From Acinetobacter sp. ANC 5054 (lineage in GTDB: Bacteria; Pseudomonadota; Gammaproteobacteria; Pseudomonadales; Moraxellaceae), in NCBI RefSeq assembly GCF_002135295.1, contig NZ_NEGG01000006.1, positions 62,001-126,000 of the forward strand: a stretch of DNA of 64,000 nt. Reading direction: 5' to 3'. A program made the translations under genes and the position numbers. The notes beneath the pieces are model-generated. The model made no database searches. It saw nothing but the letters and a program-made list of their open reading frames with translations, and was not told the DNA's origin. The first letter of the stretch is position 1. Every line of letters starts with the position of its first letter. Shown here in pieces: positions 1 to 64,000 of the stretch.

Positions 1-500
1 TGTGAGCCAATTTCGACTAAACCGCTATTTGCCAATTGTCGTACTTGTTCATCCGATAATTTCGGCTCACGTGCTAATTCACCACTATTATGATGTGCTT
101 TTTTATAGGTCGACCAATCTCGATCATGGCGATCGACCACTACATAAATCGTCGCTTTCGCTTGATATTTTTCTAGTATAGGAAAAGCATTTTCTAAATT
201 ATCCAGATAACCATCATCAAAAGTAATTGCCACGGTTTTCTGTGGGTGATTTCCCCAGTTTTGTTGTAACTCTTGCATAGTCACGAAATGAAAACCATCT
301 GCTTTCATCCAAGCAATTTGTTTTTCAAATTCTGCTGGCGTTACTCTTAATTTGTTAAATTTCGCTCCATCTATATGTTCACGAACCATGTGATACATCA
401 AAATTCGTGGCTTTTTCCAGTCCACAGCAGGCTTCCACCATGCATATTTGTAGCTAAAAGCAATCAGCATAATCAACAGGAAAACGACAATATAAATCAC
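1..500 (-). CDS. Polysaccharide deacetylase family protein (3' end outside window)
   Basis: Predicted envelope carbohydrate deacetylase of the NodB-homology family; such genes occur in Acinetobacter LOS outer-core loci. The reading frame opens with a GTG at 500, preceded at good spacing by GAAGG, and starts with a hydrophobic anchor (about residues 2-16), so the enzyme is probably membrane-tethered and periplasmic. The NodB motif TFDDG is at residues 93-97, with the first metal-binding aspartates. The window ends at residue 166, before the SxxxH zinc motif can be read. It lies downstream of the phosphoethanolamine transferase on the same strand, which fits LOS modification. An ATG at 470 is an alternative start but would remove most of the anchor. 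Family call is firm; the sugar substrate is unknown. Confidence 0.85.
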   Translation of the reverse strand, partial: MIYIVVFLLIMLIAFSYKYAWWKPAVDWKKPRILMYHMVREHIDGAKFNKLRVTPAEFEKQIAWMKADGFHFVTMQELQQNWGNHPQKTVAITFDDGYLDNLENAFPILEKYQAKATIYVVVDRHDRDWSTYKKAHHNSGELAREPKLSDEQVRQLANSGLVEIGS

Positions 501-634
501 AGGGATAAGCCTTCAAAAGCACTTCCACTATGTTGCCACACGACCTGCCGCATTAAAAGTATCAGTCTAAAAATTACTGAATATGCATAATAAGCACGAT
601 ACCGTATTTAAAAGGCATTATCTGACAACTAAAA

Positions 635-2104
635 TTACTGTCCTTTTAATGAGTGATATGGGATGTAATCGTCCCAATCAAATACCATGACATTTTGATT
701 ATCTGGAATTTGATCCAAGTTTCGATTCTGATCTAACAGTGGGGTCTTAACACCCAACAATCCTGCAAAAATGTTCATATAGTCATAGGCACTGACAGTT
801 TTTGCATAGTCATTTTTAGCCTTTGCATCGCTCGTCAGTACAAAGAATGGCACTTGATAATTGTCTTTAAACTCGTTATCGACATGATACGAATCTTCAT
901 CGACCGTCATACCATGATCGGAGAAATAATTTATGCTAAAACTACGCTGATCTGCTTTTAAGTTTGTATAAATCTTCTCAACGAAACGATCTAACTTATT
1001 GATTGATGATAAATAACAGTTAATTCGCTCAGGCTTCGCTGCATACAAGCGTGGTGACTCAAATAAACGCTCGCATGCATCTGGATGCGACCCCATCATA
1101 TGAATAAAAATCACATTTTTTTGATTTGGATATTTTTTTAATTGAGTTTCTAGAATATCGACCATTTGATCATCGTCGATATTACTCGACATATAATTTC
1201 CGCTCTTTAAGAAAAACTGATGATCTGCATGAATGGCAATTTTTGAAATTGCAGTATCATTTTTACCCATAAAACCTTGGTTTGAAATCCACATGGTATT
1301 GTAACCGGCTTGTTTTGCTAGCGTTACAACATTCATCGCAATTTGTGGATCACGATTTTTATCCACCAAGGCTAAAGTCCGTGTCAAACTAGTAACAGTA
1401 TTTGGTGCAGTTGCAATATAGTGATCGACCACTTGCAATGGCATCTTGCTCAAAAATGGCGTGGTTTCTTCTTTTGCGCCATATAAGGACATGTGGTCAC
1501 GCTGTACACTTTCCCCAATAATAATAATTTGATTATCGTATTGTGGTTGTACACTTTGAATTTTCCAATCGACTCTTTGGGTATTATCTTCTAGTAGTTT
1601 GGCTTCTTCTTGCTTATATTTCACGGTTGCCAATGCCGTTTGGATCCAGAAAATACTTATGCCGTTGACGAGTAGAATTAACGCAAGAATGAGTTTTCTA
1701 TAATTTCCTTGCGTTGTGGTATCGAAAAAGAAGATGTAGAAAAAAGTCGCTAAAAAAAGTAATACGGCAAAAATAATGTATTGCGAATCGACAACCGATA
1801 AAAATTCAAAAGCTTCATTTGAGTTGCTTTGGAACATCGATGCAATAATACCCAAGGACATATGGCCTTGTAAAAACCCAGTACCACTCGAAATATAAGC
1901 ACATAAAAATAAAAATAGAATAAGAAAAACACTTTTAATCCATCTGCCTTTAAACTGTTTAATGGCAATGAGAAAAAAGGTGCTTGAGATGACCAATACG
2001 AAAAATAAAGGGGCATCTTTTAAAGCAGATAAATAATCCCAAAAACCTAAGCCAACACAAAATCCAATTGAAAGTAAAATAGGAAACAAATAGGTTTTTA
2101 GCAT
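635..2104 (-). CDS. EptA-like phosphoethanolamine transferase (sulfatase-fold)
   Basis: Predicted inner-membrane enzyme that transfers phosphoethanolamine to lipid A or core sugar. About five membrane helices fill the first 160 residues, followed by a periplasmic alkaline-phosphatase/sulfatase fold. Motifs: GES at residues 197-199 (metal ligand), the TTP motif near 214-216 holding the likely threonine nucleophile, an HMMGSHP segment, and a SDHG metal site near residue 395. The segment FQSNSNEA after the third helix is typical of the EptA N-terminal domain. At 489 aa it is somewhat shorter than usual EptA (about 540). It sits between an ELM1-family gene and a polysaccharide deacetylase next to ilvE, which points to LOS core modification rather than to a dedicated polymyxin-resistance operon (no pmrAB is visible). 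The acceptor sugar or lipid cannot be read from sequence. Confidence 0.85.
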   Translation of the reverse strand: MLKTYLFPILLSIGFCVGLGFWDYLSALKDAPLFFVLVISSTFFLIAIKQFKGRWIKSVFLILFLFLCAYISSGTGFLQGHMSLGIIASMFQSNSNEAFEFLSVVDSQYIIFAVLLFLATFFYIFFFDTTTQGNYRKLILALILLVNGISIFWIQTALATVKYKQEEAKLLEDNTQRVDWKIQSVQPQYDNQIIIIGESVQRDHMSLYGAKEETTPFLSKMPLQVVDHYIATAPNTVTSLTRTLALVDKNRDPQIAMNVVTLAKQAGYNTMWISNQGFMGKNDTAISKIAIHADHQFFLKSGNYMSSNIDDDQMVDILETQLKKYPNQKNVIFIHMMGSHPDACERLFESPRLYAAKPERINCYLSSINKLDRFVEKIYTNLKADQRSFSINYFSDHGMTVDEDSYHVDNEFKDNYQVPFFVLTSDAKAKNDYAKTVSAYDYMNIFAGLLGVKTPLLDQNRNLDQIPDNQNVMVFDWDDYIPYHSLKGQ

Positions 2105-2195
2105 TATCCCAACGACCCTTTAATATTATCTCGGCGCTTTTATATTCGGAATTCAAACACTGAGTAGAAATTTTTCGTCGGGTATTATCTATACT

Positions 2196-3089
2196 TTAGC
2201 CCTCTAACACAATGCTCTTGGCTACACGGTCAGCTTCTTTAAAAGTATCTGGTAGAGTTAACTCACTGATGATGTATTTAGATGACACTAAAGCTTGCTT
2301 TAAAATTAAATCGATTGAGCCTGTAATTCGATCTTGCTTGAGTCGATCAATTGCAATGACACCAACTTTACACCCCGCTGTTAATGCTTCATAAATCATT
2401 GATACGCTATCTTCAGTCACCCAAACCGCCTCGGCTTTTTGCATTTCTTCAAATATCCAGCCTTGCGGTGTTTGTTCAACTGGAAAAATTTGAATGTGTG
2501 AGGCAAAGGATTGTTGCTGCAAATTCGCTAAAAATTCAGCTGGCGTTCTGCGTGATGTTGTTAAAATAATCTCTGAGGCCACATTGTGCAGCGTAATTTG
2601 CTCAATCGCCTGCAACACTTTTGCATCATTCCATTGATGGCGTTTGGATGAACCGCCCAAAGCAATTAGGATTCGTCCTTGTTGATGACGTTGTTCATTC
2701 ACAATTGGGTTCAACGCACCTTGTGTAATCAGTATTTTTTTTGAAGCAACGATGCCATCATGTTCAGGGATTACAGCAAAATCAAATAACGCAAAAGGCA
2801 GACTAGGTTTCATTAGTATGACTGTTTTTGCCTGAGGATAAACCTGCCCCAATAACCAGACACGAAAATGAGTATGACTACCAACACCAAAAATATAAGT
2901 CGGTGTCTGCGCTATACTAGAGGTTTGATGGCGAAATAGTCCCGAAATCAAATGCAAGATAGGCAAATCATCAATTGAAATTTCTTGAAATGTCACAGCT
3001 TGCTGAGATTGGCGCTGCATGGCTTTATATAAACCTAAAGCCTGTGAGCGATGCCCTGCTTTACCATCACTGACATAAACAATGTGCAT
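2196..3089 (-). CDS. ELM1/GtrOC1-like family protein of the LOS outer-core locus
   Basis: 297-aa protein resembling the mitochondrial-fission ELM1 family, a GT-B-like fold common in bacterial LOS loci and probably a glycosyltransferase. Visible features: an N-terminal YVSDGKAGHRSQ segment, a central RILIALGGSSKRHQW glycine-rich loop, and a C-terminal VTEDSVSMIYEAL segment that looks like a nucleotide-sugar binding region. There is no signal peptide, so it is cytosolic or peripheral. The gene follows ilvE on the same strand, separated by a terminator-like hairpin, and is the first gene of the outer-core locus in this orientation. Glycosyltransferase activity is inferred from fold and context, not shown. 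Confidence 0.75.
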   Translation of the reverse strand: MHIVYVSDGKAGHRSQALGLYKAMQRQSQQAVTFQEISIDDLPILHLISGLFRHQTSSIAQTPTYIFGVGSHTHFRVWLLGQVYPQAKTVILMKPSLPFALFDFAVIPEHDGIVASKKILITQGALNPIVNEQRHQQGRILIALGGSSKRHQWNDAKVLQAIEQITLHNVASEIILTTSRRTPAEFLANLQQQSFASHIQIFPVEQTPQGWIFEEMQKAEAVWVTEDSVSMIYEALTAGCKVGVIAIDRLKQDRITGSIDLILKQALVSSKYIISELTLPDTFKEADRVAKSIVLEG

Positions 3090-3123
3090 GATTATTTTCC
3101 AAAAAATTCATTTCTAAAATGCA

Positions 3124-3157
3124 ATAAAAAAGGCGAAACCAAGTTTCGCCTTTTCAT
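3124..3157 (-). terminator. Rho-independent terminator after ilvE
   Basis: Inverted repeat AGGCGAAAC / GTTTCGCCT with a 3-nt loop, followed on the minus strand by a run of T residues. It lies 15 bp beyond the ilvE stop and separates the glnE-ilvE unit from the LOS genes. Confidence 0.8.
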
Positions 3158-3171
3158 CTTAACCGATCAGC

Positions 3172-4098
3172 TTATTTTACGTAAGTTAACCAGTGAGCAT
3201 ATTTAGGGTCTTTGCCTTGAACAGCATCGAAATATGCTTTTTGAATTTGAGTCGTAATTGGGCCACGTACACCTTCGCCAATTTGACGATCGTCATATTC
3301 ACGAATTGGTGTTACTTCAGCAGCAGTTCCTGTGAAGAATGCTTCATCTGCGATGTAGAATTCGTCACGTGTAATACGGCGTTCAACCACTTCAAAACCA
3401 AGGTCTTTAGCAATCGTAATGATGGTTTGACGCGTAATACCGTCAAGTGCACCACCTGCGATGTCAGGTGTATGAATCACACCATCACGTACTAAGAATA
3501 CGTTTTCGCCCGAACCTTGGCATACGTAACCTTGTGGATCAAGTAACATTGCTTCGTCATAACCCGCATGTGCTACTTCTTGATGTGCAAGAATAGACAA
3601 TGTGTAGTTACCAGATGCTTTTGCTTTACACATCGTCACGTTTGGATGATGGTGCGTAAATGATGAAGTTTTAACACGAATACCCTTCGCCATCGCTTCT
3701 TCACCGAGGTAAGCCCCCCAACTCCAAGCAGCAACAACAGCATGAATGGTGTTATCAGTTGCAGCGATACCTAATTTTTCTGAACCAATAAAAATAATTG
3801 GGCGCAAATAGCAAGAAGCCAATTTATTTTCACGAACCACATCAATTTGAGCTTGTTCTAATGCTGCATGATCAAATGGAACTTTCATTTGATAAATTTT
3901 TGCAGAATTTAATAAACGCTTAGTGTGTTCTTTTAAACGGAAAATAGCAGTTCCATTCGGAGTTTCATAAGCACGGACGCCTTCAAACACACCCATGCTG
4001 TAATGCAATGTATGTGTTAATACGTGAGTTTTCGCTTCACGCCAGTCAACCAATTGTCCATCTTGCCAAATAAAACCATCACGATCAGCCAAGTTCAT
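3172..4098 (-). CDS. ilvE: Branched-chain amino acid aminotransferase
   Basis: PLP-dependent class IV aminotransferase that makes valine, leucine and isoleucine from their 2-oxo acids with glutamate. The catalytic lysine lies in the CKAKASGNY motif, and the fold-type IV signature around GSGENVFLV follows. The family-typical N-terminus NLADRDGFIW is present, giving 308 aa. The ATG at 4098 is chosen because GGAG lies 8 nt upstream; a GTG three codons earlier overlaps that site. The gene follows glnE by 18 bp on the same strand, so the two are probably co-transcribed. In Acinetobacter this gene marks one border of the outer-core LOS locus. Confidence 0.96.
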   Translation of the reverse strand: MNLADRDGFIWQDGQLVDWREAKTHVLTHTLHYSMGVFEGVRAYETPNGTAIFRLKEHTKRLLNSAKIYQMKVPFDHAALEQAQIDVVRENKLASCYLRPIIFIGSEKLGIAATDNTIHAVVAAWSWGAYLGEEAMAKGIRVKTSSFTHHHPNVTMCKAKASGNYTLSILAHQEVAHAGYDEAMLLDPQGYVCQGSGENVFLVRDGVIHTPDIAGGALDGITRQTIITIAKDLGFEVVERRITRDEFYIADEAFFTGTAAEVTPIREYDDRQIGEGVRGPITTQIQKAYFDAVQGKDPKYAHWLTYVK

Positions 4099-4116
4099 GG
4101 CACACACTCCAAATTT

Positions 4117-6876
4117 TTATACACAGTCATTCTTATCCAGCGCAGAAATTGCAGCTGGATCAATTAATCTTTGCCATAGCTTGCAAACGACCACTCGGGT
4201 ATCGCGCCAATCGTCAGCTGAAACTTGCATGGATTGATTCGCAAGTGCTAAACGGTGGCTCTCGGCTCGTTCACGGAGATAAGCTTGAATCAATGCTGTC
4301 GCATCGGCGCTGGATAAGCAATCCGTTCTTGCGGCATCCTCAAGGATTCGTACGTTGTCAGAGTAATGGGCGAGATCGGGATTCGACCCACTCCATGCTA
4401 ATACTGCATACTGTGCCATAAATTCGATGTCAACGATACCACCTGCATCTTGTTTTAAATGAAAAATTCCATCTTTTTGCTGCTCTTTAGAAGAACCCAG
4501 ATGGTCTTTCATTTTTTGGCGCATTTTCAGTACTTCTGCACGTACATTGTTCTCATCACGCGGTTGCGTCAAAATATTACAGCGTAAATTTTCAATTTCA
4601 ACGCGCAAACTATGTTCACCTGCAATCGTTCTTGCACGAACCAATGCTTGATGTTCCCAGACCCAAGCATTTTTTTGTTGATATTGTTCAAAGGCCTTTA
4701 AACTTGTCACTAATAATCCCGCCTCGCCTGAAGGACGTAATCGCGTATCGACTTCATACACACGACCATCCAAACTTTGAGTGGTCATCAAAGACATGAA
4801 TTTTTGTGCTACACGCATTGCAAATTCAAAGCCACTGATTTGCTTTTGCCCATCGGTATCGGCTTGCTCATCTATATAGTGAATGAACACAAGGTCTAAG
4901 TCCGAACCATAGCCCAGCTCAATTCCACCGACTTTGCCATAACCAATCACTGCAAAAGCTGTATGATCAATCGAACATCTCTCACCGTCAGCATCGACAG
5001 GGAAGCCATGCTTTTTGGCAACAATCTGGTAAGCCAAATGCAATGCAGCATTTACCGACACCTCTGCAATATCGGTCAAAGCATCTGAAACTTTCATCAA
5101 TGGACTTTCTGCTAAGACATCACTGGCCGCAACAGCTAAAACATTGGATTTCTTAAATAAACGAAGAACTCGCATTTGATCCTCAACTTGATCAATTTCA
5201 ATGCGAAGCAATTGCTGACGGAGTGAATCTTCCAAATCCTTACGTTTTGGCAACTCGAAATCCATAGAAAGGAATTCATCCAGCAATACCGGATAATGGG
5301 TTAATTCTTCACAAATCCATGGGCTCACGGTGGCCATTTTGACTAAACGCTGTAAGGCCCCTTTGCTTTCAATCAACATCACCAAATACACGGTACGACG
5401 CATCACTGATTCCACCAAAGGCATCAGGCGCAGTAGTGCGACTTGAGGTTTATCCGACTGTAAAATGGCTTCGATCAAATGTGGCCAAAAGGTTTTTAAG
5501 CGCTGTACCGCTTTTGCAGGCAATTTCTTTAAGGCATGACCGTACCAAAATTCGTGAATCAGATTTTTTGCGTCATCATCCAGTACATCAGCCAACTGCG
5601 TTTCAAGTTGGCTAAAACTTTCAGTCAAAGGATCAGGTTCTTTTTCTTTAATCAGGTGCTCAAATTGATAAATCACTTTGGCACGTTTTTGATTCAGCAC
5701 ATCAAGGAACTCGTTCCATGTAGCAAAACCTAAAGTATCAATGATGCGTTGACGCGGCTCATCTTCATGCGGTAAAGACTGGGTTTGTTGATCATTCAAC
5801 GCTTGAATTGCATGTTCAATCCGACGCAAGAATAAGTATGCATCTTCCAACTCTGCCACTGCGGTTTTTTCCAGTAAGCCGACTTCACCCAAATGATGCA
5901 GACTGACCAAACATTGGCGGTCTTGTAGCTCAAGTTTGGAGCCGCCATAAATCAGCTGAAAGACTTGGACAATAAACTCAACTTCGCGTATCCCCCCCGC
6001 ACCTAATTTAATATCATCTTCAATGTTGCGACGCAGGACTTCACGTTCAATCATCGCTTTCATTTCGCGCATGGCTTCAAAAGCGGTGTAATCCACGTAC
6101 TTACGGAATACGAAAGGACGCGTCATATCGAGTAGATCATCACCCTCTTTACCACCCGTCACAATACGCGCTTTAATCCATGCATAGCGCTCCCATTCTC
6201 GACCATGCTGGCTTAAATATTTTTCTAATGCCGCATGACTAATCGCTAGCGCTGAGCCATCCCCCCAAGGGCGCAAACGCATATCCACACGGAAAACAAA
6301 ACCATCAGCGGTAATGTGATCGAGCAAATAAATCAGTTTTTGTCCCCATAAAATACAGAACTGCTGTACATCAATGCACTTACGACCGTTGGTTTCGCCT
6401 TGCTCATCAAAAGCAAAAATCAGATCAATATCACTCGATAAATTCAGCTCTTGTGCACCTAATTTACCCATGGCAACCACAATCAGGTCTTGAACTTGAC
6501 CTTTATAACCAACAGGTTCGCCATGCTTTGCCACCAACGGGGTTAGAGCAAATGCTTTTGCCGCGCAAATCGACGCATCCGCAAAGTCCGAGAGTTCTCG
6601 TGTTAAGGTGACCACATCGGTGAGTTGATTAGCATCTTGCCAAATCCAACGAAACATCAGACGTGCACGAAGTATGCGTAACGCACGCATCCAGGCATTT
6701 TCATCTGTTATTTGATCGAGCGTTTGAGAAATAAAGTTTTGGATTTGAGCGGTAGAGAGCGAGCTTTGAAACTGATCAATTGAATAATCTTGATCTAAAC
6801 TGGTCTGGTGAATGCCCAGTACTTGTTCTGCATATTGACTGGCACGTAACGTTTTCTGCAATTGCTGCGCATTCAT
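4117..6876 (-). CDS. glnE: Bifunctional glutamine synthetase adenylyltransferase/adenylyl-removing enzyme
   Basis: Cytosolic regulator that adds AMP to, or removes it from, glutamine synthetase under control of PII. The 919-aa length is close to that of other GlnE proteins. Two nucleotidyltransferase domains are visible: the N-terminal one with SSDIDLIFAFDE near residue 150 (deadenylylase half) and the C-terminal one with GYGSDLDLVFIHY near residue 650 (adenylylase half). Each is followed by arginine-rich RLRPWGDG / RLRPSGEAG and GGIREVEF / GGIVDIEF segments. The start ATG at 6876 is preceded by GGGAA. It is the first gene of a probable glnE-ilvE unit. A predicted amt gene lies elsewhere in the window, but no glnK is seen beside it inside the window. 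Confidence 0.97.
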   Translation of the reverse strand: MNAQQLQKTLRASQYAEQVLGIHQTSLDQDYSIDQFQSSLSTAQIQNFISQTLDQITDENAWMRALRILRARLMFRWIWQDANQLTDVVTLTRELSDFADASICAAKAFALTPLVAKHGEPVGYKGQVQDLIVVAMGKLGAQELNLSSDIDLIFAFDEQGETNGRKCIDVQQFCILWGQKLIYLLDHITADGFVFRVDMRLRPWGDGSALAISHAALEKYLSQHGREWERYAWIKARIVTGGKEGDDLLDMTRPFVFRKYVDYTAFEAMREMKAMIEREVLRRNIEDDIKLGAGGIREVEFIVQVFQLIYGGSKLELQDRQCLVSLHHLGEVGLLEKTAVAELEDAYLFLRRIEHAIQALNDQQTQSLPHEDEPRQRIIDTLGFATWNEFLDVLNQKRAKVIYQFEHLIKEKEPDPLTESFSQLETQLADVLDDDAKNLIHEFWYGHALKKLPAKAVQRLKTFWPHLIEAILQSDKPQVALLRLMPLVESVMRRTVYLVMLIESKGALQRLVKMATVSPWICEELTHYPVLLDEFLSMDFELPKRKDLEDSLRQQLLRIEIDQVEDQMRVLRLFKKSNVLAVAASDVLAESPLMKVSDALTDIAEVSVNAALHLAYQIVAKKHGFPVDADGERCSIDHTAFAVIGYGKVGGIELGYGSDLDLVFIHYIDEQADTDGQKQISGFEFAMRVAQKFMSLMTTQSLDGRVYEVDTRLRPSGEAGLLVTSLKAFEQYQQKNAWVWEHQALVRARTIAGEHSLRVEIENLRCNILTQPRDENNVRAEVLKMRQKMKDHLGSSKEQQKDGIFHLKQDAGGIVDIEFMAQYAVLAWSGSNPDLAHYSDNVRILEDAARTDCLSSADATALIQAYLRERAESHRLALANQSMQVSADDWRDTRVVVCKLWQRLIDPAAISALDKNDCV

Positions 6877-6972
6877 TTCCCAAACCCTGCATAATTTTTT
6901 CTAGTTATAACAGCTGCACAGGCTGAGGGAAAAGGTTTTTTAGCCTTCGGAAGGCGAATTTTCAACTAAAGG

Positions 6973-8244
6973 CTAACCTAAAGTAATGTCCTTTTTAATC
7001 TCTGTACTTAAGGCTTGGTGTCCACTGGTCGCAATCGGTAAGCGTACTTTAAAAATTGTCCCTTCACCTTCTTTAGAATTGACCTCAATTTCACCAAAAT
7101 TTAAGTCAACAAAGCGTTTACATAAGACCAGACCAAGTCCAGTTCCATGTTCACCCGCTGTCCCTTTAATACTCACCGTCATTTTTTGCTGAAATAGCTC
7201 ATTAATTTGAGCTTGTGACATCCCCAAACCAGTGTCTTGAATGGCAAATTGCACCTGATCTCCCTGCGCTTCTGCAACTATCGAGACTACCCCGCGTCCA
7301 TCGGTATGAGTGAATTTCAACGCATTTGAAACCAAGTTCTGCATTACTGAGGTGATCATATTAATGTCAGCATTTACTTTGGTGCCGACAGGAATGGTAT
7401 TGATTAATTGAATATTTTTCTTCACTGCTAAGCTATTTAAGACATCGCAGACAATTTTTGCAGATTGATGTAAGTCAAAATTGATCGGGTGATAGACGAA
7501 TCGCCCACCTTCTGCCATCGCCCAATTTAATAGACTTTCCAATAAGTTATAAGTCGATTGCGTGGTGTCGTATAAATAGTCCGCAATATTTTGCACATTG
7601 GATTCATCCAAAGTTTCGCGCTCTTGTGCAAGCACTTCGGAAAAACCCAATAGTCCGTGAAACGGTGCTCGTAAATCGTGAGCAATAATTTGGAAGAACT
7701 TGGTTTTACTAAAATTAAGTGCAGATTGCTGTTCATATGCTTCTTTTAATTCTGCATTTTCCACCCGAAGCTGAATAATATTGACCAAGCTTTGGACAAA
7801 CTCTTCAACGATCTTGAGTTGCTTCTCGACGAAGTCCAGCACTTGATCATCAAACAATAGAACTTTACCAATGCTTTCTTGATCATATTTTAAATCAAAA
7901 GCAACCAAACGTTCATGCCCAACACCCAGCTGATGTATGTAATCACTAAATTCTTGATAATTATTCGAGTATTTATCTACACGCGTTTGATTTTGAAAAA
8001 ATTGATCTAGTTTTTGCTCATCGGCTTTGGCAAGAAAAGCTTTGACTTCATGATCAGAGGCATACCAAATATAAGGTTCACCTTTAAATGTCAACAATGC
8101 ACTATCGGTCTGTAATATGCCTCGTGCAAACTTTAAAAAGTCCTCAATGCGGTTATCATCAGTATAGACCCCCATCAATAAAGACAGGCGACAGGAAGCC
8201 AAAAGTTCAGTCTGTGTTCCAATTTCTAGTAATTGTAAAACCAT
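6973..8244 (-). CDS. Orphan sensor histidine kinase with N-terminal GAF-like region
   Basis: 423-aa soluble histidine kinase. About residues 10-160 resemble a GAF-type sensory domain and no membrane segment is seen. A short coiled coil leads to the HisKA motif FQIIAHDLRAPFHGLLGFSE near residue 195. An HATPase domain follows, with N-box NLVSNALKF, G1 DTGLGMS and G2 GTGLGL. The ATG at 8244 has GGGAG 7 nt upstream; a TTG 10 codons earlier is the only alternative. No receiver domain or response regulator gene is adjacent, so the partner is encoded elsewhere. The signal is unknown. Bordered by glnE downstream and a long gene-free stretch upstream. Confidence 0.88.
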   Translation of the reverse strand: MVLQLLEIGTQTELLASCRLSLLMGVYTDDNRIEDFLKFARGILQTDSALLTFKGEPYIWYASDHEVKAFLAKADEQKLDQFFQNQTRVDKYSNNYQEFSDYIHQLGVGHERLVAFDLKYDQESIGKVLLFDDQVLDFVEKQLKIVEEFVQSLVNIIQLRVENAELKEAYEQQSALNFSKTKFFQIIAHDLRAPFHGLLGFSEVLAQERETLDESNVQNIADYLYDTTQSTYNLLESLLNWAMAEGGRFVYHPINFDLHQSAKIVCDVLNSLAVKKNIQLINTIPVGTKVNADINMITSVMQNLVSNALKFTHTDGRGVVSIVAEAQGDQVQFAIQDTGLGMSQAQINELFQQKMTVSIKGTAGEHGTGLGLVLCKRFVDLNFGEIEVNSKEGEGTIFKVRLPIATSGHQALSTEIKKDITLG

Positions 8245-9306
8245 TCCTTTGCTCCCGTTGGGGTCTGTACTCAATTTTTTAAACCAACCGATCTATTGAT
8301 AGATTAATAGCAAATTCAGTTTAACAGCTCAATAACAAATGCTAACAAAAAGACCAATATCATTTACGTAGAAAAAACAATTATTTTAGTTTACCAATTG
8401 GTATATTTTATTAGTAGAAAAATATTATTAAAAAAAACAAAAAAAATTATAATTTTAAAAATAAACATATACTTAACTTAAATTTTACATTTAATTTCGT
8501 AAAATATTTAATACCAAACAATCAAATGAAGAAAAACCACCACTTTCAATAAGAAATATTCCTTTACATAACAAATAAAGATCTAAAGGCTAAAACTCAG
8601 ACCTTTTTCACATCCTTGGTTTAAAACAATGAACTCATTCGCCATATCTTCATTTTATATGACTATTTCTGGGTATTCCTTCATGACTATTAGACTAATT
8701 TCCTGAATATCTTAAAAAAGCACGCTTCGTTTAAAAAGCAATTTATTAACCGGACCTAACAAATAGTTTACTAATCACGCATTTTTTGATTTAGGTCTAA
8801 GGTTTTATCATTGGCAATATGCTCGTCATATGGCTTATGGCCTTTTGTTATAAGACTGTCATTTATAGATCAATCATTTCAAAAGCAGCGTTTTATGGGT
8901 ATTTGACGACAACGGATGATTTTCAATCAAACAAAGCAGCTCTACAGCTAAAATCTTAGTCTTTGTATTTGACCTCCTCTATTGATTGCTTTACAACTTG
9001 AGTCCGACCTTATATGAAAGATATGAGTACAAAGAACAAAAACGCATAATTTAAATTGTTCAATAGCTTTGAGCTATGAATCAATACCCGCTAAGCTGTA
9101 AATTTTCTAGGTTGAAGCCGAAAATGGCTGTTTAACCTCACTTCTTTTGTATCATTTTTCTACGAAATGACCACATCACAGGATCTTGCGTTGACTGAAA
9201 AGCAAGGAACCCCGATACTTTCATAGTTTTATTTAAGCAAATCGGTTCATAGAGGCGAGCCACAAGCTCGGACCTCAAAGACACAATCTAAAGCAAGGGG
9301 CTATAT
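8245..9306. other. Gene-free stretch of about 1 kb upstream of icd
   Basis: No open reading frame with a credible start and ribosome site is visible on either strand. The part from 8330 to 8560 is very AT-rich with many A and T runs. It must hold the minus-strand promoter of the histidine kinase and the plus-strand promoter of icd. The length is unusual for this otherwise compact core region. No tRNA-like or repeat structure was recognised. Confidence 0.6.
9191..9219 (+). promoter_or_regulatory. Candidate sigma70 promoter of icd
   Basis: TTGACT at 9191-9196 and GATACT at 9214-9219 with a 17-bp spacer. This gives a leader of about 80 nt before the icd ATG. The -35 box matches 5 of 6 consensus bases and the -10 box 4 of 6. 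No experimental support. Confidence 0.4.
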
Positions 9307-11541
9307 ATGGCTGGTGGAAAGTCAACTATCATTTACACACTGACCGACGAGGCGCCATTATTGGCGACTTACTCTCTGCTGCCGATCATTGAAACCTTTA
9401 CTAAACCAGCTGGCGTTGAAATCGTTAAACGCGATATCTCTGTAGCCGCTCGTGTACTCGCTGAATTTTCAGACTATCTAAGCGAAGAACAAAAGGTGCC
9501 AAACAATTTGGCAGAGCTTGGACAACTTACTCAAGATCCAAGCACGAACATCATTAAACTTCCTAACATCAGTGCTTCAGTTGGTCAATTAACTGCATGC
9601 ATCAAAGAATTACAGTCTAAAGGTTTTGCTGTTCCTAACTACCCGGAAAATCCGGCGACTGAGGAAGAAAAAGCAATCAAGGCTCGTTATAGCAAATGTT
9701 TAGGTTCTGCTGTAAACCCTGTACTTCGTGAAGGTAACTCTGACCGTCGTGCACCTGCTGCAGTAAAAAATTACGCTAAAAAGCATCCGCACTCTATGAG
9801 CGAATGGAAGCAGTGGTCACAAACTCACGTTTCTCACATGGACGAAGGTGACTTCTACCATGGTGAAAAGTCGATGACTTTAGACCGTGCGCGTGACGTA
9901 AAAATGGAATTGATCACTACATCTGGTGAAACGATTGTTCTTAAGCCAAAAGTTGCGCTTAAAGACGGCGAAATCATCGATTCAATGTTCATGAGCAAAA
10001 AAGCACTTTGCGACTTCTATGAAAAAGAGTTAGAAGATTGCCGCGAAGCTGGTATTTTGTTCTCTCTACACGTTAAAGCGACCATGATGAAGGTGTCTCA
10101 CCCTATCGTATTCGGTCACTGCGTTAAGATTTACTACAAAGAAGCGTTTGAGAAACACGGCAAATTGTTTGATGAGTTAGGTATTAACATCAACAATGGT
10201 ATGTCTGGTCTTTACGAGAAAATCGAAACTCTTCCGACTTCTTTACGTGAAGAAATCATCCGTGATTTACACGCTTGCCAAGAACACCGTCCTGCACTGG
10301 CAATGGTTGATTCTGCTAAAGGCATCACAAACTTCCATTCACCTAACGACGTAATTGTAGATGCTTCTATGCCTGCAATGATCCGTGGTGGCGGTAAAAT
10401 GTGGGGCGCTGACGGCAAACCTTACGACTGTAAAGCTGTAATGCCAGAATCAACTTTCGCACGTATTTACCAAGAAATGATCAATTTCTGTAAATGGAAT
10501 GGCAACTTCGATCCACGTACGATGGGTACTGTACCTAACGTTGGTTTGATGGCGCAAAAAGCTGAAGAATACGGCTCACACGACAAAACATTTGAAATTG
10601 CTGAAGCTGGTGTTGCAAATATTGTTGATATCGAAACTGGTGAAGTGTTGATGTCTCAAAATGTTGAAGAAGGCGATATCTGGCGTATGTGTCAGGTGAA
10701 AGACGCTCCGATTCAAGATTGGGTTAAACTTGCTGTAACACGTGCTCGTAACTCTGGTATGCCGGCTATCTTCTGGCTTGACCCGTACCGTCCACACGAA
10801 AACGAAGTGATCAAAAAAGTTGAAAAATACTTGAAAGATCACGACACAGACGGTCTAGACATTCAAATCATGTCTCAAGTACGTGCGATGCGTTATACAC
10901 TTGAACGTGTTGCTCGTGGCCTAGATACAATCTCTGTAACAGGTAACATTCTACGTGACTACCTAACAGACTTGTTCCCGATTATGGAATTGGGTACTTC
11001 AGCGAAAATGCTTTCTATCGTGCCGTTAATGGCAGGTGGCGGCATGTACGAAACTGGTGCTGGTGGTTCTGCGCCTAAACACGTACAACAGCTTGTTGAA
11101 GAAAACCACTTACGTTGGGATTCTTTAGGTGAGTTCTTGGCACTTGCTGTTTCTCTAGAAGAAATGGGCATTAAAGAAAACAACGCTCAAGCGAAACTTC
11201 TTGCTCAAACGCTTGACCAAGCGACTGGTAAATTGCTCGATAACGATCAATCTCCATCACGTCGTACTGGTGAGCTAGACAACCGTGGCAGCCACTTCTA
11301 CCTAGCTAAATACTGGGCTGAAGCACTTGCTGCACAAGACGAAAATGCTGAGCTTAAAGCGAAGTTTGCTCCTCTTGCTAAAGCACTTGCTGACAACGAA
11401 GAAAAAATCGTTGCTGAGCTTGCTGCAGTTCAAGGCAAATCAGTTGATATCGGCGGTTACTATGCAATTGACCCTGCAAAAGTAAACGACGTTATGCGTC
11501 CAAGCGCAACTTTAAATGCTGCTCTTGATGCTGCTCAATAA
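9307..11541 (+). CDS. icd: NADP-dependent isocitrate dehydrogenase, monomeric type (IDH-II)
   Basis: TCA-cycle enzyme converting isocitrate to 2-oxoglutarate with NADP reduction. The 744-aa length and N-terminus [19 protein letters not shown] are those of the monomeric family, not the roughly 415-aa dimeric enzyme. Family blocks such as the NSDRRAP segment and the [11 protein letters not shown] segment are intact. The ATG is preceded by AAGGGG at 6-nt spacing. It stands alone, with a strong terminator directly after it. Codon use is biased to abundant-tRNA codons (CGT, GGT, GAA), as expected for a highly expressed gene. The accessory region begins just downstream. Confidence 0.97.
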
Positions 11542-11572
11542 GTTGAAACTGAACTAACGCAAGTTAGTGACG

Positions 11573-11606
11573 TAAAAAAACCAGCGCGAAAGTGCTGGTT
11601 TTTTTA
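11573..11606 (+). terminator. Terminator of icd
   Basis: Stem CCAGC / GCTGG flanked by complementary A and T runs, ending in seven T residues, 32 bp after the icd stop codon. Confidence 0.85.
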
Positions 11607-11730
11607 TAATATATATCTTTCAATTTGTGTACTTGATGAAAAAATATTTTGTAGACAAGTAACTTAAATATAGGTTCTAGATTTCAATTAAAAAAGAGGA
11701 GGAACCTTCCTGTTCTTATTATTTAAATTT

Positions 11731-12552
11731 CTACGTATTAGAATTTTGATTTTCTTGAGTCGATGGATCTGCTTGGCTCGATGGATTTAAATTAAATTTT
11801 AGAAGGTTAAAAAATCTTTCTAAATATTCTACTCTAGCGTATCCAACATATGAATATGCTCCAATTAAGACAATTAATAATGTCAAAACAACTGAAAGAA
11901 GTAATTTATCAAAAACAATATCACCTGAATAATTATTAACGTATACCACAGTAAATAATGACAAAAGAATAGAAGCCACAAATACAAACAAACCAAATAA
12001 TTTATTAAAAAATGGGCTGTTAATAAAAACTTTATAAGGCATTAAAACTATAATAAACAATATAGATAATAAAATATACTGATTATTTTGAGGTAATATA
12101 CCATCTAAACTTAAAAGTATTTTATCAAAAAATATAAAAAATAAATATAAGCAGCCCGCTATAGCTAGAAACCTTAATGCTATTAAAAAATAATTAAAAT
12201 ATGTATAATTAGCCCCAATTATACATTCTACGCAATATTTATATAGGCTACTCACTGTACTTTTACTAAGTTTTTTGTATGCTTTTAAATTAATAAATTT
12301 TTGTGAAGCCAAATATAATGACAATAATTCATATGTATCCTGACTTTTTTGAATATCATTTTTTATATAAGATGGAATTTTTCCCCCACCATATACTTGT
12401 TCAAAAATATCAATTTCGGTACTGTCATTTTTTCGTTTTTTCTGAGTCTTCTTTAAAAAAAATATTTTTAAATAGAAGTCATTTGCTAAAAATACCCAAA
12501 CAATGAGTGAAAAGAAAAGTACAAAACCTAAGTTAAAACTTATTGTATTCAT
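11731..12552 (-). CDS. Unknown multi-pass membrane protein, second gene of an AT-rich pair
   Basis: 273 aa, family not recognised. It starts with a membrane helix (about residues 7-29). A charged cytosolic stretch of about 90 residues follows (KKTQKKRKNDS, then a helix-rich YELLSLYLASQKF part), then about four to five helices between residues 120 and 240 and a polar tail. The start ATG overlaps the stop of the upstream 321-aa gene by 4 bp, so the two are translationally coupled and likely act together. Both are much more AT-rich than icd or the Acinetobacter core, and they lie in the older element between icd and the integrase remnant, suggesting acquired cargo. No enzyme motif is visible. 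Confidence 0.75.
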   Translation of the reverse strand: MNTISFNLGFVLFFSLIVWVFLANDFYLKIFFLKKTQKKRKNDSTEIDIFEQVYGGGKIPSYIKNDIQKSQDTYELLSLYLASQKFINLKAYKKLSKSTVSSLYKYCVECIIGANYTYFNYFLIALRFLAIAGCLYLFFIFFDKILLSLDGILPQNNQYILLSILFIIVLMPYKVFINSPFFNKLFGLFVFVASILLSLFTVVYVNNYSGDIVFDKLLLSVVLTLLIVLIGAYSYVGYARVEYLERFFNLLKFNLNPSSQADPSTQENQNSNT

Positions 12553-13514
12553 TCTTCATCACCTTTTCCGTTTTTTGCTTTTACCATTTCAGCGCTTGCA
12601 CGTATCAATTCAGTACCTGCAGATAATTGATCCTGAACCAAATCACCAATTTTATCATTTTGAGTTTGATCCATATCATTACCAAAGTATCGAAGTGCAA
12701 GTTCTTTAGTGATTTCTTGCTGGTCAGATTTTTCCAATGACCTTATAAATAGAGGATAAGCATTAATTTCGACATGGGTTTTATACGCTTTTTCATGCAA
12801 TTTTTTTGCATGAGCAGATCGACGTAGAAACAATGTACAAAGTGTAATCCCAACTGCCAAAATCAAAAGTTTGACTGATATAAATACAGCCCAATTAATG
12901 TCAGCTATAGGTGTATTGAAAGTATAAGAAATAGATAAAATCGTACAACAAACTGTGATAATCAATGAGTTTCTAAAATACTCATTATTAAGCTCATATT
13001 CTTCTTCATATTTTTCAGATAATTGCTGATAAATTTCATCAGTTGCATTTGATTCAATCGCTAGTTTTGCAGCTTTAATATTATTAACTTCATTTTTTGC
13101 ATTAGTTAACTCATCTTCTAAAGTCTCAAATAAGGTTTGACTTTTAAATCTCAAAAACCCCTCATAGATCCTTCTAGATAAACTCGATACTTCTTGAAAA
13201 ATTTCTTGAAAATTATCATTTATCTTTAATAAAGAAGTTAATTGTTTAACCCCTCCTATCACTCGTTCTCCTGCAATATCATTATTAAATAAATTTGTAT
13301 ATTTTTGATAAAATGAGATTATTTTATCAATTTCAGAAAAAAATCTTTTTATTTCATTTAATCTTATACTTGGCCTTATATTAGCAGAAGCTCTCATATC
13401 AAAATCATTTAAATTGATACTGGTTAACTTTTCCTTTATATAATTCAAGTCTTCTACAAAGCCATTTTCAGCGTCATCTAAACCTAAATTTAATTCTTGT
13501 TGATCATTATTCAT
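12549..13514 (-). CDS. Unknown coiled-coil membrane protein, first gene of an AT-rich pair
   Basis: 321 aa, family not recognised. The first 180 residues are polar and predicted helical, with a long coiled-coil-like part around residues 125-175 (LEDELTNAKNEVNN, EKYEEEYELN). Two membrane helices follow near residues 183-200 and 208-228. The C-terminal 95 residues are cytosolic-like and helical, ending in a segment containing LALRYFGND. The layout (soluble helical domain, two-helix membrane unit, helical tail) is seen in several membrane-associated defence proteins, but no homology can be claimed. Stop and start overlap (ATGA) with the next gene. Strongly AT-rich; probably horizontally acquired. 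Confidence 0.75.
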   Translation of the reverse strand: MNNDQQELNLGLDDAENGFVEDLNYIKEKLTSINLNDFDMRASANIRPSIRLNEIKRFFSEIDKIISFYQKYTNLFNNDIAGERVIGGVKQLTSLLKINDNFQEIFQEVSSLSRRIYEGFLRFKSQTLFETLEDELTNAKNEVNNIKAAKLAIESNATDEIYQQLSEKYEEEYELNNEYFRNSLIITVCCTILSISYTFNTPIADINWAVFISVKLLILAVGITLCTLFLRRSAHAKKLHEKAYKTHVEINAYPLFIRSLEKSDQQEITKELALRYFGNDMDQTQNDKIGDLVQDQLSAGTELIRASAEMVKAKNGKGDEE

Positions 13515-13680
13515 ATAAATACTAAGTCATTAATTATCTTAAATATCTTACCCAATCACTAAGAACAAATCCACATACCTTTTTACAAAAAAATCATAAT
13601 TTTTATTCTAGTTATCATAGTAAAACAATGAGCAAGCATGGAAACCCATTGTAACATTACAAGGCACAAACCAAAGTCGA

Positions 13681-13875
13681 TTATTGAAGGTAATACCCAA
13701 TTATGAGAACAACTCGACTACATTGAACATTTTTGTATTCGAAGATCAAAGTTTTGGAACCTAATTTTCTAATTCTTAAATATAGCTCTTCACCATCACA
13801 TAAGGTGTAATCTTTATCTTTAGTTTGTGCAGAATAAATAGGATTAAATGTTAGTGGCTTAATTGGCTTGACCAT
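13681..13875 (-). pseudogene. Integrase N-terminal fragment (P4-type, DUF4102 arm-binding domain)
   Basis: Only about 64 codons remain. The sequence MVKPIKPLTFN...KDKDYTLCDGEELYLRIRKLGSKTLIFEYKNV aligns with residues 1-47 of the intact integrase at 23309-24679, which has KEKDYSLYDGQGLILFVRKNGSKVWRFKYK. The match continues loosely to the GNYPAL motif and then a stop. The central and catalytic domains are missing. This is the decayed integrase of an older element. A 9-bp perfect inverted repeat (13882-13890 / 13902-13910) lies just upstream of its start. Confidence 0.75.
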
Positions 13876-14008
13876 TATCTTAAACATCCAACTTCCTAAG
13901 CTGGATGTTTACTATAGTTGGCAATAGCCTTAATTTTAGTAAATTACAATCAATTAAACTTCAAGCAAAGTGTTGAAAAAACTATACAACCATTTGATTA
14001 CAGACAAT

Positions 14009-14044
14009 AAAAAACCCCAAGTCTTAATAAGCTTGGGGTCTTTT
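14009..14044 (-). terminator. Terminator-like hairpin between att-like site and integrase fragment
   Basis: Stem CCCCAAG / CTTGGGG with a 10-nt loop. On the minus strand it ends in a T run, and on the plus strand TCTTTT follows. It occupies the position that a tRNA terminator has at the intact end (24798-24826), between tRNA 3' end and integrase start. Confidence 0.65.
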
Positions 14045-14051
14045 AGAATTT

Positions 14052-14071
14052 TGGTCCGAGGGTCAGACTCG
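14052..14071 (-). repeat. Degenerate att site: partial copy of tRNA-Leu 3' end
   Basis: TGGTCCGAGGGTCAGACTCG here matches the tRNA-Leu 3' end at 24868-24888 (TGGTCCCGAGGGTCGGACTC plus G) except for one missing base and one substitution. It lies in direct orientation, 10.8 kb from the intact tRNA, and marks the far end of the younger island. Similarity stops beyond this block. Confidence 0.7.
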
Positions 14072-14149
14072 GTTGTATCAATAAAATACTGATATAAATA
14101 AACTATATTTACATTATAAAAGTTATATCCTTAAACGTATCCTTATTAT

Positions 14150-14737
14150 TTATTCCTTAGCAACTCTATAAACCGTTGCAATTCCCACACTTACAGCTTT
14201 TGCAATTTCTTCTTTTGTCATATCACCTTTGCTCAATAACTGTTTAATACGCTCATGTTTAGCTGTGTTAGCAGTCTTACCTTTAGGTTTATAACCTGAA
14301 CGTGCCAATCCCTGCTTAATTCGCTCTTTGCGTTTGTCGTTATCCAGCTTAGCCATTGTTGCTAATAGATCAATCAGCATGGCATTAATTACATTCAATA
14401 TCTCGCCTGTCATTCCATCATTAATGGTATGTGTGGTTGGTAGATCAGCAACGATTAAACGCAAACCCTTGGCCTTGATCTTATCTTTTAGAATTGCAAA
14501 GTCATCTTGTGATAGTCGGCTAAGTCTATCCACACTTTCAACTAAAAGAATGTCGCCCTTATTTGCCTCTGTAAGTAATTGGTTTAATGCTGGGCGTTCT
14601 AGCTTCGTACCTGAATAGTTTTCTATGTATGTGTTGTATTGATCGCCATAGCTTTGGCTGAATGAGACAAGATCACTCAATGCTCGTTCTGCATCTTGAT
14701 CTTTGGTGCTTGCTCTAACATATATTCTAATTGTCAT
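14150..14737 (-). CDS. Serine recombinase (resolvase/invertase family)
   Basis: Site-specific DNA recombinase of about 195 aa. The N-terminal catalytic domain has IRIYVRAST near the start with the nucleophile serine, then EN-SGTKLERPALNQLL, and the conserved VESVDRLSR arginine motif near residue 75. The C-terminal helix-turn-helix (KEEIAKAVSVGIATVYR) binds the site. ATG at 14737 has AAAGG 8 nt upstream; an ATG six codons earlier is less well placed. It sits at the distal end of the island, and repeated inverted motifs directly upstream are a plausible res site or operator. It could resolve element multimers or invert DNA; no invertible partner sequence is obvious. Confidence 0.9.
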   Translation of the reverse strand: MTIRIYVRASTKDQDAERALSDLVSFSQSYGDQYNTYIENYSGTKLERPALNQLLTEANKGDILLVESVDRLSRLSQDDFAILKDKIKAKGLRLIVADLPTTHTINDGMTGEILNVINAMLIDLLATMAKLDNDKRKERIKQGLARSGYKPKGKTANTAKHERIKQLLSKGDMTKEEIAKAVSVGIATVYRVAKE

Positions 14738-14755
14738 ATCATCAGCCTTTATCAT

Positions 14756-14875
14756 ATAGCTATCACTTGATAAGAATTATGATAATCCTATCATTTAATA
14801 AAGTAAACAAGTTAAATGATAGGCTGACAAATAAGTTTATCAATTACATTTGACGTATAGTCTAATGATAGGTAA
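14756..14875. promoter_or_regulatory. Repeated palindromes upstream of serine recombinase (candidate res site/operator)
   Basis: CCTATCATTTA at 14787-14797 is repeated inverted as TAAATGATAGG at 14813-14823 (11-bp arms, 15-bp spacer). A third, partial copy CTAATGATAGG lies at 14862-14872, and CTATCACTTGATAAG at 14759-14773 is a further imperfect palindrome. Resolvase res sites have this sort of multiple dyad arrangement next to the recombinase gene. Confidence 0.55.
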
Positions 14876-14879
14876 AGGT

Positions 14880-15377
14880 CTACAAACCAAAGCCCCCTGT
14901 AAATTCACTTTGATTGAATTCAACTTTTTTATTAACAAAGTACTTAAAGAATAAATTAAGTAATTCGAGAAAATCTTCAGTGGACTTATCATCATATTTA
15001 TATGTGTAAGGTCCATTCTTTTTATACTGAGTTACATCTAATATTTCAAAGGTTTCTGAATGCGCTGCCTTTTTTCTTTTCATAGTTACTTTAACTTTTA
15101 ATCTTTTAGTAGCACGCTCAGCAAAATTATATTCTTTCTCATTACGCTTCTCCGTTATAGGATTAACAATTTGAATTAGAAGAATTAATTCCTTGTACTT
15201 AAAGGATAAAATATTATCTTCTTTAATCTCATGATCGAAATCGGGACAGGTAGAAAGGAACTCTGTTGTAATCAAATACTTTAGATGGTTTACATGCTCT
15301 TCCAATTGTCTAGCTTTCTCACTTTTATAGGCTTCAAATTCGTTTTGTTGTTCAATAAGTAATTGAAGTCCATCCAT
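14880..15377 (-). CDS. Unknown protein at distal end of the island
   Basis: 165 aa, family not recognised. The N-terminal 30 residues look like a coiled-coil helix (LLIEQQNEFEAYKSEKARQLEEH). The rest mixes beta and lysine-rich segments (RLKVKVTMKRKKA), and the C-terminus is a conserved-looking hydrophobic helix plus EFTGGFGL. The ATG at 15377 is chosen because AAGAAGAG lies 8 nt upstream. The frame stays open to 15542, but the extra 55 residues look non-coding in composition. AT-rich, lies in the usual cargo position between the recombinase and the replication module; function unknown. Confidence 0.55.
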   Translation of the reverse strand: MDGLQLLIEQQNEFEAYKSEKARQLEEHVNHLKYLITTEFLSTCPDFDHEIKEDNILSFKYKELILLIQIVNPITEKRNEKEYNFAERATKRLKVKVTMKRKKAAHSETFEILDVTQYKKNGPYTYKYDDKSTEDFLELLNLFFKYFVNKKVEFNQSEFTGGFGL

Positions 15378-15758
15378 ATCAAATGCTCTTCTTTGAAAAT
15401 AAGGGATAATCATTAAGTATAGTCGATGAAGATTAATGCCGTAACTGCCTATGTTCACTCTTAAAACCACATTGATGGTTTTGCCGTAGTGTTCCCTTTG
15501 GCAAGGGGAAATACCTTTCCAAAATTTTTGACTGTGATGCAATTACTCTCCGCACCTATTGGCTTGACCGATCAAGGGGATATGGGGTCAAAAGTCAAAG
15601 GGAAACACCTAAATAAAGACCGTCCCCCCATGAAATTTTCTCTTGGTCAAAAGTCGTAGGGAGGGGGTATCATTTTTGCGGTTCATATTGGTGCAAAAAT
15701 AGAGAAACACTAAGAATATGGTATGTTTTGCCAATAATTAAATATCTATATTTTCTAT

Positions 15759-15800
15759 GTGTTACAGATGTTACATAGGTTACAAGACTGATTTATATAG
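15759..15800. repeat. GTTACA triad, copy 1 (iteron-like)
   Basis: Three GTTACA hexamers starting at 15761, 15770 and 15779, exactly 9 bp apart. The run continues into AAGACTGATTTATATA, which is shared with copy 2. Confidence 0.7.
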
Positions 15801-15955
15801 TTTTTTCAATTCCCCCATATAAATAATGATGAATATATATACATATATAAACTTACTCTTATTTGTAAAATTACTTATATATCAATATCTTATATAGTTT
15901 TTATTCAATTAATTATAGTTGTATCTTTTCTGCTACACATATCTATTATTTTTGA

Positions 15956-15998
15956 GATGTTACAAGTGTTACACAGGTTACAAGACTGTTTTATATAA
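15956..15998. repeat. GTTACA triad, copy 2 (iteron-like)
   Basis: GTTACA at 15959, 15968 and 15977, again 9 bp apart, followed by AAGACTGTTTTATATA. It is a 198-bp-spaced direct repeat of copy 1. Confidence 0.7.
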
Positions 15999-16327
15999 AT
16001 TTATCTGTAACACTCTGAACCTTTGAATCATGTTACATGGGGTACGATTTAGGGTCAGGGGGGCATGAAAAATATCTTAATTCGCCTTAAGCGGACACCG
16101 CCCCTCTTTCTCACGTATAAAAAAATTTCCAATTTCGATAAAAGTAAATAAAGATTGGAGCAACTAGGGCAAGATTATTTATCTTTTGGCAGTTTTGAAT
16201 AAACTTTATGAGTTTTTATTTGTGGCTTATCTAGGATTCTCACCTACATTACAAAACAGTGCCAAAATTTCGGAATGAATATCCTCGCCCTTGCCACCCT
16301 ACGGCGAAAATTTAAAATCTGATTGAT

Positions 16328-16984
16328 TTAATTAGCTTGGGCAAACCTATTGTGGTGCTGAAAAGCTTCCATCGCAGGATGGGTGAAATTAGGGAATAAA
16401 TAGAATCTAAAATTGCTATCGTAATAAAAGATGTTCTGTTCAATTAGGGCATTAATAAAATGCTGGGCTTGTTCTTGATTCACTAGGAATTTCTGTATTA
16501 GGTCTTGTCGTACATGCTCAGGCTTAACAAGGGCATTTTCTACAGGATTATTAATTTTACGCAAGTTGCTACGGTATCGCTCTAGCCGATCAAAATAGGT
16601 CTGTATCACTTCTTGCTGTATATCGTGGTCCAATATTTCGGCATTTGATGCAGTCGAATTGCTCAGTATTTCGATAATTTCTGCTTTAGACTGTTTTACT
16701 TTCTGTATTTCAATATCTGTGATGCGCTCTGCATGATGTAAACGCACAGTTTGGCTGTCTATTAGCTCTATTTCTGCACCCTCTTGCTGGATATGCTCCA
16801 ATAGCTCATAACATGATTGAAGCCGTAAATGACGTATTAGCTGTGGTTTGTATTTACGTACAAGGTCTGTGCTTTGCTGGGGTATATCATCAGAATGATG
16901 TAAGCGTAAAACTTGATTGTTGATTAGCTCAAGGCTTGCGCCATAGTGCTGTAAAACTTGGCTAATTAACTGTGCAATATTCAT
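16328..16984 (-). CDS. Protein with two TubC_N-like repeats, replication-module partner
   Basis: 218 aa. Residues 5-53 and 60-107 are clear internal repeats: each has a helix (LISQVLQHYGASLELI / LLEHIQQEGAEIELID), a beta segment ending in RLHH (27-30 and 81-84), and a lysine-rich helix ending in LIRHLR / IIEIL. This pattern resembles the TubC_N docking fold. Such small domains are found next to Toprim and helicase proteins in islands and phages. The C-terminal half is helical and unassigned. The gene follows the DUF927 helicase by about 60 bp on the same strand, so it may dock to that protein. Docking is inference. Confidence 0.7.
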   Translation of the reverse strand: MNIAQLISQVLQHYGASLELINNQVLRLHHSDDIPQQSTDLVRKYKPQLIRHLRLQSCYELLEHIQQEGAEIELIDSQTVRLHHAERITDIEIQKVKQSKAEIIEILSNSTASNAEILDHDIQQEVIQTYFDRLERYRSNLRKINNPVENALVKPEHVRQDLIQKFLVNQEQAQHFINALIEQNIFYYDSNFRFYLFPNFTHPAMEAFQHHNRFAQAN

Positions 16985-17046
16985 TATTTAAGATCACCAA
17001 TAAAAAGACTGCACGGCGTTAAATGCTCGTACAGCCTGTAATTGAG

Positions 17047-19584
17047 TTAAATATCTATGGTTGTGCCTGTGTTTACGTCATCCGTATATGGATTGGTGGC
17101 TTTCTCAATGTCATAGCTAAACATTGAAGTATTGAACACATATAGCCAAACTGGATTCTTACTTTCTGGAGTACGTTCCTGTTTGGTTGTTTTACCATTA
17201 GCACAGTCTAACCAGCCGTGTTTTTTAAGCACTTTTGCTACTTTTTTAGGATCAAAACCAGTACAAAGCTCCTGTTTAAATTGCTCTTTAAAGAACAAAT
17301 AACGCAAGGTTTCGCGCTGTTGGGCATTTACCACTTTATAGCCCACTCGATACATGGTTTTTTCTCTAAAGCTCTTGGTATCTGTGCTTGCATCATCAGC
17401 ATGATCTGAATTGCCATAGCTTGCCCGTTTATTGCCCTCAATTAAGGTATCAAAACGGCTATTTCCGTTCGCCTCAAAAAATGCTCTGACTTGCTGGAGT
17501 ATCAGCCGATCTTCAAAGTCCCCGACCATTTCAAAGCTGTTTAGCCATGTCTTAAATACGCTGATTACAGCCTCTAAAGCCCTGCCCTTTTTCCAGCCTG
17601 TAATATTTGCTTGTGTTGCCAGCTCGCCAGCCACGGCGACAACAGCAAAACGTGAAGCCACTCGGGCAATGTGCCCTTGTGCATTATCGGGAGTAAGTTT
17701 TGCTTTATATTGTTGGTACAGTTTTAAAGCGGTTTCAGTCATTTGACCTTTATCATTGGTCAAATATTCAAGCCATGCTTTACCAGCCACACCATAAGCA
17801 TTGATTGAATTTTCATACAACATATTGGCTTGCTGTGAAGCATCAGGGGCAAAATCCACAAGATCAAATACACCATGCTCACAAGCATCTAAACTGATTT
17901 CAGGTAAACGTATTTCTTGCCCAAGTTTTGCCGTTTGCCCAATTTCGTTCAAAATCTCTTTAAATGTCTTTTCGCCACTGGATAAGAACAATACACGCCA
18001 TTGCTGTGGGGCTTTGGTTATCGCTGTTCTTGCCATACGCGCCTTACCTTGACCATTGGCAAGCATATACACGGTTTGCCCAATATCTTTGGCACTGGCT
18101 TCGCCAATTTCATCCAATACCAAAAAACCATCATTGTGCATAAAGGCTGTTTGCTCTAGGGCATTACCTGTAGATCGCCAAGTACGGTAATACTCTTTCG
18201 GGTGTCCCCATACACTGCATGCAAGATAAATAGCAGTACTCTTCCCTTTGGATGATGTGCCATTAATATGAAAGCCACCGCCTTGCTGATTTAATGGTTC
18301 AAGTAACTGCCCAGCAAAGGCACACGCTACACTAAATACAAGCTTTGAATGGCTTTCGAGTAAAAGACTTACGCCATTTTTCCACGTTTCTAATTCACCT
18401 TTGAATTGAAAGCGGTTATCTAGCCCATCTGTACGCTGATACACGATCACTTCATCATGCTTAGTGGCTGGATTGCTATAGGTTTCTGTCGGCAATACAT
18501 AACGATGACCATGCCAGCCAACACTATCCACACATAAAGCAAATTTATCGACTGGATAACTCATAAGGTAGATTTGAAAAAGCTCTCTGCCTCTGCGGTC
18601 AGGGGTAATAATCACCCCCTGATTGGATAGGGCTTTTCGTGACTCTGTACCATCACCTTGAAATAGCTCATTCGGTACAGCCCAGTTATGGTGAATAAAA
18701 GCATCATCTTGCCACTGCAATAAACGCCCCCAATTATTACTGGTGTTATCCCTTGTTTTAGCCGTTACAAGAATTGGACTAGATATAAAGCGTTCCCGAT
18801 ATTCACCATTTTTCAGTTTCTCAATATAGAACACGCCTTTATCGTGTACCTCAAAACTGCCATTTTCCCACTCCATTGGCTCTGCAAGCATACCATCAGG
18901 TAAATTATCGCTTGGTGATGGTGGCTGATACTGTGCTGTGATTAAGGCTGTAATATCGCTTGCTGTCGTGGTTAGCCCCCGTTGCTTGCGTAGATCTGCC
19001 CAATCCATTACATCGCCTTTTTCGGGCAAATTCAGCCCATCCAAGACGATATATCGAATATCACAACCCAATACATCGAGTTGCTGGGCAATTTCATTAA
19101 AAAACTTGGTCCCGGCCTTGTCGTTATCTGCCCATATCACAATGTCATGCTTAGCCAGTGGTTTTATGTCGGTTTTATCCGTATTGCCACTGCCTCCGCA
19201 TGTTGTCGCTATTAAACCCAATGAATTAAGAAAATCGGCTTTCTGCTCACCTTCAACGATATAAATCGGCTGTTTTTCAGCAAGATTTAATACAAGTTCA
19301 AGGGCATACAACGGCTTTTTACCTTGGCCAACTGGATACAGCTCATTGAAATCAGGATCACCAAATTTAAAACCTCGTTCACCACTGGAGAATACACGTA
19401 TCCATTTATCACCAGTATGGTAGTTTTTGGCTCTCACTTTCCAATACACTGGCATGCCGTGACCATTGGTATAGCTGAATAGGTACTCAAACTGATAGCC
19501 GTTTTTAACCTCGCGTTCTGCCAGCTTTTGAGCATGGATAAAAGCTTGTTCCTGGACTTCCTGATAATCTAAAAATTCAGTCAT
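17047..19584 (-). CDS. Toprim/DUF927 replication helicase (P4 alpha-like)
   Basis: 845-aa island replication protein. A Toprim primase-type domain is at about residues 105-165, with VEGEQKADF (E111) and WADNDKAG (D153, D155). A DUF927 helicase domain is at about 245-560, with Walker A GTSSKGKST at 442-450 and Walker B LVLDEIGE at 488-495. The C-terminal part (720-845) is unassigned. It lacks the zinc finger that primases need for template recognition; that part is encoded by the overlapping upstream gene (19581-19916). Together they would prime and unwind the element's own origin. Start ATG at 19584 overlaps the upstream stop by 4 bp. Confidence 0.88.
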   Translation of the reverse strand: MTEFLDYQEVQEQAFIHAQKLAEREVKNGYQFEYLFSYTNGHGMPVYWKVRAKNYHTGDKWIRVFSSGERGFKFGDPDFNELYPVGQGKKPLYALELVLNLAEKQPIYIVEGEQKADFLNSLGLIATTCGGSGNTDKTDIKPLAKHDIVIWADNDKAGTKFFNEIAQQLDVLGCDIRYIVLDGLNLPEKGDVMDWADLRKQRGLTTTASDITALITAQYQPPSPSDNLPDGMLAEPMEWENGSFEVHDKGVFYIEKLKNGEYRERFISSPILVTAKTRDNTSNNWGRLLQWQDDAFIHHNWAVPNELFQGDGTESRKALSNQGVIITPDRRGRELFQIYLMSYPVDKFALCVDSVGWHGHRYVLPTETYSNPATKHDEVIVYQRTDGLDNRFQFKGELETWKNGVSLLLESHSKLVFSVACAFAGQLLEPLNQQGGGFHINGTSSKGKSTAIYLACSVWGHPKEYYRTWRSTGNALEQTAFMHNDGFLVLDEIGEASAKDIGQTVYMLANGQGKARMARTAITKAPQQWRVLFLSSGEKTFKEILNEIGQTAKLGQEIRLPEISLDACEHGVFDLVDFAPDASQQANMLYENSINAYGVAGKAWLEYLTNDKGQMTETALKLYQQYKAKLTPDNAQGHIARVASRFAVVAVAGELATQANITGWKKGRALEAVISVFKTWLNSFEMVGDFEDRLILQQVRAFFEANGNSRFDTLIEGNKRASYGNSDHADDASTDTKSFREKTMYRVGYKVVNAQQRETLRYLFFKEQFKQELCTGFDPKKVAKVLKKHGWLDCANGKTTKQERTPESKNPVWLYVFNTSMFSYDIEKATNPYTDDVNTGTTIDI

Positions 19585-19916
19585 TTGTCATTCTCCCATG
19601 CGCCCAAGTCTTTACACGCTTCAATAAAAGACTTACCTGTAAGCAATTGGTGAAATGCAATCAAATCACCGCCTTTGGCTTCGCAAGCCATGCACTTAAA
19701 GCAACCTTTACGGCTGTTTATACGTAGGCTTGGGGTACTATCATCATGAAAAGGACAAATCATTTCTCGCCATTCGCCACGACCTTTGACGGCGTAGCCT
19801 CTAGCGGTTAAATATTCGATAGGATCAGGAAGTAATGCCCGATTTAAGCCAAATTTCTTTGACTTATCGGTATTGGTGTTTCGGTATTTCCCTAGCGTAG
19901 GGTGCGCTTTTTTCAT
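19581..19916 (-). CDS. CHC2-type zinc-binding primase domain protein
   Basis: 111-aa stand-alone version of the DnaG N-terminal zinc domain, which reads template DNA for primer initiation. Ligands are visible in CPFHDDSTPSL and CFKCMAC (one C, one H, two C), followed by the GGDLIAFHQL segment usual in this family. The stop overlaps the start of the Toprim/DUF927 gene by 4 bp, so the two are coupled and probably form a split primase-helicase. The upstream stretch (about 45 residues) is basic. Adjacent to the next gene with no gap. Confidence 0.88.
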   Translation of the reverse strand: MKKAHPTLGKYRNTNTDKSKKFGLNRALLPDPIEYLTARGYAVKGRGEWREMICPFHDDSTPSLRINSRKGCFKCMACEAKGGDLIAFHQLLTGKSFIEACKDLGAWENDK

Positions 19917-20183
19917 TTATTCGCCCTCGTATTCTTTTTCTAAATCACGAAAGCGAATTTCATAAACATGGGCTAGCTCAATAGAAATATTCATGAGTTT
20001 GTCCAGCTCATCAAAATGTTCAAGCTGTAGGGAGTAACCATTTTTAATATGGCTTTTAAGTTGATAAATTTGCTCTTGTACTTCATCAAATAAAAAAGCA
20101 AGGTGGGCAACATTGCCTTTGGCTTGAGTTGCCAAATCAGATAAATCTATTGAGTGATCTTTTAAAATTGAAGTATTAGGCAT
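19917..20183 (-). CDS. Small helical protein of unknown function
   Basis: 88 aa, acidic and predicted almost all-helical (VAHLAFLFDEVQEQIYQLK, then LDKLMNISIELAHVYEI). No domain recognised. The ATG at 20183 has AAGGAG 9 nt upstream and is preferred over a start 12 codons earlier. It abuts the CHC2 gene and overlaps the end of the Ash-like gene, so it belongs to the same transcription unit. Confidence 0.7.
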   Translation of the reverse strand: MPNTSILKDHSIDLSDLATQAKGNVAHLAFLFDEVQEQIYQLKSHIKNGYSLQLEHFDELDKLMNISIELAHVYEIRFRDLEKEYEGE

Positions 20184-20490
20184 GATTATGCACTCCTTGT
20201 AGTTTAGGAGCTTTACCATTCACGACCAAATGAGGGTGGCAAAGCTGAAAAGGGTTGGTCGATAGGTCTACAAGGTTCCCTACACACTCGAGAGTGTCCC
20301 TCTCCAGCTTCGCCATAAAATGCAAACGCATAGAGATAGTACGCACAAAAAAAGTCCATATAAAGGACTGTGCGCCTTGTAGAAAATAGCCGACCAAAGC
20401 TAACCCAACTGCTTTTTGTTGGGCATGTTTAGGATATAAAGCTTTACTGTTGTTTGCAATGTGATTTTGCAGTAATGGTATGGTAAGCAT
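20176..20490 (-). CDS. Ash/ICD-like small phage-island protein
   Basis: 104 aa. The stretch FVRTISMRLHFMAKLERDT and the following CVGNLVDLSTNPFQL segment resemble the short Ash-type proteins (P4 ash) often annotated as host cell division inhibitor Icd-like in islands of Enterobacteria and Acinetobacter. The family's function is poorly understood. No membrane segment or enzyme motif is evident. It overlaps both neighbours by a few bases. The assignment rests on recalled similarity and is moderate. Confidence 0.6.
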   Translation of the reverse strand: MLTIPLLQNHIANNSKALYPKHAQQKAVGLALVGYFLQGAQSFIWTFFVRTISMRLHFMAKLERDTLECVGNLVDLSTNPFQLCHPHLVVNGKAPKLQGVHNHA

Positions 20491-21134
20491 TAAAAAAGCC
20501 CTCCATTTTCTGCATGGGCTTTTACCGCTTGATTTAATCGTTTGATGGCTCTTAAATGTAAGGCAATGCTGTCTTGCCCTTGAATATGATATTTCCGTGC
20601 ATCTGCTCGCATGCTATGGGTGATTAAGTTGAACAAACAACCATCCACACCAATACAAGGGCTGTTATGCTGCGGATTTTTATTTAGCGTATGCCCTAAG
20701 TGAATATAATCATGGCGGTCTTGTGCAAGCTCAGCATAGTTGATGACAGTTTTAATCACCCCTAATGGCAAAATAAGAGCTTTTTCAAGTTGGTGAAACC
20801 CTTGATTGTTACGCCAATCAATTAGAGTTTCTGCATTATAGATAGGCACATAAGCCGTTATTTCTATGGCTATCCGCTTTCCATTAGAAAAAATAAAACC
20901 ATCTTGAATATAATTTAACTCAGGATTAAACACAGCATACTCTTGGTGCGCAAAGGCAGAGTGGGATTCAGCAGGCAAGGCTTTATAACTGACCAACCAA
21001 CAAAATTCAGATTTCCTCCCAATACTGGCAATGTGTGAAATAGCCTTTGTTAAATAAATATAGGCTTGTGCCTGAAATTTATCTCCGATATTGATATGAC
21101 TGTATTTAATTTCTTTTGGCGTTTCATTTTTCAT
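20490..21134 (-). CDS. Unknown conserved island protein, 214 aa
   Basis: No domain recognised. Mixed alpha/beta protein with a segment KRIAIEITAYVPIYNAETLIDW in the middle and basic helix RAIKRLNQAVKAHAE at the C-terminus. The start overlaps the stop of the AlpA-like gene and the stop overlaps the start of the Ash-like gene, so it is firmly in the operon. A role in regulation or replication of the element is possible from position only. Confidence 0.65.
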   Translation of the reverse strand: MKNETPKEIKYSHINIGDKFQAQAYIYLTKAISHIASIGRKSEFCWLVSYKALPAESHSAFAHQEYAVFNPELNYIQDGFIFSNGKRIAIEITAYVPIYNAETLIDWRNNQGFHQLEKALILPLGVIKTVINYAELAQDRHDYIHLGHTLNKNPQHNSPCIGVDGCLFNLITHSMRADARKYHIQGQDSIALHLRAIKRLNQAVKAHAENGGLF

Positions 21135-21448
21135 GATTTAGCCTCCGTTTCTTTGGATTTCATCCATTCAGCTATATCTGTCGCACGCCATACGGTGATG
21201 GTTGGGCTAAGTTTTATTGGCTGGGGGAATTCACCCTTACGGACCCATTCCCATAGTGTTTTTTCAGATACACCAATTAGCCCTTTGCTGGCTCTACGTT
21301 CGCCAATTACTCGGGTTTTGCCCTTGTTAATGCCTGATTTATATTGATGGATACGTGCTGGACGTTCAGGAATATTGGCAAGGTCTTTCATGCGGTAATA
21401 ACGCTCTGATCCTTGTGGGTTTCCACTCGACTTGTATTGTTCAAGCAT
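21131..21448 (-). CDS. AlpA-like helix-turn-helix regulator/excisionase
   Basis: 105-aa DNA-binding protein. The core GVSEKTLWEWVRKGEFPQPIKL, followed by VWRATDIAEWM, is the winged helix-turn-helix of AlpA/excisionase proteins, which activate or direct excision of P4-like elements. The ATG at 21448 is preceded by a strong GGGGGAG; a GTG two codons earlier overlaps that site. An N-terminal extension of about 55 residues with many Lys/Arg is unusual for AlpA (about 70 aa). Confidence 0.8.
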   Translation of the reverse strand: MLEQYKSSGNPQGSERYYRMKDLANIPERPARIHQYKSGINKGKTRVIGERRASKGLIGVSEKTLWEWVRKGEFPQPIKLSPTITVWRATDIAEWMKSKETEAKS

Positions 21449-21462
21449 GACCACTCCCCCAC

Positions 21463-21699
21463 CTAAGCCGATTGCACTGTATTGGCTTGCTTTTGGTTGT
21501 TATGCCATTGCACCAATTCGGCATAATCAAAATAGACAGCCGATTGCCTTGTTTTTCCTGTCTTATATGGCACTGGAAAGGTCGCATCTTTTGCCATGAG
21601 TTTGCGTAGCCCCTCTGCTGTAAGGTCTAGCATTTGACAAGCCGTTTTTTGAGATACTCGTATAGGTGTGGAGTGATTAGGTAAAGTATGGATTTGCAT
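21463..21699 (-). CDS. Small helix-turn-helix DNA-binding protein (AlpA/MerR-like)
   Basis: 78 aa. The segment VSQKTACQMLDLTAEGLRKLM followed by PVPYK and YFDYAELVQWHN is a helix-turn-helix plus wing typical of excisionase or AlpA-like factors. It is the first gene of the regulatory/replication unit and lies 14 bp upstream of the larger AlpA-like gene. Likely controls the operon or excision. Confidence 0.75.
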   Translation of the reverse strand: MQIHTLPNHSTPIRVSQKTACQMLDLTAEGLRKLMAKDATFPVPYKTGKTRQSAVYFDYAELVQWHNNQKQANTVQSA

Positions 21700-21881
21700 C
21701 TGTTAGCCCTCGTTGATATATGAGGGCTATTCTGTGTTTCAAGAAAAGTACAAAACAGATTGCAACTAAAAATTTAAGTTGTCATTTATTAAATATATGA
21801 ATTTTATTAGATTTAATTAAAAAAAATAGTTCATATGGTTTTATCAACTCCAGCGATCATTTTTCAAATAATTGAAAAATA

Positions 21882-22715
21882 TTATTTTTTTCTAACTTCA
21901 AAATTCAGAAAGGGGCTATCTTTAAATTTTCGATTAAATCGTTTTTGATGCGCTATTTCTTTTTGCCTATTGGGTAAATTCTCCCACTCTTTGATCCAAC
22001 CTATAGCTAAACGTGGTATTTGTGTACTATCTGTATATTTTTCATCTATTAATTTTTTATTTTCTTCACTCGCTCCTTTTAGCCTTAAGCCTGTTAAAGC
22101 ATTATCGAAAGACTTTTCAAAACTTTTTATAATTTCTTCTATTTCATTTTCATATTGACTAAATTCTCGAATGTACTTTTTCCATTCAGGGATATTTCTT
22201 TTATATTTCTCCCATTCTGTTTTTGCTCTTTGTCGTGTAATTTTATACCTAGTTTCACCTGATATTTTACCGCCTTTAGACTGCCCCTTAGTATTTCGTA
22301 CTTTTTGTTTAGGTTCTCCAGTGGGTGATAAGGCACCTAAAATTGCTAACTGATTTTTAGCATAAGACAAGTTACTTAATTGAGTATCAAAGTCCATCGT
22401 TTTAAAGTTTCTAAAAAAATGTTCTGTTGTTTCCAATCCAAAATACATAGCCAAGTAATAATCTAGATTTGCTTTTTTATCTTTTTTTACCTCAATGTGC
22501 TGTGTGTTAAGTCCATTTTTTCTTAGATATGTCATGACCTCATAATCAACATCACTAAAGTCATAAGAATGATCATAACATTGCACAATATATGAAATAT
22601 CATCTTGCACATCATACATTTCACTGCGAATTTTATTAAAAATTCTTTCTTGAAAATCAAAAAAATGGTGACGTGCTTCTTCTGGGTCTAATTCATATGG
22701 ATTAATTTCCATCAT
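21882..22715 (-). CDS. Unknown cargo protein, 277 aa
   Basis: Family not recognised. Acidic N-terminus (ELDPEEARHHFFDFQERI), a middle with GGKISGETRYKITRQRAKTEWEKYKR that looks like a basic, DNA- or RNA-contacting helix, and a C-terminal helical part rich in Lys/Glu ending LNFEVRKK. AT-rich. It lies alone between the regulator operon and the integrase, the common position of cargo genes in such islands, with about 180 bp before the next gene. No enzyme motif, signal peptide or membrane helix seen. Start ATG 22715 has GGGAATGAG upstream at loose spacing. Confidence 0.65.
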   Translation of the reverse strand: MMEINPYELDPEEARHHFFDFQERIFNKIRSEMYDVQDDISYIVQCYDHSYDFSDVDYEVMTYLRKNGLNTQHIEVKKDKKANLDYYLAMYFGLETTEHFFRNFKTMDFDTQLSNLSYAKNQLAILGALSPTGEPKQKVRNTKGQSKGGKISGETRYKITRQRAKTEWEKYKRNIPEWKKYIREFSQYENEIEEIIKSFEKSFDNALTGLRLKGASEENKKLIDEKYTDSTQIPRLAIGWIKEWENLPNRQKEIAHQKRFNRKFKDSPFLNFEVRKK

Positions 22716-23308
22716 ATTTACTCATTCCCAAATTAATGAAATTCAAAAACTATATAGTGCCTTATATTTGCATATGCTCAACTTATTCCACAAAAATTAA
22801 ATCATTCATCTTGCCTATGCAAAGTACAGAGGACTGTTCTAAAAGTTGTCATTTTGGTCAATAAAATAGGTGTTAATCCAAATATTCAGGCTTTCCAGCG
22901 TTCACACGGTTGGCAATTCCCTATTCTGTAACTCATTCACCATATGCAAAATTCAGAATAAAATAGGTTACAAAATTGGCTACAGTCAAAATTTAAATTT
23001 AACAGATATAAAACAATAACTTATGAAAATAAAAATATTCATTATATGCCGTAAAAACCTATTCAAAAGTAGGTTACAGTCACAAAACCATGTCCTTAAA
23101 ATTTAAAATAGTTCAATAAAAACAAATGTGTAACCTATTAAATAAAAAGTGTTACAGCTTTTTAAGATTAATTCCTTATAAAACAATAATGTAACCTTGT
23201 AACACCTGTAACACTCAAAAAAACACTATATCCGTAAAACATAAAAATTAGAGCTTGGGCAAAATTCACAATTTAAAGGCTGTTTTTGCGTATGCTATGT
23301 ATGCCCAA
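22716..23308. other. Non-coding, motif-rich stretch between cargo gene and integrase
   Basis: No credible gene. Contains GTTACA or its complement TGTAAC at 22927 (inv), 22967, 23073, 23129 (inv), 23151, 23190 (inv), 23198 (inv) and 23207 (inv). The sequence TATAAAACAATAA occurs twice (about 23007 and 23178). It mirrors the motif content of the left non-coding stretch. Confidence 0.6.
23190..23212. repeat. GTTACA triad, copy 3, inverted orientation
   Basis: TGTAAC at 23190, 23198 and 23207: spacing 8 and 9 bp. It is the reverse complement of the triads at 15761 and 15959. Confidence 0.65.
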
Positions 23309-24679
23309 TTAAGCTATGAATGAATTTGTCATTTCAGCCAATTTAAGCTTAACCAACTTCGCATATTTAATGTTAATTACGCCCTGCTTTGCCTGCTCCA
23401 TCAATGAAAGGCTAAACTCCATCGGGCTAATAAATTTCTCTTGGTTAGCTTCTAGGTAATCACTCCACCAACAAAGCATCATTCTACGTTCTTCCATAAA
23501 TTCAGCATGGTGTATATAAGCCAGTCTCACGCCATTGCGTTCTTGGTGGCTCATTTGCTTCTCTACTGCATCTTCAGTAAATAAAGTGCTTTCAATCAAT
23601 GCACCACAAGCCATGCCCCTAAAGCCATGAATACATACATCATCTTGGGTGCTGTACCCCATACGTCTAATCATGTCATTGACTGTGTTTTCACTCAGAA
23701 AACCGCCCATATCTACACTATTAGGGAATACATTCAAGGAAATACCGCTATAAACCTGAGTTTCTTTAATGAGTTTCAATGCTTGTGGAGATAAAGGGAT
23801 AAGATGCTTTTCTTTCATCTTTGCGCCTCTGTGAGAATCTTTATATCCAGCAATCAATTCCCTTGTAGGCGGTATGGTCCATATCTTTTTATCAAAATCA
23901 AACTCATTCCAGCGTGCAAAGCGTAGCTCACTAGATCGGGCAAAGGTATGCAAGGCAAACTCTAAGCACAGTTTGGTAATTGGGTTGCCTCCGTCATTCC
24001 TTAAACGGCTGAAAAATTCAGGCAATCGTACCAATGGCAATTTAGGGTAATGCTTTGTCTTTCTTGTAATAGTGATTGCATCACTCAATGCCACGGCTGG
24101 GCTAAGGTCAATATAGCCCTTAGTAATGGCATAAGCGAAAATGCCTGAAAACCTTTGCCGTGTTTTACTTACAATTTCTAAATAGCCCTTTTCTTCAATC
24201 TTACTTAGGACGCTATACAAATCTCGGGTTTTAATCGTATCTATTGGTTTGCTACCAATGACAGGGAAAACGTACATTTCAAAGTTGCTTAAGGCTTTTC
24301 TCGCTGTGTCTTGATTCCACTTGCCAGTAGCTACATATGCCTCGTGCCAATCTCGTGCAATACGTTCAAAACTAAACTCATCGCTATTTTTGGCTTCTTC
24401 AATCTTTATTTGATTAATAGGATCAATATTATTGGCTAATTGATTTAAATAGATTGCACGGCGTTCCCGAGCTTCTTTGAGTGTAAGTGCTGGATAGTTC
24501 CCTAATGTCATTAATCCATCTTTACCATTAGGTCTTTTATATTTGAATCGCCAAACTTTCGAGCCATTCTTACGGACAAATAAAATTAGACCTTGCCCAT
24601 CATACAAGCTGTAATCTTTTTCTTTAGGTTTTGCGCTATCACATTGAGTAGAAGAAAGTGGCTTAATCTGTTTAGCCAT
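23309..24679 (-). CDS. Tyrosine site-specific integrase (P4 family)
   Basis: 456-aa recombinase that inserts and excises the island at tRNA-Leu. Domains: N-terminal DUF4102 arm-binding domain (about 1-90, with LYDGQGLILFVRKNGSK and MTLGNYPALTL), core-binding domain (about 100-195) and catalytic domain (about 215-410). Catalytic residues seen: R248 (ARSSELR), H351 and R354 (HGFR), H377 (MSHQE) and Y388 (AYIHHAEF), so the enzyme looks intact. The gene starts 189 bp from the tRNA 3' end, oriented away from it, the usual geometry for tRNA-targeted P4 integrases. A fragment of a related integrase lies at 13681. Confidence 0.95.
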   Translation of the reverse strand: MAKQIKPLSSTQCDSAKPKEKDYSLYDGQGLILFVRKNGSKVWRFKYKRPNGKDGLMTLGNYPALTLKEARERRAIYLNQLANNIDPINQIKIEEAKNSDEFSFERIARDWHEAYVATGKWNQDTARKALSNFEMYVFPVIGSKPIDTIKTRDLYSVLSKIEEKGYLEIVSKTRQRFSGIFAYAITKGYIDLSPAVALSDAITITRKTKHYPKLPLVRLPEFFSRLRNDGGNPITKLCLEFALHTFARSSELRFARWNEFDFDKKIWTIPPTRELIAGYKDSHRGAKMKEKHLIPLSPQALKLIKETQVYSGISLNVFPNSVDMGGFLSENTVNDMIRRMGYSTQDDVCIHGFRGMACGALIESTLFTEDAVEKQMSHQERNGVRLAYIHHAEFMEERRMMLCWWSDYLEANQEKFISPMEFSLSLMEQAKQGVINIKYAKLVKLKLAEMTNSFIA

Positions 24680-24797
24680 AAGGATTTCACTCCGAATGAG
24701 GATACGGAAGTTGACCGCAGTGGATATATCCTCAAATGTATCCTTATTATTTTACGCTGTATAGTGGTATATGTTTGTATGTTTCTGCATTTAAAAA

Positions 24798-24826
24798 CAA
24801 CAAAGCCCTGAATTATCAGGGCTTTC
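24798..24826 (-). terminator. Terminator downstream of tRNA-Leu
   Basis: Perfect stem AAAGCCCTG / CAGGGCTTT with a 6-nt loop, followed on the minus strand by TGTTGTTTTT. It lies between the tRNA 3' end and the integrase start. Confidence 0.75.
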
Positions 24827-24867
24827 GAAGCTTATATGCTGTATGTTGGCATATAATTTTATATCTG

Positions 24868-24954
24868 TGGTCCCGAGGGTCGGACTCGAACCGACACATC
24901 ATCTCTGATAGTGGATTTTGAATCCACCGCGTCTACCAATTTCACCACCTCGGG
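24868..24954 (-). tRNA. tRNA-Leu (anticodon CAA)
   Basis: 87 nt including the encoded CCA. Acceptor stem CCCGAGG pairs with CCTCGGG, followed by discriminator A and CCA. D-loop region TGGTGAAATTGGTAGACGC, anticodon stem GTGGA / TCCAC with loop TTCAAAA (anticodon CAA), a long variable arm typical of Leu, and GGTTCGAGTCC in the T arm. Its 3' end is the attachment site of the adjacent island and remains complete, so the tRNA stays functional. Confidence 0.95.
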
Positions 24955-24969
24955 TAGGTGTTGAAACGT

Positions 24970-24997
24970 ATAATAAACTTTTTCAGAAACTTGTCAA
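24970..24997 (-). promoter_or_regulatory. Sigma70 promoter of tRNA-Leu
   Basis: Minus strand TTGACA (24997-24992), 16-bp spacer, TATTAT (24975-24970). The -10 box ends 15 bp from the mature tRNA 5' end. Consensus -35 and 5/6 match at -10. Confidence 0.7.
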
Positions 24998-25132
24998 CGC
25001 AAGAAAATTCCAATTGATTAAAAATAAAGCGTATAAGATTTTTTAGATGGATAATCCATCAATTTCAGCGTTAAAACCCAAAAAAGTTTATACTAGGCCA
25101 AATTTCTTTTGCTTCTTTTCAGATTTCTTGAC

Positions 25133-26173
25133 ATGCAACTTTCTGACTTTAACTTCAATCTCCCTGACGAACTCATTGCTCGTTACCCACTCGAAACTCG
25201 TAGTGCCTCTCGCCTGCTTCATCTCGATGTAAATGGTCAATACCATGACCATCATTTCACTGACATTTTAGACTTACTCAATGAAGGTGATTTATTGGTA
25301 TTGAACGATACCAAAGTCATGAAAGCACGCCTCAAAGGTAAACGCGCAACAGGTGGTGCAGTAGAAGTTTTGGTTGAACGTATTCTTGACCCGAAAACAG
25401 CACATTGCCATATTAAAGCCAGCAATACACCGAAAGAAGGTGCAGAGCTGTTTATTGGTCCAGATGAAGTGAAAGCGACTGTTCAAGGTCGCCATGAAAA
25501 CTTATTTGTGGTTGAATTTTCACAGTCTATTTTAGACGTGTTAGATAAATACGGTGCTTTACCGATTCCGCCTTACTTCAACCGTGAAGCAGAAGCGATT
25601 GATACTGAGCGCTATCAAACAGTATTTAACGACCCAACCAAACTTGCATCCGTTGCCGCACCAACAGCGAGCTTGCATTTCGATGAAGCCTTACTGAAAA
25701 AACTCGCAGACAAAGGCATTAAAACAACTTTTGTCACTTTACATGTGGGCGCGGGTACGTTCTTGCCTGTTCGTACCAATGACATTGAAAATCACATTAT
25801 GCACAGTGAATGGTGTGACGTTTCAGAACAATCCATGGCTTTGATTCGTGAAACCAAAGCACGTGGTAATAAAGTGATTGCCGTTGGTACAACAGCAACC
25901 CGTGCAACTGAAAGCGCAGCCCAAGCCAATGGCGGCGAACTCAAAGGTTGGACTGGCGACACACAAATCTTTATCTACCCAGGTTATGAGTTCAAAGTCG
26001 TAGATCGTTTAATCACAAACTTCCATTTACCTGAGTCTACCCTGCTCATGTTGGTTTCAGCTTTATCGAACCGCGACAATATTTTAAATGCCTACAACCA
26101 TGCAGTGGATAGCCAATATCGCTTTTTCAGTTATGGTGATGCCATGCTGATTGACAACATTAACCATCAATAA
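25133..26173 (+). CDS. queA: S-adenosylmethionine:tRNA ribosyltransferase-isomerase
   Basis: Queuosine pathway enzyme that moves the ribosyl part of SAM onto preQ1 in tRNA to give epoxyqueuosine. The protein starts with the family signature [16 protein letters not shown] at the ATG 25133 (347 aa with typical length); an upstream in-frame start at 25109 adds eight atypical residues. Conserved blocks: [33 protein letters not shown] near residue 200 and [16 protein letters not shown] near the C-terminus. It lies upstream of tgt in the same direction, the classical pairing, here separated by three other genes. Confidence 0.96.
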
Positions 26174-26194
26174 CTATGTGGTGACTTAGCCCCC

Positions 26195-27223
26195 ATGCCG
26201 ATCGATTCTGTAAAGCACTCCATCCATATTCGCCGTAAAAAGAATGCTGTGGTTTTTCAAAATATCGCTCGGCTCTGGGACGTTGGTCGTCAAGCAAAAA
26301 CCCATCAAGAACTCCTCGATGGGCTTCATCCTTGGAATGGGCCCATTACTTTAAAGTTTGAAAATCTGCTGCCTATTGCCTTCGGTGCCATAGGTATTGG
26401 GTTTATGTTCTTTATCATTATTCAGCCCGAGCATGGCTGGGCACAATTGTGCTTCGTAGCAGGTTTAGCCATGCTCTTTTGGGCTTATATCAGTTATGAA
26501 AAAGATGATGCTTTAAATGAAGTGGTTAATTTTTTAGAAGAAGAATGCATCGCAAAAAAATATCAACTGGCTTTTAATAAGCAACCGCAATACATCTCCA
26601 TGCCACTCAACAATTTACAATTTATTGGCAATCTAAAGCGCATGTTTCCTGTGTTTAATCAGGGAAGTTTATCCAATGATATTCAAAGTTTCGCCAGCAC
26701 AGTTTGGGAAGATGAAAACCAGCAGCAACATCAAGTTGTGGTGTTTAGATATCATTATGTCGATGAAATTCGTGTGCGTGATAAAGATGGCGATGAAGTG
26801 ACTATCAAAGAAACACACAAAGACCTTTGGGGTGTTTTTGTCTTTGATATTGGCTTACATGGTTTAGCTGTATCAGCATCTGGTACAGACTACGCTTACC
26901 CCTATAGCTTTCCTTGGCACAGTAGCGACATTCAAACCAATCGCAAACTTAAATTTTATTGTAGCAATCAACTTGAAGGGGCTAAGTTATTAACGCCTGC
27001 TTTTGTGCTACGACTTTCTAATTTTTTTGAAGCCCGTCGTGGTGACCTGTTGTTTCATCCAAACAATCGAATTATGTGCTATCTTGGTTCAGAAGATTTA
27101 TTTAAAGTCAGCAGTAAAGCCAAGAAAATTCAAGATGTTTCGGCTTTGCGTGGACATTTAAGAACCTTTAAATTGGTCGCGCTAGAAAACTTAAAAAATG
27201 ACTTACTTCAGTTTTTAAAATAA
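26195..27223 (+). CDS. DUF3137-like membrane protein
   Basis: 342 aa. Two adjacent membrane helices at about residues 63-80 and 86-102, followed by a large cytosolic domain of mixed alpha/beta content. The pattern fits DUF3137 family proteins, whose function is unknown. It begins 21 bp after queA and is followed by a lemA-family gene, with which DUF3137 genes often pair. A membrane-associated housekeeping or stress role is possible, but nothing in the sequence shows an activity. Confidence 0.75.
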   Translation: MPIDSVKHSIHIRRKKNAVVFQNIARLWDVGRQAKTHQELLDGLHPWNGPITLKFENLLPIAFGAIGIGFMFFIIIQPEHGWAQLCFVAGLAMLFWAYISYEKDDALNEVVNFLEEECIAKKYQLAFNKQPQYISMPLNNLQFIGNLKRMFPVFNQGSLSNDIQSFASTVWEDENQQQHQVVVFRYHYVDEIRVRDKDGDEVTIKETHKDLWGVFVFDIGLHGLAVSASGTDYAYPYSFPWHSSDIQTNRKLKFYCSNQLEGAKLLTPAFVLRLSNFFEARRGDLLFHPNNRIMCYLGSEDLFKVSSKAKKIQDVSALRGHLRTFKLVALENLKNDLLQFLK

Positions 27224-27263
27224 TCTACTAATTATTCAACTTTTATCTTGAGGATAAAATTTT

Positions 27264-27830
27264 ATGGGGCTTTTGATTTTTGTTCTGGTCATTGTCGCGC
27301 TGATTATTGGTGCAATCATTATTCGAAATAATATTGTGCGTCATCATAATGCAACGATTCGTGCATGGTCAGATGTGGCTAGCTACGAACGCCAAAAAAT
27401 TAAAATATTAGATGGCTTGCAACCCTTGGTCGAACAATATTCAAGTTTTGAACAAGATACCTTAACCAAGGTGACTGAATTACGTCAAAACATTATGAAC
27501 CTCAACATCAACAGCACCGATGTAAGCCAGTTGCAACGCATTGAAGCGTTAAACAAAGAGCTTATGCGCAGCTTAAATGTGGTGGTTGAAAATTACCCTG
27601 AACTCAAAGCCAATGAAATTTATCTCAAAATGATGAATGAAATTGAAGAGCAAAATGAAAATGTCGGCGCGGCGATTACCATATTTAACCGCAATGTTGA
27701 GCTGTTTAATAACCATATTCAGATTTTTCCGAATAACATCATTAATACGCTTTTACTGAGTAAAAAAGCAGTACGCCCTTTTCGCGACCAAGCTGCAAGC
27801 CAAAGTTTTGATTATCGTCCGAACTTTTAA
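27264..27830 (+). CDS. LemA family protein
   Basis: 188 aa. One N-terminal membrane helix (about 2-21) with the rest helical and presumably periplasmic. Family features: NNIVRHHNATIRAWSDVASYERQKIKILDGLQPLVEQY and LNVVVENYPELKANEIYLKMMNEIEEQNENV, the latter being the LemA hallmark. The molecular function of LemA proteins is not settled. Located between the DUF3137-like gene and an unknown gene, all same strand. A hairpin overlaps its stop codon. Confidence 0.9.
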   Translation: MGLLIFVLVIVALIIGAIIIRNNIVRHHNATIRAWSDVASYERQKIKILDGLQPLVEQYSSFEQDTLTKVTELRQNIMNLNINSTDVSQLQRIEALNKELMRSLNVVVENYPELKANEIYLKMMNEIEEQNENVGAAITIFNRNVELFNNHIQIFPNNIINTLLLSKKAVRPFRDQAASQSFDYRPNF

Positions 27831-27843
27831 GTTCGGGCTTTAA
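27815..27843 (+). terminator. Possible terminator or attenuator after lemA-family gene
   Basis: Stem GTCCGAAC / GTTCGGGC (one G-U pair), overlapping the stop codon, followed by a short TTTAA rather than a long T run, so it may only partly terminate. Confidence 0.4.
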
Positions 27844-27867
27844 CGCTAAAAATATAAAAAAATAACC

Positions 27868-28758
27868 ATGAGGTGCATGGAGCGCCTCAAACTTAGAATG
27901 AAAATAACTATGCTCAATCACATCTCTGTCTTAAAAGATGTGTTAATCGAAGAATTTTTAAAACTCTACGAACAACACAGCCATGACCACATTTATGCAT
28001 GCGCACTGGTCTTTAATAAATTTTTATTGGTAGACTATTTCACAATTTCTACAACCCGCAGTATTTTTGCCGAAGAAGAAGACGCTTCTCAATATCTCGC
28101 TGAAAATGATCGCTGGAATGTGCAAAAGTGGCGTTATCGAACCATGCCAACTCTAGAAAATGGTTTAGCACAATTTAAATTTATCCTTTCGGATTATTTA
28201 AACCATCAGCAGCCCAATACAGTATCTGATACGCAGCATACAAATGCAGCACAAAATCATCATTTAGATCTTTTGTTAACGGCCTTTCAGCAAGCCCAAT
28301 TGGCTTTAGTTGAGTCTCATGAATTAAACATTAAAGATATTTTATTTTTTATCAGTATTCCGACTCAGCCTGAAATTGAAATATATTCAGCACAGTTTTT
28401 GAATGAAGATCATCCTCAACTACAGGATTTTCTACAACATAAGCAACCATTAGATCTCAGTAGCATCCCCAAACGGATGAAGCTTACGCAAAATGATAAA
28501 GATATGCTGATCGACTTGGCGCAACTGGTGGAAATTGAACCTTACAACTACCTGCATGTCGCCAATGAAGCCTATGTGCTGAGTTTGGAAAATAGCTATA
28601 CCAATACCAACCCCTATATTCAAAAGTTGGTACAAAGCATTATTGCCATGACCACAGATCCCAAAGGCACATTTGCCATGGATAAGGACGAAATATTGTC
28701 CAGAATTAATCAGTTCTATCACAATGCCACAATCAGCGCTGATGCCTTATATAATTAG
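27868..28758 (+). CDS. Unknown protein, 296 aa or slightly shorter
   Basis: No known domain recognised. Soluble, acidic, Gln/His-rich in the middle (HQQPNTVSDTQHTNAAQNHH), with no signal peptide or membrane helix. ATG codons at 27868, 27898 and 27910 are all possible; none has a convincing ribosome site, and the residues after 27910 (LNHISVLKDVLIEEFLKLYEQ) look like the true start of the fold. Same strand and close to the LemA-family gene, so probably its partner. Confidence 0.7.
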   Translation: MRCMERLKLRMKITMLNHISVLKDVLIEEFLKLYEQHSHDHIYACALVFNKFLLVDYFTISTTRSIFAEEEDASQYLAENDRWNVQKWRYRTMPTLENGLAQFKFILSDYLNHQQPNTVSDTQHTNAAQNHHLDLLLTAFQQAQLALVESHELNIKDILFFISIPTQPEIEIYSAQFLNEDHPQLQDFLQHKQPLDLSSIPKRMKLTQNDKDMLIDLAQLVEIEPYNYLHVANEAYVLSLENSYTNTNPYIQKLVQSIIAMTTDPKGTFAMDKDEILSRINQFYHNATISADALYN

Positions 28759-28874
28759 CCATTTGATATATTTACAGACTTAACACCCGACAATGCTAGC
28801 GTTTAGTAGCAGAATCAAGGAAAATAGAGCACTTTTAACACTCTTACCATCAGCGAACTGTTTTTTCGCCTTGA

Positions 28875-30017
<1,143 letters not shown>

Positions 30018-30123
30018 TTCTTACAGCATTTGCGCTGAAGAAAAAGACAAGGTAAATTGCTGAACAAGTCCAATTTATTTATCAACTATTTGATAACCAG
30101 TTTTTTTAGTTTAGGAAAATGAA

Positions 30124-30450
30124 ATGAGCCTTTTTATTTCTACTGCTCACGCGGCAGGTGAAGCTGCACAACCCAACATGATGGCAAACTTGTTGATGAT
30201 TGCGGTATTCGTTGCAATCTTCTACTTTTTGATTTGGCGTCCTCAGTCAAAACGTGCAAAAGAGCATCGTGCGCTCATCGAAAGCCTTGGCGTAGGCAGT
30301 GAAGTCGTTTTTGCGGGCGGTTTAATGGGTAAAATCACTAAAATTGAAGGTGATTTTGCTGTTGTTGAACTGAACCGTGGCGTAGAAGTAAAAGTACAAC
30401 GCGCAAGTGTGATTTCAGTTCTTCCTGAAGGCACTCTAAATAACCTTTAA
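30124..30450 (+). CDS. yajC: Sec translocon accessory subunit YajC
   Basis: 108 aa, one membrane helix (about 20-40, NLLMIAVFVAIFYFLIWRPQ) followed by a small cytosolic beta domain with the family motif RPQSKRAKEHRALIESL and GGLMGKI. Works with SecDF in the inner-membrane holotranslocon. It sits between tgt and secD, the standard order. Confidence 0.95.
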   Translation: MSLFISTAHAAGEAAQPNMMANLLMIAVFVAIFYFLIWRPQSKRAKEHRALIESLGVGSEVVFAGGLMGKITKIEGDFAVVELNRGVEVKVQRASVISVLPEGTLNNL

Positions 30451-30461
30451 TCAAAAAATAA

Positions 30462-30486
30462 GTCGTGCACCCGCACGGCTTTTTTC
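30462..30486 (+). terminator. Hairpin with T tract between yajC and secD
   Basis: Stem GTCGTGC / GCACGGC (with G-U pairing), 4-nt loop, then six T residues, about 20 bp before the secD ATG. Likely an attenuator or partial terminator rather than a complete stop. Confidence 0.55.
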
Positions 30487-30504
30487 ATTTTAAGAAGAAA
30501 ACGA

Positions 30505-32403
30505 ATGCGTTACCCAGCATGGAAATATCTACTGATCCTAGTTGTACTTGTGATCAGTACATTATATGCCCTGCCAAGTTTGTATCCTGATGAACCTGCT
30601 GTTCAAATTTCAGGTGCCAAAGCTGGTACCCAGATTGATCAAAGCATCGTACAAAAAGCAGAGCAAATTTTAAAATCTGAAAGTATTGCCAGTCATGACA
30701 ATAGCTTCACCAATAATGCAGCTTTATTACGTGTTGATTCTAGCGAACAACAGTTAAAAGCGAAGGAAGCACTACGTCGTGGTCTTGGTGATGACTACGT
30801 CGTTGCATTGAACCTTGCACCGACTACGCCAGAATGGCTGCAAAAAATTGGTGCAAAACCAATGAAGCTAGGTCTGGATTTACGTGGCGGGGTACATTTC
30901 TTACTCGAAGTGGATATGGATAAAGCCATTTCACAACGTATGGAAACCTCTGCAGCTGACTTACGTCGTCAATTCCGTGATAACAAACTTAAATTCAACA
31001 GCCTAACGCTCAACAACAACACCATTACGATGCAATTTGCAAATAATGATGATCGTTCTGCTGCTATGGATTTCCTTCGCCGTAACGGTAATGAGTATGC
31101 TCAGCAAGCCATTGCGACGAATGAGGGTTCAACTCTACGTTTAAACTACACAGATACACGTAAACAAGAAATTCAGTCTTATGCCGTCAACCAAAACTTA
31201 ACGACTTTACGTAACCGTATTAACGAATTAGGTGTGGCTGAAGCATTGGTACAAACCCAAGGTAGCAACCGTATTGTGGTTGAACTTCCGGGTGTACAAG
31301 ATACAGCTGAAGCAAAACGTGTGCTTGGTCGTACTGCAAACCTTGAGTTCCGCTTAGTTTCTGACTTAAACGATCAATATATTGACCCGTACACTGGTCA
31401 AGCCAAAGGTTCATTGCCACCGGGCACTGAAGCATTTGCTTATGAGTCTCTCGACAGTGGTCGTCAATTGCTCCTTAACCGTAACCGTATCCTAACGGGT
31501 GAACGTGTTCAAAACGCATCTTCTGGCTTTAGCCAAGATACAGGCGGTGCCGAAGTAAATATTACTTTGGATACAGCTGGTGGTAAGTTGATGTCTGAAG
31601 CAACACGTAGTGCCGTTGGTAAACGTATGGCGGTGTTGTTCATTGAGAATAAACAAAAAATTAGCTATGTTGCAGACCCTGTTACAGGCACACAAACTGA
31701 AGTTCGTACGCCATATACTGAATCTGTTGTGATTAATGCGGCAACCATTCAAGCAGTATTAGGCTCAAGCTTCCGTATTACAGGTCTTGATTCTCCGCAA
31801 GAAGCGTCTGAACTTGCGTTGATGTTACGTGCTGGTGCTCTTGCTGCGCCAATGTACTTCGTTGAAGAGCGTGTCATTGGTCCGAGTTTGGGTCAAGAGA
31901 ACATTGATAAAGGTGTTCTGTCAGTTCAAGTTGGTTTCATCTTGGTTGCGATTTGGATGGTGGTGTTCTTCCGTCTCTTTGGTTTGATTGCCAATTTTGC
32001 ATTGGTCATTAACTTAGCCATGATTTTAACCTTCATGTCTTGGATTGGCGCTTCCCTCACCCTACCGGGTATTGCGGGTATCGTGATTACCATTGGTATG
32101 GCGGTCGATGCCAACGTACTGATCTGTGAGCGAATACGAGAAGAAATGAAATGGGGCGCCTCGCCCAAACAGGCGATTGTCGCTGGTTATGACCGTGCGT
32201 ATAACACCATTCTCGACTCTAACTTAACCACTTTCCTTGTGGCGTTTATTTTGTTTGCAATTGGCACAGGCCCAATCAAAGGCTTCGCTGTCACTTTGAT
32301 GATCGGTATTGTCTGCTCGATGTTTACTGCAATTACAGTAACACGTGCGATTGTACAGCTCATTTACGGCAAAAAACGCAACTTGCATAAGTTGAGCATT
32401 TAA
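30505..32403 (+). CDS. secD: Protein translocase subunit SecD
   Basis: 632 aa inner-membrane subunit that uses the proton gradient to pull preproteins to the periplasm. N-terminal helix (about 7-24), a large periplasmic P1 region with the motif KLGLDLRGGVHFLLEVD near residue 125, and five C-terminal helices from about residue 475, with GMAVDANVLICERIREE (the family D-containing motif) near 535. Overlap-free but close (11 bp) to secF. The ATG follows the yajC-secD hairpin; AAGAAG lies just upstream. Confidence 0.97.
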   Translation: MRYPAWKYLLILVVLVISTLYALPSLYPDEPAVQISGAKAGTQIDQSIVQKAEQILKSESIASHDNSFTNNAALLRVDSSEQQLKAKEALRRGLGDDYVVALNLAPTTPEWLQKIGAKPMKLGLDLRGGVHFLLEVDMDKAISQRMETSAADLRRQFRDNKLKFNSLTLNNNTITMQFANNDDRSAAMDFLRRNGNEYAQQAIATNEGSTLRLNYTDTRKQEIQSYAVNQNLTTLRNRINELGVAEALVQTQGSNRIVVELPGVQDTAEAKRVLGRTANLEFRLVSDLNDQYIDPYTGQAKGSLPPGTEAFAYESLDSGRQLLLNRNRILTGERVQNASSGFSQDTGGAEVNITLDTAGGKLMSEATRSAVGKRMAVLFIENKQKISYVADPVTGTQTEVRTPYTESVVINAATIQAVLGSSFRITGLDSPQEASELALMLRAGALAAPMYFVEERVIGPSLGQENIDKGVLSVQVGFILVAIWMVVFFRLFGLIANFALVINLAMILTFMSWIGASLTLPGIAGIVITIGMAVDANVLICERIREEMKWGASPKQAIVAGYDRAYNTILDSNLTTFLVAFILFAIGTGPIKGFAVTLMIGIVCSMFTAITVTRAIVQLIYGKKRNLHKLSI

Positions 32404-32414
32404 GGAGATCGGAG

Positions 32415-33377
32415 ATGACTGAAAATACTCAACCAAAACAATACGGCCGTCCTGACAACGAGCATGTAATTCCATTTATGAAAATTGCCAAGCCAGCAGC
32501 GATCATTTCGATCCTGTTGACTTTGGCCAGCATATTCTTCATTTGCACCAAAGGGCTGAACCTCGGTTTGGACTTTACTGGTGGTGTATCGGCAGAATTG
32601 AATTACAGCCAACCGGTGAAAGCCACTGATGTAACAGAGGCCTTAAACAAAGCTGGTTTTAAAGATTCTGTCGTGCAAACTTTAGGATCTAACCGTGATT
32701 TGATGGTGCGTATGCCCGTTCAAGAACACGCTGAAGCAGCTGACTTAACGAAAGAAATCACTGCTGCGGTGCAACTTCCAAACAACAAAGCTGAAGTACA
32801 TAAAGTGGACGTTGTGGGTGGTCAAGTTGGTAATGAACTATATATACGCTCTGCAGGTGCTGTAGGTCTTGCTTTGCTACTGATGTTGGTTTACGTAACC
32901 ATTCGCTTTGAATTTAAATTGGCTGTGGGTGCGGTACTTTCATTGTTCCATGACGTACTTGTGACTGTCGGCGTTTTCGCCATGATGCAATGGCCATTTG
33001 ACTTAACCGTTTTGGCTGCAATTCTAGCGCTTCTCGGTTTCTCGCTTAACGATAACATCGTGGTATCTGACCGTATCCGTGAAAACTTCCGGAAAATTCG
33101 TGGTGCAGAGCCTTTGGAAATCGTCAACATTGCCTTGACTGAAACATTACGCCGTACCATTCATACCTCAATGACACTATTACTGGTTGTTGTAGCGATG
33201 TTGTTCTTGGGCGGTGAAGGTTTACATTGGTTCTCTGTGGCGATGTTTATTGGTGTATTTGTGGGTACTTACTCATCAATTTATATTGGTACTGCCTTCG
33301 CACTATGGCGTGGTCTGAACCGTCAAGACTTTATTGTTCAAGTGAAACCTGAATTTGAAGAAGAAGAAATTCCTTAA
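32415..33377 (+). CDS. secF: Protein translocase subunit SecF
   Basis: 320 aa partner of SecD. Motif GLNLGLDFTGGVSAEL near residue 50, six membrane helices, and FSLNDNIVVSDRIRENFRK near residue 215, the conserved proton-path region. The start has GGAG (aaggagatcggagATG) upstream. Last gene of the operon, followed by a strong terminator. Confidence 0.97.
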   Translation: MTENTQPKQYGRPDNEHVIPFMKIAKPAAIISILLTLASIFFICTKGLNLGLDFTGGVSAELNYSQPVKATDVTEALNKAGFKDSVVQTLGSNRDLMVRMPVQEHAEAADLTKEITAAVQLPNNKAEVHKVDVVGGQVGNELYIRSAGAVGLALLLMLVYVTIRFEFKLAVGAVLSLFHDVLVTVGVFAMMQWPFDLTVLAAILALLGFSLNDNIVVSDRIRENFRKIRGAEPLEIVNIALTETLRRTIHTSMTLLLVVVAMLFLGGEGLHWFSVAMFIGVFVGTYSSIYIGTAFALWRGLNRQDFIVQVKPEFEEEEIP

Positions 33378-33402
33378 GGAATTCTGCTTTGACTTTTCAA
33401 TA

Positions 33403-33430
33403 AAAAAACCCATCTTCGGATGGGTTTTTT
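33403..33430 (+). terminator. Terminator after secF
   Basis: Stem AAACCCATC / GATGGGTTT with a TTCG tetraloop and T run; symmetrical, so it may also work for the convergent gene at 33555. Confidence 0.88.
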
Positions 33431-33554
33431 ACGACTTAAATTTAGAATTTTAAATTAAAATCTTCAAAGCAAATTAAATCAAAAGTAGGGATATTCAGCA
33501 AAGGAGCAAATAAACTCCATAGACTGAGTTTCTCCCATGCTGATTTTTCAACTT

Positions 33555-33989
33555 TTAAAATTTAACGATATCGCCTTTCAACGCTACGCCTGCAATTGCA
33601 GTGCCTTTAGCACACTTGTAGGTGGTCGTACTGCGCGTTTCGTTCGATTTATAGAAGCTCACCAAATTGGTTACAGCATTTGCACCATTGGCTTTTGCTG
33701 TATTTTGGAATTGAATTAAGGCAGAACGTAATACATGGTCACATGAGGTTTCTGCTGATTTGGCAAAACCATTGGTTTTCTTGTTGGTAACCAATCCCTT
33801 TTCAATCACTTTACCGCCAGATTTAGTCCCTGCCAAATAAAACTTCACAGAACCATCGAGTGTACCATCTGCAACCGCACGGTCTACCGCTTCTTTAAAA
33901 TTGAAATCATGCATCGCATCTGCTGCTTGTACAGCAGTTGTTGCACTTACGGTTAGCACGGCAGCTGCACATAATTTTTTCATTAACAT
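33555..33989 (-). CDS. Small secreted protein of unknown function
   Basis: 144 aa. Signal peptide KKLCAAAVLTVSATTAVQA, cleaved near AQA-AD, so periplasmic. The mature part has DGSVKFYLAG, SCDHVLRSALIQFQ and YKCAKGTAIAGVAL with two cysteines that may form a disulfide. Related proteins are often mislabelled excinuclease ATPase subunit; there is no ATPase motif here. The ATG at 33989 has GAGGGTGA 5-9 nt upstream; an ORF start five codons earlier is less likely. It lies just downstream of the polyene cluster on the same strand, 20 bp after the ketosynthase stop, so it may be co-transcribed. Confidence 0.75.
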   Translation of the reverse strand: MLMKKLCAAAVLTVSATTAVQAADAMHDFNFKEAVDRAVADGTLDGSVKFYLAGTKSGGKVIEKGLVTNKKTNGFAKSAETSCDHVLRSALIQFQNTAKANGANAVTNLVSFYKSNETRSTTTYKCAKGTAIAGVALKGDIVKF

Positions 33990-34009
33990 TGTTATCACCC
34001 TCATTTAAA

Positions 34010-35230
34010 TTAGACTTGTTTAAAAATCAAAGAGGTATTAATACCTCCAAAAGCAAAATTATTGCTCATCACGATGTGCGTTTCTGCTGAACGCATTTCA
34101 TTGACGATATAATCTAAATCACCACAATCACGATCTAGTGTTTCTAAATTTAACGTCGGCACTAGCTGCTGACGGTGCATCATTTCAATACTCAGCCACG
34201 CTTCAATCGCGCCGCAAGCACCTAACGTATGCCCAAAATAACTCTTTAAAGAGCTAATCGGTTTCTTGCCTAATATGCGTGCTGTCGCTTGAGTTTCAGC
34301 GATATCACCTTGATCGGTCGATGTGCCATGCGCATTTACATAATCAATCGCAGATGCTTCTAATCCTGCATCTTTTAGTGCGAGCTGCATGCAGCGTCCC
34401 ATCATTTCAGAATCAGGGCGTGTTACATGCTGACCATCGGTATTGCTGCCATAACCGACAATTTCTGCATATATGGTTGCACCACGCGCTTTGGCATGTT
34501 CATATTCTTCTAAAATCAGGCAGCCTGCACCCTCGCCCACCACCAAGCCATCGCGTCCAGCATCAAAAGGACGCGGTGTTTTTTCAGGGCTGTCATTTTG
34601 CGTACTGGTTGCCAGCAACACATCAAACACAGCAGAACCTGCTGCACTGAGTTCTTCTGCACCACCCGCAATCATGACGGTTTGCTTCCCGTATTTAATC
34701 GCTTCGTATGCCTGACCAATTCCCATTGAGCCAGAAGTACAAGCACTAGATGTCGGTAAAGTCAGCCCTTTCAAACCAAAATACACGGTCATATTAACTG
34801 CACTGGTATGTGACATCATACGAATATAAGTCGTTGCATTTAATTGACCCATATTGTTATCTAGCAGCATGGCACCAAACTCGCGAATCGCATCGACACT
34901 GCCGGCAGATGAACCAAAAGCCACACCCGCTTCACCGCTTTGCAGAATTTCATGATTGAGTAGGCCTGCATCTTCCAACGCTTTTTCCGCGCAAACCACA
35001 GACATTAATGCCACACGGCCCATGCCGCGAGTCACCTTACGGTTAAAGTGCTTGGGTACGGTAAACGTTTCTACAGGACCACCCAGCTTGCTACGCAAAT
35101 CGGAGTATTTTTCCCAATCTTGCATGTAGCGGATGCCACTTTTACCTGCTGCGAATTGTTCAAAAATTTGATCTGCAGTTTCACCCAATGAAGTGATGCC
35201 TGACATGCCTGTAACGACTACACGTTTCAT
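34010..35230 (-). CDS. Beta-ketoacyl-ACP synthase (ApeO-type)
   Basis: 406-aa FabF-like condensing enzyme. Active triad present: cysteine in SSACTSGSMGIGQAYE, histidine in NAHGTSTDQGD and histidine in SYFGHTLGACGAIE. C-terminal NFAFGGINTSLIFK is typical. In aryl polyene systems this KS pairs with a chain-length factor (the gene at 49652 is the CLF candidate). Its start overlaps the end of the ketoreductase gene by 1 bp. Confidence 0.9.
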   Translation of the reverse strand: MKRVVVTGMSGITSLGETADQIFEQFAAGKSGIRYMQDWEKYSDLRSKLGGPVETFTVPKHFNRKVTRGMGRVALMSVVCAEKALEDAGLLNHEILQSGEAGVAFGSSAGSVDAIREFGAMLLDNNMGQLNATTYIRMMSHTSAVNMTVYFGLKGLTLPTSSACTSGSMGIGQAYEAIKYGKQTVMIAGGAEELSAAGSAVFDVLLATSTQNDSPEKTPRPFDAGRDGLVVGEGAGCLILEEYEHAKARGATIYAEIVGYGSNTDGQHVTRPDSEMMGRCMQLALKDAGLEASAIDYVNAHGTSTDQGDIAETQATARILGKKPISSLKSYFGHTLGACGAIEAWLSIEMMHRQQLVPTLNLETLDRDCGDLDYIVNEMRSAETHIVMSNNFAFGGINTSLIFKQV

Positions 35231-35961
35231 CAGATCAGTCCTCCATTTACCGAAATCACTTGGCGGGTAATATAGCTAGCATCATCACTGCATAAAAACT
35301 TAACCGTTTTTGCTACTTCATCCACTTGCCCCATACGTTGCATTGGAATCATTTTTAACGCATGTTCTTTGACTTCATCTGTAACCATTTCGGTTTCAAT
35401 TAAACCGGGCGCCACGCAGTTTACGGTAATTTTCCGTTTTGCTAATTCCAGCGCCAACGCTTTGGTTGCACCAATTAAGCCTGCTTTGGCAGCACTGTAA
35501 TTGACTTGCCCGCGGTTACCCATCACGCCAGAAACAGAGGATAAAGTGACAATACGACCGCCTTGTTTTAAGCGGATCATCGGCATCATCAATGGCTTAA
35601 GCACATTGTAAAAACCATTCAGTGAGGTTGATACCACCTCATCCCAATCGTCATCAGTCAAGGCTGGGAAAGCGCCGTCACGGGTTAAGCCCGCATTGAG
35701 CACTGCACCATAAAACGCGCCATGCTCGGCCATATCCTGTTCTAAAATTGAGGCTATATTTTCACGGTCGTTTACATCAAACATCAACACATGACTGCTT
35801 TGTCCCATGGCCTGAATTTCTTGCGCCACCTGCTCCGCTTCCTGCTGGCGGGAACGTGCATGCACGGTGATATCAAAACCTGCTTTTGCCAATTCCAAAG
35901 CAATTGCCTTACCTATACCGCGGCTGGATCCTGTTACTAAAATTCTTCTGCTCACGTTCAT
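35230..35961 (-). CDS. 3-oxoacyl-ACP reductase, FabG-like (ApeQ-type)
   Basis: 243-aa short-chain dehydrogenase. NADP site TGSSRGIGKAIALELA at residues 11-25, NAG near 90, catalytic Ser/Tyr/Lys in SSVSGVMGNRGQVNYSAAKAG, and family C-terminus VISVNGGLI. Reduces the 3-oxo group during polyene chain growth. Overlaps the dehydratase gene by 4 bp and the KS gene by 1 bp. Confidence 0.92.
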   Translation of the reverse strand: MNVSRRILVTGSSRGIGKAIALELAKAGFDITVHARSRQQEAEQVAQEIQAMGQSSHVLMFDVNDRENIASILEQDMAEHGAFYGAVLNAGLTRDGAFPALTDDDWDEVVSTSLNGFYNVLKPLMMPMIRLKQGGRIVTLSSVSGVMGNRGQVNYSAAKAGLIGATKALALELAKRKITVNCVAPGLIETEMVTDEVKEHALKMIPMQRMGQVDEVAKTVKFLCSDDASYITRQVISVNGGLI

Positions 35962-36389
35962 TTCCCAATCGCGTCATTCATATTTTCTGGTTCAAATACA
36001 CTCAGCATGGCGCTAAAGCGATGTTCTTGATATTCAATTTCACAATTAAACTGGCCTAGACCTTCGTGCAGATAACTCTGCTCAACTCGAATACGCACGG
36101 TACTGCCCAAAGTAAAATATGGACATGGCAACTGCATTTTACGCGTCCCCAATAAAAAGCCGACTTTGGGCGGCAAGCCTTTCGTTTGCCCTTTATGCCC
36201 CGCATAGGCACTGATGGTTTGCGCCATTAATTCAATGCTGCTCCATGTCGGCAAACCTTCTGCTTCGCAAAACATCAACTCAGGTCGAATCTGCAATTCT
36301 GCAATGGCATAGCTGTCATTGGCTTCAATCAAATGATCAACAAAAACCATTGGTTGTTCATGCGGAATAAACTGTACGGCATCCATCAT
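35958..36389 (-). CDS. Hotdog-fold 3-hydroxyacyl-ACP dehydratase (ApeP-type)
   Basis: 143 aa. The catalytic histidine motif PHEQPMVFVDHL near residue 9 and the acidic partner in WSSIELMAQTIS near residue 70 match the FabZ-like dehydratases of aryl polyene clusters. Introduces the double bond that remains in the conjugated chain. Overlaps ATGA with the ketosynthase gene and 4 bp with the ketoreductase gene. A second dehydratase domain is fused to the AMP ligase at 46068. Confidence 0.85.
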   Translation of the reverse strand: MMDAVQFIPHEQPMVFVDHLIEANDSYAIAELQIRPELMFCEAEGLPTWSSIELMAQTISAYAGHKGQTKGLPPKVGFLLGTRKMQLPCPYFTLGSTVRIRVEQSYLHEGLGQFNCEIEYQEHRFSAMLSVFEPENMNDAIGK

Positions 36390-37600
36390 GGCAAAACGGT
36401 TCCTAAAATTAAACTGATATTGCTGCCGCCAAAGGCAAAGGAGTTGCTCATTACATAATGCATCGGCTGCACTGCATGGTTATCCAAAACATAATTCTGC
36501 TGGGCCAAAGCAGGGTCTAGTTCAGCCGTATGATGCAAAGGCAGCCATGACTGATCCAGCAACACCTGCTGACAGATAAAGGCTTCAATTGCACCTGCCG
36601 CACCTAGGCAATGTCCTGTTTTATGTTTGGTGCTGCTCAGTGCAACTGGATAATCTGTAAAAATGGTCTGCACCGCTTTAATTTCCATAGCATCATTTTG
36701 CGGAGTGGATGTACCGTGCAAGTTTAAATAACCAATGTCACTGGCTTTCAGGCCTGCACTATCCAAGGCTTTTTGCATCGCTTCTGCCGCACCTTGCCCT
36801 TCTGGATGCGGCGCAGAAATATGCCATGCATCCATAGATTCACCGCTAGACAGCAGCATCACTGGAGCCGAGTCTTTAGACAATAAAAATAATGCCGCTG
36901 CTTCACCAATATTGATTCCGTCACGCTGTGCGCCGCAAGGCTGACAAATACTGCTGGACAGGCTTTCTAGGCTATCAAAGCCATTTAAGGTTAACTTGCA
37001 CAGCGTATCTACACCGCCAACCAATACAGCATCGGCCAGATCTGCATTTAGCAAGCGCTGACCTGCAGCCATGGCTTTGGCTGCCGAAGAGCATGCCGTT
37101 GAAATAGTATAGGCAGGGCCTTCCCAGTCCAAGTACTGCTGCAATGATTTGGCTATGCAGCCCATTTCCTGTTTCTGATGCTGCACGGGCTCATTAGACA
37201 ATTGCTGAAAATGCGCTTTCAACACACTTTCATTATCTGCGATGCCTGAAGTAGACGTACCAACAATCACGGCAAGTCGCTGCTTTGCAAATTGCGCGGT
37301 ATAGGCGCGAATATCCGCCTCTATTTGCCCCAAAGCGGTTAAAGCAAATCGTAAATTACGCGAATCTGCAGACTGTAAATATTCAGGTATGTTTTGCACT
37401 AAGGATGCAGCAGAAGCCCCCACCCAAACCGTGCGCTCTGCGATTAAATCTTGACGCTGCGTTAATGTATTGTCTGCTGCGCACAGTGCATTTTTCAATT
37501 CACTGGCATTTTCCCCCAAAGCAGACAAAGCCGAGCTGAACTGTATTCCCACAGCAGAATGGCGCATGATATTGTTATTGGTCACTCTCGCCTCGATCAT
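36386..37600 (-). CDS. Beta-ketoacyl-ACP synthase (ApeR-type)
   Basis: 404-aa second ketosynthase. Cysteine in ISTACSSAAKAMAAGQ and histidines in LHGTSTPQND and HKTGHCLGAAGAIE give a complete C-H-H triad, so it should condense rather than act as a chain-length factor. Probably starts the chain on the aromatic acyl unit. Its start is uncertain: ATG 37600 overlaps the upstream lipoprotein gene by 26 bp; GTG 37585 has GAGG upstream, and ATG 37567 would drop 11 residues. Confidence 0.87.
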   Translation of the reverse strand: MIEARVTNNNIMRHSAVGIQFSSALSALGENASELKNALCAADNTLTQRQDLIAERTVWVGASAASLVQNIPEYLQSADSRNLRFALTALGQIEADIRAYTAQFAKQRLAVIVGTSTSGIADNESVLKAHFQQLSNEPVQHQKQEMGCIAKSLQQYLDWEGPAYTISTACSSAAKAMAAGQRLLNADLADAVLVGGVDTLCKLTLNGFDSLESLSSSICQPCGAQRDGINIGEAAALFLLSKDSAPVMLLSSGESMDAWHISAPHPEGQGAAEAMQKALDSAGLKASDIGYLNLHGTSTPQNDAMEIKAVQTIFTDYPVALSSTKHKTGHCLGAAGAIEAFICQQVLLDQSWLPLHHTAELDPALAQQNYVLDNHAVQPMHYVMSNSFAFGGSNISLILGTVLP

Positions 37601-38144
37601 CTTCCAAAGTATTGCTCACCGCGCTGATTACCATTTGATACGGTACTTGCAGGTTATTCAGTTCAACCGCTCCCTCTAGCGGCTGAATGTTTAACACGGG
37701 CTGCTGATTGATATATACCACACCGTCTTTTTGCGTCACAGCCGTTTGCCCTGCATGTAATGCCATAAACTGTGGATAGGTTGCGTACAGAATATCGCGC
37801 ACCACATAGTCAAATGGCAAGTATTTCATGGCATCAATACGCTGTTCCACCCGAACCTGCTGTCCATCAAAACTCAGTTTAAACAGCTGTTGCCCCGTCA
37901 GGCTTAGCGCCAGCATGTCCAATTGCTGACCGCTTTGCTGCTGATACAGTAAAAAACTGAAGCCATGATCTTTCCATTGCACTTCAATTTGATCTTGGCG
38001 CTGATAGCTTTGCGCTGTCCATTGCGGCGCAGATAAGCCTTGCGCCTTTGGCAGAATTTTAGGCGCCAAGCTTTGACAGCCGCTGCACAAGACAGCGCCA
38101 GCCAAAACTAAAGCAGTGATTTTAGCATTTACGTTAAGTGCCAT
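37575..38144 (-). CDS. DUF3261-like lipoprotein of polyene cluster
   Basis: 189 aa. Lipoprotein signal with lipobox LCSGC near residue 23, then a beta-rich domain. Such outer-membrane-type lipoproteins accompany aryl polyene clusters and may help move or anchor the polyene lipid. No enzyme motif. Start overlaps the flavoprotein stop by 11 bp. Confidence 0.8.
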   Translation of the reverse strand: MALNVNAKITALVLAGAVLCSGCQSLAPKILPKAQGLSAPQWTAQSYQRQDQIEVQWKDHGFSFLLYQQQSGQQLDMLALSLTGQQLFKLSFDGQQVRVEQRIDAMKYLPFDYVVRDILYATYPQFMALHAGQTAVTQKDGVVYINQQPVLNIQPLEGAVELNNLQVPYQMVISAVSNTLEDDRGESDQ

Positions 38145-39432
38145 CTGTCATGGTTTCCCGCATTTTCGCTTCGCGGCAATATTCCGCCAATGTACTCAAA
38201 CGCTGCTTGGCATTGTGATAAATCGGGTTTGTTTCATCCCACGCATAGCCGGCCAAAAGCGAGGCAACCATGCGGCGGATTTTTTCATCTTGATTCTTTG
38301 AAAATACCACATCCTGAAATTCGCCTGTATACCAAGATTCCACATAGGCGCGGAACACTTGAATACCTTTGCGCAGTGGTTTTTCATACTGCGCCATCCA
38401 GTCCACAGACTGACCTTGCAATACTTGATCGACCAAAGGAATGGCCAAGCTGGAAGATTTCAGCGCAATGGTTACCCCTGAAGAGAACACAGGATCTAAA
38501 AACTCGCCTGCATTTCCGAGCAAGGCATAATTATGTGAAGCCAGCTGTTTAACATTGGCAGAATAACCAACCAATGTACGTACAGGCGTATCATGCTTCG
38601 CATTGCGCAGCACCTTAGACAAACTCACATCATCTGCCAAAATGCGTTTTTGCAATGCCTCTAAATCGTAATCTGGGCTGCCGTCATAACCATATTTTTC
38701 AAAAAAGTCTTGTTCTGCAACCACACCAAAAGATGAACGTCCATCGGCAAAAGGAATCAGCCAATACCATGCACGATGATCTTTTTCGTGTACCGCAATC
38801 AAGATTTTTTCACGGTCAAATTCTGGATCATCCAAAATACCGTCTTCAATATGCGTAAATACGGCGCGGCGCACAGGGAAATCTGACGGGCTTTCTAAAT
38901 CTAAAAATTTAGGCAAAATTCGGCCAAAGCCGCTGGCATCCAGCAAGAACTTACCTTGAATTTGATAAGACTGACCTTGTTCATCTTTAACCGTTAAAAT
39001 AGGATGAGCGCTGTCTACATCGACAGCGGTCACTTCATGACCAAAGCGAATATCTGCACCCATTTTGCCTGCTTGCTTCGCCAGCAGATGGTCAAAATTG
39101 GCACGGCGCACTTGCCATGTGGTGCCTGGGCCTTCACTGAATTTTTGAGTAAAATCGTAGAAACTGCGCTGTGGCCCTTTTAAGAAAGCTGCGCCGTTTT
39201 TAAATTGAAATGCATCTTCTTCGACATGCTCACGCACCGTCTCCAGCAGACCAGCTTCCTCTAGAAACACCATAGACTGCGGCAGTAGAGATTCCCCAAT
39301 TGAAAAGCGCGGAAAATATTGTTTTTCGATCACCGTCACTTGATAGCCTTTTTGACGCAGCAAGGCTGCTGCCGAACTGCCCGAAGGCCCCGCGCCAATA
39401 ATTAAGACATCTGTGTGCTGTAGTGTGCTCAT
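38134..39432 (-). CDS. FAD-dependent oxidoreductase with halogenase-type motifs
   Basis: 432 aa. Dinucleotide fold IIGAGPSGSSAAALL at residues 11-25, FSIGESLLP at 43-51, the lysine K78 in FQFKNGAAF, and WYWLIP at 222-227. The last two correspond to the catalytic Lys and WxWxIP of flavin-dependent halogenases, though the WxWLIP pattern also occurs in other flavoproteins of the same superfamily. Flavin-binding tail GNAGEFLDPVFSSGV. The start ATG has AAAGG at 10 nt. Substrate may be the aromatic ring or the polyene chain. Whether it halogenates, hydroxylates or only oxidises cannot be decided from sequence. Confidence 0.82.
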   Translation of the reverse strand: MSTLQHTDVLIIGAGPSGSSAAALLRQKGYQVTVIEKQYFPRFSIGESLLPQSMVFLEEAGLLETVREHVEEDAFQFKNGAAFLKGPQRSFYDFTQKFSEGPGTTWQVRRANFDHLLAKQAGKMGADIRFGHEVTAVDVDSAHPILTVKDEQGQSYQIQGKFLLDASGFGRILPKFLDLESPSDFPVRRAVFTHIEDGILDDPEFDREKILIAVHEKDHRAWYWLIPFADGRSSFGVVAEQDFFEKYGYDGSPDYDLEALQKRILADDVSLSKVLRNAKHDTPVRTLVGYSANVKQLASHNYALLGNAGEFLDPVFSSGVTIALKSSSLAIPLVDQVLQGQSVDWMAQYEKPLRKGIQVFRAYVESWYTGEFQDVVFSKNQDEKIRRMVASLLAGYAWDETNPIYHNAKQRLSTLAEYCREAKMRETMTDGT

Positions 39433-39451
39433 TGCACTATTACCTTTTTAC

Positions 39452-41776
39452 TCAGCTCTTTGGCTGATATTGCTGAACCACAACATGTTCTGCATCGGAA
39501 GATGTAAACAATGTTGCATAAATAAATGAAAAGATGACCCCCAGCAGCACCGTCAAACCAAAGCTGTGAATGGCATAGGTATGGCTAAAGGACAAAAGTC
39601 CAAATCCAAAGAAAGTCGACATCATGCATAGAAACAGCGCCATACCGACCACTTGCGGATGGTCGTGCCCATGACGATAGAAAATCGCATAGTCCACGCC
39701 AATACCGATAATCAGGAAGGTGCCCATAATGCTGAACAGATTAATTTCTACACCTAACCAAGCTTGTATGGCAAAGGTCGTCATCAGCGCCATGGTCACA
39801 GGCAGTACCAACGGCAAGATGGATTTTTTCCCATATAACAGCCCTAAGCCAATGGCTAAAATTGCCAAAGCACTCAGCAGCAGCCACTGCGCTTGTATAC
39901 GATGCTGCTGAAAGAGTTCAGACAGCTGATTGACTGGCCGCAGCAGCTGCACATTGTGATTACTTAATTTTTGCAAAGCGGCTACATCATGCACATTTTG
40001 CAGCATGACTAAACGCTGGCTAGAGCTCATCTGTAAAAAATGCAACGGATGATCTTGAAGCACAGCATCACTCAGCAGCGGCTGATGCTTTAAGTTGACC
40101 TGCCAATTCAAAACCTCAGATTCATTCAGCTGCAGCGCCTGCGCAAAATCACGCAAGGCCTGCTCAGGAATAGCCTGAAGCATAACCACATTCTGCTTTT
40201 GCTGCGCCAGAGGTGGCACCCACTGCCCCAGCGCCTGTACCGCATCTAATTTCCCAGCCTGCTGCAACACAGACAGCTGATTCAGTAAATGCTGTTCATT
40301 GCGCTCTAATTCTGCTGGTGTTTTGCCTTGCACCACAAAATAATCACTGCCCTGCTGCTGCATAAAGCGTTCACGCACATACTGATCTTCCTGTTTTAAG
40401 CGTTGATCCATACTTTGCAAGTTACGGATGTCATCATTGCTTTTTAAGAACAGTAAGCTGCTGCCAGTCACAGCAACAATCAGCGCCATCAGGACATAGC
40501 GTAAGCGATTGCGCGCTTGAATGTAGTTGCGCGCATGGCCAATAAAACTCAGCATGCGAATTGCAGGTTCGGCATTTAAAGCTGGCAAACGCGGCAGCAG
40601 TAAAATACTGGTAATCCATGCCGCGCTCAGACCAACCATAGAGAACACTGCGATCTGCTTAAAGCCCGGAAATGGCGTAAAGCTCAGCACCACATAAGCC
40701 AGCAAAGTGGTCATCAGACCCACAAATAGGCTTGGCAATAATGGCTTTAAGACGGCAAAACCATCAATTTTACGGTGCTGAGACTGCATGGCCATAAAGT
40801 AAAATGAAAAATCCACACAGACACCAATCAAACTGGCGCCAAAGACCAACGTCATTAAATGAATTTCGCCAAAAATACTGTAGGTCACAGCAAAGGCAAC
40901 CAAGCTGCCCGTACCCACAGCGACCATTTCTGTCAGCATGGGGCGGATAGAACGAAAGCCAAACCATACCAATAGCAGAATACCAATGGTTGAACCGACA
41001 CCAATCGTCGAAATCTCTTCTTTCGCGGAGTTTGTACCAAATTGCGCAAACAGCAGTGTTCCTGTCCAATGCGGTTTAACCTGCAATTGGCGCAGCTGCT
41101 GATTCATCTGCTGAATAAAAGCATCGGTCTGTTCTTGATAGGCAATGCTGTAAGGACTGTTCTTAAGCTGCAGTACCACCAATCTGGAAATGCCCTGTTC
41201 ATCGCGCTTGGTGGCAAAGCCTTGTTCTAGACTAATATCTGAATTGTTCTGTAACGCGCTGAGCCCCATCGCATAACGTGGAAACAGCAAGAGCGGATCA
41301 CTTTGTAGCATTTGCGCCGTGACCAGCATACCCGGACTCATCAATTGCAATAAGCCTTGCTCTGCTAATGCCGCATAATCTTTGTGCTGAAGCAGTTCAC
41401 GATCGCTCTGGGTTAACAGCCCTGCCTTGTGCTGATACAGCAGTTTGGCAAATTTGTCATAGTCCAGCTGAGGGCGTACAGGCTGAAATAGCTGGCTTTG
41501 ATTGGCCTGTGTTTTCAGTAATTTTGTGGCTTGATCCAGCTGCTGATCATTTTGAGCATCCAGCACCACAAAGACTTTGTCATTCAGCTGATTGCTGACA
41601 TAGTTCTGCGCACGCTCCAGATTCGCATCTTGATGTGTTTCTGGCAGCAAGGCAAAAATATTGGTCTGAATTTTAATGCCATTGTTCAGCCATGCCGTAG
41701 CTAAAACGACCGCAATGACACAGAGTATGACCAGCCAAATGGCGGTAAATTTATTTTGCCAATTGGAAAAGCGCAT
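39452..41776 (-). CDS. MMPL-family (RND) exporter
   Basis: 774-aa inner-membrane transporter with about 12 helices in two halves, each with one large periplasmic domain (about 45-250 and 440-630). The pattern LMTLVFGASLIGVCVDFSFYFMAM and the GTFLIIGIGVDYAIFYRHGHD repeat are the conserved MMPL helix-4/10 motifs. Likely moves the polyene lipid across or out of the inner membrane. It overlaps the LolA-like gene by 26 bp. Family proteins in lipid export clusters (mycobacterial MmpL, xanthomonadin) act similarly. Confidence 0.9.
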   Translation of the reverse strand: MRFSNWQNKFTAIWLVILCVIAVVLATAWLNNGIKIQTNIFALLPETHQDANLERAQNYVSNQLNDKVFVVLDAQNDQQLDQATKLLKTQANQSQLFQPVRPQLDYDKFAKLLYQHKAGLLTQSDRELLQHKDYAALAEQGLLQLMSPGMLVTAQMLQSDPLLLFPRYAMGLSALQNNSDISLEQGFATKRDEQGISRLVVLQLKNSPYSIAYQEQTDAFIQQMNQQLRQLQVKPHWTGTLLFAQFGTNSAKEEISTIGVGSTIGILLLVWFGFRSIRPMLTEMVAVGTGSLVAFAVTYSIFGEIHLMTLVFGASLIGVCVDFSFYFMAMQSQHRKIDGFAVLKPLLPSLFVGLMTTLLAYVVLSFTPFPGFKQIAVFSMVGLSAAWITSILLLPRLPALNAEPAIRMLSFIGHARNYIQARNRLRYVLMALIVAVTGSSLLFLKSNDDIRNLQSMDQRLKQEDQYVRERFMQQQGSDYFVVQGKTPAELERNEQHLLNQLSVLQQAGKLDAVQALGQWVPPLAQQKQNVVMLQAIPEQALRDFAQALQLNESEVLNWQVNLKHQPLLSDAVLQDHPLHFLQMSSSQRLVMLQNVHDVAALQKLSNHNVQLLRPVNQLSELFQQHRIQAQWLLLSALAILAIGLGLLYGKKSILPLVLPVTMALMTTFAIQAWLGVEINLFSIMGTFLIIGIGVDYAIFYRHGHDHPQVVGMALFLCMMSTFFGFGLLSFSHTYAIHSFGLTVLLGVIFSFIYATLFTSSDAEHVVVQQYQPKS

Positions 41777-42395
41777 TTTCCGCAGCCGTTAAAGTTTGAG
41801 GTTGAGCGCTTTGCTGACTAAAACGAATGACCGTGCTGTTATTGGCCTGTTCCTGAATCACAATGCGGTTCACATAGCGCTGGCCTTGGGCATCAACACG
41901 GACAAACAGTTTTTTAAATAAACTGCTCTTTGGCGTCAGCACCACATTCCATTGTGCAGGACTGTAATTGGCTGAAACCACATTAAAGTTTTTCGCCAGT
42001 GCAGTTTCATTACCAGACATCAGCTGTAAAAACATGGTCGCAACAGAACCATAAGGCGTTTTATCAACTGCAATTTGGCTTGAAGTGCGCTGCGTTTTTT
42101 GCACCAGCTTACGCGGCGTCACGATTAAATCTGCTTTCACCGGGCTTTGAATTTGCCAAAGCACACCCTGATTTTTACTAAACAGCACTTCGCCTTTCGA
42201 GACATAGGTTTTATTCAGCGAAGCCAATTTTTTCTGCTGTTCAAAATTGGCGCGTACCACTGGTGTAGCCGCCAACTGTGAAAAGACCTGCTTCAATTCA
42301 GTATTCTGTGCATGACCTGCAGATGTCATCACAGCAGAAGCTGTAATCAAACACAGCGGCATTGCCGCTTTTAAAATAGGAGATCGAATATTCAT
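41751..42395 (-). CDS. LolA-like periplasmic carrier
   Basis: 214 aa. Signal peptide MNIRSPILKAAMPLCLITAS with cleavage near GHA-QN. Mature domain: FEQQKKLASLNKTYVSKGEVLFSKNQGVLWQIQSP, the LolA-fold hallmark, and QAVTLSFL-like strands. Probably carries the lipid-linked polyene across the periplasm. ATG 42395 has GGAG 7 nt upstream; the 11-residue N-terminal extension in the longer frame has no signal. It starts 4 bp after the thioesterase stop and overlaps the MMPL start. Confidence 0.83.
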   Translation of the reverse strand: MNIRSPILKAAMPLCLITASAVMTSAGHAQNTELKQVFSQLAATPVVRANFEQQKKLASLNKTYVSKGEVLFSKNQGVLWQIQSPVKADLIVTPRKLVQKTQRTSSQIAVDKTPYGSVATMFLQLMSGNETALAKNFNVVSANYSPAQWNVVLTPKSSLFKKLFVRVDAQGQRYVNRIVIQEQANNSTVIRFSQQSAQPQTLTAAENALFQLAK

Positions 42396-42399
42396 CCTA

Positions 42400-42819
42400 C
42401 TACTCCGCTTTAAATTCAGACCATGCATTTAAACAGTCCAATAAAATTTGAGGCGATTGGTAACACATTTCACGTGTTGCAATCTGCACAGCCACTTGCG
42501 TGGTATAACCTTTGGTCAGGCGTCTGCCCGAAACTGCATCAAAAATCTGATACTCAATTTTCAGGCGGTTTTCCCATTCTTTTAAAATTGCGCGTACACG
42601 GATTTTTTGTTCAAATTCGATGCCCTGCACATAGCGCACATGGCTTTCAATCACTGGCCATGCGTAGCCTGAATCACGCATTTGCGTATAGTTATAATGA
42701 AACTGATCCAGCAGCTTGCAGCGGGCAATTTCAAAATATTTTAAATAATGCCCATGCCAAACCACATTCATGGTGTCTACATCATGAAAAGGCACATCAA
42801 TAATCACATCTGCATGCAT
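42400..42819 (-). CDS. Hotdog-fold thioesterase (4-hydroxybenzoyl-CoA thioesterase-like)
   Basis: 139 aa. Motif DVDTMNVVWHGHYLKYFE near residue 14 is the Asp-containing active site of acyl-CoA/ACP thioesterases of the YbgC/4HBT type. Likely releases or edits stalled acyl intermediates. SD AAGGAT precedes the ATG. Placed between the ammonia-lyase and the LolA-like gene. Confidence 0.88.
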   Translation of the reverse strand: MHADVIIDVPFHDVDTMNVVWHGHYLKYFEIARCKLLDQFHYNYTQMRDSGYAWPVIESHVRYVQGIEFEQKIRVRAILKEWENRLKIEYQIFDAVSGRRLTKGYTTQVAVQIATREMCYQSPQILLDCLNAWSEFKAE

Positions 42820-42834
42820 CGCTTTATCCTTGGC

Positions 42835-44358
42835 TTATACAGCAATGCTGTTCAAAAGTTCTAAATCTTCAAAACGGTTGACCAGCGCCTGCAGCTCGTT
42901 CTGTAAAGGGCGATCTTCCTCTACATAGTTGAAGCTGTGAAGCACCCACTGTTGAAATGCTGTTAATACTGGACTGAGTTCTGTATCTAAGCCTTTCAAT
43001 TTAACCGCCTGCACCGCCGCACAGCTCAATGCCGCCATCACTTGTTCAGTCAGCGTAATCACACGGCTTGCATCACGCGCTGCAATAGTTCCCATGCTGA
43101 CTTTGTCCTGATTATGACATTCAGTTGAACGAGAAAAAATGGATGCCGACAAAGTCTGTTTCAGCGCTTCTGCTGTCCATGCCGACACCCCAATTTGCAC
43201 AGCTTTAAAGCCATGGTTCAGCGGCAGGCGTTCTGGACTTGAACCCGTCAAGTTGCGCGGCAGGCCGTTATTCATTTTGTAATCGACCAATTGAGCGAGC
43301 TGACGGTCCATCAAATCTGCAATATTGGCAATCATGATTTTTAAACTGTCCATAGCCTGTGCAATATGACCGCCATAGAAATGTCCGCCATGCAGTACAC
43401 GTAAATTCACTGGATCAATCAATGGATTGTCATTGCTAGAATTTAATTCATTTTCAATAAACTGGCGCAGCCACACTTTTGAGTCTTCAAACACGCCAAT
43501 AATATGCGGCGCACAGCGCAGTGAGTAGCGGTCTTGCAGACGTGAACTTTGGTGTTCTGTCTGCACTTGGCTGTTCAGCCATACACGCAGTTGCGCGGCA
43601 ATCTGTTGCTGACCAGGATGCGGTTTTTGCGCAAACAATACTTCATCAAAATGGCTCGGATTACCTTCCAGCGCCAAGACATTCAATGCTGTCACCATGG
43701 TGCTGGCCAAAGCAATCTGTTCTGCTTTTTTATAGTTCAGGCAAGCAATGGCCGTCATCACTGCCGTGCCGTTCATCAAGGCCAAACCTTCTTTGGGGCG
43801 CATGACCAAAGGCTGCATGCCTTTTTCGGCATACACCTCTGCAATGGGCACAATCTTGCCTTGATAATACACATCACGCTCGCCTACCAGCGCACCCGCA
43901 ATATAAGACAATGGCGTTAAATCACCGCTAGCGCCGACAGAACCTTCAGATGGAATTACGGGAATCACATCTTCATTCAGCATCCATGCCAGACGCTGCA
44001 GCAAGGCATGTGATACGCCTGAATAGCCGCGTGCCAGCGAGCATAAACGGACTGCAACCACTGCGCGTGCCGTGATTAAATCCAAATTTTGGCCCATACC
44101 GCAACCGTGAAAGCGAGACAAATGTAACGGCAGTTCATTCACTTGATGCGGTGGAATTTCCACAAGGCAAGAATCGCCATAGCCTGTGGTTACGCCATAA
44201 ATAACGCCTTCATCCTGCAATAACTGATCGAGAAAATCTGCGCCGCGCTGAATCAATGTATTCCACTCATCTGAAGCAGGCAGTGCTACTTGATGTTCTT
44301 TACGCGCAACAGCCACAATATCTTCAATGCTGAGAGCGAATTCCCCAATCGTTAACAC
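42835..44358 (-). CDS. MIO-dependent aromatic ammonia-lyase, tyrosine/phenylalanine-type
   Basis: 507 aa, family length. The MIO cofactor-forming ASG is at 143-145 in GSVGASGDLTP; Tyr54 is the usual catalytic tyrosine. The selectivity residue position holds His84 (RFHG), as in histidine and tyrosine lyases. At the other selectivity region the sequence is HNQD (415-418), as in phenylalanine/tyrosine lyases, whereas histidine lyases have an acidic residue there (QED). So tyrosine ammonia-lyase, giving 4-coumarate as starter, is the best reading. GTG 44358 start with AAAGGA 8 nt upstream; starts a few bases after the acyltransferase stop. The usual annotation will be histidine ammonia-lyase. Confidence 0.88.
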   Translation of the reverse strand: MLTIGEFALSIEDIVAVARKEHQVALPASDEWNTLIQRGADFLDQLLQDEGVIYGVTTGYGDSCLVEIPPHQVNELPLHLSRFHGCGMGQNLDLITARAVVAVRLCSLARGYSGVSHALLQRLAWMLNEDVIPVIPSEGSVGASGDLTPLSYIAGALVGERDVYYQGKIVPIAEVYAEKGMQPLVMRPKEGLALMNGTAVMTAIACLNYKKAEQIALASTMVTALNVLALEGNPSHFDEVLFAQKPHPGQQQIAAQLRVWLNSQVQTEHQSSRLQDRYSLRCAPHIIGVFEDSKVWLRQFIENELNSSNDNPLIDPVNLRVLHGGHFYGGHIAQAMDSLKIMIANIADLMDRQLAQLVDYKMNNGLPRNLTGSSPERLPLNHGFKAVQIGVSAWTAEALKQTLSASIFSRSTECHNQDKVSMGTIAARDASRVITLTEQVMAALSCAAVQAVKLKGLDTELSPVLTAFQQWVLHSFNYVEEDRPLQNELQALVNRFEDLELLNSIAV

Positions 44359-44363
44359 AAGAC

Positions 44364-45308
44364 TTATCCTTTATTCCAAAAATTATAAAAATTAAACCAT
44401 TGATACGGCGCACGCATGCAATGCTGTTCCAGCAGCTGCACATATTGCCGCGTGGTCTGCTGCATAGCTTGCATGCGCTCTTTACGCGGCCAGTTCAGCT
44501 GATCTGCTACTTTATGAATATGCACTTCAAAATGCGCTTGCACCCGATAGCAAAACACCGCCAATACAGGTGCTTTCAATAAACTTGCCAAAATCCACGC
44601 GCCTTGCGGCCACAGCGCCTGCTCACCTAAAAACTCAACAGGCTGAACACGGCCAGACTGCACAGGCACACGGTCGGCAGCCACAATAACCCACTCGCCT
44701 TGATCCAGCTTATCTTGCAAAATCAATGCGGTTTCTATACCCAATTCATCCACCGAAACCAAATTCACATCGGCATGCTCATTCAGCTTCTTTAAAAATT
44801 CATTAAATTTTGTCGCGTGCTTTTGATAAACCAGCACATTAATTTTTTGCGTATGTTCTGACTTCACCGCACGCAGCAGCTCAATATTGCCAAAATGTGA
44901 AACAACAATCACTGCGCCTTTTTGGTAATGCGCACGGAAGTATTCATGCCCATGCAATTGCAGCTCCTGTTCAGCCACATTACCCAGCCAGCCTTCAATT
45001 TTGTCCAAAATGCATTCGCCAAACTGCATTAAATGCGTATAGGTTTGCCCCATATGCGGCTCAGATGCAAAAGGTGATTGACTGCCTGCAAAATGATGCA
45101 GCCTTTTTAAATACAATAAGGAGGCTTGGCGTACTGTGTTTGAAAACAGCCAATACCACAAGATCACAAAATACAGCACCAATCTGCACAGCCAGCGTCC
45201 GCCCAAGCGGTAAAAGCCCAGCATTAGCATCAGTGGCAACATTCCGCCGCGCTCTTTGATGCTGCTCCATTTGGGAGTGCTTTTTTCTGTATTTTTTTGC
45301 TCTGACAC
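44364..45308 (-). CDS. LpxL/HtrB-like acyltransferase
   Basis: 314 aa. N-terminal membrane helices (about 20-55) and an HX4E catalytic motif, HFGNIE near residue 137. Conserved segments WVIVAADRVPVQ and EFLGEQALWPQGA resemble the lauroyl acyltransferase family. Likely attaches the polyene acyl chain to a lipid or sugar carrier on the inner membrane. GTG start with AAAGG upstream, 2 bp after the glycosyltransferase stop. Confidence 0.87.
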   Translation of the reverse strand: MSEQKNTEKSTPKWSSIKERGGMLPLMLMLGFYRLGGRWLCRLVLYFVILWYWLFSNTVRQASLLYLKRLHHFAGSQSPFASEPHMGQTYTHLMQFGECILDKIEGWLGNVAEQELQLHGHEYFRAHYQKGAVIVVSHFGNIELLRAVKSEHTQKINVLVYQKHATKFNEFLKKLNEHADVNLVSVDELGIETALILQDKLDQGEWVIVAADRVPVQSGRVQPVEFLGEQALWPQGAWILASLLKAPVLAVFCYRVQAHFEVHIHKVADQLNWPRKERMQAMQQTTRQYVQLLEQHCMRAPYQWFNFYNFWNKG

Positions 45309-45310
45309 GC

Positions 45311-46045
45311 TTAGCCTTTCACTTTGTAATACAGTAATTTGGGTAAGCGTAGCAGCATGCCGCCCAATAAACGGCTATGCGCACGAGCCATCCCTAAATT
45401 ATCTCGCCAGACATTAAAATGCGAAATACCGTCTTCAGGGTAGATGACCCTAGTAGGCACATTCACAAAATGTACATTTTCCCATTTCAAGCGCACCAAA
45501 ATTTCTGAGTCAAAACCCATGCGCGGCTGAAATTTAGCGCTATTCAGTACTTTTACTGTCTGCGCCAGCGGATAAACCCGAAAACCGCACATACTGTCTT
45601 TTATTTCAAAAGATAGGCTGTTAATCCAGACCCAAATATGTGTTGCATAACGGCCATATAAACGTTTTTTCGGGACAGTCGCATCAAATACAGGCTGACC
45701 AATGACCATCGCTTCTGGATGCTGCTTCGAGGCATCTAAAAAGCACTGAATATCATTCCAGTCGTGCTGACCATCCGAGTCTAATTGCAGCGCATGACTA
45801 TAGCCCTTCTTATACGCATGCTGCAGCCCCGTCATCACCGCACCGCCCTTGCCTTGATTGACTTCATGCTCAACCAAATCCAGTAAAGGGTTGTCTGCAG
45901 CCAATGAGCGCAGCACCGCTGTACATTCAGCATTACTGCCATCATTCACCATAATAATAGGCAACTGAAAAACGTTTAGATGCGCAGTTAAGGCCGCCAA
46001 ATAATGCGGATGGTTATAAACTGGAATTACAAAGCAATGCTGCAT
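45311..46045 (-). CDS. Glycosyltransferase family 2
   Basis: 244 aa, GT-A fold. Nucleotide-sugar core: CFVIPVYNHPHYLAAL at start, IIMVNDGSNAECT, and the DXD-like LDSDGQHDW near residue 100 with GKGGAVMTGLQHA. Cytosolic; no membrane helix. ATG 46045 with GAGGG 8 nt upstream is preferred over an upstream start at 46093 that runs into the ligase gene. Attaches the sugar head or links the polyene to lipid; donor unknown. Confidence 0.87.
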   Translation of the reverse strand: MQHCFVIPVYNHPHYLAALTAHLNVFQLPIIMVNDGSNAECTAVLRSLAADNPLLDLVEHEVNQGKGGAVMTGLQHAYKKGYSHALQLDSDGQHDWNDIQCFLDASKQHPEAMVIGQPVFDATVPKKRLYGRYATHIWVWINSLSFEIKDSMCGFRVYPLAQTVKVLNSAKFQPRMGFDSEILVRLKWENVHFVNVPTRVIYPEDGISHFNVWRDNLGMARAHSRLLGGMLLRLPKLLYYKVKG

Positions 46046-46067
46046 TCTTCTACCCTCAGCTCTTGGC

Positions 46068-47738
46068 TTATTCTTCTGCCGCTGAAACAGCAAATAGCAG
46101 CCGCCCAGAAGCCAATGTTTTATTATCCTGTTGTTTCAGTTCAAAACTGACTTTGTGCGCCTTTCGCACTAAGGATAAATCCACACATTGATAAGGACGT
46201 ATCAAGTCCTGAAATTTTAACTGCTCAAAACCATTGCACCATTGCAAATCTGCCCAATGCTGCTTTGCAAAATGCTGAATGAATCCAATTTGACCAACGC
46301 CTGGGTAAATTGGAAAATTCGGGAAATGTCCCTTAAAGCATTCTAACTCAGGACTGAATTCCAGCGCTAAATTAAGCTGCTCGTCCTGTATCTGCTGTGT
46401 CAAAACCACAGGCAGCTGCATTGGCTGAAACAAAGACTTTAAATACTGCTTATTGAGTTTAGATTGCGCATTTTGCGGCATCAGAGACAAGAAGCGCCAT
46501 TGCCGCGGAATGGCAATACTTTCCAGCTTTTCGCTTAATTGTTTTTTCAGCTGCGCTACGAATGCCGCTTTGCCCATCTCTTGCATATGCTGACGCGCTT
46601 CATCCGTCAACACAGCCACCGCGGCTAAAATTTGACGGTGCTCTTTTTCATAGACCAAAACGTGACATTGCTGTACAGCATTTAAATCTGCAATTTTCAG
46701 TTCAATGGCATCAAGGCTTAAACGCTTTTCTTCCAGTTTCACAATTCGGTCTAAACGGCCCAGCAATCGAAATGGACTTTTAGGGTTCGCCGTTTCTGTC
46801 AGTTCGACTTTATCACCCGTCAAAATCCAGTCTGTGCTAAATGCATGATTGGTTTTGACTGCCAATTCTTGCTGTTCCTGAGCCTGAATATCAACATTGG
46901 CAAAAGGAGTCCATAAGGCATCATCCTGCTGACGGTGCGCAATTCCGCCTGTTTCAGAACTGCCAAACACTTCTGTGATGGGACTGTTCAAATATGGGCG
47001 GACACCCGCATCCAGCTTGCCGCCAGAAGAATACACCGTAATACAGTCTTGCAGCAGCACATCCTTGGTCCAGCGTTTAAGCAAGGCTGGGCTGGAAATC
47101 ACATAGTTTGGCAGCTGTAAATGCGCGATTTTCTTTTGAATATCGGCCACATCTTCAGGAAAGGCCAATTGCTTTTGATAAAAACTGCGCCCGCTCGCTA
47201 AAGGCCACAGCAGTTTAAACAATAAGCCATATATATGCTGGTGGCTGACTGTTGCAATTGCGACGGCCTGTTCAGGCAAAGCAAAGCTGGCATCTAGGCC
47301 GCAAACTTCATTAAACAGTTGCTGTAAGGTACGAGGAATTTTTTTCGGTTGGCCTGTAGAGCCTGAGGTATAAAAATACACCTGCGCCTGATTTAAAAAG
47401 GCGTCATCAAATACAAAAATTTCTTGATGTTTTTTATCTGAACTTTCACTGCGTTTTAGAAAATAGATCTGCTCGGCAGCCAATTCTTTTTCTAAATCAC
47501 TGACACGGTTTGGCGGCAGCAATACCTGTTTTTTTGCCTGCAATGCAGCAAATAGCAGCACCAAAAACTCATAGCTGTCTTGCTCCCACAGCGCCCAAAC
47601 AGCTTCAGATGACATGCGGATCTGAGTTGCCTGCAGTGCAACATCCTGCCAAAAATCCCGAAATAAAATTTCACGCAGATCGGACTGAATACATAAAGTT
47701 CGGGATGAATGCAGATGGTGCTGAAAATGACAAGACAT
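46068..47738 (-). CDS. AMP-dependent acyl ligase fused to a FabZ-like dehydratase
   Basis: 556 aa. Adenylating domain with FYTSGSTGQPKKIP near residue 125, GSSETGG near 260, TGDKVELT near 300 and the catalytic Lys in SKLNKQYLKSL near 430. It activates the aromatic starter acid or acyl chain. From about residue 440 a hotdog domain follows with GHFPNFPIYPGVGQIGF, the FabA/FabZ motif. In most aryl polyene clusters these are two genes (ApeH and ApeI types); here they are one. Separated from the membrane gene by 54 bp, the longest gap in the cluster, so a secondary promoter is possible. Confidence 0.87.
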   Translation of the reverse strand: MSCHFQHHLHSSRTLCIQSDLREILFRDFWQDVALQATQIRMSSEAVWALWEQDSYEFLVLLFAALQAKKQVLLPPNRVSDLEKELAAEQIYFLKRSESSDKKHQEIFVFDDAFLNQAQVYFYTSGSTGQPKKIPRTLQQLFNEVCGLDASFALPEQAVAIATVSHQHIYGLLFKLLWPLASGRSFYQKQLAFPEDVADIQKKIAHLQLPNYVISSPALLKRWTKDVLLQDCITVYSSGGKLDAGVRPYLNSPITEVFGSSETGGIAHRQQDDALWTPFANVDIQAQEQQELAVKTNHAFSTDWILTGDKVELTETANPKSPFRLLGRLDRIVKLEEKRLSLDAIELKIADLNAVQQCHVLVYEKEHRQILAAVAVLTDEARQHMQEMGKAAFVAQLKKQLSEKLESIAIPRQWRFLSLMPQNAQSKLNKQYLKSLFQPMQLPVVLTQQIQDEQLNLALEFSPELECFKGHFPNFPIYPGVGQIGFIQHFAKQHWADLQWCNGFEQLKFQDLIRPYQCVDLSLVRKAHKVSFELKQQDNKTLASGRLLFAVSAAEE

Positions 47739-47792
47739 AAATATTGTTTCTAAACCGTGATTATTTTCTAAATTAAAAAAATGAAAATGACG

Positions 47793-48347
47793 CTATTTTT
47801 GCGCCTGATGCAATCGCTGCTGACGTTTACGCAGCAGGTACTCTCCGAGCAATAAAATACCCATCAACACATAGGAAATAAAACCGTTATACAGCACCCA
47901 AATCTTCATAGGCGCAAAATACACAGTCCATAGTGCAATCAGCGCATTGACCGCAAAAAAACCGCACCACACTTTGGTGACTTGACGTGTCCAATGCACG
48001 CCTTCTGGCGGTAAGTCTGGCTCTGCCAACCGCGCAAAGCGCTCAATCATGGATGGCGGTTTGATTAAGGTCATACTGAAAATAATCAAAGCGCCCACAT
48101 TCATGCAGACTGGATACAGTTTTAGCCAAGCATGATCTTTGAGTATCAGGCTCAGCCCACCGCAGAGTATAGCAAAGCCCGTCAAAGGCCACAGCAAAGC
48201 ATTGCCCTTGCTGAACATGCGCATCATGCCCAGTGCAATCAGCAGCACACTCACCCACGCATAGTGGCCTTTTGCCAAACCATAGCCGACAAAAAAAGGA
48301 TAGAGAATCAATCCGATTACTGCTATCCCTTTAAAAACTGCATTCAT
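47793..48347 (-). CDS. Small multi-pass membrane protein of polyene cluster
   Basis: 184 aa with about five helices (VIGLILYPFFVGYGL, WVSVLLIALGMM, LWPLTGFAILCGGLSLIL, MNVGALIIFSMTLI and two more at the C-terminus), Arg/Gln-rich tail. Corresponds to the conserved COG4648-type protein of aryl polyene clusters. Role unknown; likely part of lipid assembly. Overlaps the ACP stop (4 bp). Confidence 0.8.
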   Translation of the reverse strand: MNAVFKGIAVIGLILYPFFVGYGLAKGHYAWVSVLLIALGMMRMFSKGNALLWPLTGFAILCGGLSLILKDHAWLKLYPVCMNVGALIIFSMTLIKPPSMIERFARLAEPDLPPEGVHWTRQVTKVWCGFFAVNALIALWTVYFAPMKIWVLYNGFISYVLMGILLLGEYLLRKRQQRLHQAQK

Positions 48348-48592
48348 TCAGCTGACATATTCTGAATGACGACAACAACGTCCTGTACGGTACGGACGTT
48401 TTTAAAATCTTCCGGATTTACTTGCTTACCGGTTAATTCTTTAATCTTTACGACCAAATCAATCGCATCGATACTGTCTACATCCAAATCTGTTGCCAGA
48501 TTGGACTCAAGCTGTACATCTTCAGGCGCGATTTCGAACAATTCATCCATCCATTCGCGCAATTTTTCTAAAACGGTTTCTTGTGCAAGCAT
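48344..48592 (-). CDS. Acyl carrier protein 1
   Basis: 82 aa. Phosphopantetheine-attachment Ser in DLDVDSIDAIDL. Carries the growing polyene. Sits beside the second ACP gene with 9 bp between. Confidence 0.93.
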   Translation of the reverse strand: MLAQETVLEKLREWMDELFEIAPEDVQLESNLATDLDVDSIDAIDLVVKIKELTGKQVNPEDFKNVRTVQDVVVVIQNMSAE

Positions 48593-48601
48593 AGCAACCT
48601 C

Positions 48602-48862
48602 TTATGCTGTTTTCTGAGCTTCAACCAAAGCCACCAAGCTTTGAATTGATTTAAAGTGTTCTTTGGTTTCTGCAGACTCTGCATTTAAATGAATGCCGTA
48701 ACGCTTTTTCAATGCCAAGCCCAGCTCCAATGCATCAATTGAATCCAAACCCAGACCGTCGCCAAATAACGGCGCTTCTGTTTCAATGTCTGCAATGGTG
48801 ATGTCCTCTAGGGCAAGCACATCAATAATCATTTGCTTCAATTCATCAGCAAGATTGTTCAT
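48602..48862 (-). CDS. Acyl carrier protein 2
   Basis: 86 aa. Phosphopantetheine Ser in GLGLDSIDALELGL. Its start overlaps the upstream acyltransferase by 17 bp. Two ACPs are the norm in aryl polyene systems. Confidence 0.93.
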   Translation of the reverse strand: MNNLADELKQMIIDVLALEDITIADIETEAPLFGDGLGLDSIDALELGLALKKRYGIHLNAESAETKEHFKSIQSLVALVEAQKTA

Positions 48863-49658
48863 TTAAGGATAACTCTTGGTTAAAAAACCGCTGTAATTGT
48901 TGATTTAATTGACGTACATTTTTTGGATTGACACTAACATCATCCAATACGTCTTCCACTTGGATCGCATCCAAAACTTTCACATGAATATGAAAAGGCT
49001 GTTCTGGGATGTGATACCACTTTTCATTTTTAGTCAGGGTTGAAGGTGTACATGTAATCAGTACTGGCCGAATTGGTACACCTGCGCGCAAGGCAATATT
49101 GGCAGCGCCGCGCTGAAAGTCATTCAGTAGCGTGTCTTTTTCAGTCCGTGTCCCTTCTGGGAAAATCAGTAACGATGCCGCTTTATCCTGCTGCAGTTTG
49201 TTCACGCAATCCTGAATAAATTGTTCTGAACCTGCATTTAGAATATAACCCGCACTCTGCACAGGGCCTTTGGTAAATGGGTTAGACCACAGCGCCTGTT
49301 TGACCACGCAATTTGCCTGTTCCATTAAACCAATTAAAACCACAACGTCAATCAGTGTCGGATGGTTGGCAATCACCAGCTCCTGCTGGCTATGCTGCAA
49401 CTTTTCCAGCCCTTCCACCTCATAGGTCATAATGCCCAGCTTAACCATCATTTCGGTAAAGCCTTTAAAGCTGTGCTTAATGACTTTTTGCGTACGCTGT
49501 ATACGCAGCGCCTCATCTTGTGTACTGAGCTTCACCAAAGGTGCAACCAGACCGCCTATGGCAGCGCCGCCTGCGCCAAAACTGGCAAAACTGAAGCCCG
49601 TTGCGCCTACACGCCAAACATAATTGGCTTTTTGCTTAATACTTTTTAAATTTAGCAT
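48846..49658 (-). CDS. PlsC-like 1-acylglycerol-3-phosphate acyltransferase
   Basis: 270 aa. HX4D motif in ANHPTLIDVVVLIG near residue 95 and LIFPEGTRTEKDT near 175, the two hallmarks of the family. One membrane-associated N-terminal segment. It may attach the polyene chain to glycerophosphate. ATG 49658 overlaps the upstream stop (ATGCTAA); a GTG three codons earlier is an alternative. Confidence 0.87.
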   Translation of the reverse strand: MLNLKSIKQKANYVWRVGATGFSFASFGAGGAAIGGLVAPLVKLSTQDEALRIQRTQKVIKHSFKGFTEMMVKLGIMTYEVEGLEKLQHSQQELVIANHPTLIDVVVLIGLMEQANCVVKQALWSNPFTKGPVQSAGYILNAGSEQFIQDCVNKLQQDKAASLLIFPEGTRTEKDTLLNDFQRGAANIALRAGVPIRPVLITCTPSTLTKNEKWYHIPEQPFHIHVKVLDAIQVEDVLDDVSVNPKNVRQLNQQLQRFFNQELSLNEQSC

Positions 49659-50275
49659 TTGGTCCACGCAGCGCTTTCAGTTTGGCGCTCATCTTGCCAG
49701 AAATGATAAAATTGTAATGCTTGCTGAAAAGAAAAAGCATCTTGTGTCATGTGCTCAAGCTTTAAGCATAAGTTTTCAGGCTTTAATGTCACCATTGCCG
49801 CCATCGCGAAAGCAACAAAAGGCTGATGCTCAGCATAAATATCTGGTAGCGGTTCATCATAATACACCACCAATACGCGACCACTGAACTGTGCAGTTTT
49901 TAGCCATGCATATGCTTCTGTTAATCCATCATTCCATGAACCCGCCAAACTGGTAGCTGGCGTTGAGTCTTGACATAAAATTGAATACAGCCCAGACACG
50001 GCATTATGCACCGAAGTCGAAAACTGAGTTGGTGAGGGTGTTTGGTCGTTTAACACATCTTCTAATATTTTCAGTGTTTTATGTTCATCACCATACTGCG
50101 ATACCCAAACGATATAATCAGCTTGCTGTTCTGACAGCGCCTGTATTGCAGTATTCAGCGCCAACTTTGCAATTGGCGACAGCCGGCGCCGCTGCATCGC
50201 GGGAATTTTTTCTAAGGCAGGAAATACCTCATCTGCCCGGCTCATCACGAGCCGAGACACATTCATAAGCACCAT
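49652..50275 (-). CDS. Beta-ketoacyl synthase-like chain-length factor (ApeC-type)
   Basis: 207 aa, only the N-terminal half of a ketosynthase fold (ketoacyl-synt_2 type). At the position of the active-site cysteine the sequence is TSVHNAVSGLYSI, so histidine replaces cysteine and it cannot condense. It probably pairs with the ketosynthase at 34010 and sets chain length. First gene of the cluster; ATG 50275 with AAGGAAAT 10 nt upstream. A likely extended -10 promoter (TGCTATAAT) lies 45 bp upstream. Confidence 0.8.
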   Translation of the reverse strand: MVLMNVSRLVMSRADEVFPALEKIPAMQRRRLSPIAKLALNTAIQALSEQQADYIVWVSQYGDEHKTLKILEDVLNDQTPSPTQFSTSVHNAVSGLYSILCQDSTPATSLAGSWNDGLTEAYAWLKTAQFSGRVLVVYYDEPLPDIYAEHQPFVAFAMAAMVTLKPENLCLKLEHMTQDAFSFQQALQFYHFWQDERQTESAAWTKC

Positions 50276-50323
50276 GCGCTGTATTTCCTTACCCTTTAAA
50301 ACGTATATTTCAGAATGTTGCGG

Positions 50324-50332
50324 ATTATAGCA
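50324..50332 (-). promoter_or_regulatory. Extended -10 promoter of the aryl polyene cluster
   Basis: Minus-strand TGCTATAAT about 50 bp before the first ATG, predicted start near 50317. No clear -35. A plus-strand promoter-like pair overlaps it (see ncRNA candidate). Confidence 0.45.
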
Positions 50333-50369
50333 TTGACATTATTTTTTTTGCATAAAATATAATAAACAC

Positions 50370-50458
50370 CCCTATTATCATACACTTGTACATAAATTTC
50401 AGTTTTATGACAGCAATTTGCAGACATAAAAAAAACCCGCACTCAGCGGGTTTTTTTC
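50370..50458 (+). ncRNA. Candidate small RNA between relA and the polyene cluster
   Basis: Plus-strand TTGACA (50333-50338) and TATAAT (50358-50363) with a 19-bp spacer, longer than optimal, would start a transcript near 50370. It would end at the strong symmetric terminator at 50427-50458, giving about 90 nt. No coding ORF of note. Low confidence because the region is AT-rich and the terminator is also explained by relA. Confidence 0.25.
50427..50458 (-). terminator. Terminator downstream of relA (bidirectional)
   Basis: Stem AACCCGC / GCGGGTT with loop ACTCA flanked by A and T runs on both sides, 22 bp from the relA stop. Confidence 0.88.
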
Positions 50459-50479
50459 ACTATATCCAACTGGAAGTCA

Positions 50480-52786
50480 TTAACTTCCTTGCACCAAACG
50501 GCGTGCGCTGATAATGCCCGGTTGTTGCTCAAGTCGTGCTAAAAGTTTAGACAATTGCGCAAGACCTTTAACCTCAATCAAAAGTTTCATATTGGCAATA
50601 CCATCACTTTCAGAAATCGTATTAACCTGACGAATATTGATTTGGTCAGAGAAAATCACTTGGGTTAAGTCTTTCAACAAACCACGACGATCATACGCTT
50701 CCACCACAATCTGGACACTTTGACCACGGGTAGGTTGCATTTCCCAATCTGCTTCTACTGCACGTTCAGGTTCTTGACCAATCATACGTACATAGTCTGG
50801 GCATGCCACTTTATGAATACTTACACCACGGTTCAGGGTGATATATCCAGCAATCGACTCCCCATGTACGGGCTGGCAGCACTGCGCAACGTGTAATTCC
50901 ACATTGTCCAGACCATCAATCAAAATACCATGTGCAGATAAGGTATGACTCGCACGCGGATTCAATGTCGGTTTAAGCACCAGCTCAGGTTCATCCTGAT
51001 CTAGATGCATATGGCGATTGACCTGATTGATTAAGGCATGCAGGCTAATATCACCATTCACCAAACCAATTAAGATATCCTCACCCAGTTTCACATTGAA
51101 ATGATTGCAATAATCATTCAAATCGATACTTTTTGGATGAATCGCCAAACGTGACAATTCTTTATTTAGAATTTCACGTCCCACTTCCAAATTCTTACTG
51201 CGATCTTGCTGACGGAACCAATGACGTAACTTGTCACGGGCACGGGCAGTTTTGATATAACCCAGTGAGTTCACCAACCAATCTCGGTTTGGTTCACGAT
51301 CTTTCTTGGTTAAAATCTCAACTTGTTCGCCAGTTTTTAAGGTATAGGTCAATGGTACATAGCGTTGGTTTACACGCGATGCATAACACTTATTCCCGAC
51401 CTCGGTATGCACATGGTAAGCAAAATCTAATACCGTTGAACCACGTGGTAACTCTTTGATATCACCATCACGGCTAAACACATAAATTTTTTCGAAATCT
51501 TCAAACTCTTGGATTTGTTCAAAGTTTTCAGAATCTTCATCATCCTTATGTGCACTAGCATCATTACGTTCTTGATAATGCTCAAGAACCGCACGTAAGG
51601 AATGCAGACGATGGTTAAATGAATAATCCGTCGTCTTTGAGCCTTCTTTATAGTTAAAGTGCGAACATACGCCTAGCTCAGCTTCTTCATGCATATTCTT
51701 GGTACGAATCTGCACTTCAAGCGATTTATTCTCTGCAATCACAGCCGTATGTAATGAGCGATAACCATTGGCTTTGGGATTGGTAATATAGTCATCAAAT
51801 TGATGCGGAATATGACGCCAAATTTGATGCACAATCCCCAAGGTGTGATAACACTCAGGCACATTGTTGACCAAAACACGTACGGCACGGATGTCGTAAA
51901 GCTGATCAAAGCTCAGGTTCTTGCTTTTCATTTTTCGATAAATCGAATAAATGTGTTTTACACGACCATTAATCTCAGCTTCAATGCCGTGTTCCAATAA
52001 TTCTTTACGTAGTTTATCCGTGACAAACTGAATGTACTGTTCACGCTCTAAACGTTTTTCATTGAGTAAAGAAGCAATTTCTTTATAACGTTCAGGTGCT
52101 AAATAACGGAAAGCTAAATCTTCCAGCTCCCATTTTAACTGAGCAATACCCAGGCGGTGTGCCAATGGTGAGTAAATCGTTAAAATTTCACGCGCGACCC
52201 GTTCTTGTCGCTCTTTTGAAGACTGTGCCAGCTCACGTAACGCATAGGTACGTTCAGACAATTTAATCAGTACAACCCGAACATCTTCCGTCACCGAAAT
52301 CAGCATTTTATAAATGCCAGTCAAATGCTCTCGTTGGTTATTATTAAAGTGATCTTCAAGTCGTTTATTTTGTTCAATCAGATCAGACAACTTACCCATG
52401 GCAAGTGTGCCCTTGACCAACGCATGGACTTGATCACCAAACAGGTTTTTGACTTCATCTAAATTGGTCACGCCTTCACGGACACTTCGATACAGCATCG
52501 CTGCGGATAAGGTGTCTTCATCGGCATAGAGATGTGCCAGAATGTCCGCCATCTCAATACCCGTATAAAAGGTATTAGAGCGATGATTGACTGTCGTTTC
52601 TAGTTCTTTCTGTAATGTCAGATGTGCAACTTCTTGGAGTTGCTTTAAAGGAGCCCCGTCAAACATGCCGCTCACACGCTCAAGCCATTCGGCTAAATCA
52701 TGCTGCGCTTGTTCGGCATGCTCTACAGTCGTTTCCTGAGACAACTCATTGAGACGTCCAGGTAATTGTTCACGTACTGTGACCAT
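50480..52786 (-). CDS. relA: (p)ppGpp synthetase I
   Basis: 768-aa stringent-response synthetase responding to uncharged tRNA on ribosomes. N-terminal HD-like domain (about 60-190) has the active HD replaced (AAMLYRSVREG), so hydrolase is inactive. Synthetase domain about 250-370 (IYSIYRKMKSKNLSFDQLYDIRAVRVLV, GYRSLHTAVI). TGS domain about 430-490 (VFSRDGDIKELPRGSTVLDFAY). C-terminal ACT domain about 695-768. GGAG lies 6 nt before the ATG. Distinguished from SpoT by the lost HD pair. Immediately downstream of rlmD in the same direction. Confidence 0.93.
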   Translation of the reverse strand: MVTVREQLPGRLNELSQETTVEHAEQAQHDLAEWLERVSGMFDGAPLKQLQEVAHLTLQKELETTVNHRSNTFYTGIEMADILAHLYADEDTLSAAMLYRSVREGVTNLDEVKNLFGDQVHALVKGTLAMGKLSDLIEQNKRLEDHFNNNQREHLTGIYKMLISVTEDVRVVLIKLSERTYALRELAQSSKERQERVAREILTIYSPLAHRLGIAQLKWELEDLAFRYLAPERYKEIASLLNEKRLEREQYIQFVTDKLRKELLEHGIEAEINGRVKHIYSIYRKMKSKNLSFDQLYDIRAVRVLVNNVPECYHTLGIVHQIWRHIPHQFDDYITNPKANGYRSLHTAVIAENKSLEVQIRTKNMHEEAELGVCSHFNYKEGSKTTDYSFNHRLHSLRAVLEHYQERNDASAHKDDEDSENFEQIQEFEDFEKIYVFSRDGDIKELPRGSTVLDFAYHVHTEVGNKCYASRVNQRYVPLTYTLKTGEQVEILTKKDREPNRDWLVNSLGYIKTARARDKLRHWFRQQDRSKNLEVGREILNKELSRLAIHPKSIDLNDYCNHFNVKLGEDILIGLVNGDISLHALINQVNRHMHLDQDEPELVLKPTLNPRASHTLSAHGILIDGLDNVELHVAQCCQPVHGESIAGYITLNRGVSIHKVACPDYVRMIGQEPERAVEADWEMQPTRGQSVQIVVEAYDRRGLLKDLTQVIFSDQINIRQVNTISESDGIANMKLLIEVKGLAQLSKLLARLEQQPGIISARRLVQGS

Positions 52787-52818
52787 ACCCTACTCCTACT
52801 TTTCTACGCTTCATATCT

Positions 52819-54207
52819 TTAATCGTTTATCTGATTTTGTTTTTCGAACAAAGCAATTGATTCGACATGCCCTGTATGAGTAAACATGTCCATGACACCC
52901 GCTTTTATCAAGCGGTAGCCTTGTTGTACCAGCATTCCTGCATCACGTGCCAGTGTTGCTGGGTTACATGACACATAAACGATTCTTTTTGCATCAAATT
53001 TGGGCACATAACGCATTACCTCTTCCGCACCAGAGCGCGGAGGGTCTATCAATAATGCATCAAATCCAAGGTTTGCCCAAGAATGATGCGAAAAATCTTT
53101 TGTTAAATCTTGTGAATAGAAGCTAAGTTGACCAAGTTCATTGTTTTGTGCATTTTCTGCACCACGTTGAACCATTTCCTCACTTCCTTCCACTGCCACC
53201 ACTTGACCTGTAGCGCCCACGCATTTTGCCAATGGCAAAGAAAAATTTCCTAAACCACAAAACAAATCTAAAACACGTTCACCCTGTTGTAACTGAAGCA
53301 ATTCACATGCCAGTTTCACCATTTGCGGATTAATCGTTGAATTCACCTGTGTGAAGTCTTGAGGATTAAAGCCAAATTCCACATTAAAGTCACTTAGACC
53401 ATAGTGCAGACGCATCGCTGCATTTGGCTCATCCACACGATGCAGGCTGTCTGGACCTTCTGGTTGCAGGTACAGTTGCCATCCCTTTAGTAACGTAAAT
53501 TTTATTAATTGGTTGACATCTTCTGCGCAAAGTTCAGCCGTATGACGAATGACGAGAGCAATCTCTTGATCACCCATGGCCAATTCCATATGACCGATAT
53601 CGGCTTTGCCTTCTAAACGCTGTAATAATTGCTTCAAGCTGGTGATTGAACCAAATTTATGGTCAAGCACCATGCAGCGGTCAATCGAGGTGAGTTTATT
53701 AGATTGGCTTTCGCGAAAACCGACGACCAATTTATCTTTTGCAGGAATATAGCGCACGCCGATTCGGGCTTTACGGCGATAGTCTTCGCGCTGTGAGCGC
53801 AGCGGTTCAAGCCATTCATCAGGCTGAATCCTAGCAAAATGTTCTAAATGTGATTTCAACACATCTTGTTTTAATCGAATTTGTTCATCTGGATGAATAT
53901 GCTGCATGCTACAGCCACCACATACACCATAATGCGGACAAGCAGGTTCAACCCGCATATTCGATGGTTCACCGAGTAGCTCTAAGCTGTCGGCTTCTTC
54001 CAAACGTTTCACCACATTGGTAATGCGTGCACGTACTGTTTCACCCGGCAAAGCATAACGAATAAACACTTTTTTACCGTGCTTTTCGACAGGATGCGCC
54101 GGGTCTGTACCGAAGTGAGCAATACCACGCCCCTCATGTGAAAGCGACTCAACCTGAAATGTATAAATGGGCTGTTGGGCTTTTTGGGGCTTGGCTCTGT
54201 GTTTCAT
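52819..54207 (-). CDS. rlmD: 23S rRNA (uracil-1939-C5)-methyltransferase
   Basis: 462 aa. N-terminal TRAM domain (about 15-75), [4Fe-4S] cysteines in [16 protein letters not shown] near residues 88-100 and the distal Cys. SAM motif [16 protein letters not shown] near 315, DPPRSGAEE near 395 and catalytic Cys in [13 protein letters not shown] near 420. Family length. Followed directly (6 bp) upstream by the exonuclease gene. Confidence 0.95.
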
Positions 54208-54213
54208 GCTTAC

Positions 54214-55032
54214 CTAATGTGTGGAAGATGGGAAATCGGATTGCGTAAATTCGGTACGTTGTGAGGTCTCTTGCCATACCGATAAAAAGTCAGCGTGTTG
54301 CGGCTGAGTTTGTAAATATTGAATCGTACTTTGAATCATGAGCTGATGATCATTCAACAGTAACTGTCCTTTGAGCAACAGCCAACGTAAATAAATCAAC
54401 CATGTATTCAGCACATCACCCTCACAGTAACTGGTGAGTTCTGTCCATTGTTGTTCACGGACATAGACGGGCACATGATAACCACCATCGCCGCGTTTAC
54501 CGGGAAAACCGAGTAAATGCGCGGCATCATCCAGTTTTTGAAAATGACGACCATGAAACATGGCCATCACATCCATCAAATCCACATGGCGATGATGGTA
54601 ACGATTCTGGTAGTTATTATAGCGCTTTTGCGTATCAATCTCGCCCTGATCGAACAAACTTGGTGCAGATAGTCCGTGATACATACAGCGAAATAAGATC
54701 ACAGGCAAATCAAACTGTGATCCATTCCAACTGACCAAGGTCGGATGACGCTTTTCAAAAATCGAGACGAATTTTTTTAAAATTTCAGCTTCGGTATTGT
54801 CTTCACGGCTAAATGAAAACAGCTTCATGCCCTTTTCATCAATCCAAAGCCCTGAAATACAGACTATTTCATGCAAAGCTAAACGTTGAAAATCAGTGCC
54901 TGATTCTTGTCGACGCAATTTGGTAAGCGCCGCATCTAAATCTGCTTCAGGCAAATCCAGTCCATACAGATGCGCCCCCGACTTTAAGTCTGTCAGTGTT
55001 TCGATATCAAAAATTAAAACAGGTAAACGCAT
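54214..55032 (-). CDS. PolB-like 3'-5' exonuclease
   Basis: 272 aa, DEDDy-type. Exo I FDIETLTD at residues 8-15, Exo II VSWNGSQFDLPV near 99, and Exo III with Y and D in YCEGDVLNTWLIYLRW near 198-205. Belongs to the predicted exonucleases related to the PolB proofreading domain (COG3298 type). Substrate unknown. Lies between cysM and rlmD in one direction. Confidence 0.88.
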   Translation of the reverse strand: MRLPVLIFDIETLTDLKSGAHLYGLDLPEADLDAALTKLRRQESGTDFQRLALHEIVCISGLWIDEKGMKLFSFSREDNTEAEILKKFVSIFEKRHPTLVSWNGSQFDLPVILFRCMYHGLSAPSLFDQGEIDTQKRYNNYQNRYHHRHVDLMDVMAMFHGRHFQKLDDAAHLLGFPGKRGDGGYHVPVYVREQQWTELTSYCEGDVLNTWLIYLRWLLLKGQLLLNDHQLMIQSTIQYLQTQPQHADFLSVWQETSQRTEFTQSDFPSSTH

Positions 55033-55065
55033 CTATACTCACCAGTGTTGGCTTACAACAAAGTA

Positions 55066-55986
55066 TTATTCAGGATCAACAACCGAGAAAAGACCTGTCG
55101 ATAAATAACGGTCACCACGGTCACACACGATGCAGACAATCACCGCATCTGGATTTTCTTCAGCCAATTTCACAGATGCCCAAACTGCACCACCAGAAGA
55201 TGTGCCGGCGCTGATACCTTCAGTACGCGCCAAACGACGTGCTGTTTTTTCCGCTTCAATTTGTGGAATATCCATAATGCGATCAACGCGAGATGGATCA
55301 AAAATGGTTGGCAAATATTCTTTGGGCCAACGACGAATACCCGCAATATTTGAGCCTTCAGAAGGTTGTAAACCGACAATTTGAATGTCAGGATTTTGTT
55401 CTTTTAAGTATTTTGAAATACCCATGATGGTACCCGTCGTCCCCATTGAACTGACAAAGTGGGTAATTTTGCCACCAGTCTGTTTCCAAATTTCAGGACC
55501 CGTTGTCAAATAATGTGCTTCTGAATTATCTGGATTACCAAATTGGTTAAGTACTAGGCCAACACCATCTTTTTGCATTTGCGCAGCCATATCGCGCGCT
55601 TCTTCCATGCTTGCAGATTCAATGAGTTCAGCACCATAGGCACGCATCGCATCTTTACGTTCTTGACTTGAGCTGGCTGGCATAATGAGCTTCATTTTAT
55701 AGCCACGCATCGCTGCAACCATCGCTAACGCGATCCCTGTATTTCCGCTCGTCGCTTCAATTAACGTATCACCCGGCTTAATTTGACCACGCTTTTCAGC
55801 TTGCATAATCATGTTGTATGCAGGACGGTCTTTAACCGAACCCGCTGGGTTATTGCCTTCTAACTTGGCTAATACTGTCGCTTGAGTGTGACTTGCTAGA
55901 CGCTGTAAACGCACTAACGGCGTATTGCCGACGTAATGGTCTAATAAAAAATCGTCTGCTTGAAAATCAGGGGTTGTGTTACTCAT
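55066..55986 (-). CDS. cysM: Cysteine synthase B
   Basis: 306-aa PLP enzyme making cysteine (or S-sulfocysteine) from O-acetylserine. PLP lysine in KLEGNNPAGSVKDRPAYNMI near residue 45, TSGNTG phosphate loop near 71, and MGTTGTIMGIS near 170. Class II features favour CysM over CysK. ATG 55986 with AGG 8 nt upstream; a GTG three codons earlier is less likely. The leader contains a small palindrome. Confidence 0.93.
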   Translation of the reverse strand: MSNTTPDFQADDFLLDHYVGNTPLVRLQRLASHTQATVLAKLEGNNPAGSVKDRPAYNMIMQAEKRGQIKPGDTLIEATSGNTGIALAMVAAMRGYKMKLIMPASSSQERKDAMRAYGAELIESASMEEARDMAAQMQKDGVGLVLNQFGNPDNSEAHYLTTGPEIWKQTGGKITHFVSSMGTTGTIMGISKYLKEQNPDIQIVGLQPSEGSNIAGIRRWPKEYLPTIFDPSRVDRIMDIPQIEAEKTARRLARTEGISAGTSSGGAVWASVKLAEENPDAVIVCIVCDRGDRYLSTGLFSVVDPE

Positions 55987-55991
55987 TATGT

Positions 55992-56009
55992 GCACCTATA
56001 TCGAGGTGC
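55992..56009. promoter_or_regulatory. Palindrome overlapping cysM ribosome site
   Basis: GCACCT and AGGTGC separated by 6 bp, six bp upstream of the cysM ATG. The right arm contains the AGG ribosome site on the minus strand, so a hairpin could hide it. Possible operator or translational control; not supported further. Confidence 0.35.
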
Positions 56010-56139
56010 GCCTATTGTATGAAAAAATGCCTTTGCCTGCACCCATTTGACAGGCTTTTTCGTGAAAGTGATTAAAGCGCAATCAGTTTTAAATAAACCA
56101 TGCTAATATTCGGGGCATAAGGAATAAACTGCTTAAACC

Positions 56140-58947
56140 ATGTCAAATATCAACAAAAAGCTTTTTAAACGCCTACACTTAAATCATGCCTATGGTCAGT
56201 TGATTGCACTTATTTTTGTGCCAATCACTATTTTGGCCTGTGTGGGTGCAGCGTTGGTAATGACTGAAACCTCAAATGCGTCGAAAGCACAGCAACGTCA
56301 AATGGCGGTTGCAATCTTGACGCGTTATCAACCAACGGCCGAAGCTGCGGTAGATTTGCTCAATCATTATCCTTGGCAATTTGACCAAGCACGTAATGCC
56401 ATGCAAAACATGCTGAACGAAAAGCATTTAATCCGTGCAGCCATTTTAGATCCAACAGGAAAAGATCGACTCAGTATCGGTTATCAGGATCAAGATATTT
56501 GGCCCAACATTGATGGCAAAAATTCCTTTGTCGGTCCTATTGCCCATAATAATAATCACGTTTATGCCATTAAAATAACAGATGCAAATCAATCACCTGC
56601 TTGGTTGACCATTGAACTCGACAATCAACCCCTACAAATCGCCCGTTACCGTGTATTAATCGTATTGATTGCCACTGGGCTATTGACCTTATTGTTATTG
56701 TTACTGTGTCTGAATTTTTACTCGCGTCGTTGGATTGCGCCAATGTACGAAATTCGCATGCAGTTACAACGATTAAATGCAGATACGCTTGATCAACACA
56801 TGATCATTAACAGTACGGGTGAGCTGCGCTTGTTACAGCGAGATATCGCCAATGTGGTGAAGCGTCTGCATTTTAGTTTTTTAGAATTACGCGAACATAC
56901 CGAACAAACTGAAGATGATTTGCGCAGAACTTTAGACACCCTTGAAGTGCAGAACATCACTTATCGTCAAGCGCGTGACCAAGCGATTCATGCCAATCAG
57001 TCCAAATCTGTTTTCTTGGCCAATATCTCGCATGAATTACGTACACCACTCAACAGTATTGATGGATTTATTCATCTTTTACTGCGTCAGGGCAATCTAA
57101 GCAATGAGCAGAATTTATATCTGCAAACGATTCGTAAATCTTCTGCGCATCTACTGGCATTAATCAATGACGTTTTAGACTTCTCTAAAATTGATGCTGG
57201 AAAATTGGAACTTGAAACTGCGCCCTTTGATTTAGAAGAAGCGGTGTTTGATGTCATGGATATGCTGTCTCCATTGGCAGCTCAGAAGCACATCGACATG
57301 ACCTTCTACTATGCGGATAATGTCCCGAAATTTGTGGTTGGTGATGCACTGCGCTTTAAGCAAATTTTGACCAACTTAATTTCCAATGCCATTAAATTTA
57401 CACCTGATGGTGAAATTATTGTGCGCGTGCGCATGGAACATGACGATATTGGGCAATGCCTACTGCATTTCAGTGTACAAGACAGTGGTATTGGCTTAAG
57501 TGGTACAGACCGTAAAAAACTGTTTGAGTCTTTCTCGCAAGGTGATGCTTCTGTGACCCGCCAATTTGGTGGTACTGGACTGGGGCTTGCGATTTCAAAG
57601 CAATTGGTCAGTCTGATGCATGGTCAAATTGGCTTTGAAGATAACCAAGAACGTGCACCTACAGAAAAAGGCTCAACTTTCTGGTTTACTGCACGCTTTG
57701 TTGTCGATGATGAAATTGAAATTGTGCATCCTCAATTTAGTAATCTGCAAGTCGTGTCTTATCTTGCACATCCAGCCACAGCCAATGTATTGCGCCATTA
57801 TCTTGAAGACTATGATGTCGACCATATCGAAACGCAGTCGATCTTGGATTTGTTCAGCCGACTGAAGCAGTTAAACACAGATGAAAATACGTGGCTGATT
57901 GTCGACCATAGCGGTGATTCAGAAGCCTTATTGAAAGAAATTCGTACTCGTTATAGCGGCAATTTGGCAGTATATGGCTATCAAATGATGCTTGATCCGA
58001 ACATGTTGAACGAGTTCCGAGCACGCCCACTGCATCAACCACTGAGCCGTACCGCTTTGATTCAACTACTCAGCAATGAGCCATGGTTTGCGCAAGAACA
58101 ACATGAAGAATTTAATGGTCAAGGTCTCCATGTTTTAGCTGTGGATGACCATTTACCAAATTTAATTGTACTTGAAGCATTATTGTCTGAACTCAATGTT
58201 AAAACCACCAAAGCGCTAAGTGGTCAAGAAGCCATTGAAATCATTCAAAGCCAGCATGAACAAAACCTTGCAGCCTTTGATCTTGTGTTCATGGACATTC
58301 AAATGCCCGTCATGTCGGGTATTGATACCACTCGTGCAATTCGTTCATTGGAATCAACCTTTGAAGACCATAAGCGTCTGCCGATTATTGCCTTGACCGC
58401 GCATGCACTGTCGGATGAAAAACAAAAACTGCTACAAAGTGGTATGGATGACTATGTCACCAAGCCAATTCAAATGGAACAGATTATCCAAATTCTGACC
58501 CAGTGGACCACTGAAAACTTCAAAAAAGCCCAAGTACTTGAACGCAGCACTGTGATTGAAGCACTTGAACCGAGCATTTTAGATTGGCAGCAAAGTTTAC
58601 AATTGGCTGCCAATAAAGAAGATCTGGCTGTCGATTTATTAAAAATGTTGGTCGATAGCTTCGAACAAGAATTGAATGAAATGGCACAATTGATTGAGGA
58701 CGAAGATTTTCCACAATTAGAACATGTGCTGCATCGTTTGTATGGTGCAACTCGCTATGTTGGTGCACCAACACTACAAGAAGTTTCGGGTAATTTTGAG
58801 CAATTTGTCTCAACTTTACGTAAAGAGCGCCGCAAAGCCGATGAAGGCTTTGTACAAGAAACCTTAAAACGTTTTGATGAATTAAAAGATGTGATGGTTC
58901 AGGTTGAACATGCGGCACAGCAAATTTTATTCAAACAAAATAACTAA
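56140..58947 (+). CDS. gacS: GacS/BarA-type hybrid sensor kinase
   Basis: 935 aa. Two membrane helices (about 19-40 and 172-193) around a periplasmic sensor, HAMP, then HisKA ANISHELRTPLNSIDGF near residue 295, HATPase with NLISNAIKF and GTGLGLAISKQL, a receiver domain with phosphoacceptor Asp in VFMDIQMPVMSG near 710-720, and a C-terminal HPt with the histidine in VLHRLYGATRYVG near 865. This is the layout of GacS, which acts through GacA. gacA is not in this window. Located next to cysM, divergent. Confidence 0.92.
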   Translation: MSNINKKLFKRLHLNHAYGQLIALIFVPITILACVGAALVMTETSNASKAQQRQMAVAILTRYQPTAEAAVDLLNHYPWQFDQARNAMQNMLNEKHLIRAAILDPTGKDRLSIGYQDQDIWPNIDGKNSFVGPIAHNNNHVYAIKITDANQSPAWLTIELDNQPLQIARYRVLIVLIATGLLTLLLLLLCLNFYSRRWIAPMYEIRMQLQRLNADTLDQHMIINSTGELRLLQRDIANVVKRLHFSFLELREHTEQTEDDLRRTLDTLEVQNITYRQARDQAIHANQSKSVFLANISHELRTPLNSIDGFIHLLLRQGNLSNEQNLYLQTIRKSSAHLLALINDVLDFSKIDAGKLELETAPFDLEEAVFDVMDMLSPLAAQKHIDMTFYYADNVPKFVVGDALRFKQILTNLISNAIKFTPDGEIIVRVRMEHDDIGQCLLHFSVQDSGIGLSGTDRKKLFESFSQGDASVTRQFGGTGLGLAISKQLVSLMHGQIGFEDNQERAPTEKGSTFWFTARFVVDDEIEIVHPQFSNLQVVSYLAHPATANVLRHYLEDYDVDHIETQSILDLFSRLKQLNTDENTWLIVDHSGDSEALLKEIRTRYSGNLAVYGYQMMLDPNMLNEFRARPLHQPLSRTALIQLLSNEPWFAQEQHEEFNGQGLHVLAVDDHLPNLIVLEALLSELNVKTTKALSGQEAIEIIQSQHEQNLAAFDLVFMDIQMPVMSGIDTTRAIRSLESTFEDHKRLPIIALTAHALSDEKQKLLQSGMDDYVTKPIQMEQIIQILTQWTTENFKKAQVLERSTVIEALEPSILDWQQSLQLAANKEDLAVDLLKMLVDSFEQELNEMAQLIEDEDFPQLEHVLHRLYGATRYVGAPTLQEVSGNFEQFVSTLRKERRKADEGFVQETLKRFDELKDVMVQVEHAAQQILFKQNN

Positions 58948-59057
58948 GATTGAGATGACAAAAGTCAGCGTCGTCCACCTTCTGAAGTGACTGCGCTGTC
59001 ATCTATCCAGCAAGCCTACATGCTATGCTCGGCACAGAAACAACAAGAGTAAATTCC

Positions 59058-59846
59058 ATGGCGTTATTACGTGTAGAAAAAAATAATGGTATTGCAACGG
59101 TTTACCTCAACCGTCCAGATAAGCGTAATGCAATGAGCTTTGCATTGTTAAAAGAGCTGGTCAGCACCGCTGAAAAACTGAAAAAAGATCGAAGTTTAAG
59201 ATGTGTCATTTTAACGGGTGAAGCACAGGTATTCAGTGCAGGTATTGACTTAGCCGACCTCAACAATCCGAAAAATAGAGCCTATGCCGCTTGGGAACTT
59301 ATAAAACCTGGTCAAAGTCTATTTCAAAAAGCTTTTCTCATTTGGCAACAACTTCCTGTACCAGTGATTGCAGCACTTGAAGGTTTTTGTTTTGGCGCGG
59401 GGATGCAATTGGCACTTGCAGCTGATATTCGAATTGCCCATCCGAAAACGCAAATGTCGATTATGGAAAGCCGTTGGGGTTTAGTCCCAGATATGGGCTT
59501 AACTCGCTCGCTCAAGGGTGTTATTGGACTGGATCTAGCCAAAGAATTGACTCTGACTGCGCGTATTTTCGATGCTGAATATGCCAAAGACATAGGCTTA
59601 GTGACACATTTAAGTGAGCAACCCTTAGTCCAAGCACAACAACTTGCCGAAGAACTAAGTCAACGTTCTCCAGATGCTTTAGCTGCTGCCAAACAGGTGC
59701 TTGATGCAATGGAACATCGTCCAAAGCATTCGCTTCGTTTGGAAAAAATTTGGCAACTTAAATTGTTACTGGGCAAAAATAGCCAATTGGCACGTAAAAA
59801 AGACAAGAACCCTGAGGTTCAATTTTTACCGCGCCAATATAAGTAA
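59058..59846 (+). CDS. Enoyl-CoA hydratase/isomerase family (crotonase) protein
   Basis: 262 aa. NRPDKRNAMSFALL near residue 16 and FSAGIDLADL near 62 form the oxyanion hole and CoA site. GFCFGAGMQLALAADIRIA near 112-130 and SRWGLVPDMG near 140. ATG 59058 has AAGAG 8 nt upstream; an earlier start at 59025 adds 11 atypical residues. The exact acyl-CoA substrate is unknown. Lies close upstream of the dehydrogenase gene. Confidence 0.9.
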   Translation: MALLRVEKNNGIATVYLNRPDKRNAMSFALLKELVSTAEKLKKDRSLRCVILTGEAQVFSAGIDLADLNNPKNRAYAAWELIKPGQSLFQKAFLIWQQLPVPVIAALEGFCFGAGMQLALAADIRIAHPKTQMSIMESRWGLVPDMGLTRSLKGVIGLDLAKELTLTARIFDAEYAKDIGLVTHLSEQPLVQAQQLAEELSQRSPDALAAAKQVLDAMEHRPKHSLRLEKIWQLKLLLGKNSQLARKKDKNPEVQFLPRQYK

Positions 59847-59879
59847 ACTAGCATTAAGCAAATAGATTGAGTAGCGCAT

Positions 59880-60749
59880 ATGGCTTTTGATCGTAATACA
59901 AAAATTGCATTTCTTGGCATGGGATTAATGGGCAGCCGTATGGCAACTCGTCTGATTCAAGCGGGTTTTGAAGTGGCTGTATGGAATCGCACGGCTGCTG
60001 CCTGCGATGAATTGGTAACCATTGGCGCGACAGCGCTTAAGCTTGAACAGATTGCAGATTATCCTGTGATTCTGTCTTGCTTAGCCGATGATCATGCGGT
60101 CAATGCGGTATATCAACAGATTGCAACTTTTCTTCAAGCTGGACAAATTTGGGTGGATTTTTCCAGCTTATCTGTCAAGCAAAGCTTGCAATTGGCAACG
60201 CAAGCGCAAGCCCAAAATGTCACTTGGATTGATTCCCCTGTTTCAGGCGGAACTGCTGGTGCTGAACAAGGTACATTGGTAATTTTTGCTGGTGGTGATG
60301 CACAAACTATTGAAGATTTAAACCTGATTTATAATGTGCTTTCGCAGCGTGTAACACGTATGGGTGACAGTGGTACTGGTCAAGCAACCAAAATTTGTAA
60401 TCAATTGATCGTTGCTGCCAACAGCACCTTAATTGCTGAAGCTGTGGCCTTGGCATCCGAAGCAGGTGTGGATACACGTTTACTTGCACCTGCCCTTGCA
60501 GGCGGTTTTGCAGACTCAAAACCCTTCCAAATTTTAACGCCGCGCATGGCAACACATCAATTTGAACCCGTACAGTGGAAAGTTCAAACCTTATCTAAAG
60601 ATTTAAATAATGCTGTGCAATTGGCAGCGCAATTTAATTTAAATATACCTGTGGCGAGTTTGGCCCTTGCACAATTGAAAGCACACCAAGACAATGGTTT
60701 TGCTGACAAGGATTTAGCGACGGTAATTCAACATGTTGAAAAAAGCTAA
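59880..60749 (+). CDS. NAD(P)-dependent dehydrogenase, 3-hydroxyisobutyrate/tartronate semialdehyde type
   Basis: 289 aa. Rossmann motif IAFLGMGLMGSRMATRLI at residues 9-25, substrate loop DSPVSGGTAGAEQGTL near 120, and catalytic lysine region GQATKICNQLIVAANSTLIAEA near 165-185. Followed by a hydroxypyruvate isomerase-like gene, which suggests glyoxylate/tartronate semialdehyde metabolism rather than valine breakdown. Confidence 0.88.
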   Translation: MAFDRNTKIAFLGMGLMGSRMATRLIQAGFEVAVWNRTAAACDELVTIGATALKLEQIADYPVILSCLADDHAVNAVYQQIATFLQAGQIWVDFSSLSVKQSLQLATQAQAQNVTWIDSPVSGGTAGAEQGTLVIFAGGDAQTIEDLNLIYNVLSQRVTRMGDSGTGQATKICNQLIVAANSTLIAEAVALASEAGVDTRLLAPALAGGFADSKPFQILTPRMATHQFEPVQWKVQTLSKDLNNAVQLAAQFNLNIPVASLALAQLKAHQDNGFADKDLATVIQHVEKS

Positions 60750-60791
60750 CATCCGTTATATTCAATTTAAATTGCTACAAGGAAGATCTGC

Positions 60792-61574
60792 ATGATTCAG
60801 CTCGCGGTTAATTTATCCATGATTTTTACTGAAGTACCGTTACTAGAACGCTTTGCTTTAGCACGCCAACATGGATTTAGTCATATAGAAATTCAGTTTC
60901 CATATGAACTTAGTATCGAGCAGATTCAAACCCAACTCACCGTTAACGATTTGACCCTGTGCTTAATTAATGTGCCTGCGGGTGATTTAATGCAAGGTGG
61001 AGATGGGCTTGCAGGCGTGCCAGGTCGTGAAAATGAATTTCATCAAGCATTGGAATTGTGCATCCGTTATGCCACAGCCTTAAATGTACCAAGTGTGAAT
61101 ATTTTGGCAGGTAAACAACCGCACGATGCCGATCTACTGCCTTGCTTAAATACCTTATCGACCAACTTAAAATTGGCATGTCACATGCTGTCTGAACATC
61201 ATATTCAGCCTGTATTTGAAATGATCAACGGTACGGATATGCCGCGCTTTTTAGTGCAGAACATTGCACAAGCGCAGGAAATGTTAGAAGCAGTACAGCA
61301 TCCACTATTGAAAATGCAATATGACTGCTACCACATGGCCATGATGGGTGAAGATATTTTGAGTAGCTTAGCTGAAAATATCCAAGACATTGGGCATATA
61401 CAATTTGCAGATTGTCCGGGACGTCATGAACCTGATTCAGCACAAATTGCATTTGCAGATATTTTCAAATGGCTCAATCACAGCGATTATGCAGGTTATG
61501 TCGCTGCGGAGTATCGACCACGAACCAATTCATCGCATTCTTTTGCGTGGAAAGACAAATACTTCCCTAATTAA
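60792..61574 (+). CDS. hyi: Hydroxypyruvate isomerase family protein
   Basis: 260 aa TIM-barrel. Metal-site motifs: FEMINGTDMPRF near residue 140, MQYDCYHMAMMGED near 178 and QFADCPGRHEPD near 203, with the family end GYVAAEYRP. Interconverts hydroxypyruvate and tartronate semialdehyde. The neighbouring dehydrogenase would reduce the product to glycerate. Symbol is a family name; activity inferred. Confidence 0.85.
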   Translation: MIQLAVNLSMIFTEVPLLERFALARQHGFSHIEIQFPYELSIEQIQTQLTVNDLTLCLINVPAGDLMQGGDGLAGVPGRENEFHQALELCIRYATALNVPSVNILAGKQPHDADLLPCLNTLSTNLKLACHMLSEHHIQPVFEMINGTDMPRFLVQNIAQAQEMLEAVQHPLLKMQYDCYHMAMMGEDILSSLAENIQDIGHIQFADCPGRHEPDSAQIAFADIFKWLNHSDYAGYVAAEYRPRTNSSHSFAWKDKYFPN

Positions 61575-61662
61575 GCCCTTGAACTCAAGCGAGTTGATTT
61601 GAAATTCATCAACAAAACGGCTATATTAGAACATGTAAAATTGTCAGGAAATCATACCCTCT

Positions 61663-62055
61663 ATGAATTTAGAACCATCGCCCAGCGCTTCTAATTCTCA
61701 CGATCTCGCAAATATCAAAGATGTACAAGCTTGTTTAGCTGTTGTACGTGAAGCACTTGAAGATGTAAAAGCCAAAGATATTGTTGAACTTGATATCAAA
61801 GCAATCAGCAATGTCGCAGATGCGATTGTAATTGCGAGCGGTACTTCAACTCGTCACATTAAGTCTCTTGCAGACAACGTGGCAGAAGAAGCACGTAAAG
61901 CTGGATTCCGCCCGATTGGCGTTGAAGGTGAACGTGATGCAGAATGGATCCTGATTGATCTCGGTTTTGTAGTGGTACATGTGATGTTACCTACAGCACG
62001 TAAATTCTATGATCTAGAAAGCTTATGGCGTACAGCTCCAGAAACTGTAGCTTAA
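61663..62055 (+). CDS. rsfS: Ribosomal silencing factor
   Basis: 130 aa. Binds 50S protein uL14 and blocks subunit joining in starvation. Hallmarks: ADAIVIASGTSTRHIKSLAD near residue 48, GVEGERDAEWILIDLGFVVVHVMLP near 85-110, and YDLESLW at the end. N-terminal extension of about 20 residues over the minimal family. Strong terminator follows. Confidence 0.95.
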   Translation: MNLEPSPSASNSHDLANIKDVQACLAVVREALEDVKAKDIVELDIKAISNVADAIVIASGTSTRHIKSLADNVAEEARKAGFRPIGVEGERDAEWILIDLGFVVVHVMLPTARKFYDLESLWRTAPETVA

Positions 62056-62062
62056 GCTTCCA

Positions 62063-62095
62063 GAAAAAAGCGACCTAAATAGGTCGCTTTTTTTA
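62063..62095 (+). terminator. Terminator after rsfS
   Basis: Stem AAAGCGACCT / AGGTCGCTTT with loop AAAT, then T run, 8 bp after the rsfS stop. Confidence 0.88.
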
Positions 62096-62145
62096 TGAGC
62101 TTTAATCTATCCTTAAAATGTCTTTTCTCACTTCAATCTTTTTCA

Positions 62146-62763
62146 TTAGAGCAATTGATGTAAGTCGACATCTGGAAAATTGGCTTTAATTTTTAGCTTA
62201 GTTTGCGCATAGACTTGGTCTGCGCGCATTGGCCCATAAAAATCACAAAAGACCTCATAAATACTGGTCAACACTTGCGCATAACGAGTCAAAGGTAAAA
62301 ATTCCACAAAACTGGCACTATTAATTTGTGCATTGGCAGCTATCGCTAGCCCCATCTCTTCCAGCTGAGTAATGACCTCAGCCCTAAAATCTGCTTGATC
62401 TGGCGTTTTAACCAACTGCAAGACATCATCTGTAAATGCTAAAAATGCATCACTGATATCCGCTGAAATCAACTCTACTACTTTTGCCTGTTGCTGGGGT
62501 TGTTCGCTGCGCATCAACACCTGCTTTTCTAGGCTTGAAAGTTCAAACAATACTTGTTTCAACATCTCTTTACGATAAAGCCGCAGCTCATCTGTAGTAC
62601 AAATATCATTTAAAAAGCGATTTAATACAAACGCAGGTTGCGTGCTGTATTGCTGCTCCCAATGTTGTAATGCGCCTTGTAACATCGAACCATCTAGGAA
62701 TTGCTCTAAGCCTTTTTCTAAAGCTGAACGGCGTTGTGCGATGTTTAACAATTCTGTGGTCAT
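62146..62763 (-). CDS. Unknown conserved protein, 205 aa
   Basis: No domain recognised. Predicted all-helical, soluble, with LQGALQHWEQQYSTQPAFVLNRFLND in the first third and TSIYEVFCDFYGPMRADQVYAQ near the C-terminus. The gene follows amt by 14 bp on the same strand, so it is probably co-transcribed and may serve nitrogen metabolism, but no sequence feature shows this. Confidence 0.7.
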   Translation of the reverse strand: MTTELLNIAQRRSALEKGLEQFLDGSMLQGALQHWEQQYSTQPAFVLNRFLNDICTTDELRLYRKEMLKQVLFELSSLEKQVLMRSEQPQQQAKVVELISADISDAFLAFTDDVLQLVKTPDQADFRAEVITQLEEMGLAIAANAQINSASFVEFLPLTRYAQVLTSIYEVFCDFYGPMRADQVYAQTKLKIKANFPDVDLHQLL

Positions 62764-62777
62764 GGACTCCGCTCCTA

Positions 62778-64000
62778 TCAGTGACGTTTAGTCATATCAT
62801 CAGTTTCAAAAGTCACATCTTTTTGAAACTCGGGATAAGACAACTCTGCATGCTCGGTATAGTCCAAACCACGCTGCTCATGTTGTTTACTTACCCGTAA
62901 ACCGCCCAACAATTTGTCCAAAATTTTGAAGACGATGAGTGCCACGCCGAAGCCCCATGCGAAGGCAACTAAAACACCTAAACCTTGTACAGCAATCACT
63001 TCACCGTTAAACATATTATTTTCAAGGAATATACCTGCGGCTAAGGTTCCCCATGCTCCACAAAAACCATGCACTGTGACAGCATCTACCACGTCATCAA
63101 GTTTGAGCTTTTCCATCAGCATAGGTAAGAAAGTTACCATCAGCCCCGCACATAGTCCTGTGACCACTGCATAAACAGGCGACATCGTGGCACAGCCAGC
63201 GGTAATCGCAACCAAACCACCAAGTGAAGCATTAATAGTGCTACGAATTAATATTGCTTTAGAACGAAGCAAGCATAGCAGCATGTATGCAACCGCAGCG
63301 GCACATGCGGCAAGATGCGTATTTAAGGCGATACGACCAACACTAACATTGGCGTTAATAGTTGACCCTGCGTTAAAACCAAACCATGCCAGCCATAAAA
63401 TGAAACCACCCAATGCCACTAAAGGCAGATTATGCCCTGGCAAATAATGGCTCTGTCCATTTCGTCCAAAGCGACCCAAACGTGGACCTAATACAATAAT
63501 TCCAGCTAAAGCGACCCAGCCCCCCATCGAATGCACAACGGTTGAACCTGCAAAATCAATGAAGCCTAAAGCCTTTAACCAACCATCACCGCCAAACATG
63601 CCACCCCACGCCCAACTCCCAAAGACTGGATAAATCAAACCCGAAACTACAGCCGCACTGACCACATAGGCCACAAAGTGAATACGCTCTGCCATTGCAC
63701 CACTGGCAATCGTAGTTGCCGTTGCAGCAAACATCATTTGGAAGAACAATAGATTCCAGTGCCAATCATCAAGTTGATCCGGTGCAAAATGACTTAAGCC
63801 AAACCAGCCCGTCGTATTTACACCAAACATGATGCCGAAACCTACCAACCAGAACACTAAGCCACCAAGGCAAGCGTCCATATAGTTTTTCATTAAGACA
63901 TTAACGGTGTTTTTACTACGAACTGAGCCACTTTCAATCATGGCAAAACCCGCTTGCATAAAGAACACCAAAATACCGCCCATTACGACCCAAATACTGT
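62778..64000 (-). CDS. amt: Ammonium transporter (5' end outside window)
   Basis: At least 407 aa of an Amt/MEP/Rh channel. Readable helices with FFMQAGFAMIESG near the start, DFAGSTVVHSMGGWVALAG, GWFGFNAGSTINAN and the conserved SLGGLVAITAGC region. The frame continues past base 64000; the ATG at 63983 is internal, since the in-frame residues before it continue the typical helix (SIWVV). C-terminal tail is charged. Regulated in most bacteria by GlnK; no glnK is visible here. Confidence 0.93.
   Translation of the reverse strand, partial: SIWVVMGGILVFFMQAGFAMIESGSVRSKNTVNVLMKNYMDACLGGLVFWLVGFGIMFGVNTTGWFGLSHFAPDQLDDWHWNLLFFQMMFAATATTIASGAMAERIHFVAYVVSAAVVSGLIYPVFGSWAWGGMFGGDGWLKALGFIDFAGSTVVHSMGGWVALAGIIVLGPRLGRFGRNGQSHYLPGHNLPLVALGGFILWLAWFGFNAGSTINANVSVGRIALNTHLAACAAAVAYMLLCLLRSKAILIRSTINASLGGLVAITAGCATMSPVYAVVTGLCAGLMVTFLPMLMEKLKLDDVVDAVTVHGFCGAWGTLAAGIFLENNMFNGEVIAVQGLGVLVAFAWGFGVALIVFKILDKLLGGLRVSKQHEQRGLDYTEHAELSYPEFQKDVTFETDDMTKRH

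Follow-up and report, generated by a model that had tools for sequence, protein, structure and literature searches.

GTTACA triads at both ends of the replication operon of a P4-like Acinetobacter island are likely iterons read by its DUF927 primase-helicase

Why a short hexamer should be stacked in closely spaced triads on both sides of the replication genes of a genomic island is the question raised by a stretch of 64,000 nucleotides from Acinetobacter sp. ANC 5054 (the window). The original prediction had read these triads as iteron-like arrays of the kind that bind a replication initiator. Based on the results presented below, the triads are, with a probability of roughly 87%, iterons of a replication origin belonging to the island itself, the DUF927 primase-helicase encoded between the arrays being the proposed initiator. 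The nine triad coordinates proved exact (9/9), and the arrays are laid out as follows.

15749..16037, plus strand: array A, two 59-bp direct repeats, each with a triad, and two single copies
15749-15807: first repeat of array A, triad at 15761/15770/15779
15947-16005: second repeat of array A, triad at 15959/15968/15977
16006 (minus) and 16032 (plus): single copies of array A
15785..15958: AT-rich stretch between the triads of array A, 174 bp, 19% G+C versus 37% for the island
22927..23212, minus strand: array B, inverted triad at 23190/23198/23207 and five single copies
22927, 22967, 23073, 23129 and 23151: single copies of array B

The longer repeat that had been noticed around the first two triads is the 59-bp direct repeat, whose two copies are 81% identical and 198 bp apart; array A is likely the origin (crr/ori-like), and the AT-rich stretch between its triads is a candidate unwinding element. 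The window motif itself is nearly palindromic (TGTTACA/TGTAACA). The left non-coding stretch (15543-16327) holds 8 GTTACA copies against 0.43 expected (2000 dinucleotide shuffles, maximum 5), and the right one (22716-23308) holds 8 against 0.51 (2000 dinucleotide shuffles, maximum 4); both stretches are AT-rich. The remaining 62.6 kb of the window contains 23 copies, and the window-wide total of 39, versus 31.8 expected, was reached in 9 of 100 shuffles and is not significant; the excess is confined locally, with no window-wide enrichment. Within the window, no hexamer except GTTACA forms exact triads at 8-10 bp spacing, the background being 0.1 per window in 50 shuffles (one- or two-letter hexamers left out). 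A search of the full 3.39-Mb genome for triads whose copies are separated by 2-4 bases returned these three places and no others, and the reversed pattern was found nowhere; an equal density of the motif is seen in host DNA neither genome-wide nor in the 62.6-kb rest of the window. The earlier statement that the motif is restricted to the non-coding stretches holds for the seven single copies listed above, but "only" is inexact, because two further single copies of the island (15031 and 18764) sit within ORFs. Rfam detected no structured RNA in array A or B at gathering scores, and a search of plasmid records found no DNA resembling stretch A.

Both arrays lie within a P4-like island beside a tRNA-Leu gene, one at either end of its replication operon, which comprises or adjoins the following features.

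14124..14151, plus strand: left copy, near the island end, of a 28-bp imperfect repeat (26/28) with a motif other than GTTACA
16328..16984, minus strand: 218-aa ORF between the initiator gene and array A, with a weak match to phrog_1659
17047..19584, minus strand: Toprim and DUF927 primase-helicase of 845 aa, the proposed initiator, between the arrays
19581..19916, minus strand: CHC2 zinc-finger protein, a primase zinc domain encoded by a gene of its own
20232..20320, minus strand: C4 antisense RNA, encoded within the replication operon and matching Rfam RF01695 (64.1 bits, E 5.1e-11)
21131..21454, minus strand: AlpA-like regulator
23309..24679, minus strand: tyrosine integrase, whose gene adjoins array B
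24725..24752, plus strand: right copy of the 28-bp imperfect repeat
24868..24954, minus strand: tRNA-Leu(CAA), likely the integration target

A tRNA-like remnant is found at 14041-14071. The leftward operon ends in the initiator gene, and array B is positioned upstream of the operon. The C4 RNA, named after its Rfam match, is presumably the P4/P1-type immunity RNA; among relatives it was found in 9 of 13 tested, 13 of 40 fetched.

The initiator carries DUF927 (Pfam, E 2.9e-79), with Toprim_2 marginally below its cut-off (22.0 versus 22.1 bits). A phmmer search against PDB sequences matched 8tch (SaPIbov1 Rep, E 1.1e-11) and 5dgk (Cch, E 1.4e-11), and Foldseek with the initiator model returned the same two entries at E 2e-21 to 5e-21. 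By these criteria, including the predicted fold, the window helicase is akin to those of SCCmec Cch and SaPIbov1 Rep and not to P4 alpha, which is of the D5_N/DUF5906/Pox_D5 type and has no BLAST similarity to the window protein. The label "P4 alpha-like" in the original prediction therefore fits the role and place of the gene but not its family. Close relatives of the primase were absent from the viral contigs searched; distant protein relatives were found in 24 phage records and 72 plasmid records.

By comparing the island with known systems, the arrangement can be placed. In phage P4, likewise, a leftward operon with a C4 RNA (74.9 bits, versus 64.1 bits in the window) ends in a primase-helicase gene and is bracketed by two iteron regions. 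According to the NC_001609 annotation, crr lies just 3' of alpha and has two direct repeats, its iterons following at 9-bp intervals, and the inverted triad at ori, comparable to that of array B, has spacings of 10-11 bp; the split-region arrangement (ori upstream, crr downstream, shared iterons) is found here too, in layout only. On the other hand, the iteron sequence of P4 is different, and its repeats measure 120 bp versus 59 bp here. SaPIs and PICIs share with the window a DUF927-related MCM-like initiator helicase with a C-terminal DNA-binding domain (PMC6092414, PMC7581432); SaPI Rep is reported to act via that domain on iterons directly downstream of its own gene (PMC7581432), and several E. 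coli PICI origins are described as an AT-rich region flanked by two iteron sets (PMC6092414). The window island differs from them by the gene between initiator and array A, by the second array, and by its Toprim part, C4 RNA and AlpA, as in P4-type elements. SCCmec Cch is reported to contain DUF927 as well (PMC7581432), and its helicase fold also matches, but it belongs to a staphylococcal cassette and shows 18-19% identity in the fold alignment, with a TM-score of 0.36-0.37 over the whole model. In the Gram-negative PICI EcCICFT073, an iteron array in 9-bp steps immediately follows the primase gene, which, judged by its place, is probably the pri-rep of the pri-rep-ori unit whose replicon function is reported as tested (PMC6092414), although this initiator is of the D5_N/DUF5906 type and not DUF927. 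The principle of an initiator with downstream iterons is thus already known from SaPIs, Gram-negative PICIs and P4; less usual here are a split layout as in P4 combined with a C4 RNA, and a natural series of initiators and iterons, described below.

Eight genomes, the window included, carry a primase 92-100% identical to that of the window; both arrays are kept in 8/8, every genome having at least one exact triad, so that these close homologues do not lack the triads. Compared with the 7 other loci, the iteron bases of array A are 97.6% conserved versus 75.6% for other bases (0/784 circular shifts as good), and those of array B 96.4% versus 76.1% (1/592 shifts as good). Array B was also found in genome G092. 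Among same-orientation spacings no longer than 30 bp, 27/27 equal 9 bp in 7 loci of this window clade, in which the 218-aa gene separates array A from the initiator. Across the genus, an exact triad is present in 11/175 genomes, 9 of these at DUF927 islands.

In 32 diverged Acinetobacter loci, whose primases are 36-56% identical over the matched part, an array lies just 3' of the primase gene, clearly so in 29: an over-represented hexamer in the 350 bp 3' of the primase scores above 15 in 29/32 and weakly (13.6-14.9) in the other three, the stretch of L045 being taken at the match end, inside a coding extension. As a control, 455 stretches 3' of other mechanical ORFs (>=100 aa) in the same loci were scored, and 8 exceed 15. 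These arrays mostly differ in sequence from GTTACA and form seven iteron types with a shared 9-bp phase (100/142 same-orientation spacings of up to 30 bp, 31 loci, L045 omitted). The iteron-array reading of the original prediction is accordingly supported at the sequence level; more distant islands, too, have arrays with a 9-bp phase next to this gene, though mostly of a different sequence. A point against the preferred reading is L070, in which a GTTACA-rich array stands next to the portal gene of a P2-like prophage, apart from the GTCCAC array of the locus itself. Genome G041 has a GTTACATCA tandem of 8 units.

A variant of this explanation, rather than its opposite, is that array A is the sole origin and array B is regulatory, the bound initiator repressing its own operon or controlling copy number. 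We consider this a serious possibility that falls somewhat short of even odds. Array B does lie upstream of a leftward operon that ends in the initiator gene, and among the top clusters of the diverged relatives there is just one strong array, located 3' of the initiator; a second cluster of the own iteron, the counterpart of array B, appeared in none of them among the four best windows of each. On the other hand, array B is roughly as conserved as array A, and P4 has ori at the corresponding upstream place and crr downstream.

Far less probable is the reading that the triads serve excision and not replication, as arm-type sites of the tyrosine integrase or as sites of an AlpA-like excision factor. 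Array B adjoins the integrase gene, arm sites are often short spaced repeats, and P4 arm repeats are annotated near attP; but in the window each end of the island carries, close to the att position, a copy of the different 28-bp repeat, and these end repeats are likely the integrase arm sites. Moreover, the motif does not follow the integrase among relatives: integrases 59-60% identical to that of the window accompany TGTTGC(C) in L047 and L053, whereas those of L052 and L056, 24-30% identical, accompany GTAACC. The comparison yielded 22 integrase places outside the window clade. Eleven of them have an integrase of 50-62% identity but lack a DUF927 primase in the 12-14 kb fetched, and none of the 11 shows a GTTACA cluster at the integrase; L047 and L053 account for another two of the 22. 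The integrase arm-site reading was rejected on these grounds, and an AlpA operator or AlpA-like binder is disfavoured, since AlpA proteins 62-64% identical (L059, L061) are paired with GTTACC. It is scarcely credible that the arrays should be the operator of a generic regulator, or a simple sequence repeat, unconnected with the initiator. Slippage can create short AT-rich repeats, and a tandem exists in G041, but here relatives differ in the sequence and yet keep the 9-bp phase and the position next to the initiator; the types follow the winged helix, and the apparent chimera L048 is a further point against this reading.

The preferred reading, an initiator acting on its own iterons, places the iteron reader at the C-terminus of the protein, where the following parts are predicted.

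17095..17349, minus strand: C-terminal winged helix-turn-helix, aa 746-830, proposed iteron reader (from structure models)
17221..17250, minus strand: second HTH helix, aa 779-788
17146..17190, minus strand: wing, aa 799-813, in which 5 columns separate four GTTGCC from six GTTACC carriers

The best Pfam match of the C-terminal part is HTH_56 (the Cch HTH), at E 3.2e-4 and under its cut-off, and Foldseek with the C-terminal model gave no match at E <=0.001 (best 1.2e-3). In a second comparison, the winged helix fold matched TcpK of pCW3 (5vfx/5vfy; Z 11.8 over 96 residues), SaPIbov1 Rep (Z 9.9) and Cch (Z 7.2); the solved origin-binding domain of P4 was not among the matches listed, which carries no weight either way. 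TcpK is reported to bind tandem 9-nt boxes chiefly via its beta-wing (PMC6137059); it differs in serving a conjugative transfer origin, in having boxes 3 bases apart and in not being part of a helicase.

Iteron type appears to follow this winged helix, and not the integrase or AlpA, nor, within each clade, the helicase core. For these tests the types were assigned by hand from hexamers aligned by eye, some best hexamers being shifted or strand-turned (TGTTGC of L053 to GTTGCC, TGTTAC of L046 to GTTACC); TGTCAC of L048 and GGTCAC of L066 were filed as GTCACA, and the type of L045 came from a separate cluster listing. With the window motif classed by choice as GTAAC type, given its near-palindrome, iteron type correlated with the winged helix when the helicase was allowed for (partial r 0.37, 0/5000 permutations); reading it as GTTACA or omitting it gave 0.34 and 0.37 (0/5000 each), leaving out L048 gave 0.30 (2/5000), and leaving out both gave 0.29 (8/5000). 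The winged helix partial r was 0.28 (195/5000) in the GTT/GTA clade alone and 0.81 (31/5000) in the GTC clade alone, and the corresponding values for the helicase given the winged helix were -0.27 and -0.21. When both clades were pooled, the helicase, too, correlated with iteron distance once the winged helix was allowed for (partial r 0.28, 2-3 of 5000), and shared descent is therefore incompletely removed.

At the residue level, PK at 779-780 is shared by the window and the two GTAACC lineages (L052, L056) and is absent from the other types in alignment A1, which lacks 8/41 loci (L059, L061, L068 and the window-clade loci L039, L040, L041, L044 and L063). The wing comparison omits L045, L046 and L062, GTTACC carriers with diverged C-termini that break some of the five columns (K810 in L046 and L062, R813 in L046). 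By number of separating columns within aa 746-830, the true 4-versus-6 split ranks 1/210, whereas over the whole of aa 240-830 other such splits yield more columns. It is worth noting that L048 looks, from its sequence, like a natural chimera with the helicase of one clade and a winged helix and iterons near the other. In the helicase tree it groups with clade 1 (support 1.0); in the winged-helix tree it goes with clade 2 but branches off basally and does not fall within that clade (0.992; clade 2 without L048, 0.867), at a mean path of 0.82 to clade 2 and 1.97 to clade 1, and its iteron is GTCACA, as in clade 2.

Outside the genus the picture is more mixed. An array was found within 400 bp in only 11/27 DUF927 loci of other Gammaproteobacteria (L178 and L179 were left out as fragments of proteins that the count already includes), and in two of the 27, L151 and L167, an upstream control window scored over 15. 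The Salmonella plasmid L184 combines the helix DSRK with GTTACC as predicted, although its residue at the 813 column, judged by eye, is R; in L177, a GTAACC carrier, DKKQ replaces PK; and L183, a DUF927 plasmid with repM and one of five plasmids fetched, has no array. In Vibrio islands, the DUF927 gene is reported as dispensable for excision, mobilisation and integration (PMC7449626).

In the mechanism that we propose, the C-terminal winged helix of the initiator would bind the 9-bp-spaced GTTACA copies side by side. The protein on the two triads of array A may then melt the AT-rich stretch between them, and after excision the MCM-like helicase ring would be loaded there and synthesis primed. 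Array B would form a second binding region, as ori does to crr in phage P4. A more detailed version is offered tentatively, and we would not bet on it: the wing and the second HTH helix would set which iteron is read, and the window clade would have gone a step further, a SaPI/Cch-type initiator having been built into an island of P4 type whose origin is split in two under the C4 RNA, replication depending on both parts. The winged helix is coded at the 3' end of the gene beside the origin, and for that reason reader and sites might, in this version, be exchanged as one cassette, as in L048. Vibrio PLEs offer a parallel, in that their origin-binding domain is reported to co-vary with the origin and modules to be swapped (PMC8263062), but their initiator is described as an unrelated RepA_N without a helicase (PMC7145576) and their iterons are about 30 bp.

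What is added here is a natural series within one genus, with seven iteron types in the same 9-bp phase beside related initiators, in which the near-equal types GTTACC and GTTGCC are separated by five wing columns and which includes a natural domain chimera. Series and chimera together make a change of origin specificity in a satellite initiator directly testable. The arrays are most likely docking sites, and relatives of this island suggest that protein and docking site change together. Competition between two islands within the same cell may depend on origin specificity, and the series bears on how islands might evade origin-directed phage enzymes, as described for Vibrio PLEs.

The window probably comes from an Acinetobacter genome, since the 7 loci with named records all belong to that genus. 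Its island lies between two tRNA-related features and carries an antisense RNA:

24868-24954, tRNA-Leu(CAA) gene, on one side of the island
14041-14071, tRNA-like remnant, on the other side
20232-20320, minus strand, C4 antisense RNA (RF01695), within the replication operon

From right to left, its genes are arranged as tyrosine integrase, array B (22927..23212), a 277-aa ORF, a small ORF, AlpA, further ORFs, a CHC2 zinc protein, the Toprim/DUF927 primase-helicase (845 aa, 17047..19584, minus strand), a 218-aa ORF, array A (15749..16037), a 220-aa ORF and a resolvase. An imperfect 28-bp repeat, TATATCCTYAAAYGTATCCTTATTATTT, lies near both island ends (14124-14151 and 24725-24752) and likely represents the integrase arm sites.

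The original prediction held that GTTACA triads, three copies at 8-9 bp spacing, are iteron-like and flank the replication genes. Each array stretch contains 8 GTTACA copies, with approximately 0.4-0.5 expected by chance, and the remaining 62.6 kb of the window contains 23; a whole-genome pattern search found the triads nowhere else in the genome. In the eight genomes, including that of the window, whose primases are 92-100% identical (the window clade), at least one exact triad is present in every case. When each array was aligned with 7 other loci, the bases of the GTTACA copies were conserved at 97.6% in array A vs 96.4% in array B, and the remaining bases at 76%. Array B is also kept in genome G092, whose integrase is 78% identical and whose triad spacing is 7 and 9.

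Among the 175 genomes of the genus sample, exact triads outside these eight occurred only in G144, at a diverged DUF927 island with a different integrase (locus L052), and in G041 and G064, as two unrelated tandem repeats; the reversed control pattern occurred genus-wide in one genome only (G065, twice). The G041 repeat, GTTACATCA eight times in tandem at an unrelated place (L137, ~7066-7137), is the longest GTTACA-triad run in this search. A GTTACA-rich, partly palindromic array also lies in a P2-like prophage, where it adjoins the portal gene (L070:14850-15200), and a related stretch is found in the P2-like phage record L182 (MF417929, 206-705); the L070 portal and terminase were named by eye and by similarity to L182.

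DUF927 primase matches (E cut-off 1e-20) were found at 41 places in 36 of the 175 genomes, and all 40 places other than the window's own were retrieved. In 32 other loci of the genus, arrays lie 3' of the primase and comprise seven iteron types: GTTACC, GTTGCC, GTAACC, GTCACA, GTCCAC, GTCCCA and GCCCCA. The GTTAC(A) core of the window, on the opposite strand, is common to L052 and L056, and the other diverged loci differ. A typical full array spans 200-290 bp, with opposite-orientation triads at both ends and additional copies in between; some are shorter or decayed. Array scores exceeded 15 in 29/32 diverged loci vs 8/455 control stretches, and neighbouring iterons of the same orientation were spaced by 9 bp in 100 of 142 cases. 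In L045, the array sits within a 3' coding extension of the primase gene (protein of 932 aa).

Outside the genus, a class-level search gave DUF927 matches in 27/369 genomes; in the 27 loci drawn from these, without the window's locus, arrays scoring at least 15 lay within 400 bp in 11, namely 9/18 with the C-terminal domain (called at E < 0.01) and 2/9 without it. Five of 72 DUF927 plasmid records were examined, and four (L184, L185, L186, L187) scored above 15 within 400 bp downstream, the L186 array falling inside the next annotated gene; no array was found within 400 bp downstream of the DUF927 gene of the fifth, L183, which has repM. By eye, iteron arrays (e.g., repeated TGTAACGCC) appear within possible coding sequence downstream of the DUF927 gene in L151, L152 and L177.

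The winged helix of the initiator (aa 746-830) is the proposed iteron reader. The predicted structure of the full 845-aa protein (mean pLDDT 79) best matches Cch (5dgk) and SaPIbov1 Rep (8tch); the TM-scores are low overall, at 0.33-0.37 of the model. A separate model of the C-terminal 214 residues (mean pLDDT 73) matches TcpK with Z 11.8 (96 residues, rmsd 2.9), SaPIbov1 Rep with Z 9.9 (144 residues, rmsd 4.4) and Cch with Z 7.2. In TcpK, it is chiefly the wing that reads tandem 9-nt boxes (PMC6137059). Across 25 non-redundant proteins, iteron distance correlated with winged-helix distance when the helicase was allowed for (partial r 0.37, 0/5000 permutations) and somewhat more weakly with helicase distance when the winged helix was allowed for (0.28, 3/5000). 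When clade 1 (GTT/GTA) and clade 2 (GTC) were analysed separately, iteron type followed the winged helix alone, with partial r values of 0.28 (195/5000; 14 proteins) and 0.81 (31/5000; 9 proteins) vs -0.27 and -0.21 for the helicase. Five columns within aa 240-830 separate GTTGCC (n=4) from GTTACC (n=6) carriers, and all five (799, 800, 809, 810 and 813) fall in the wing region; this 4-vs-6 split ranks 1 of 210 by separating columns within aa 746-830. Among the iteron types in the alignment, the pair PK at 779-780 is confined to the window clade and the two GTAACC lineages (L052 and L056), both of which have it. Judged from the alignment, these wing columns and PK 779-780 are candidate iteron contacts. 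There are exceptions: the GTTACC carriers L046 and L062, which were not among the six compared, have K810, L046 also has R813, and the GTAACC locus L177, from outside the genus, has DKKQ instead of PK.

Locus L048 appears to be a natural chimera. Mean identities to clades 1 and 2 are, respectively, 63% and 33% for its helicase and 30% and 57% for its winged helix, with the switch near aa 720-750. L048 groups with clade 1 in the helicase tree (support 1.0) and with clade 2, in a basal position, in the winged-helix tree (0.992); its iterons are of a clade 2 type, in an array layout that resembles clade 2. Because the winged-helix coding region adjoins the array, a single exchange could carry both together. 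The L048 flank also contains a xanthine riboswitch aptamer match above the gathering score (2414-2473, minus strand).

In Gram-positive PICIs, the origin is the stretch directly 3' of the initiator gene; Gram-negative PICIs have the same organisation, and in several E. coli PICIs an AT-rich region is always flanked by two iteron sets (PMC6092414). Cch has DUF927 and is a relative of SaPIbov1 Rep, and SaPI Rep acts through its C-terminal domain on the iterons immediately downstream (PMC7581432). In PLEs, the initiator domain and origin co-vary and swap, for which a phage nuclease is suggested as the cause (PMC8263062). The initiator-origin principle is therefore known, and no title among the literature matches listed describes these Acinetobacter origins, which thus appear to be new as a variant.

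Arrays A and B mirror the ori/crr arrangement of P4. In the P4 record, crr (4291-4590) lies directly 3' of alpha and has two 120-bp direct repeats with iterons 9 bp apart, and ori lies upstream of the operon with an inverted triad whose copies are spaced by 10-11 bp. The P4 operon also contains a C4 RNA, as do 9 of the 13 relatives searched for it, including two from the window clade; it was not found in the other four (L046, L048, L049 and L053). The window initiator showed no relation to P4 alpha by BLAST or Pfam. The island is thus P4-like in layout and C4 RNA and SaPI/Cch-like in its initiator.
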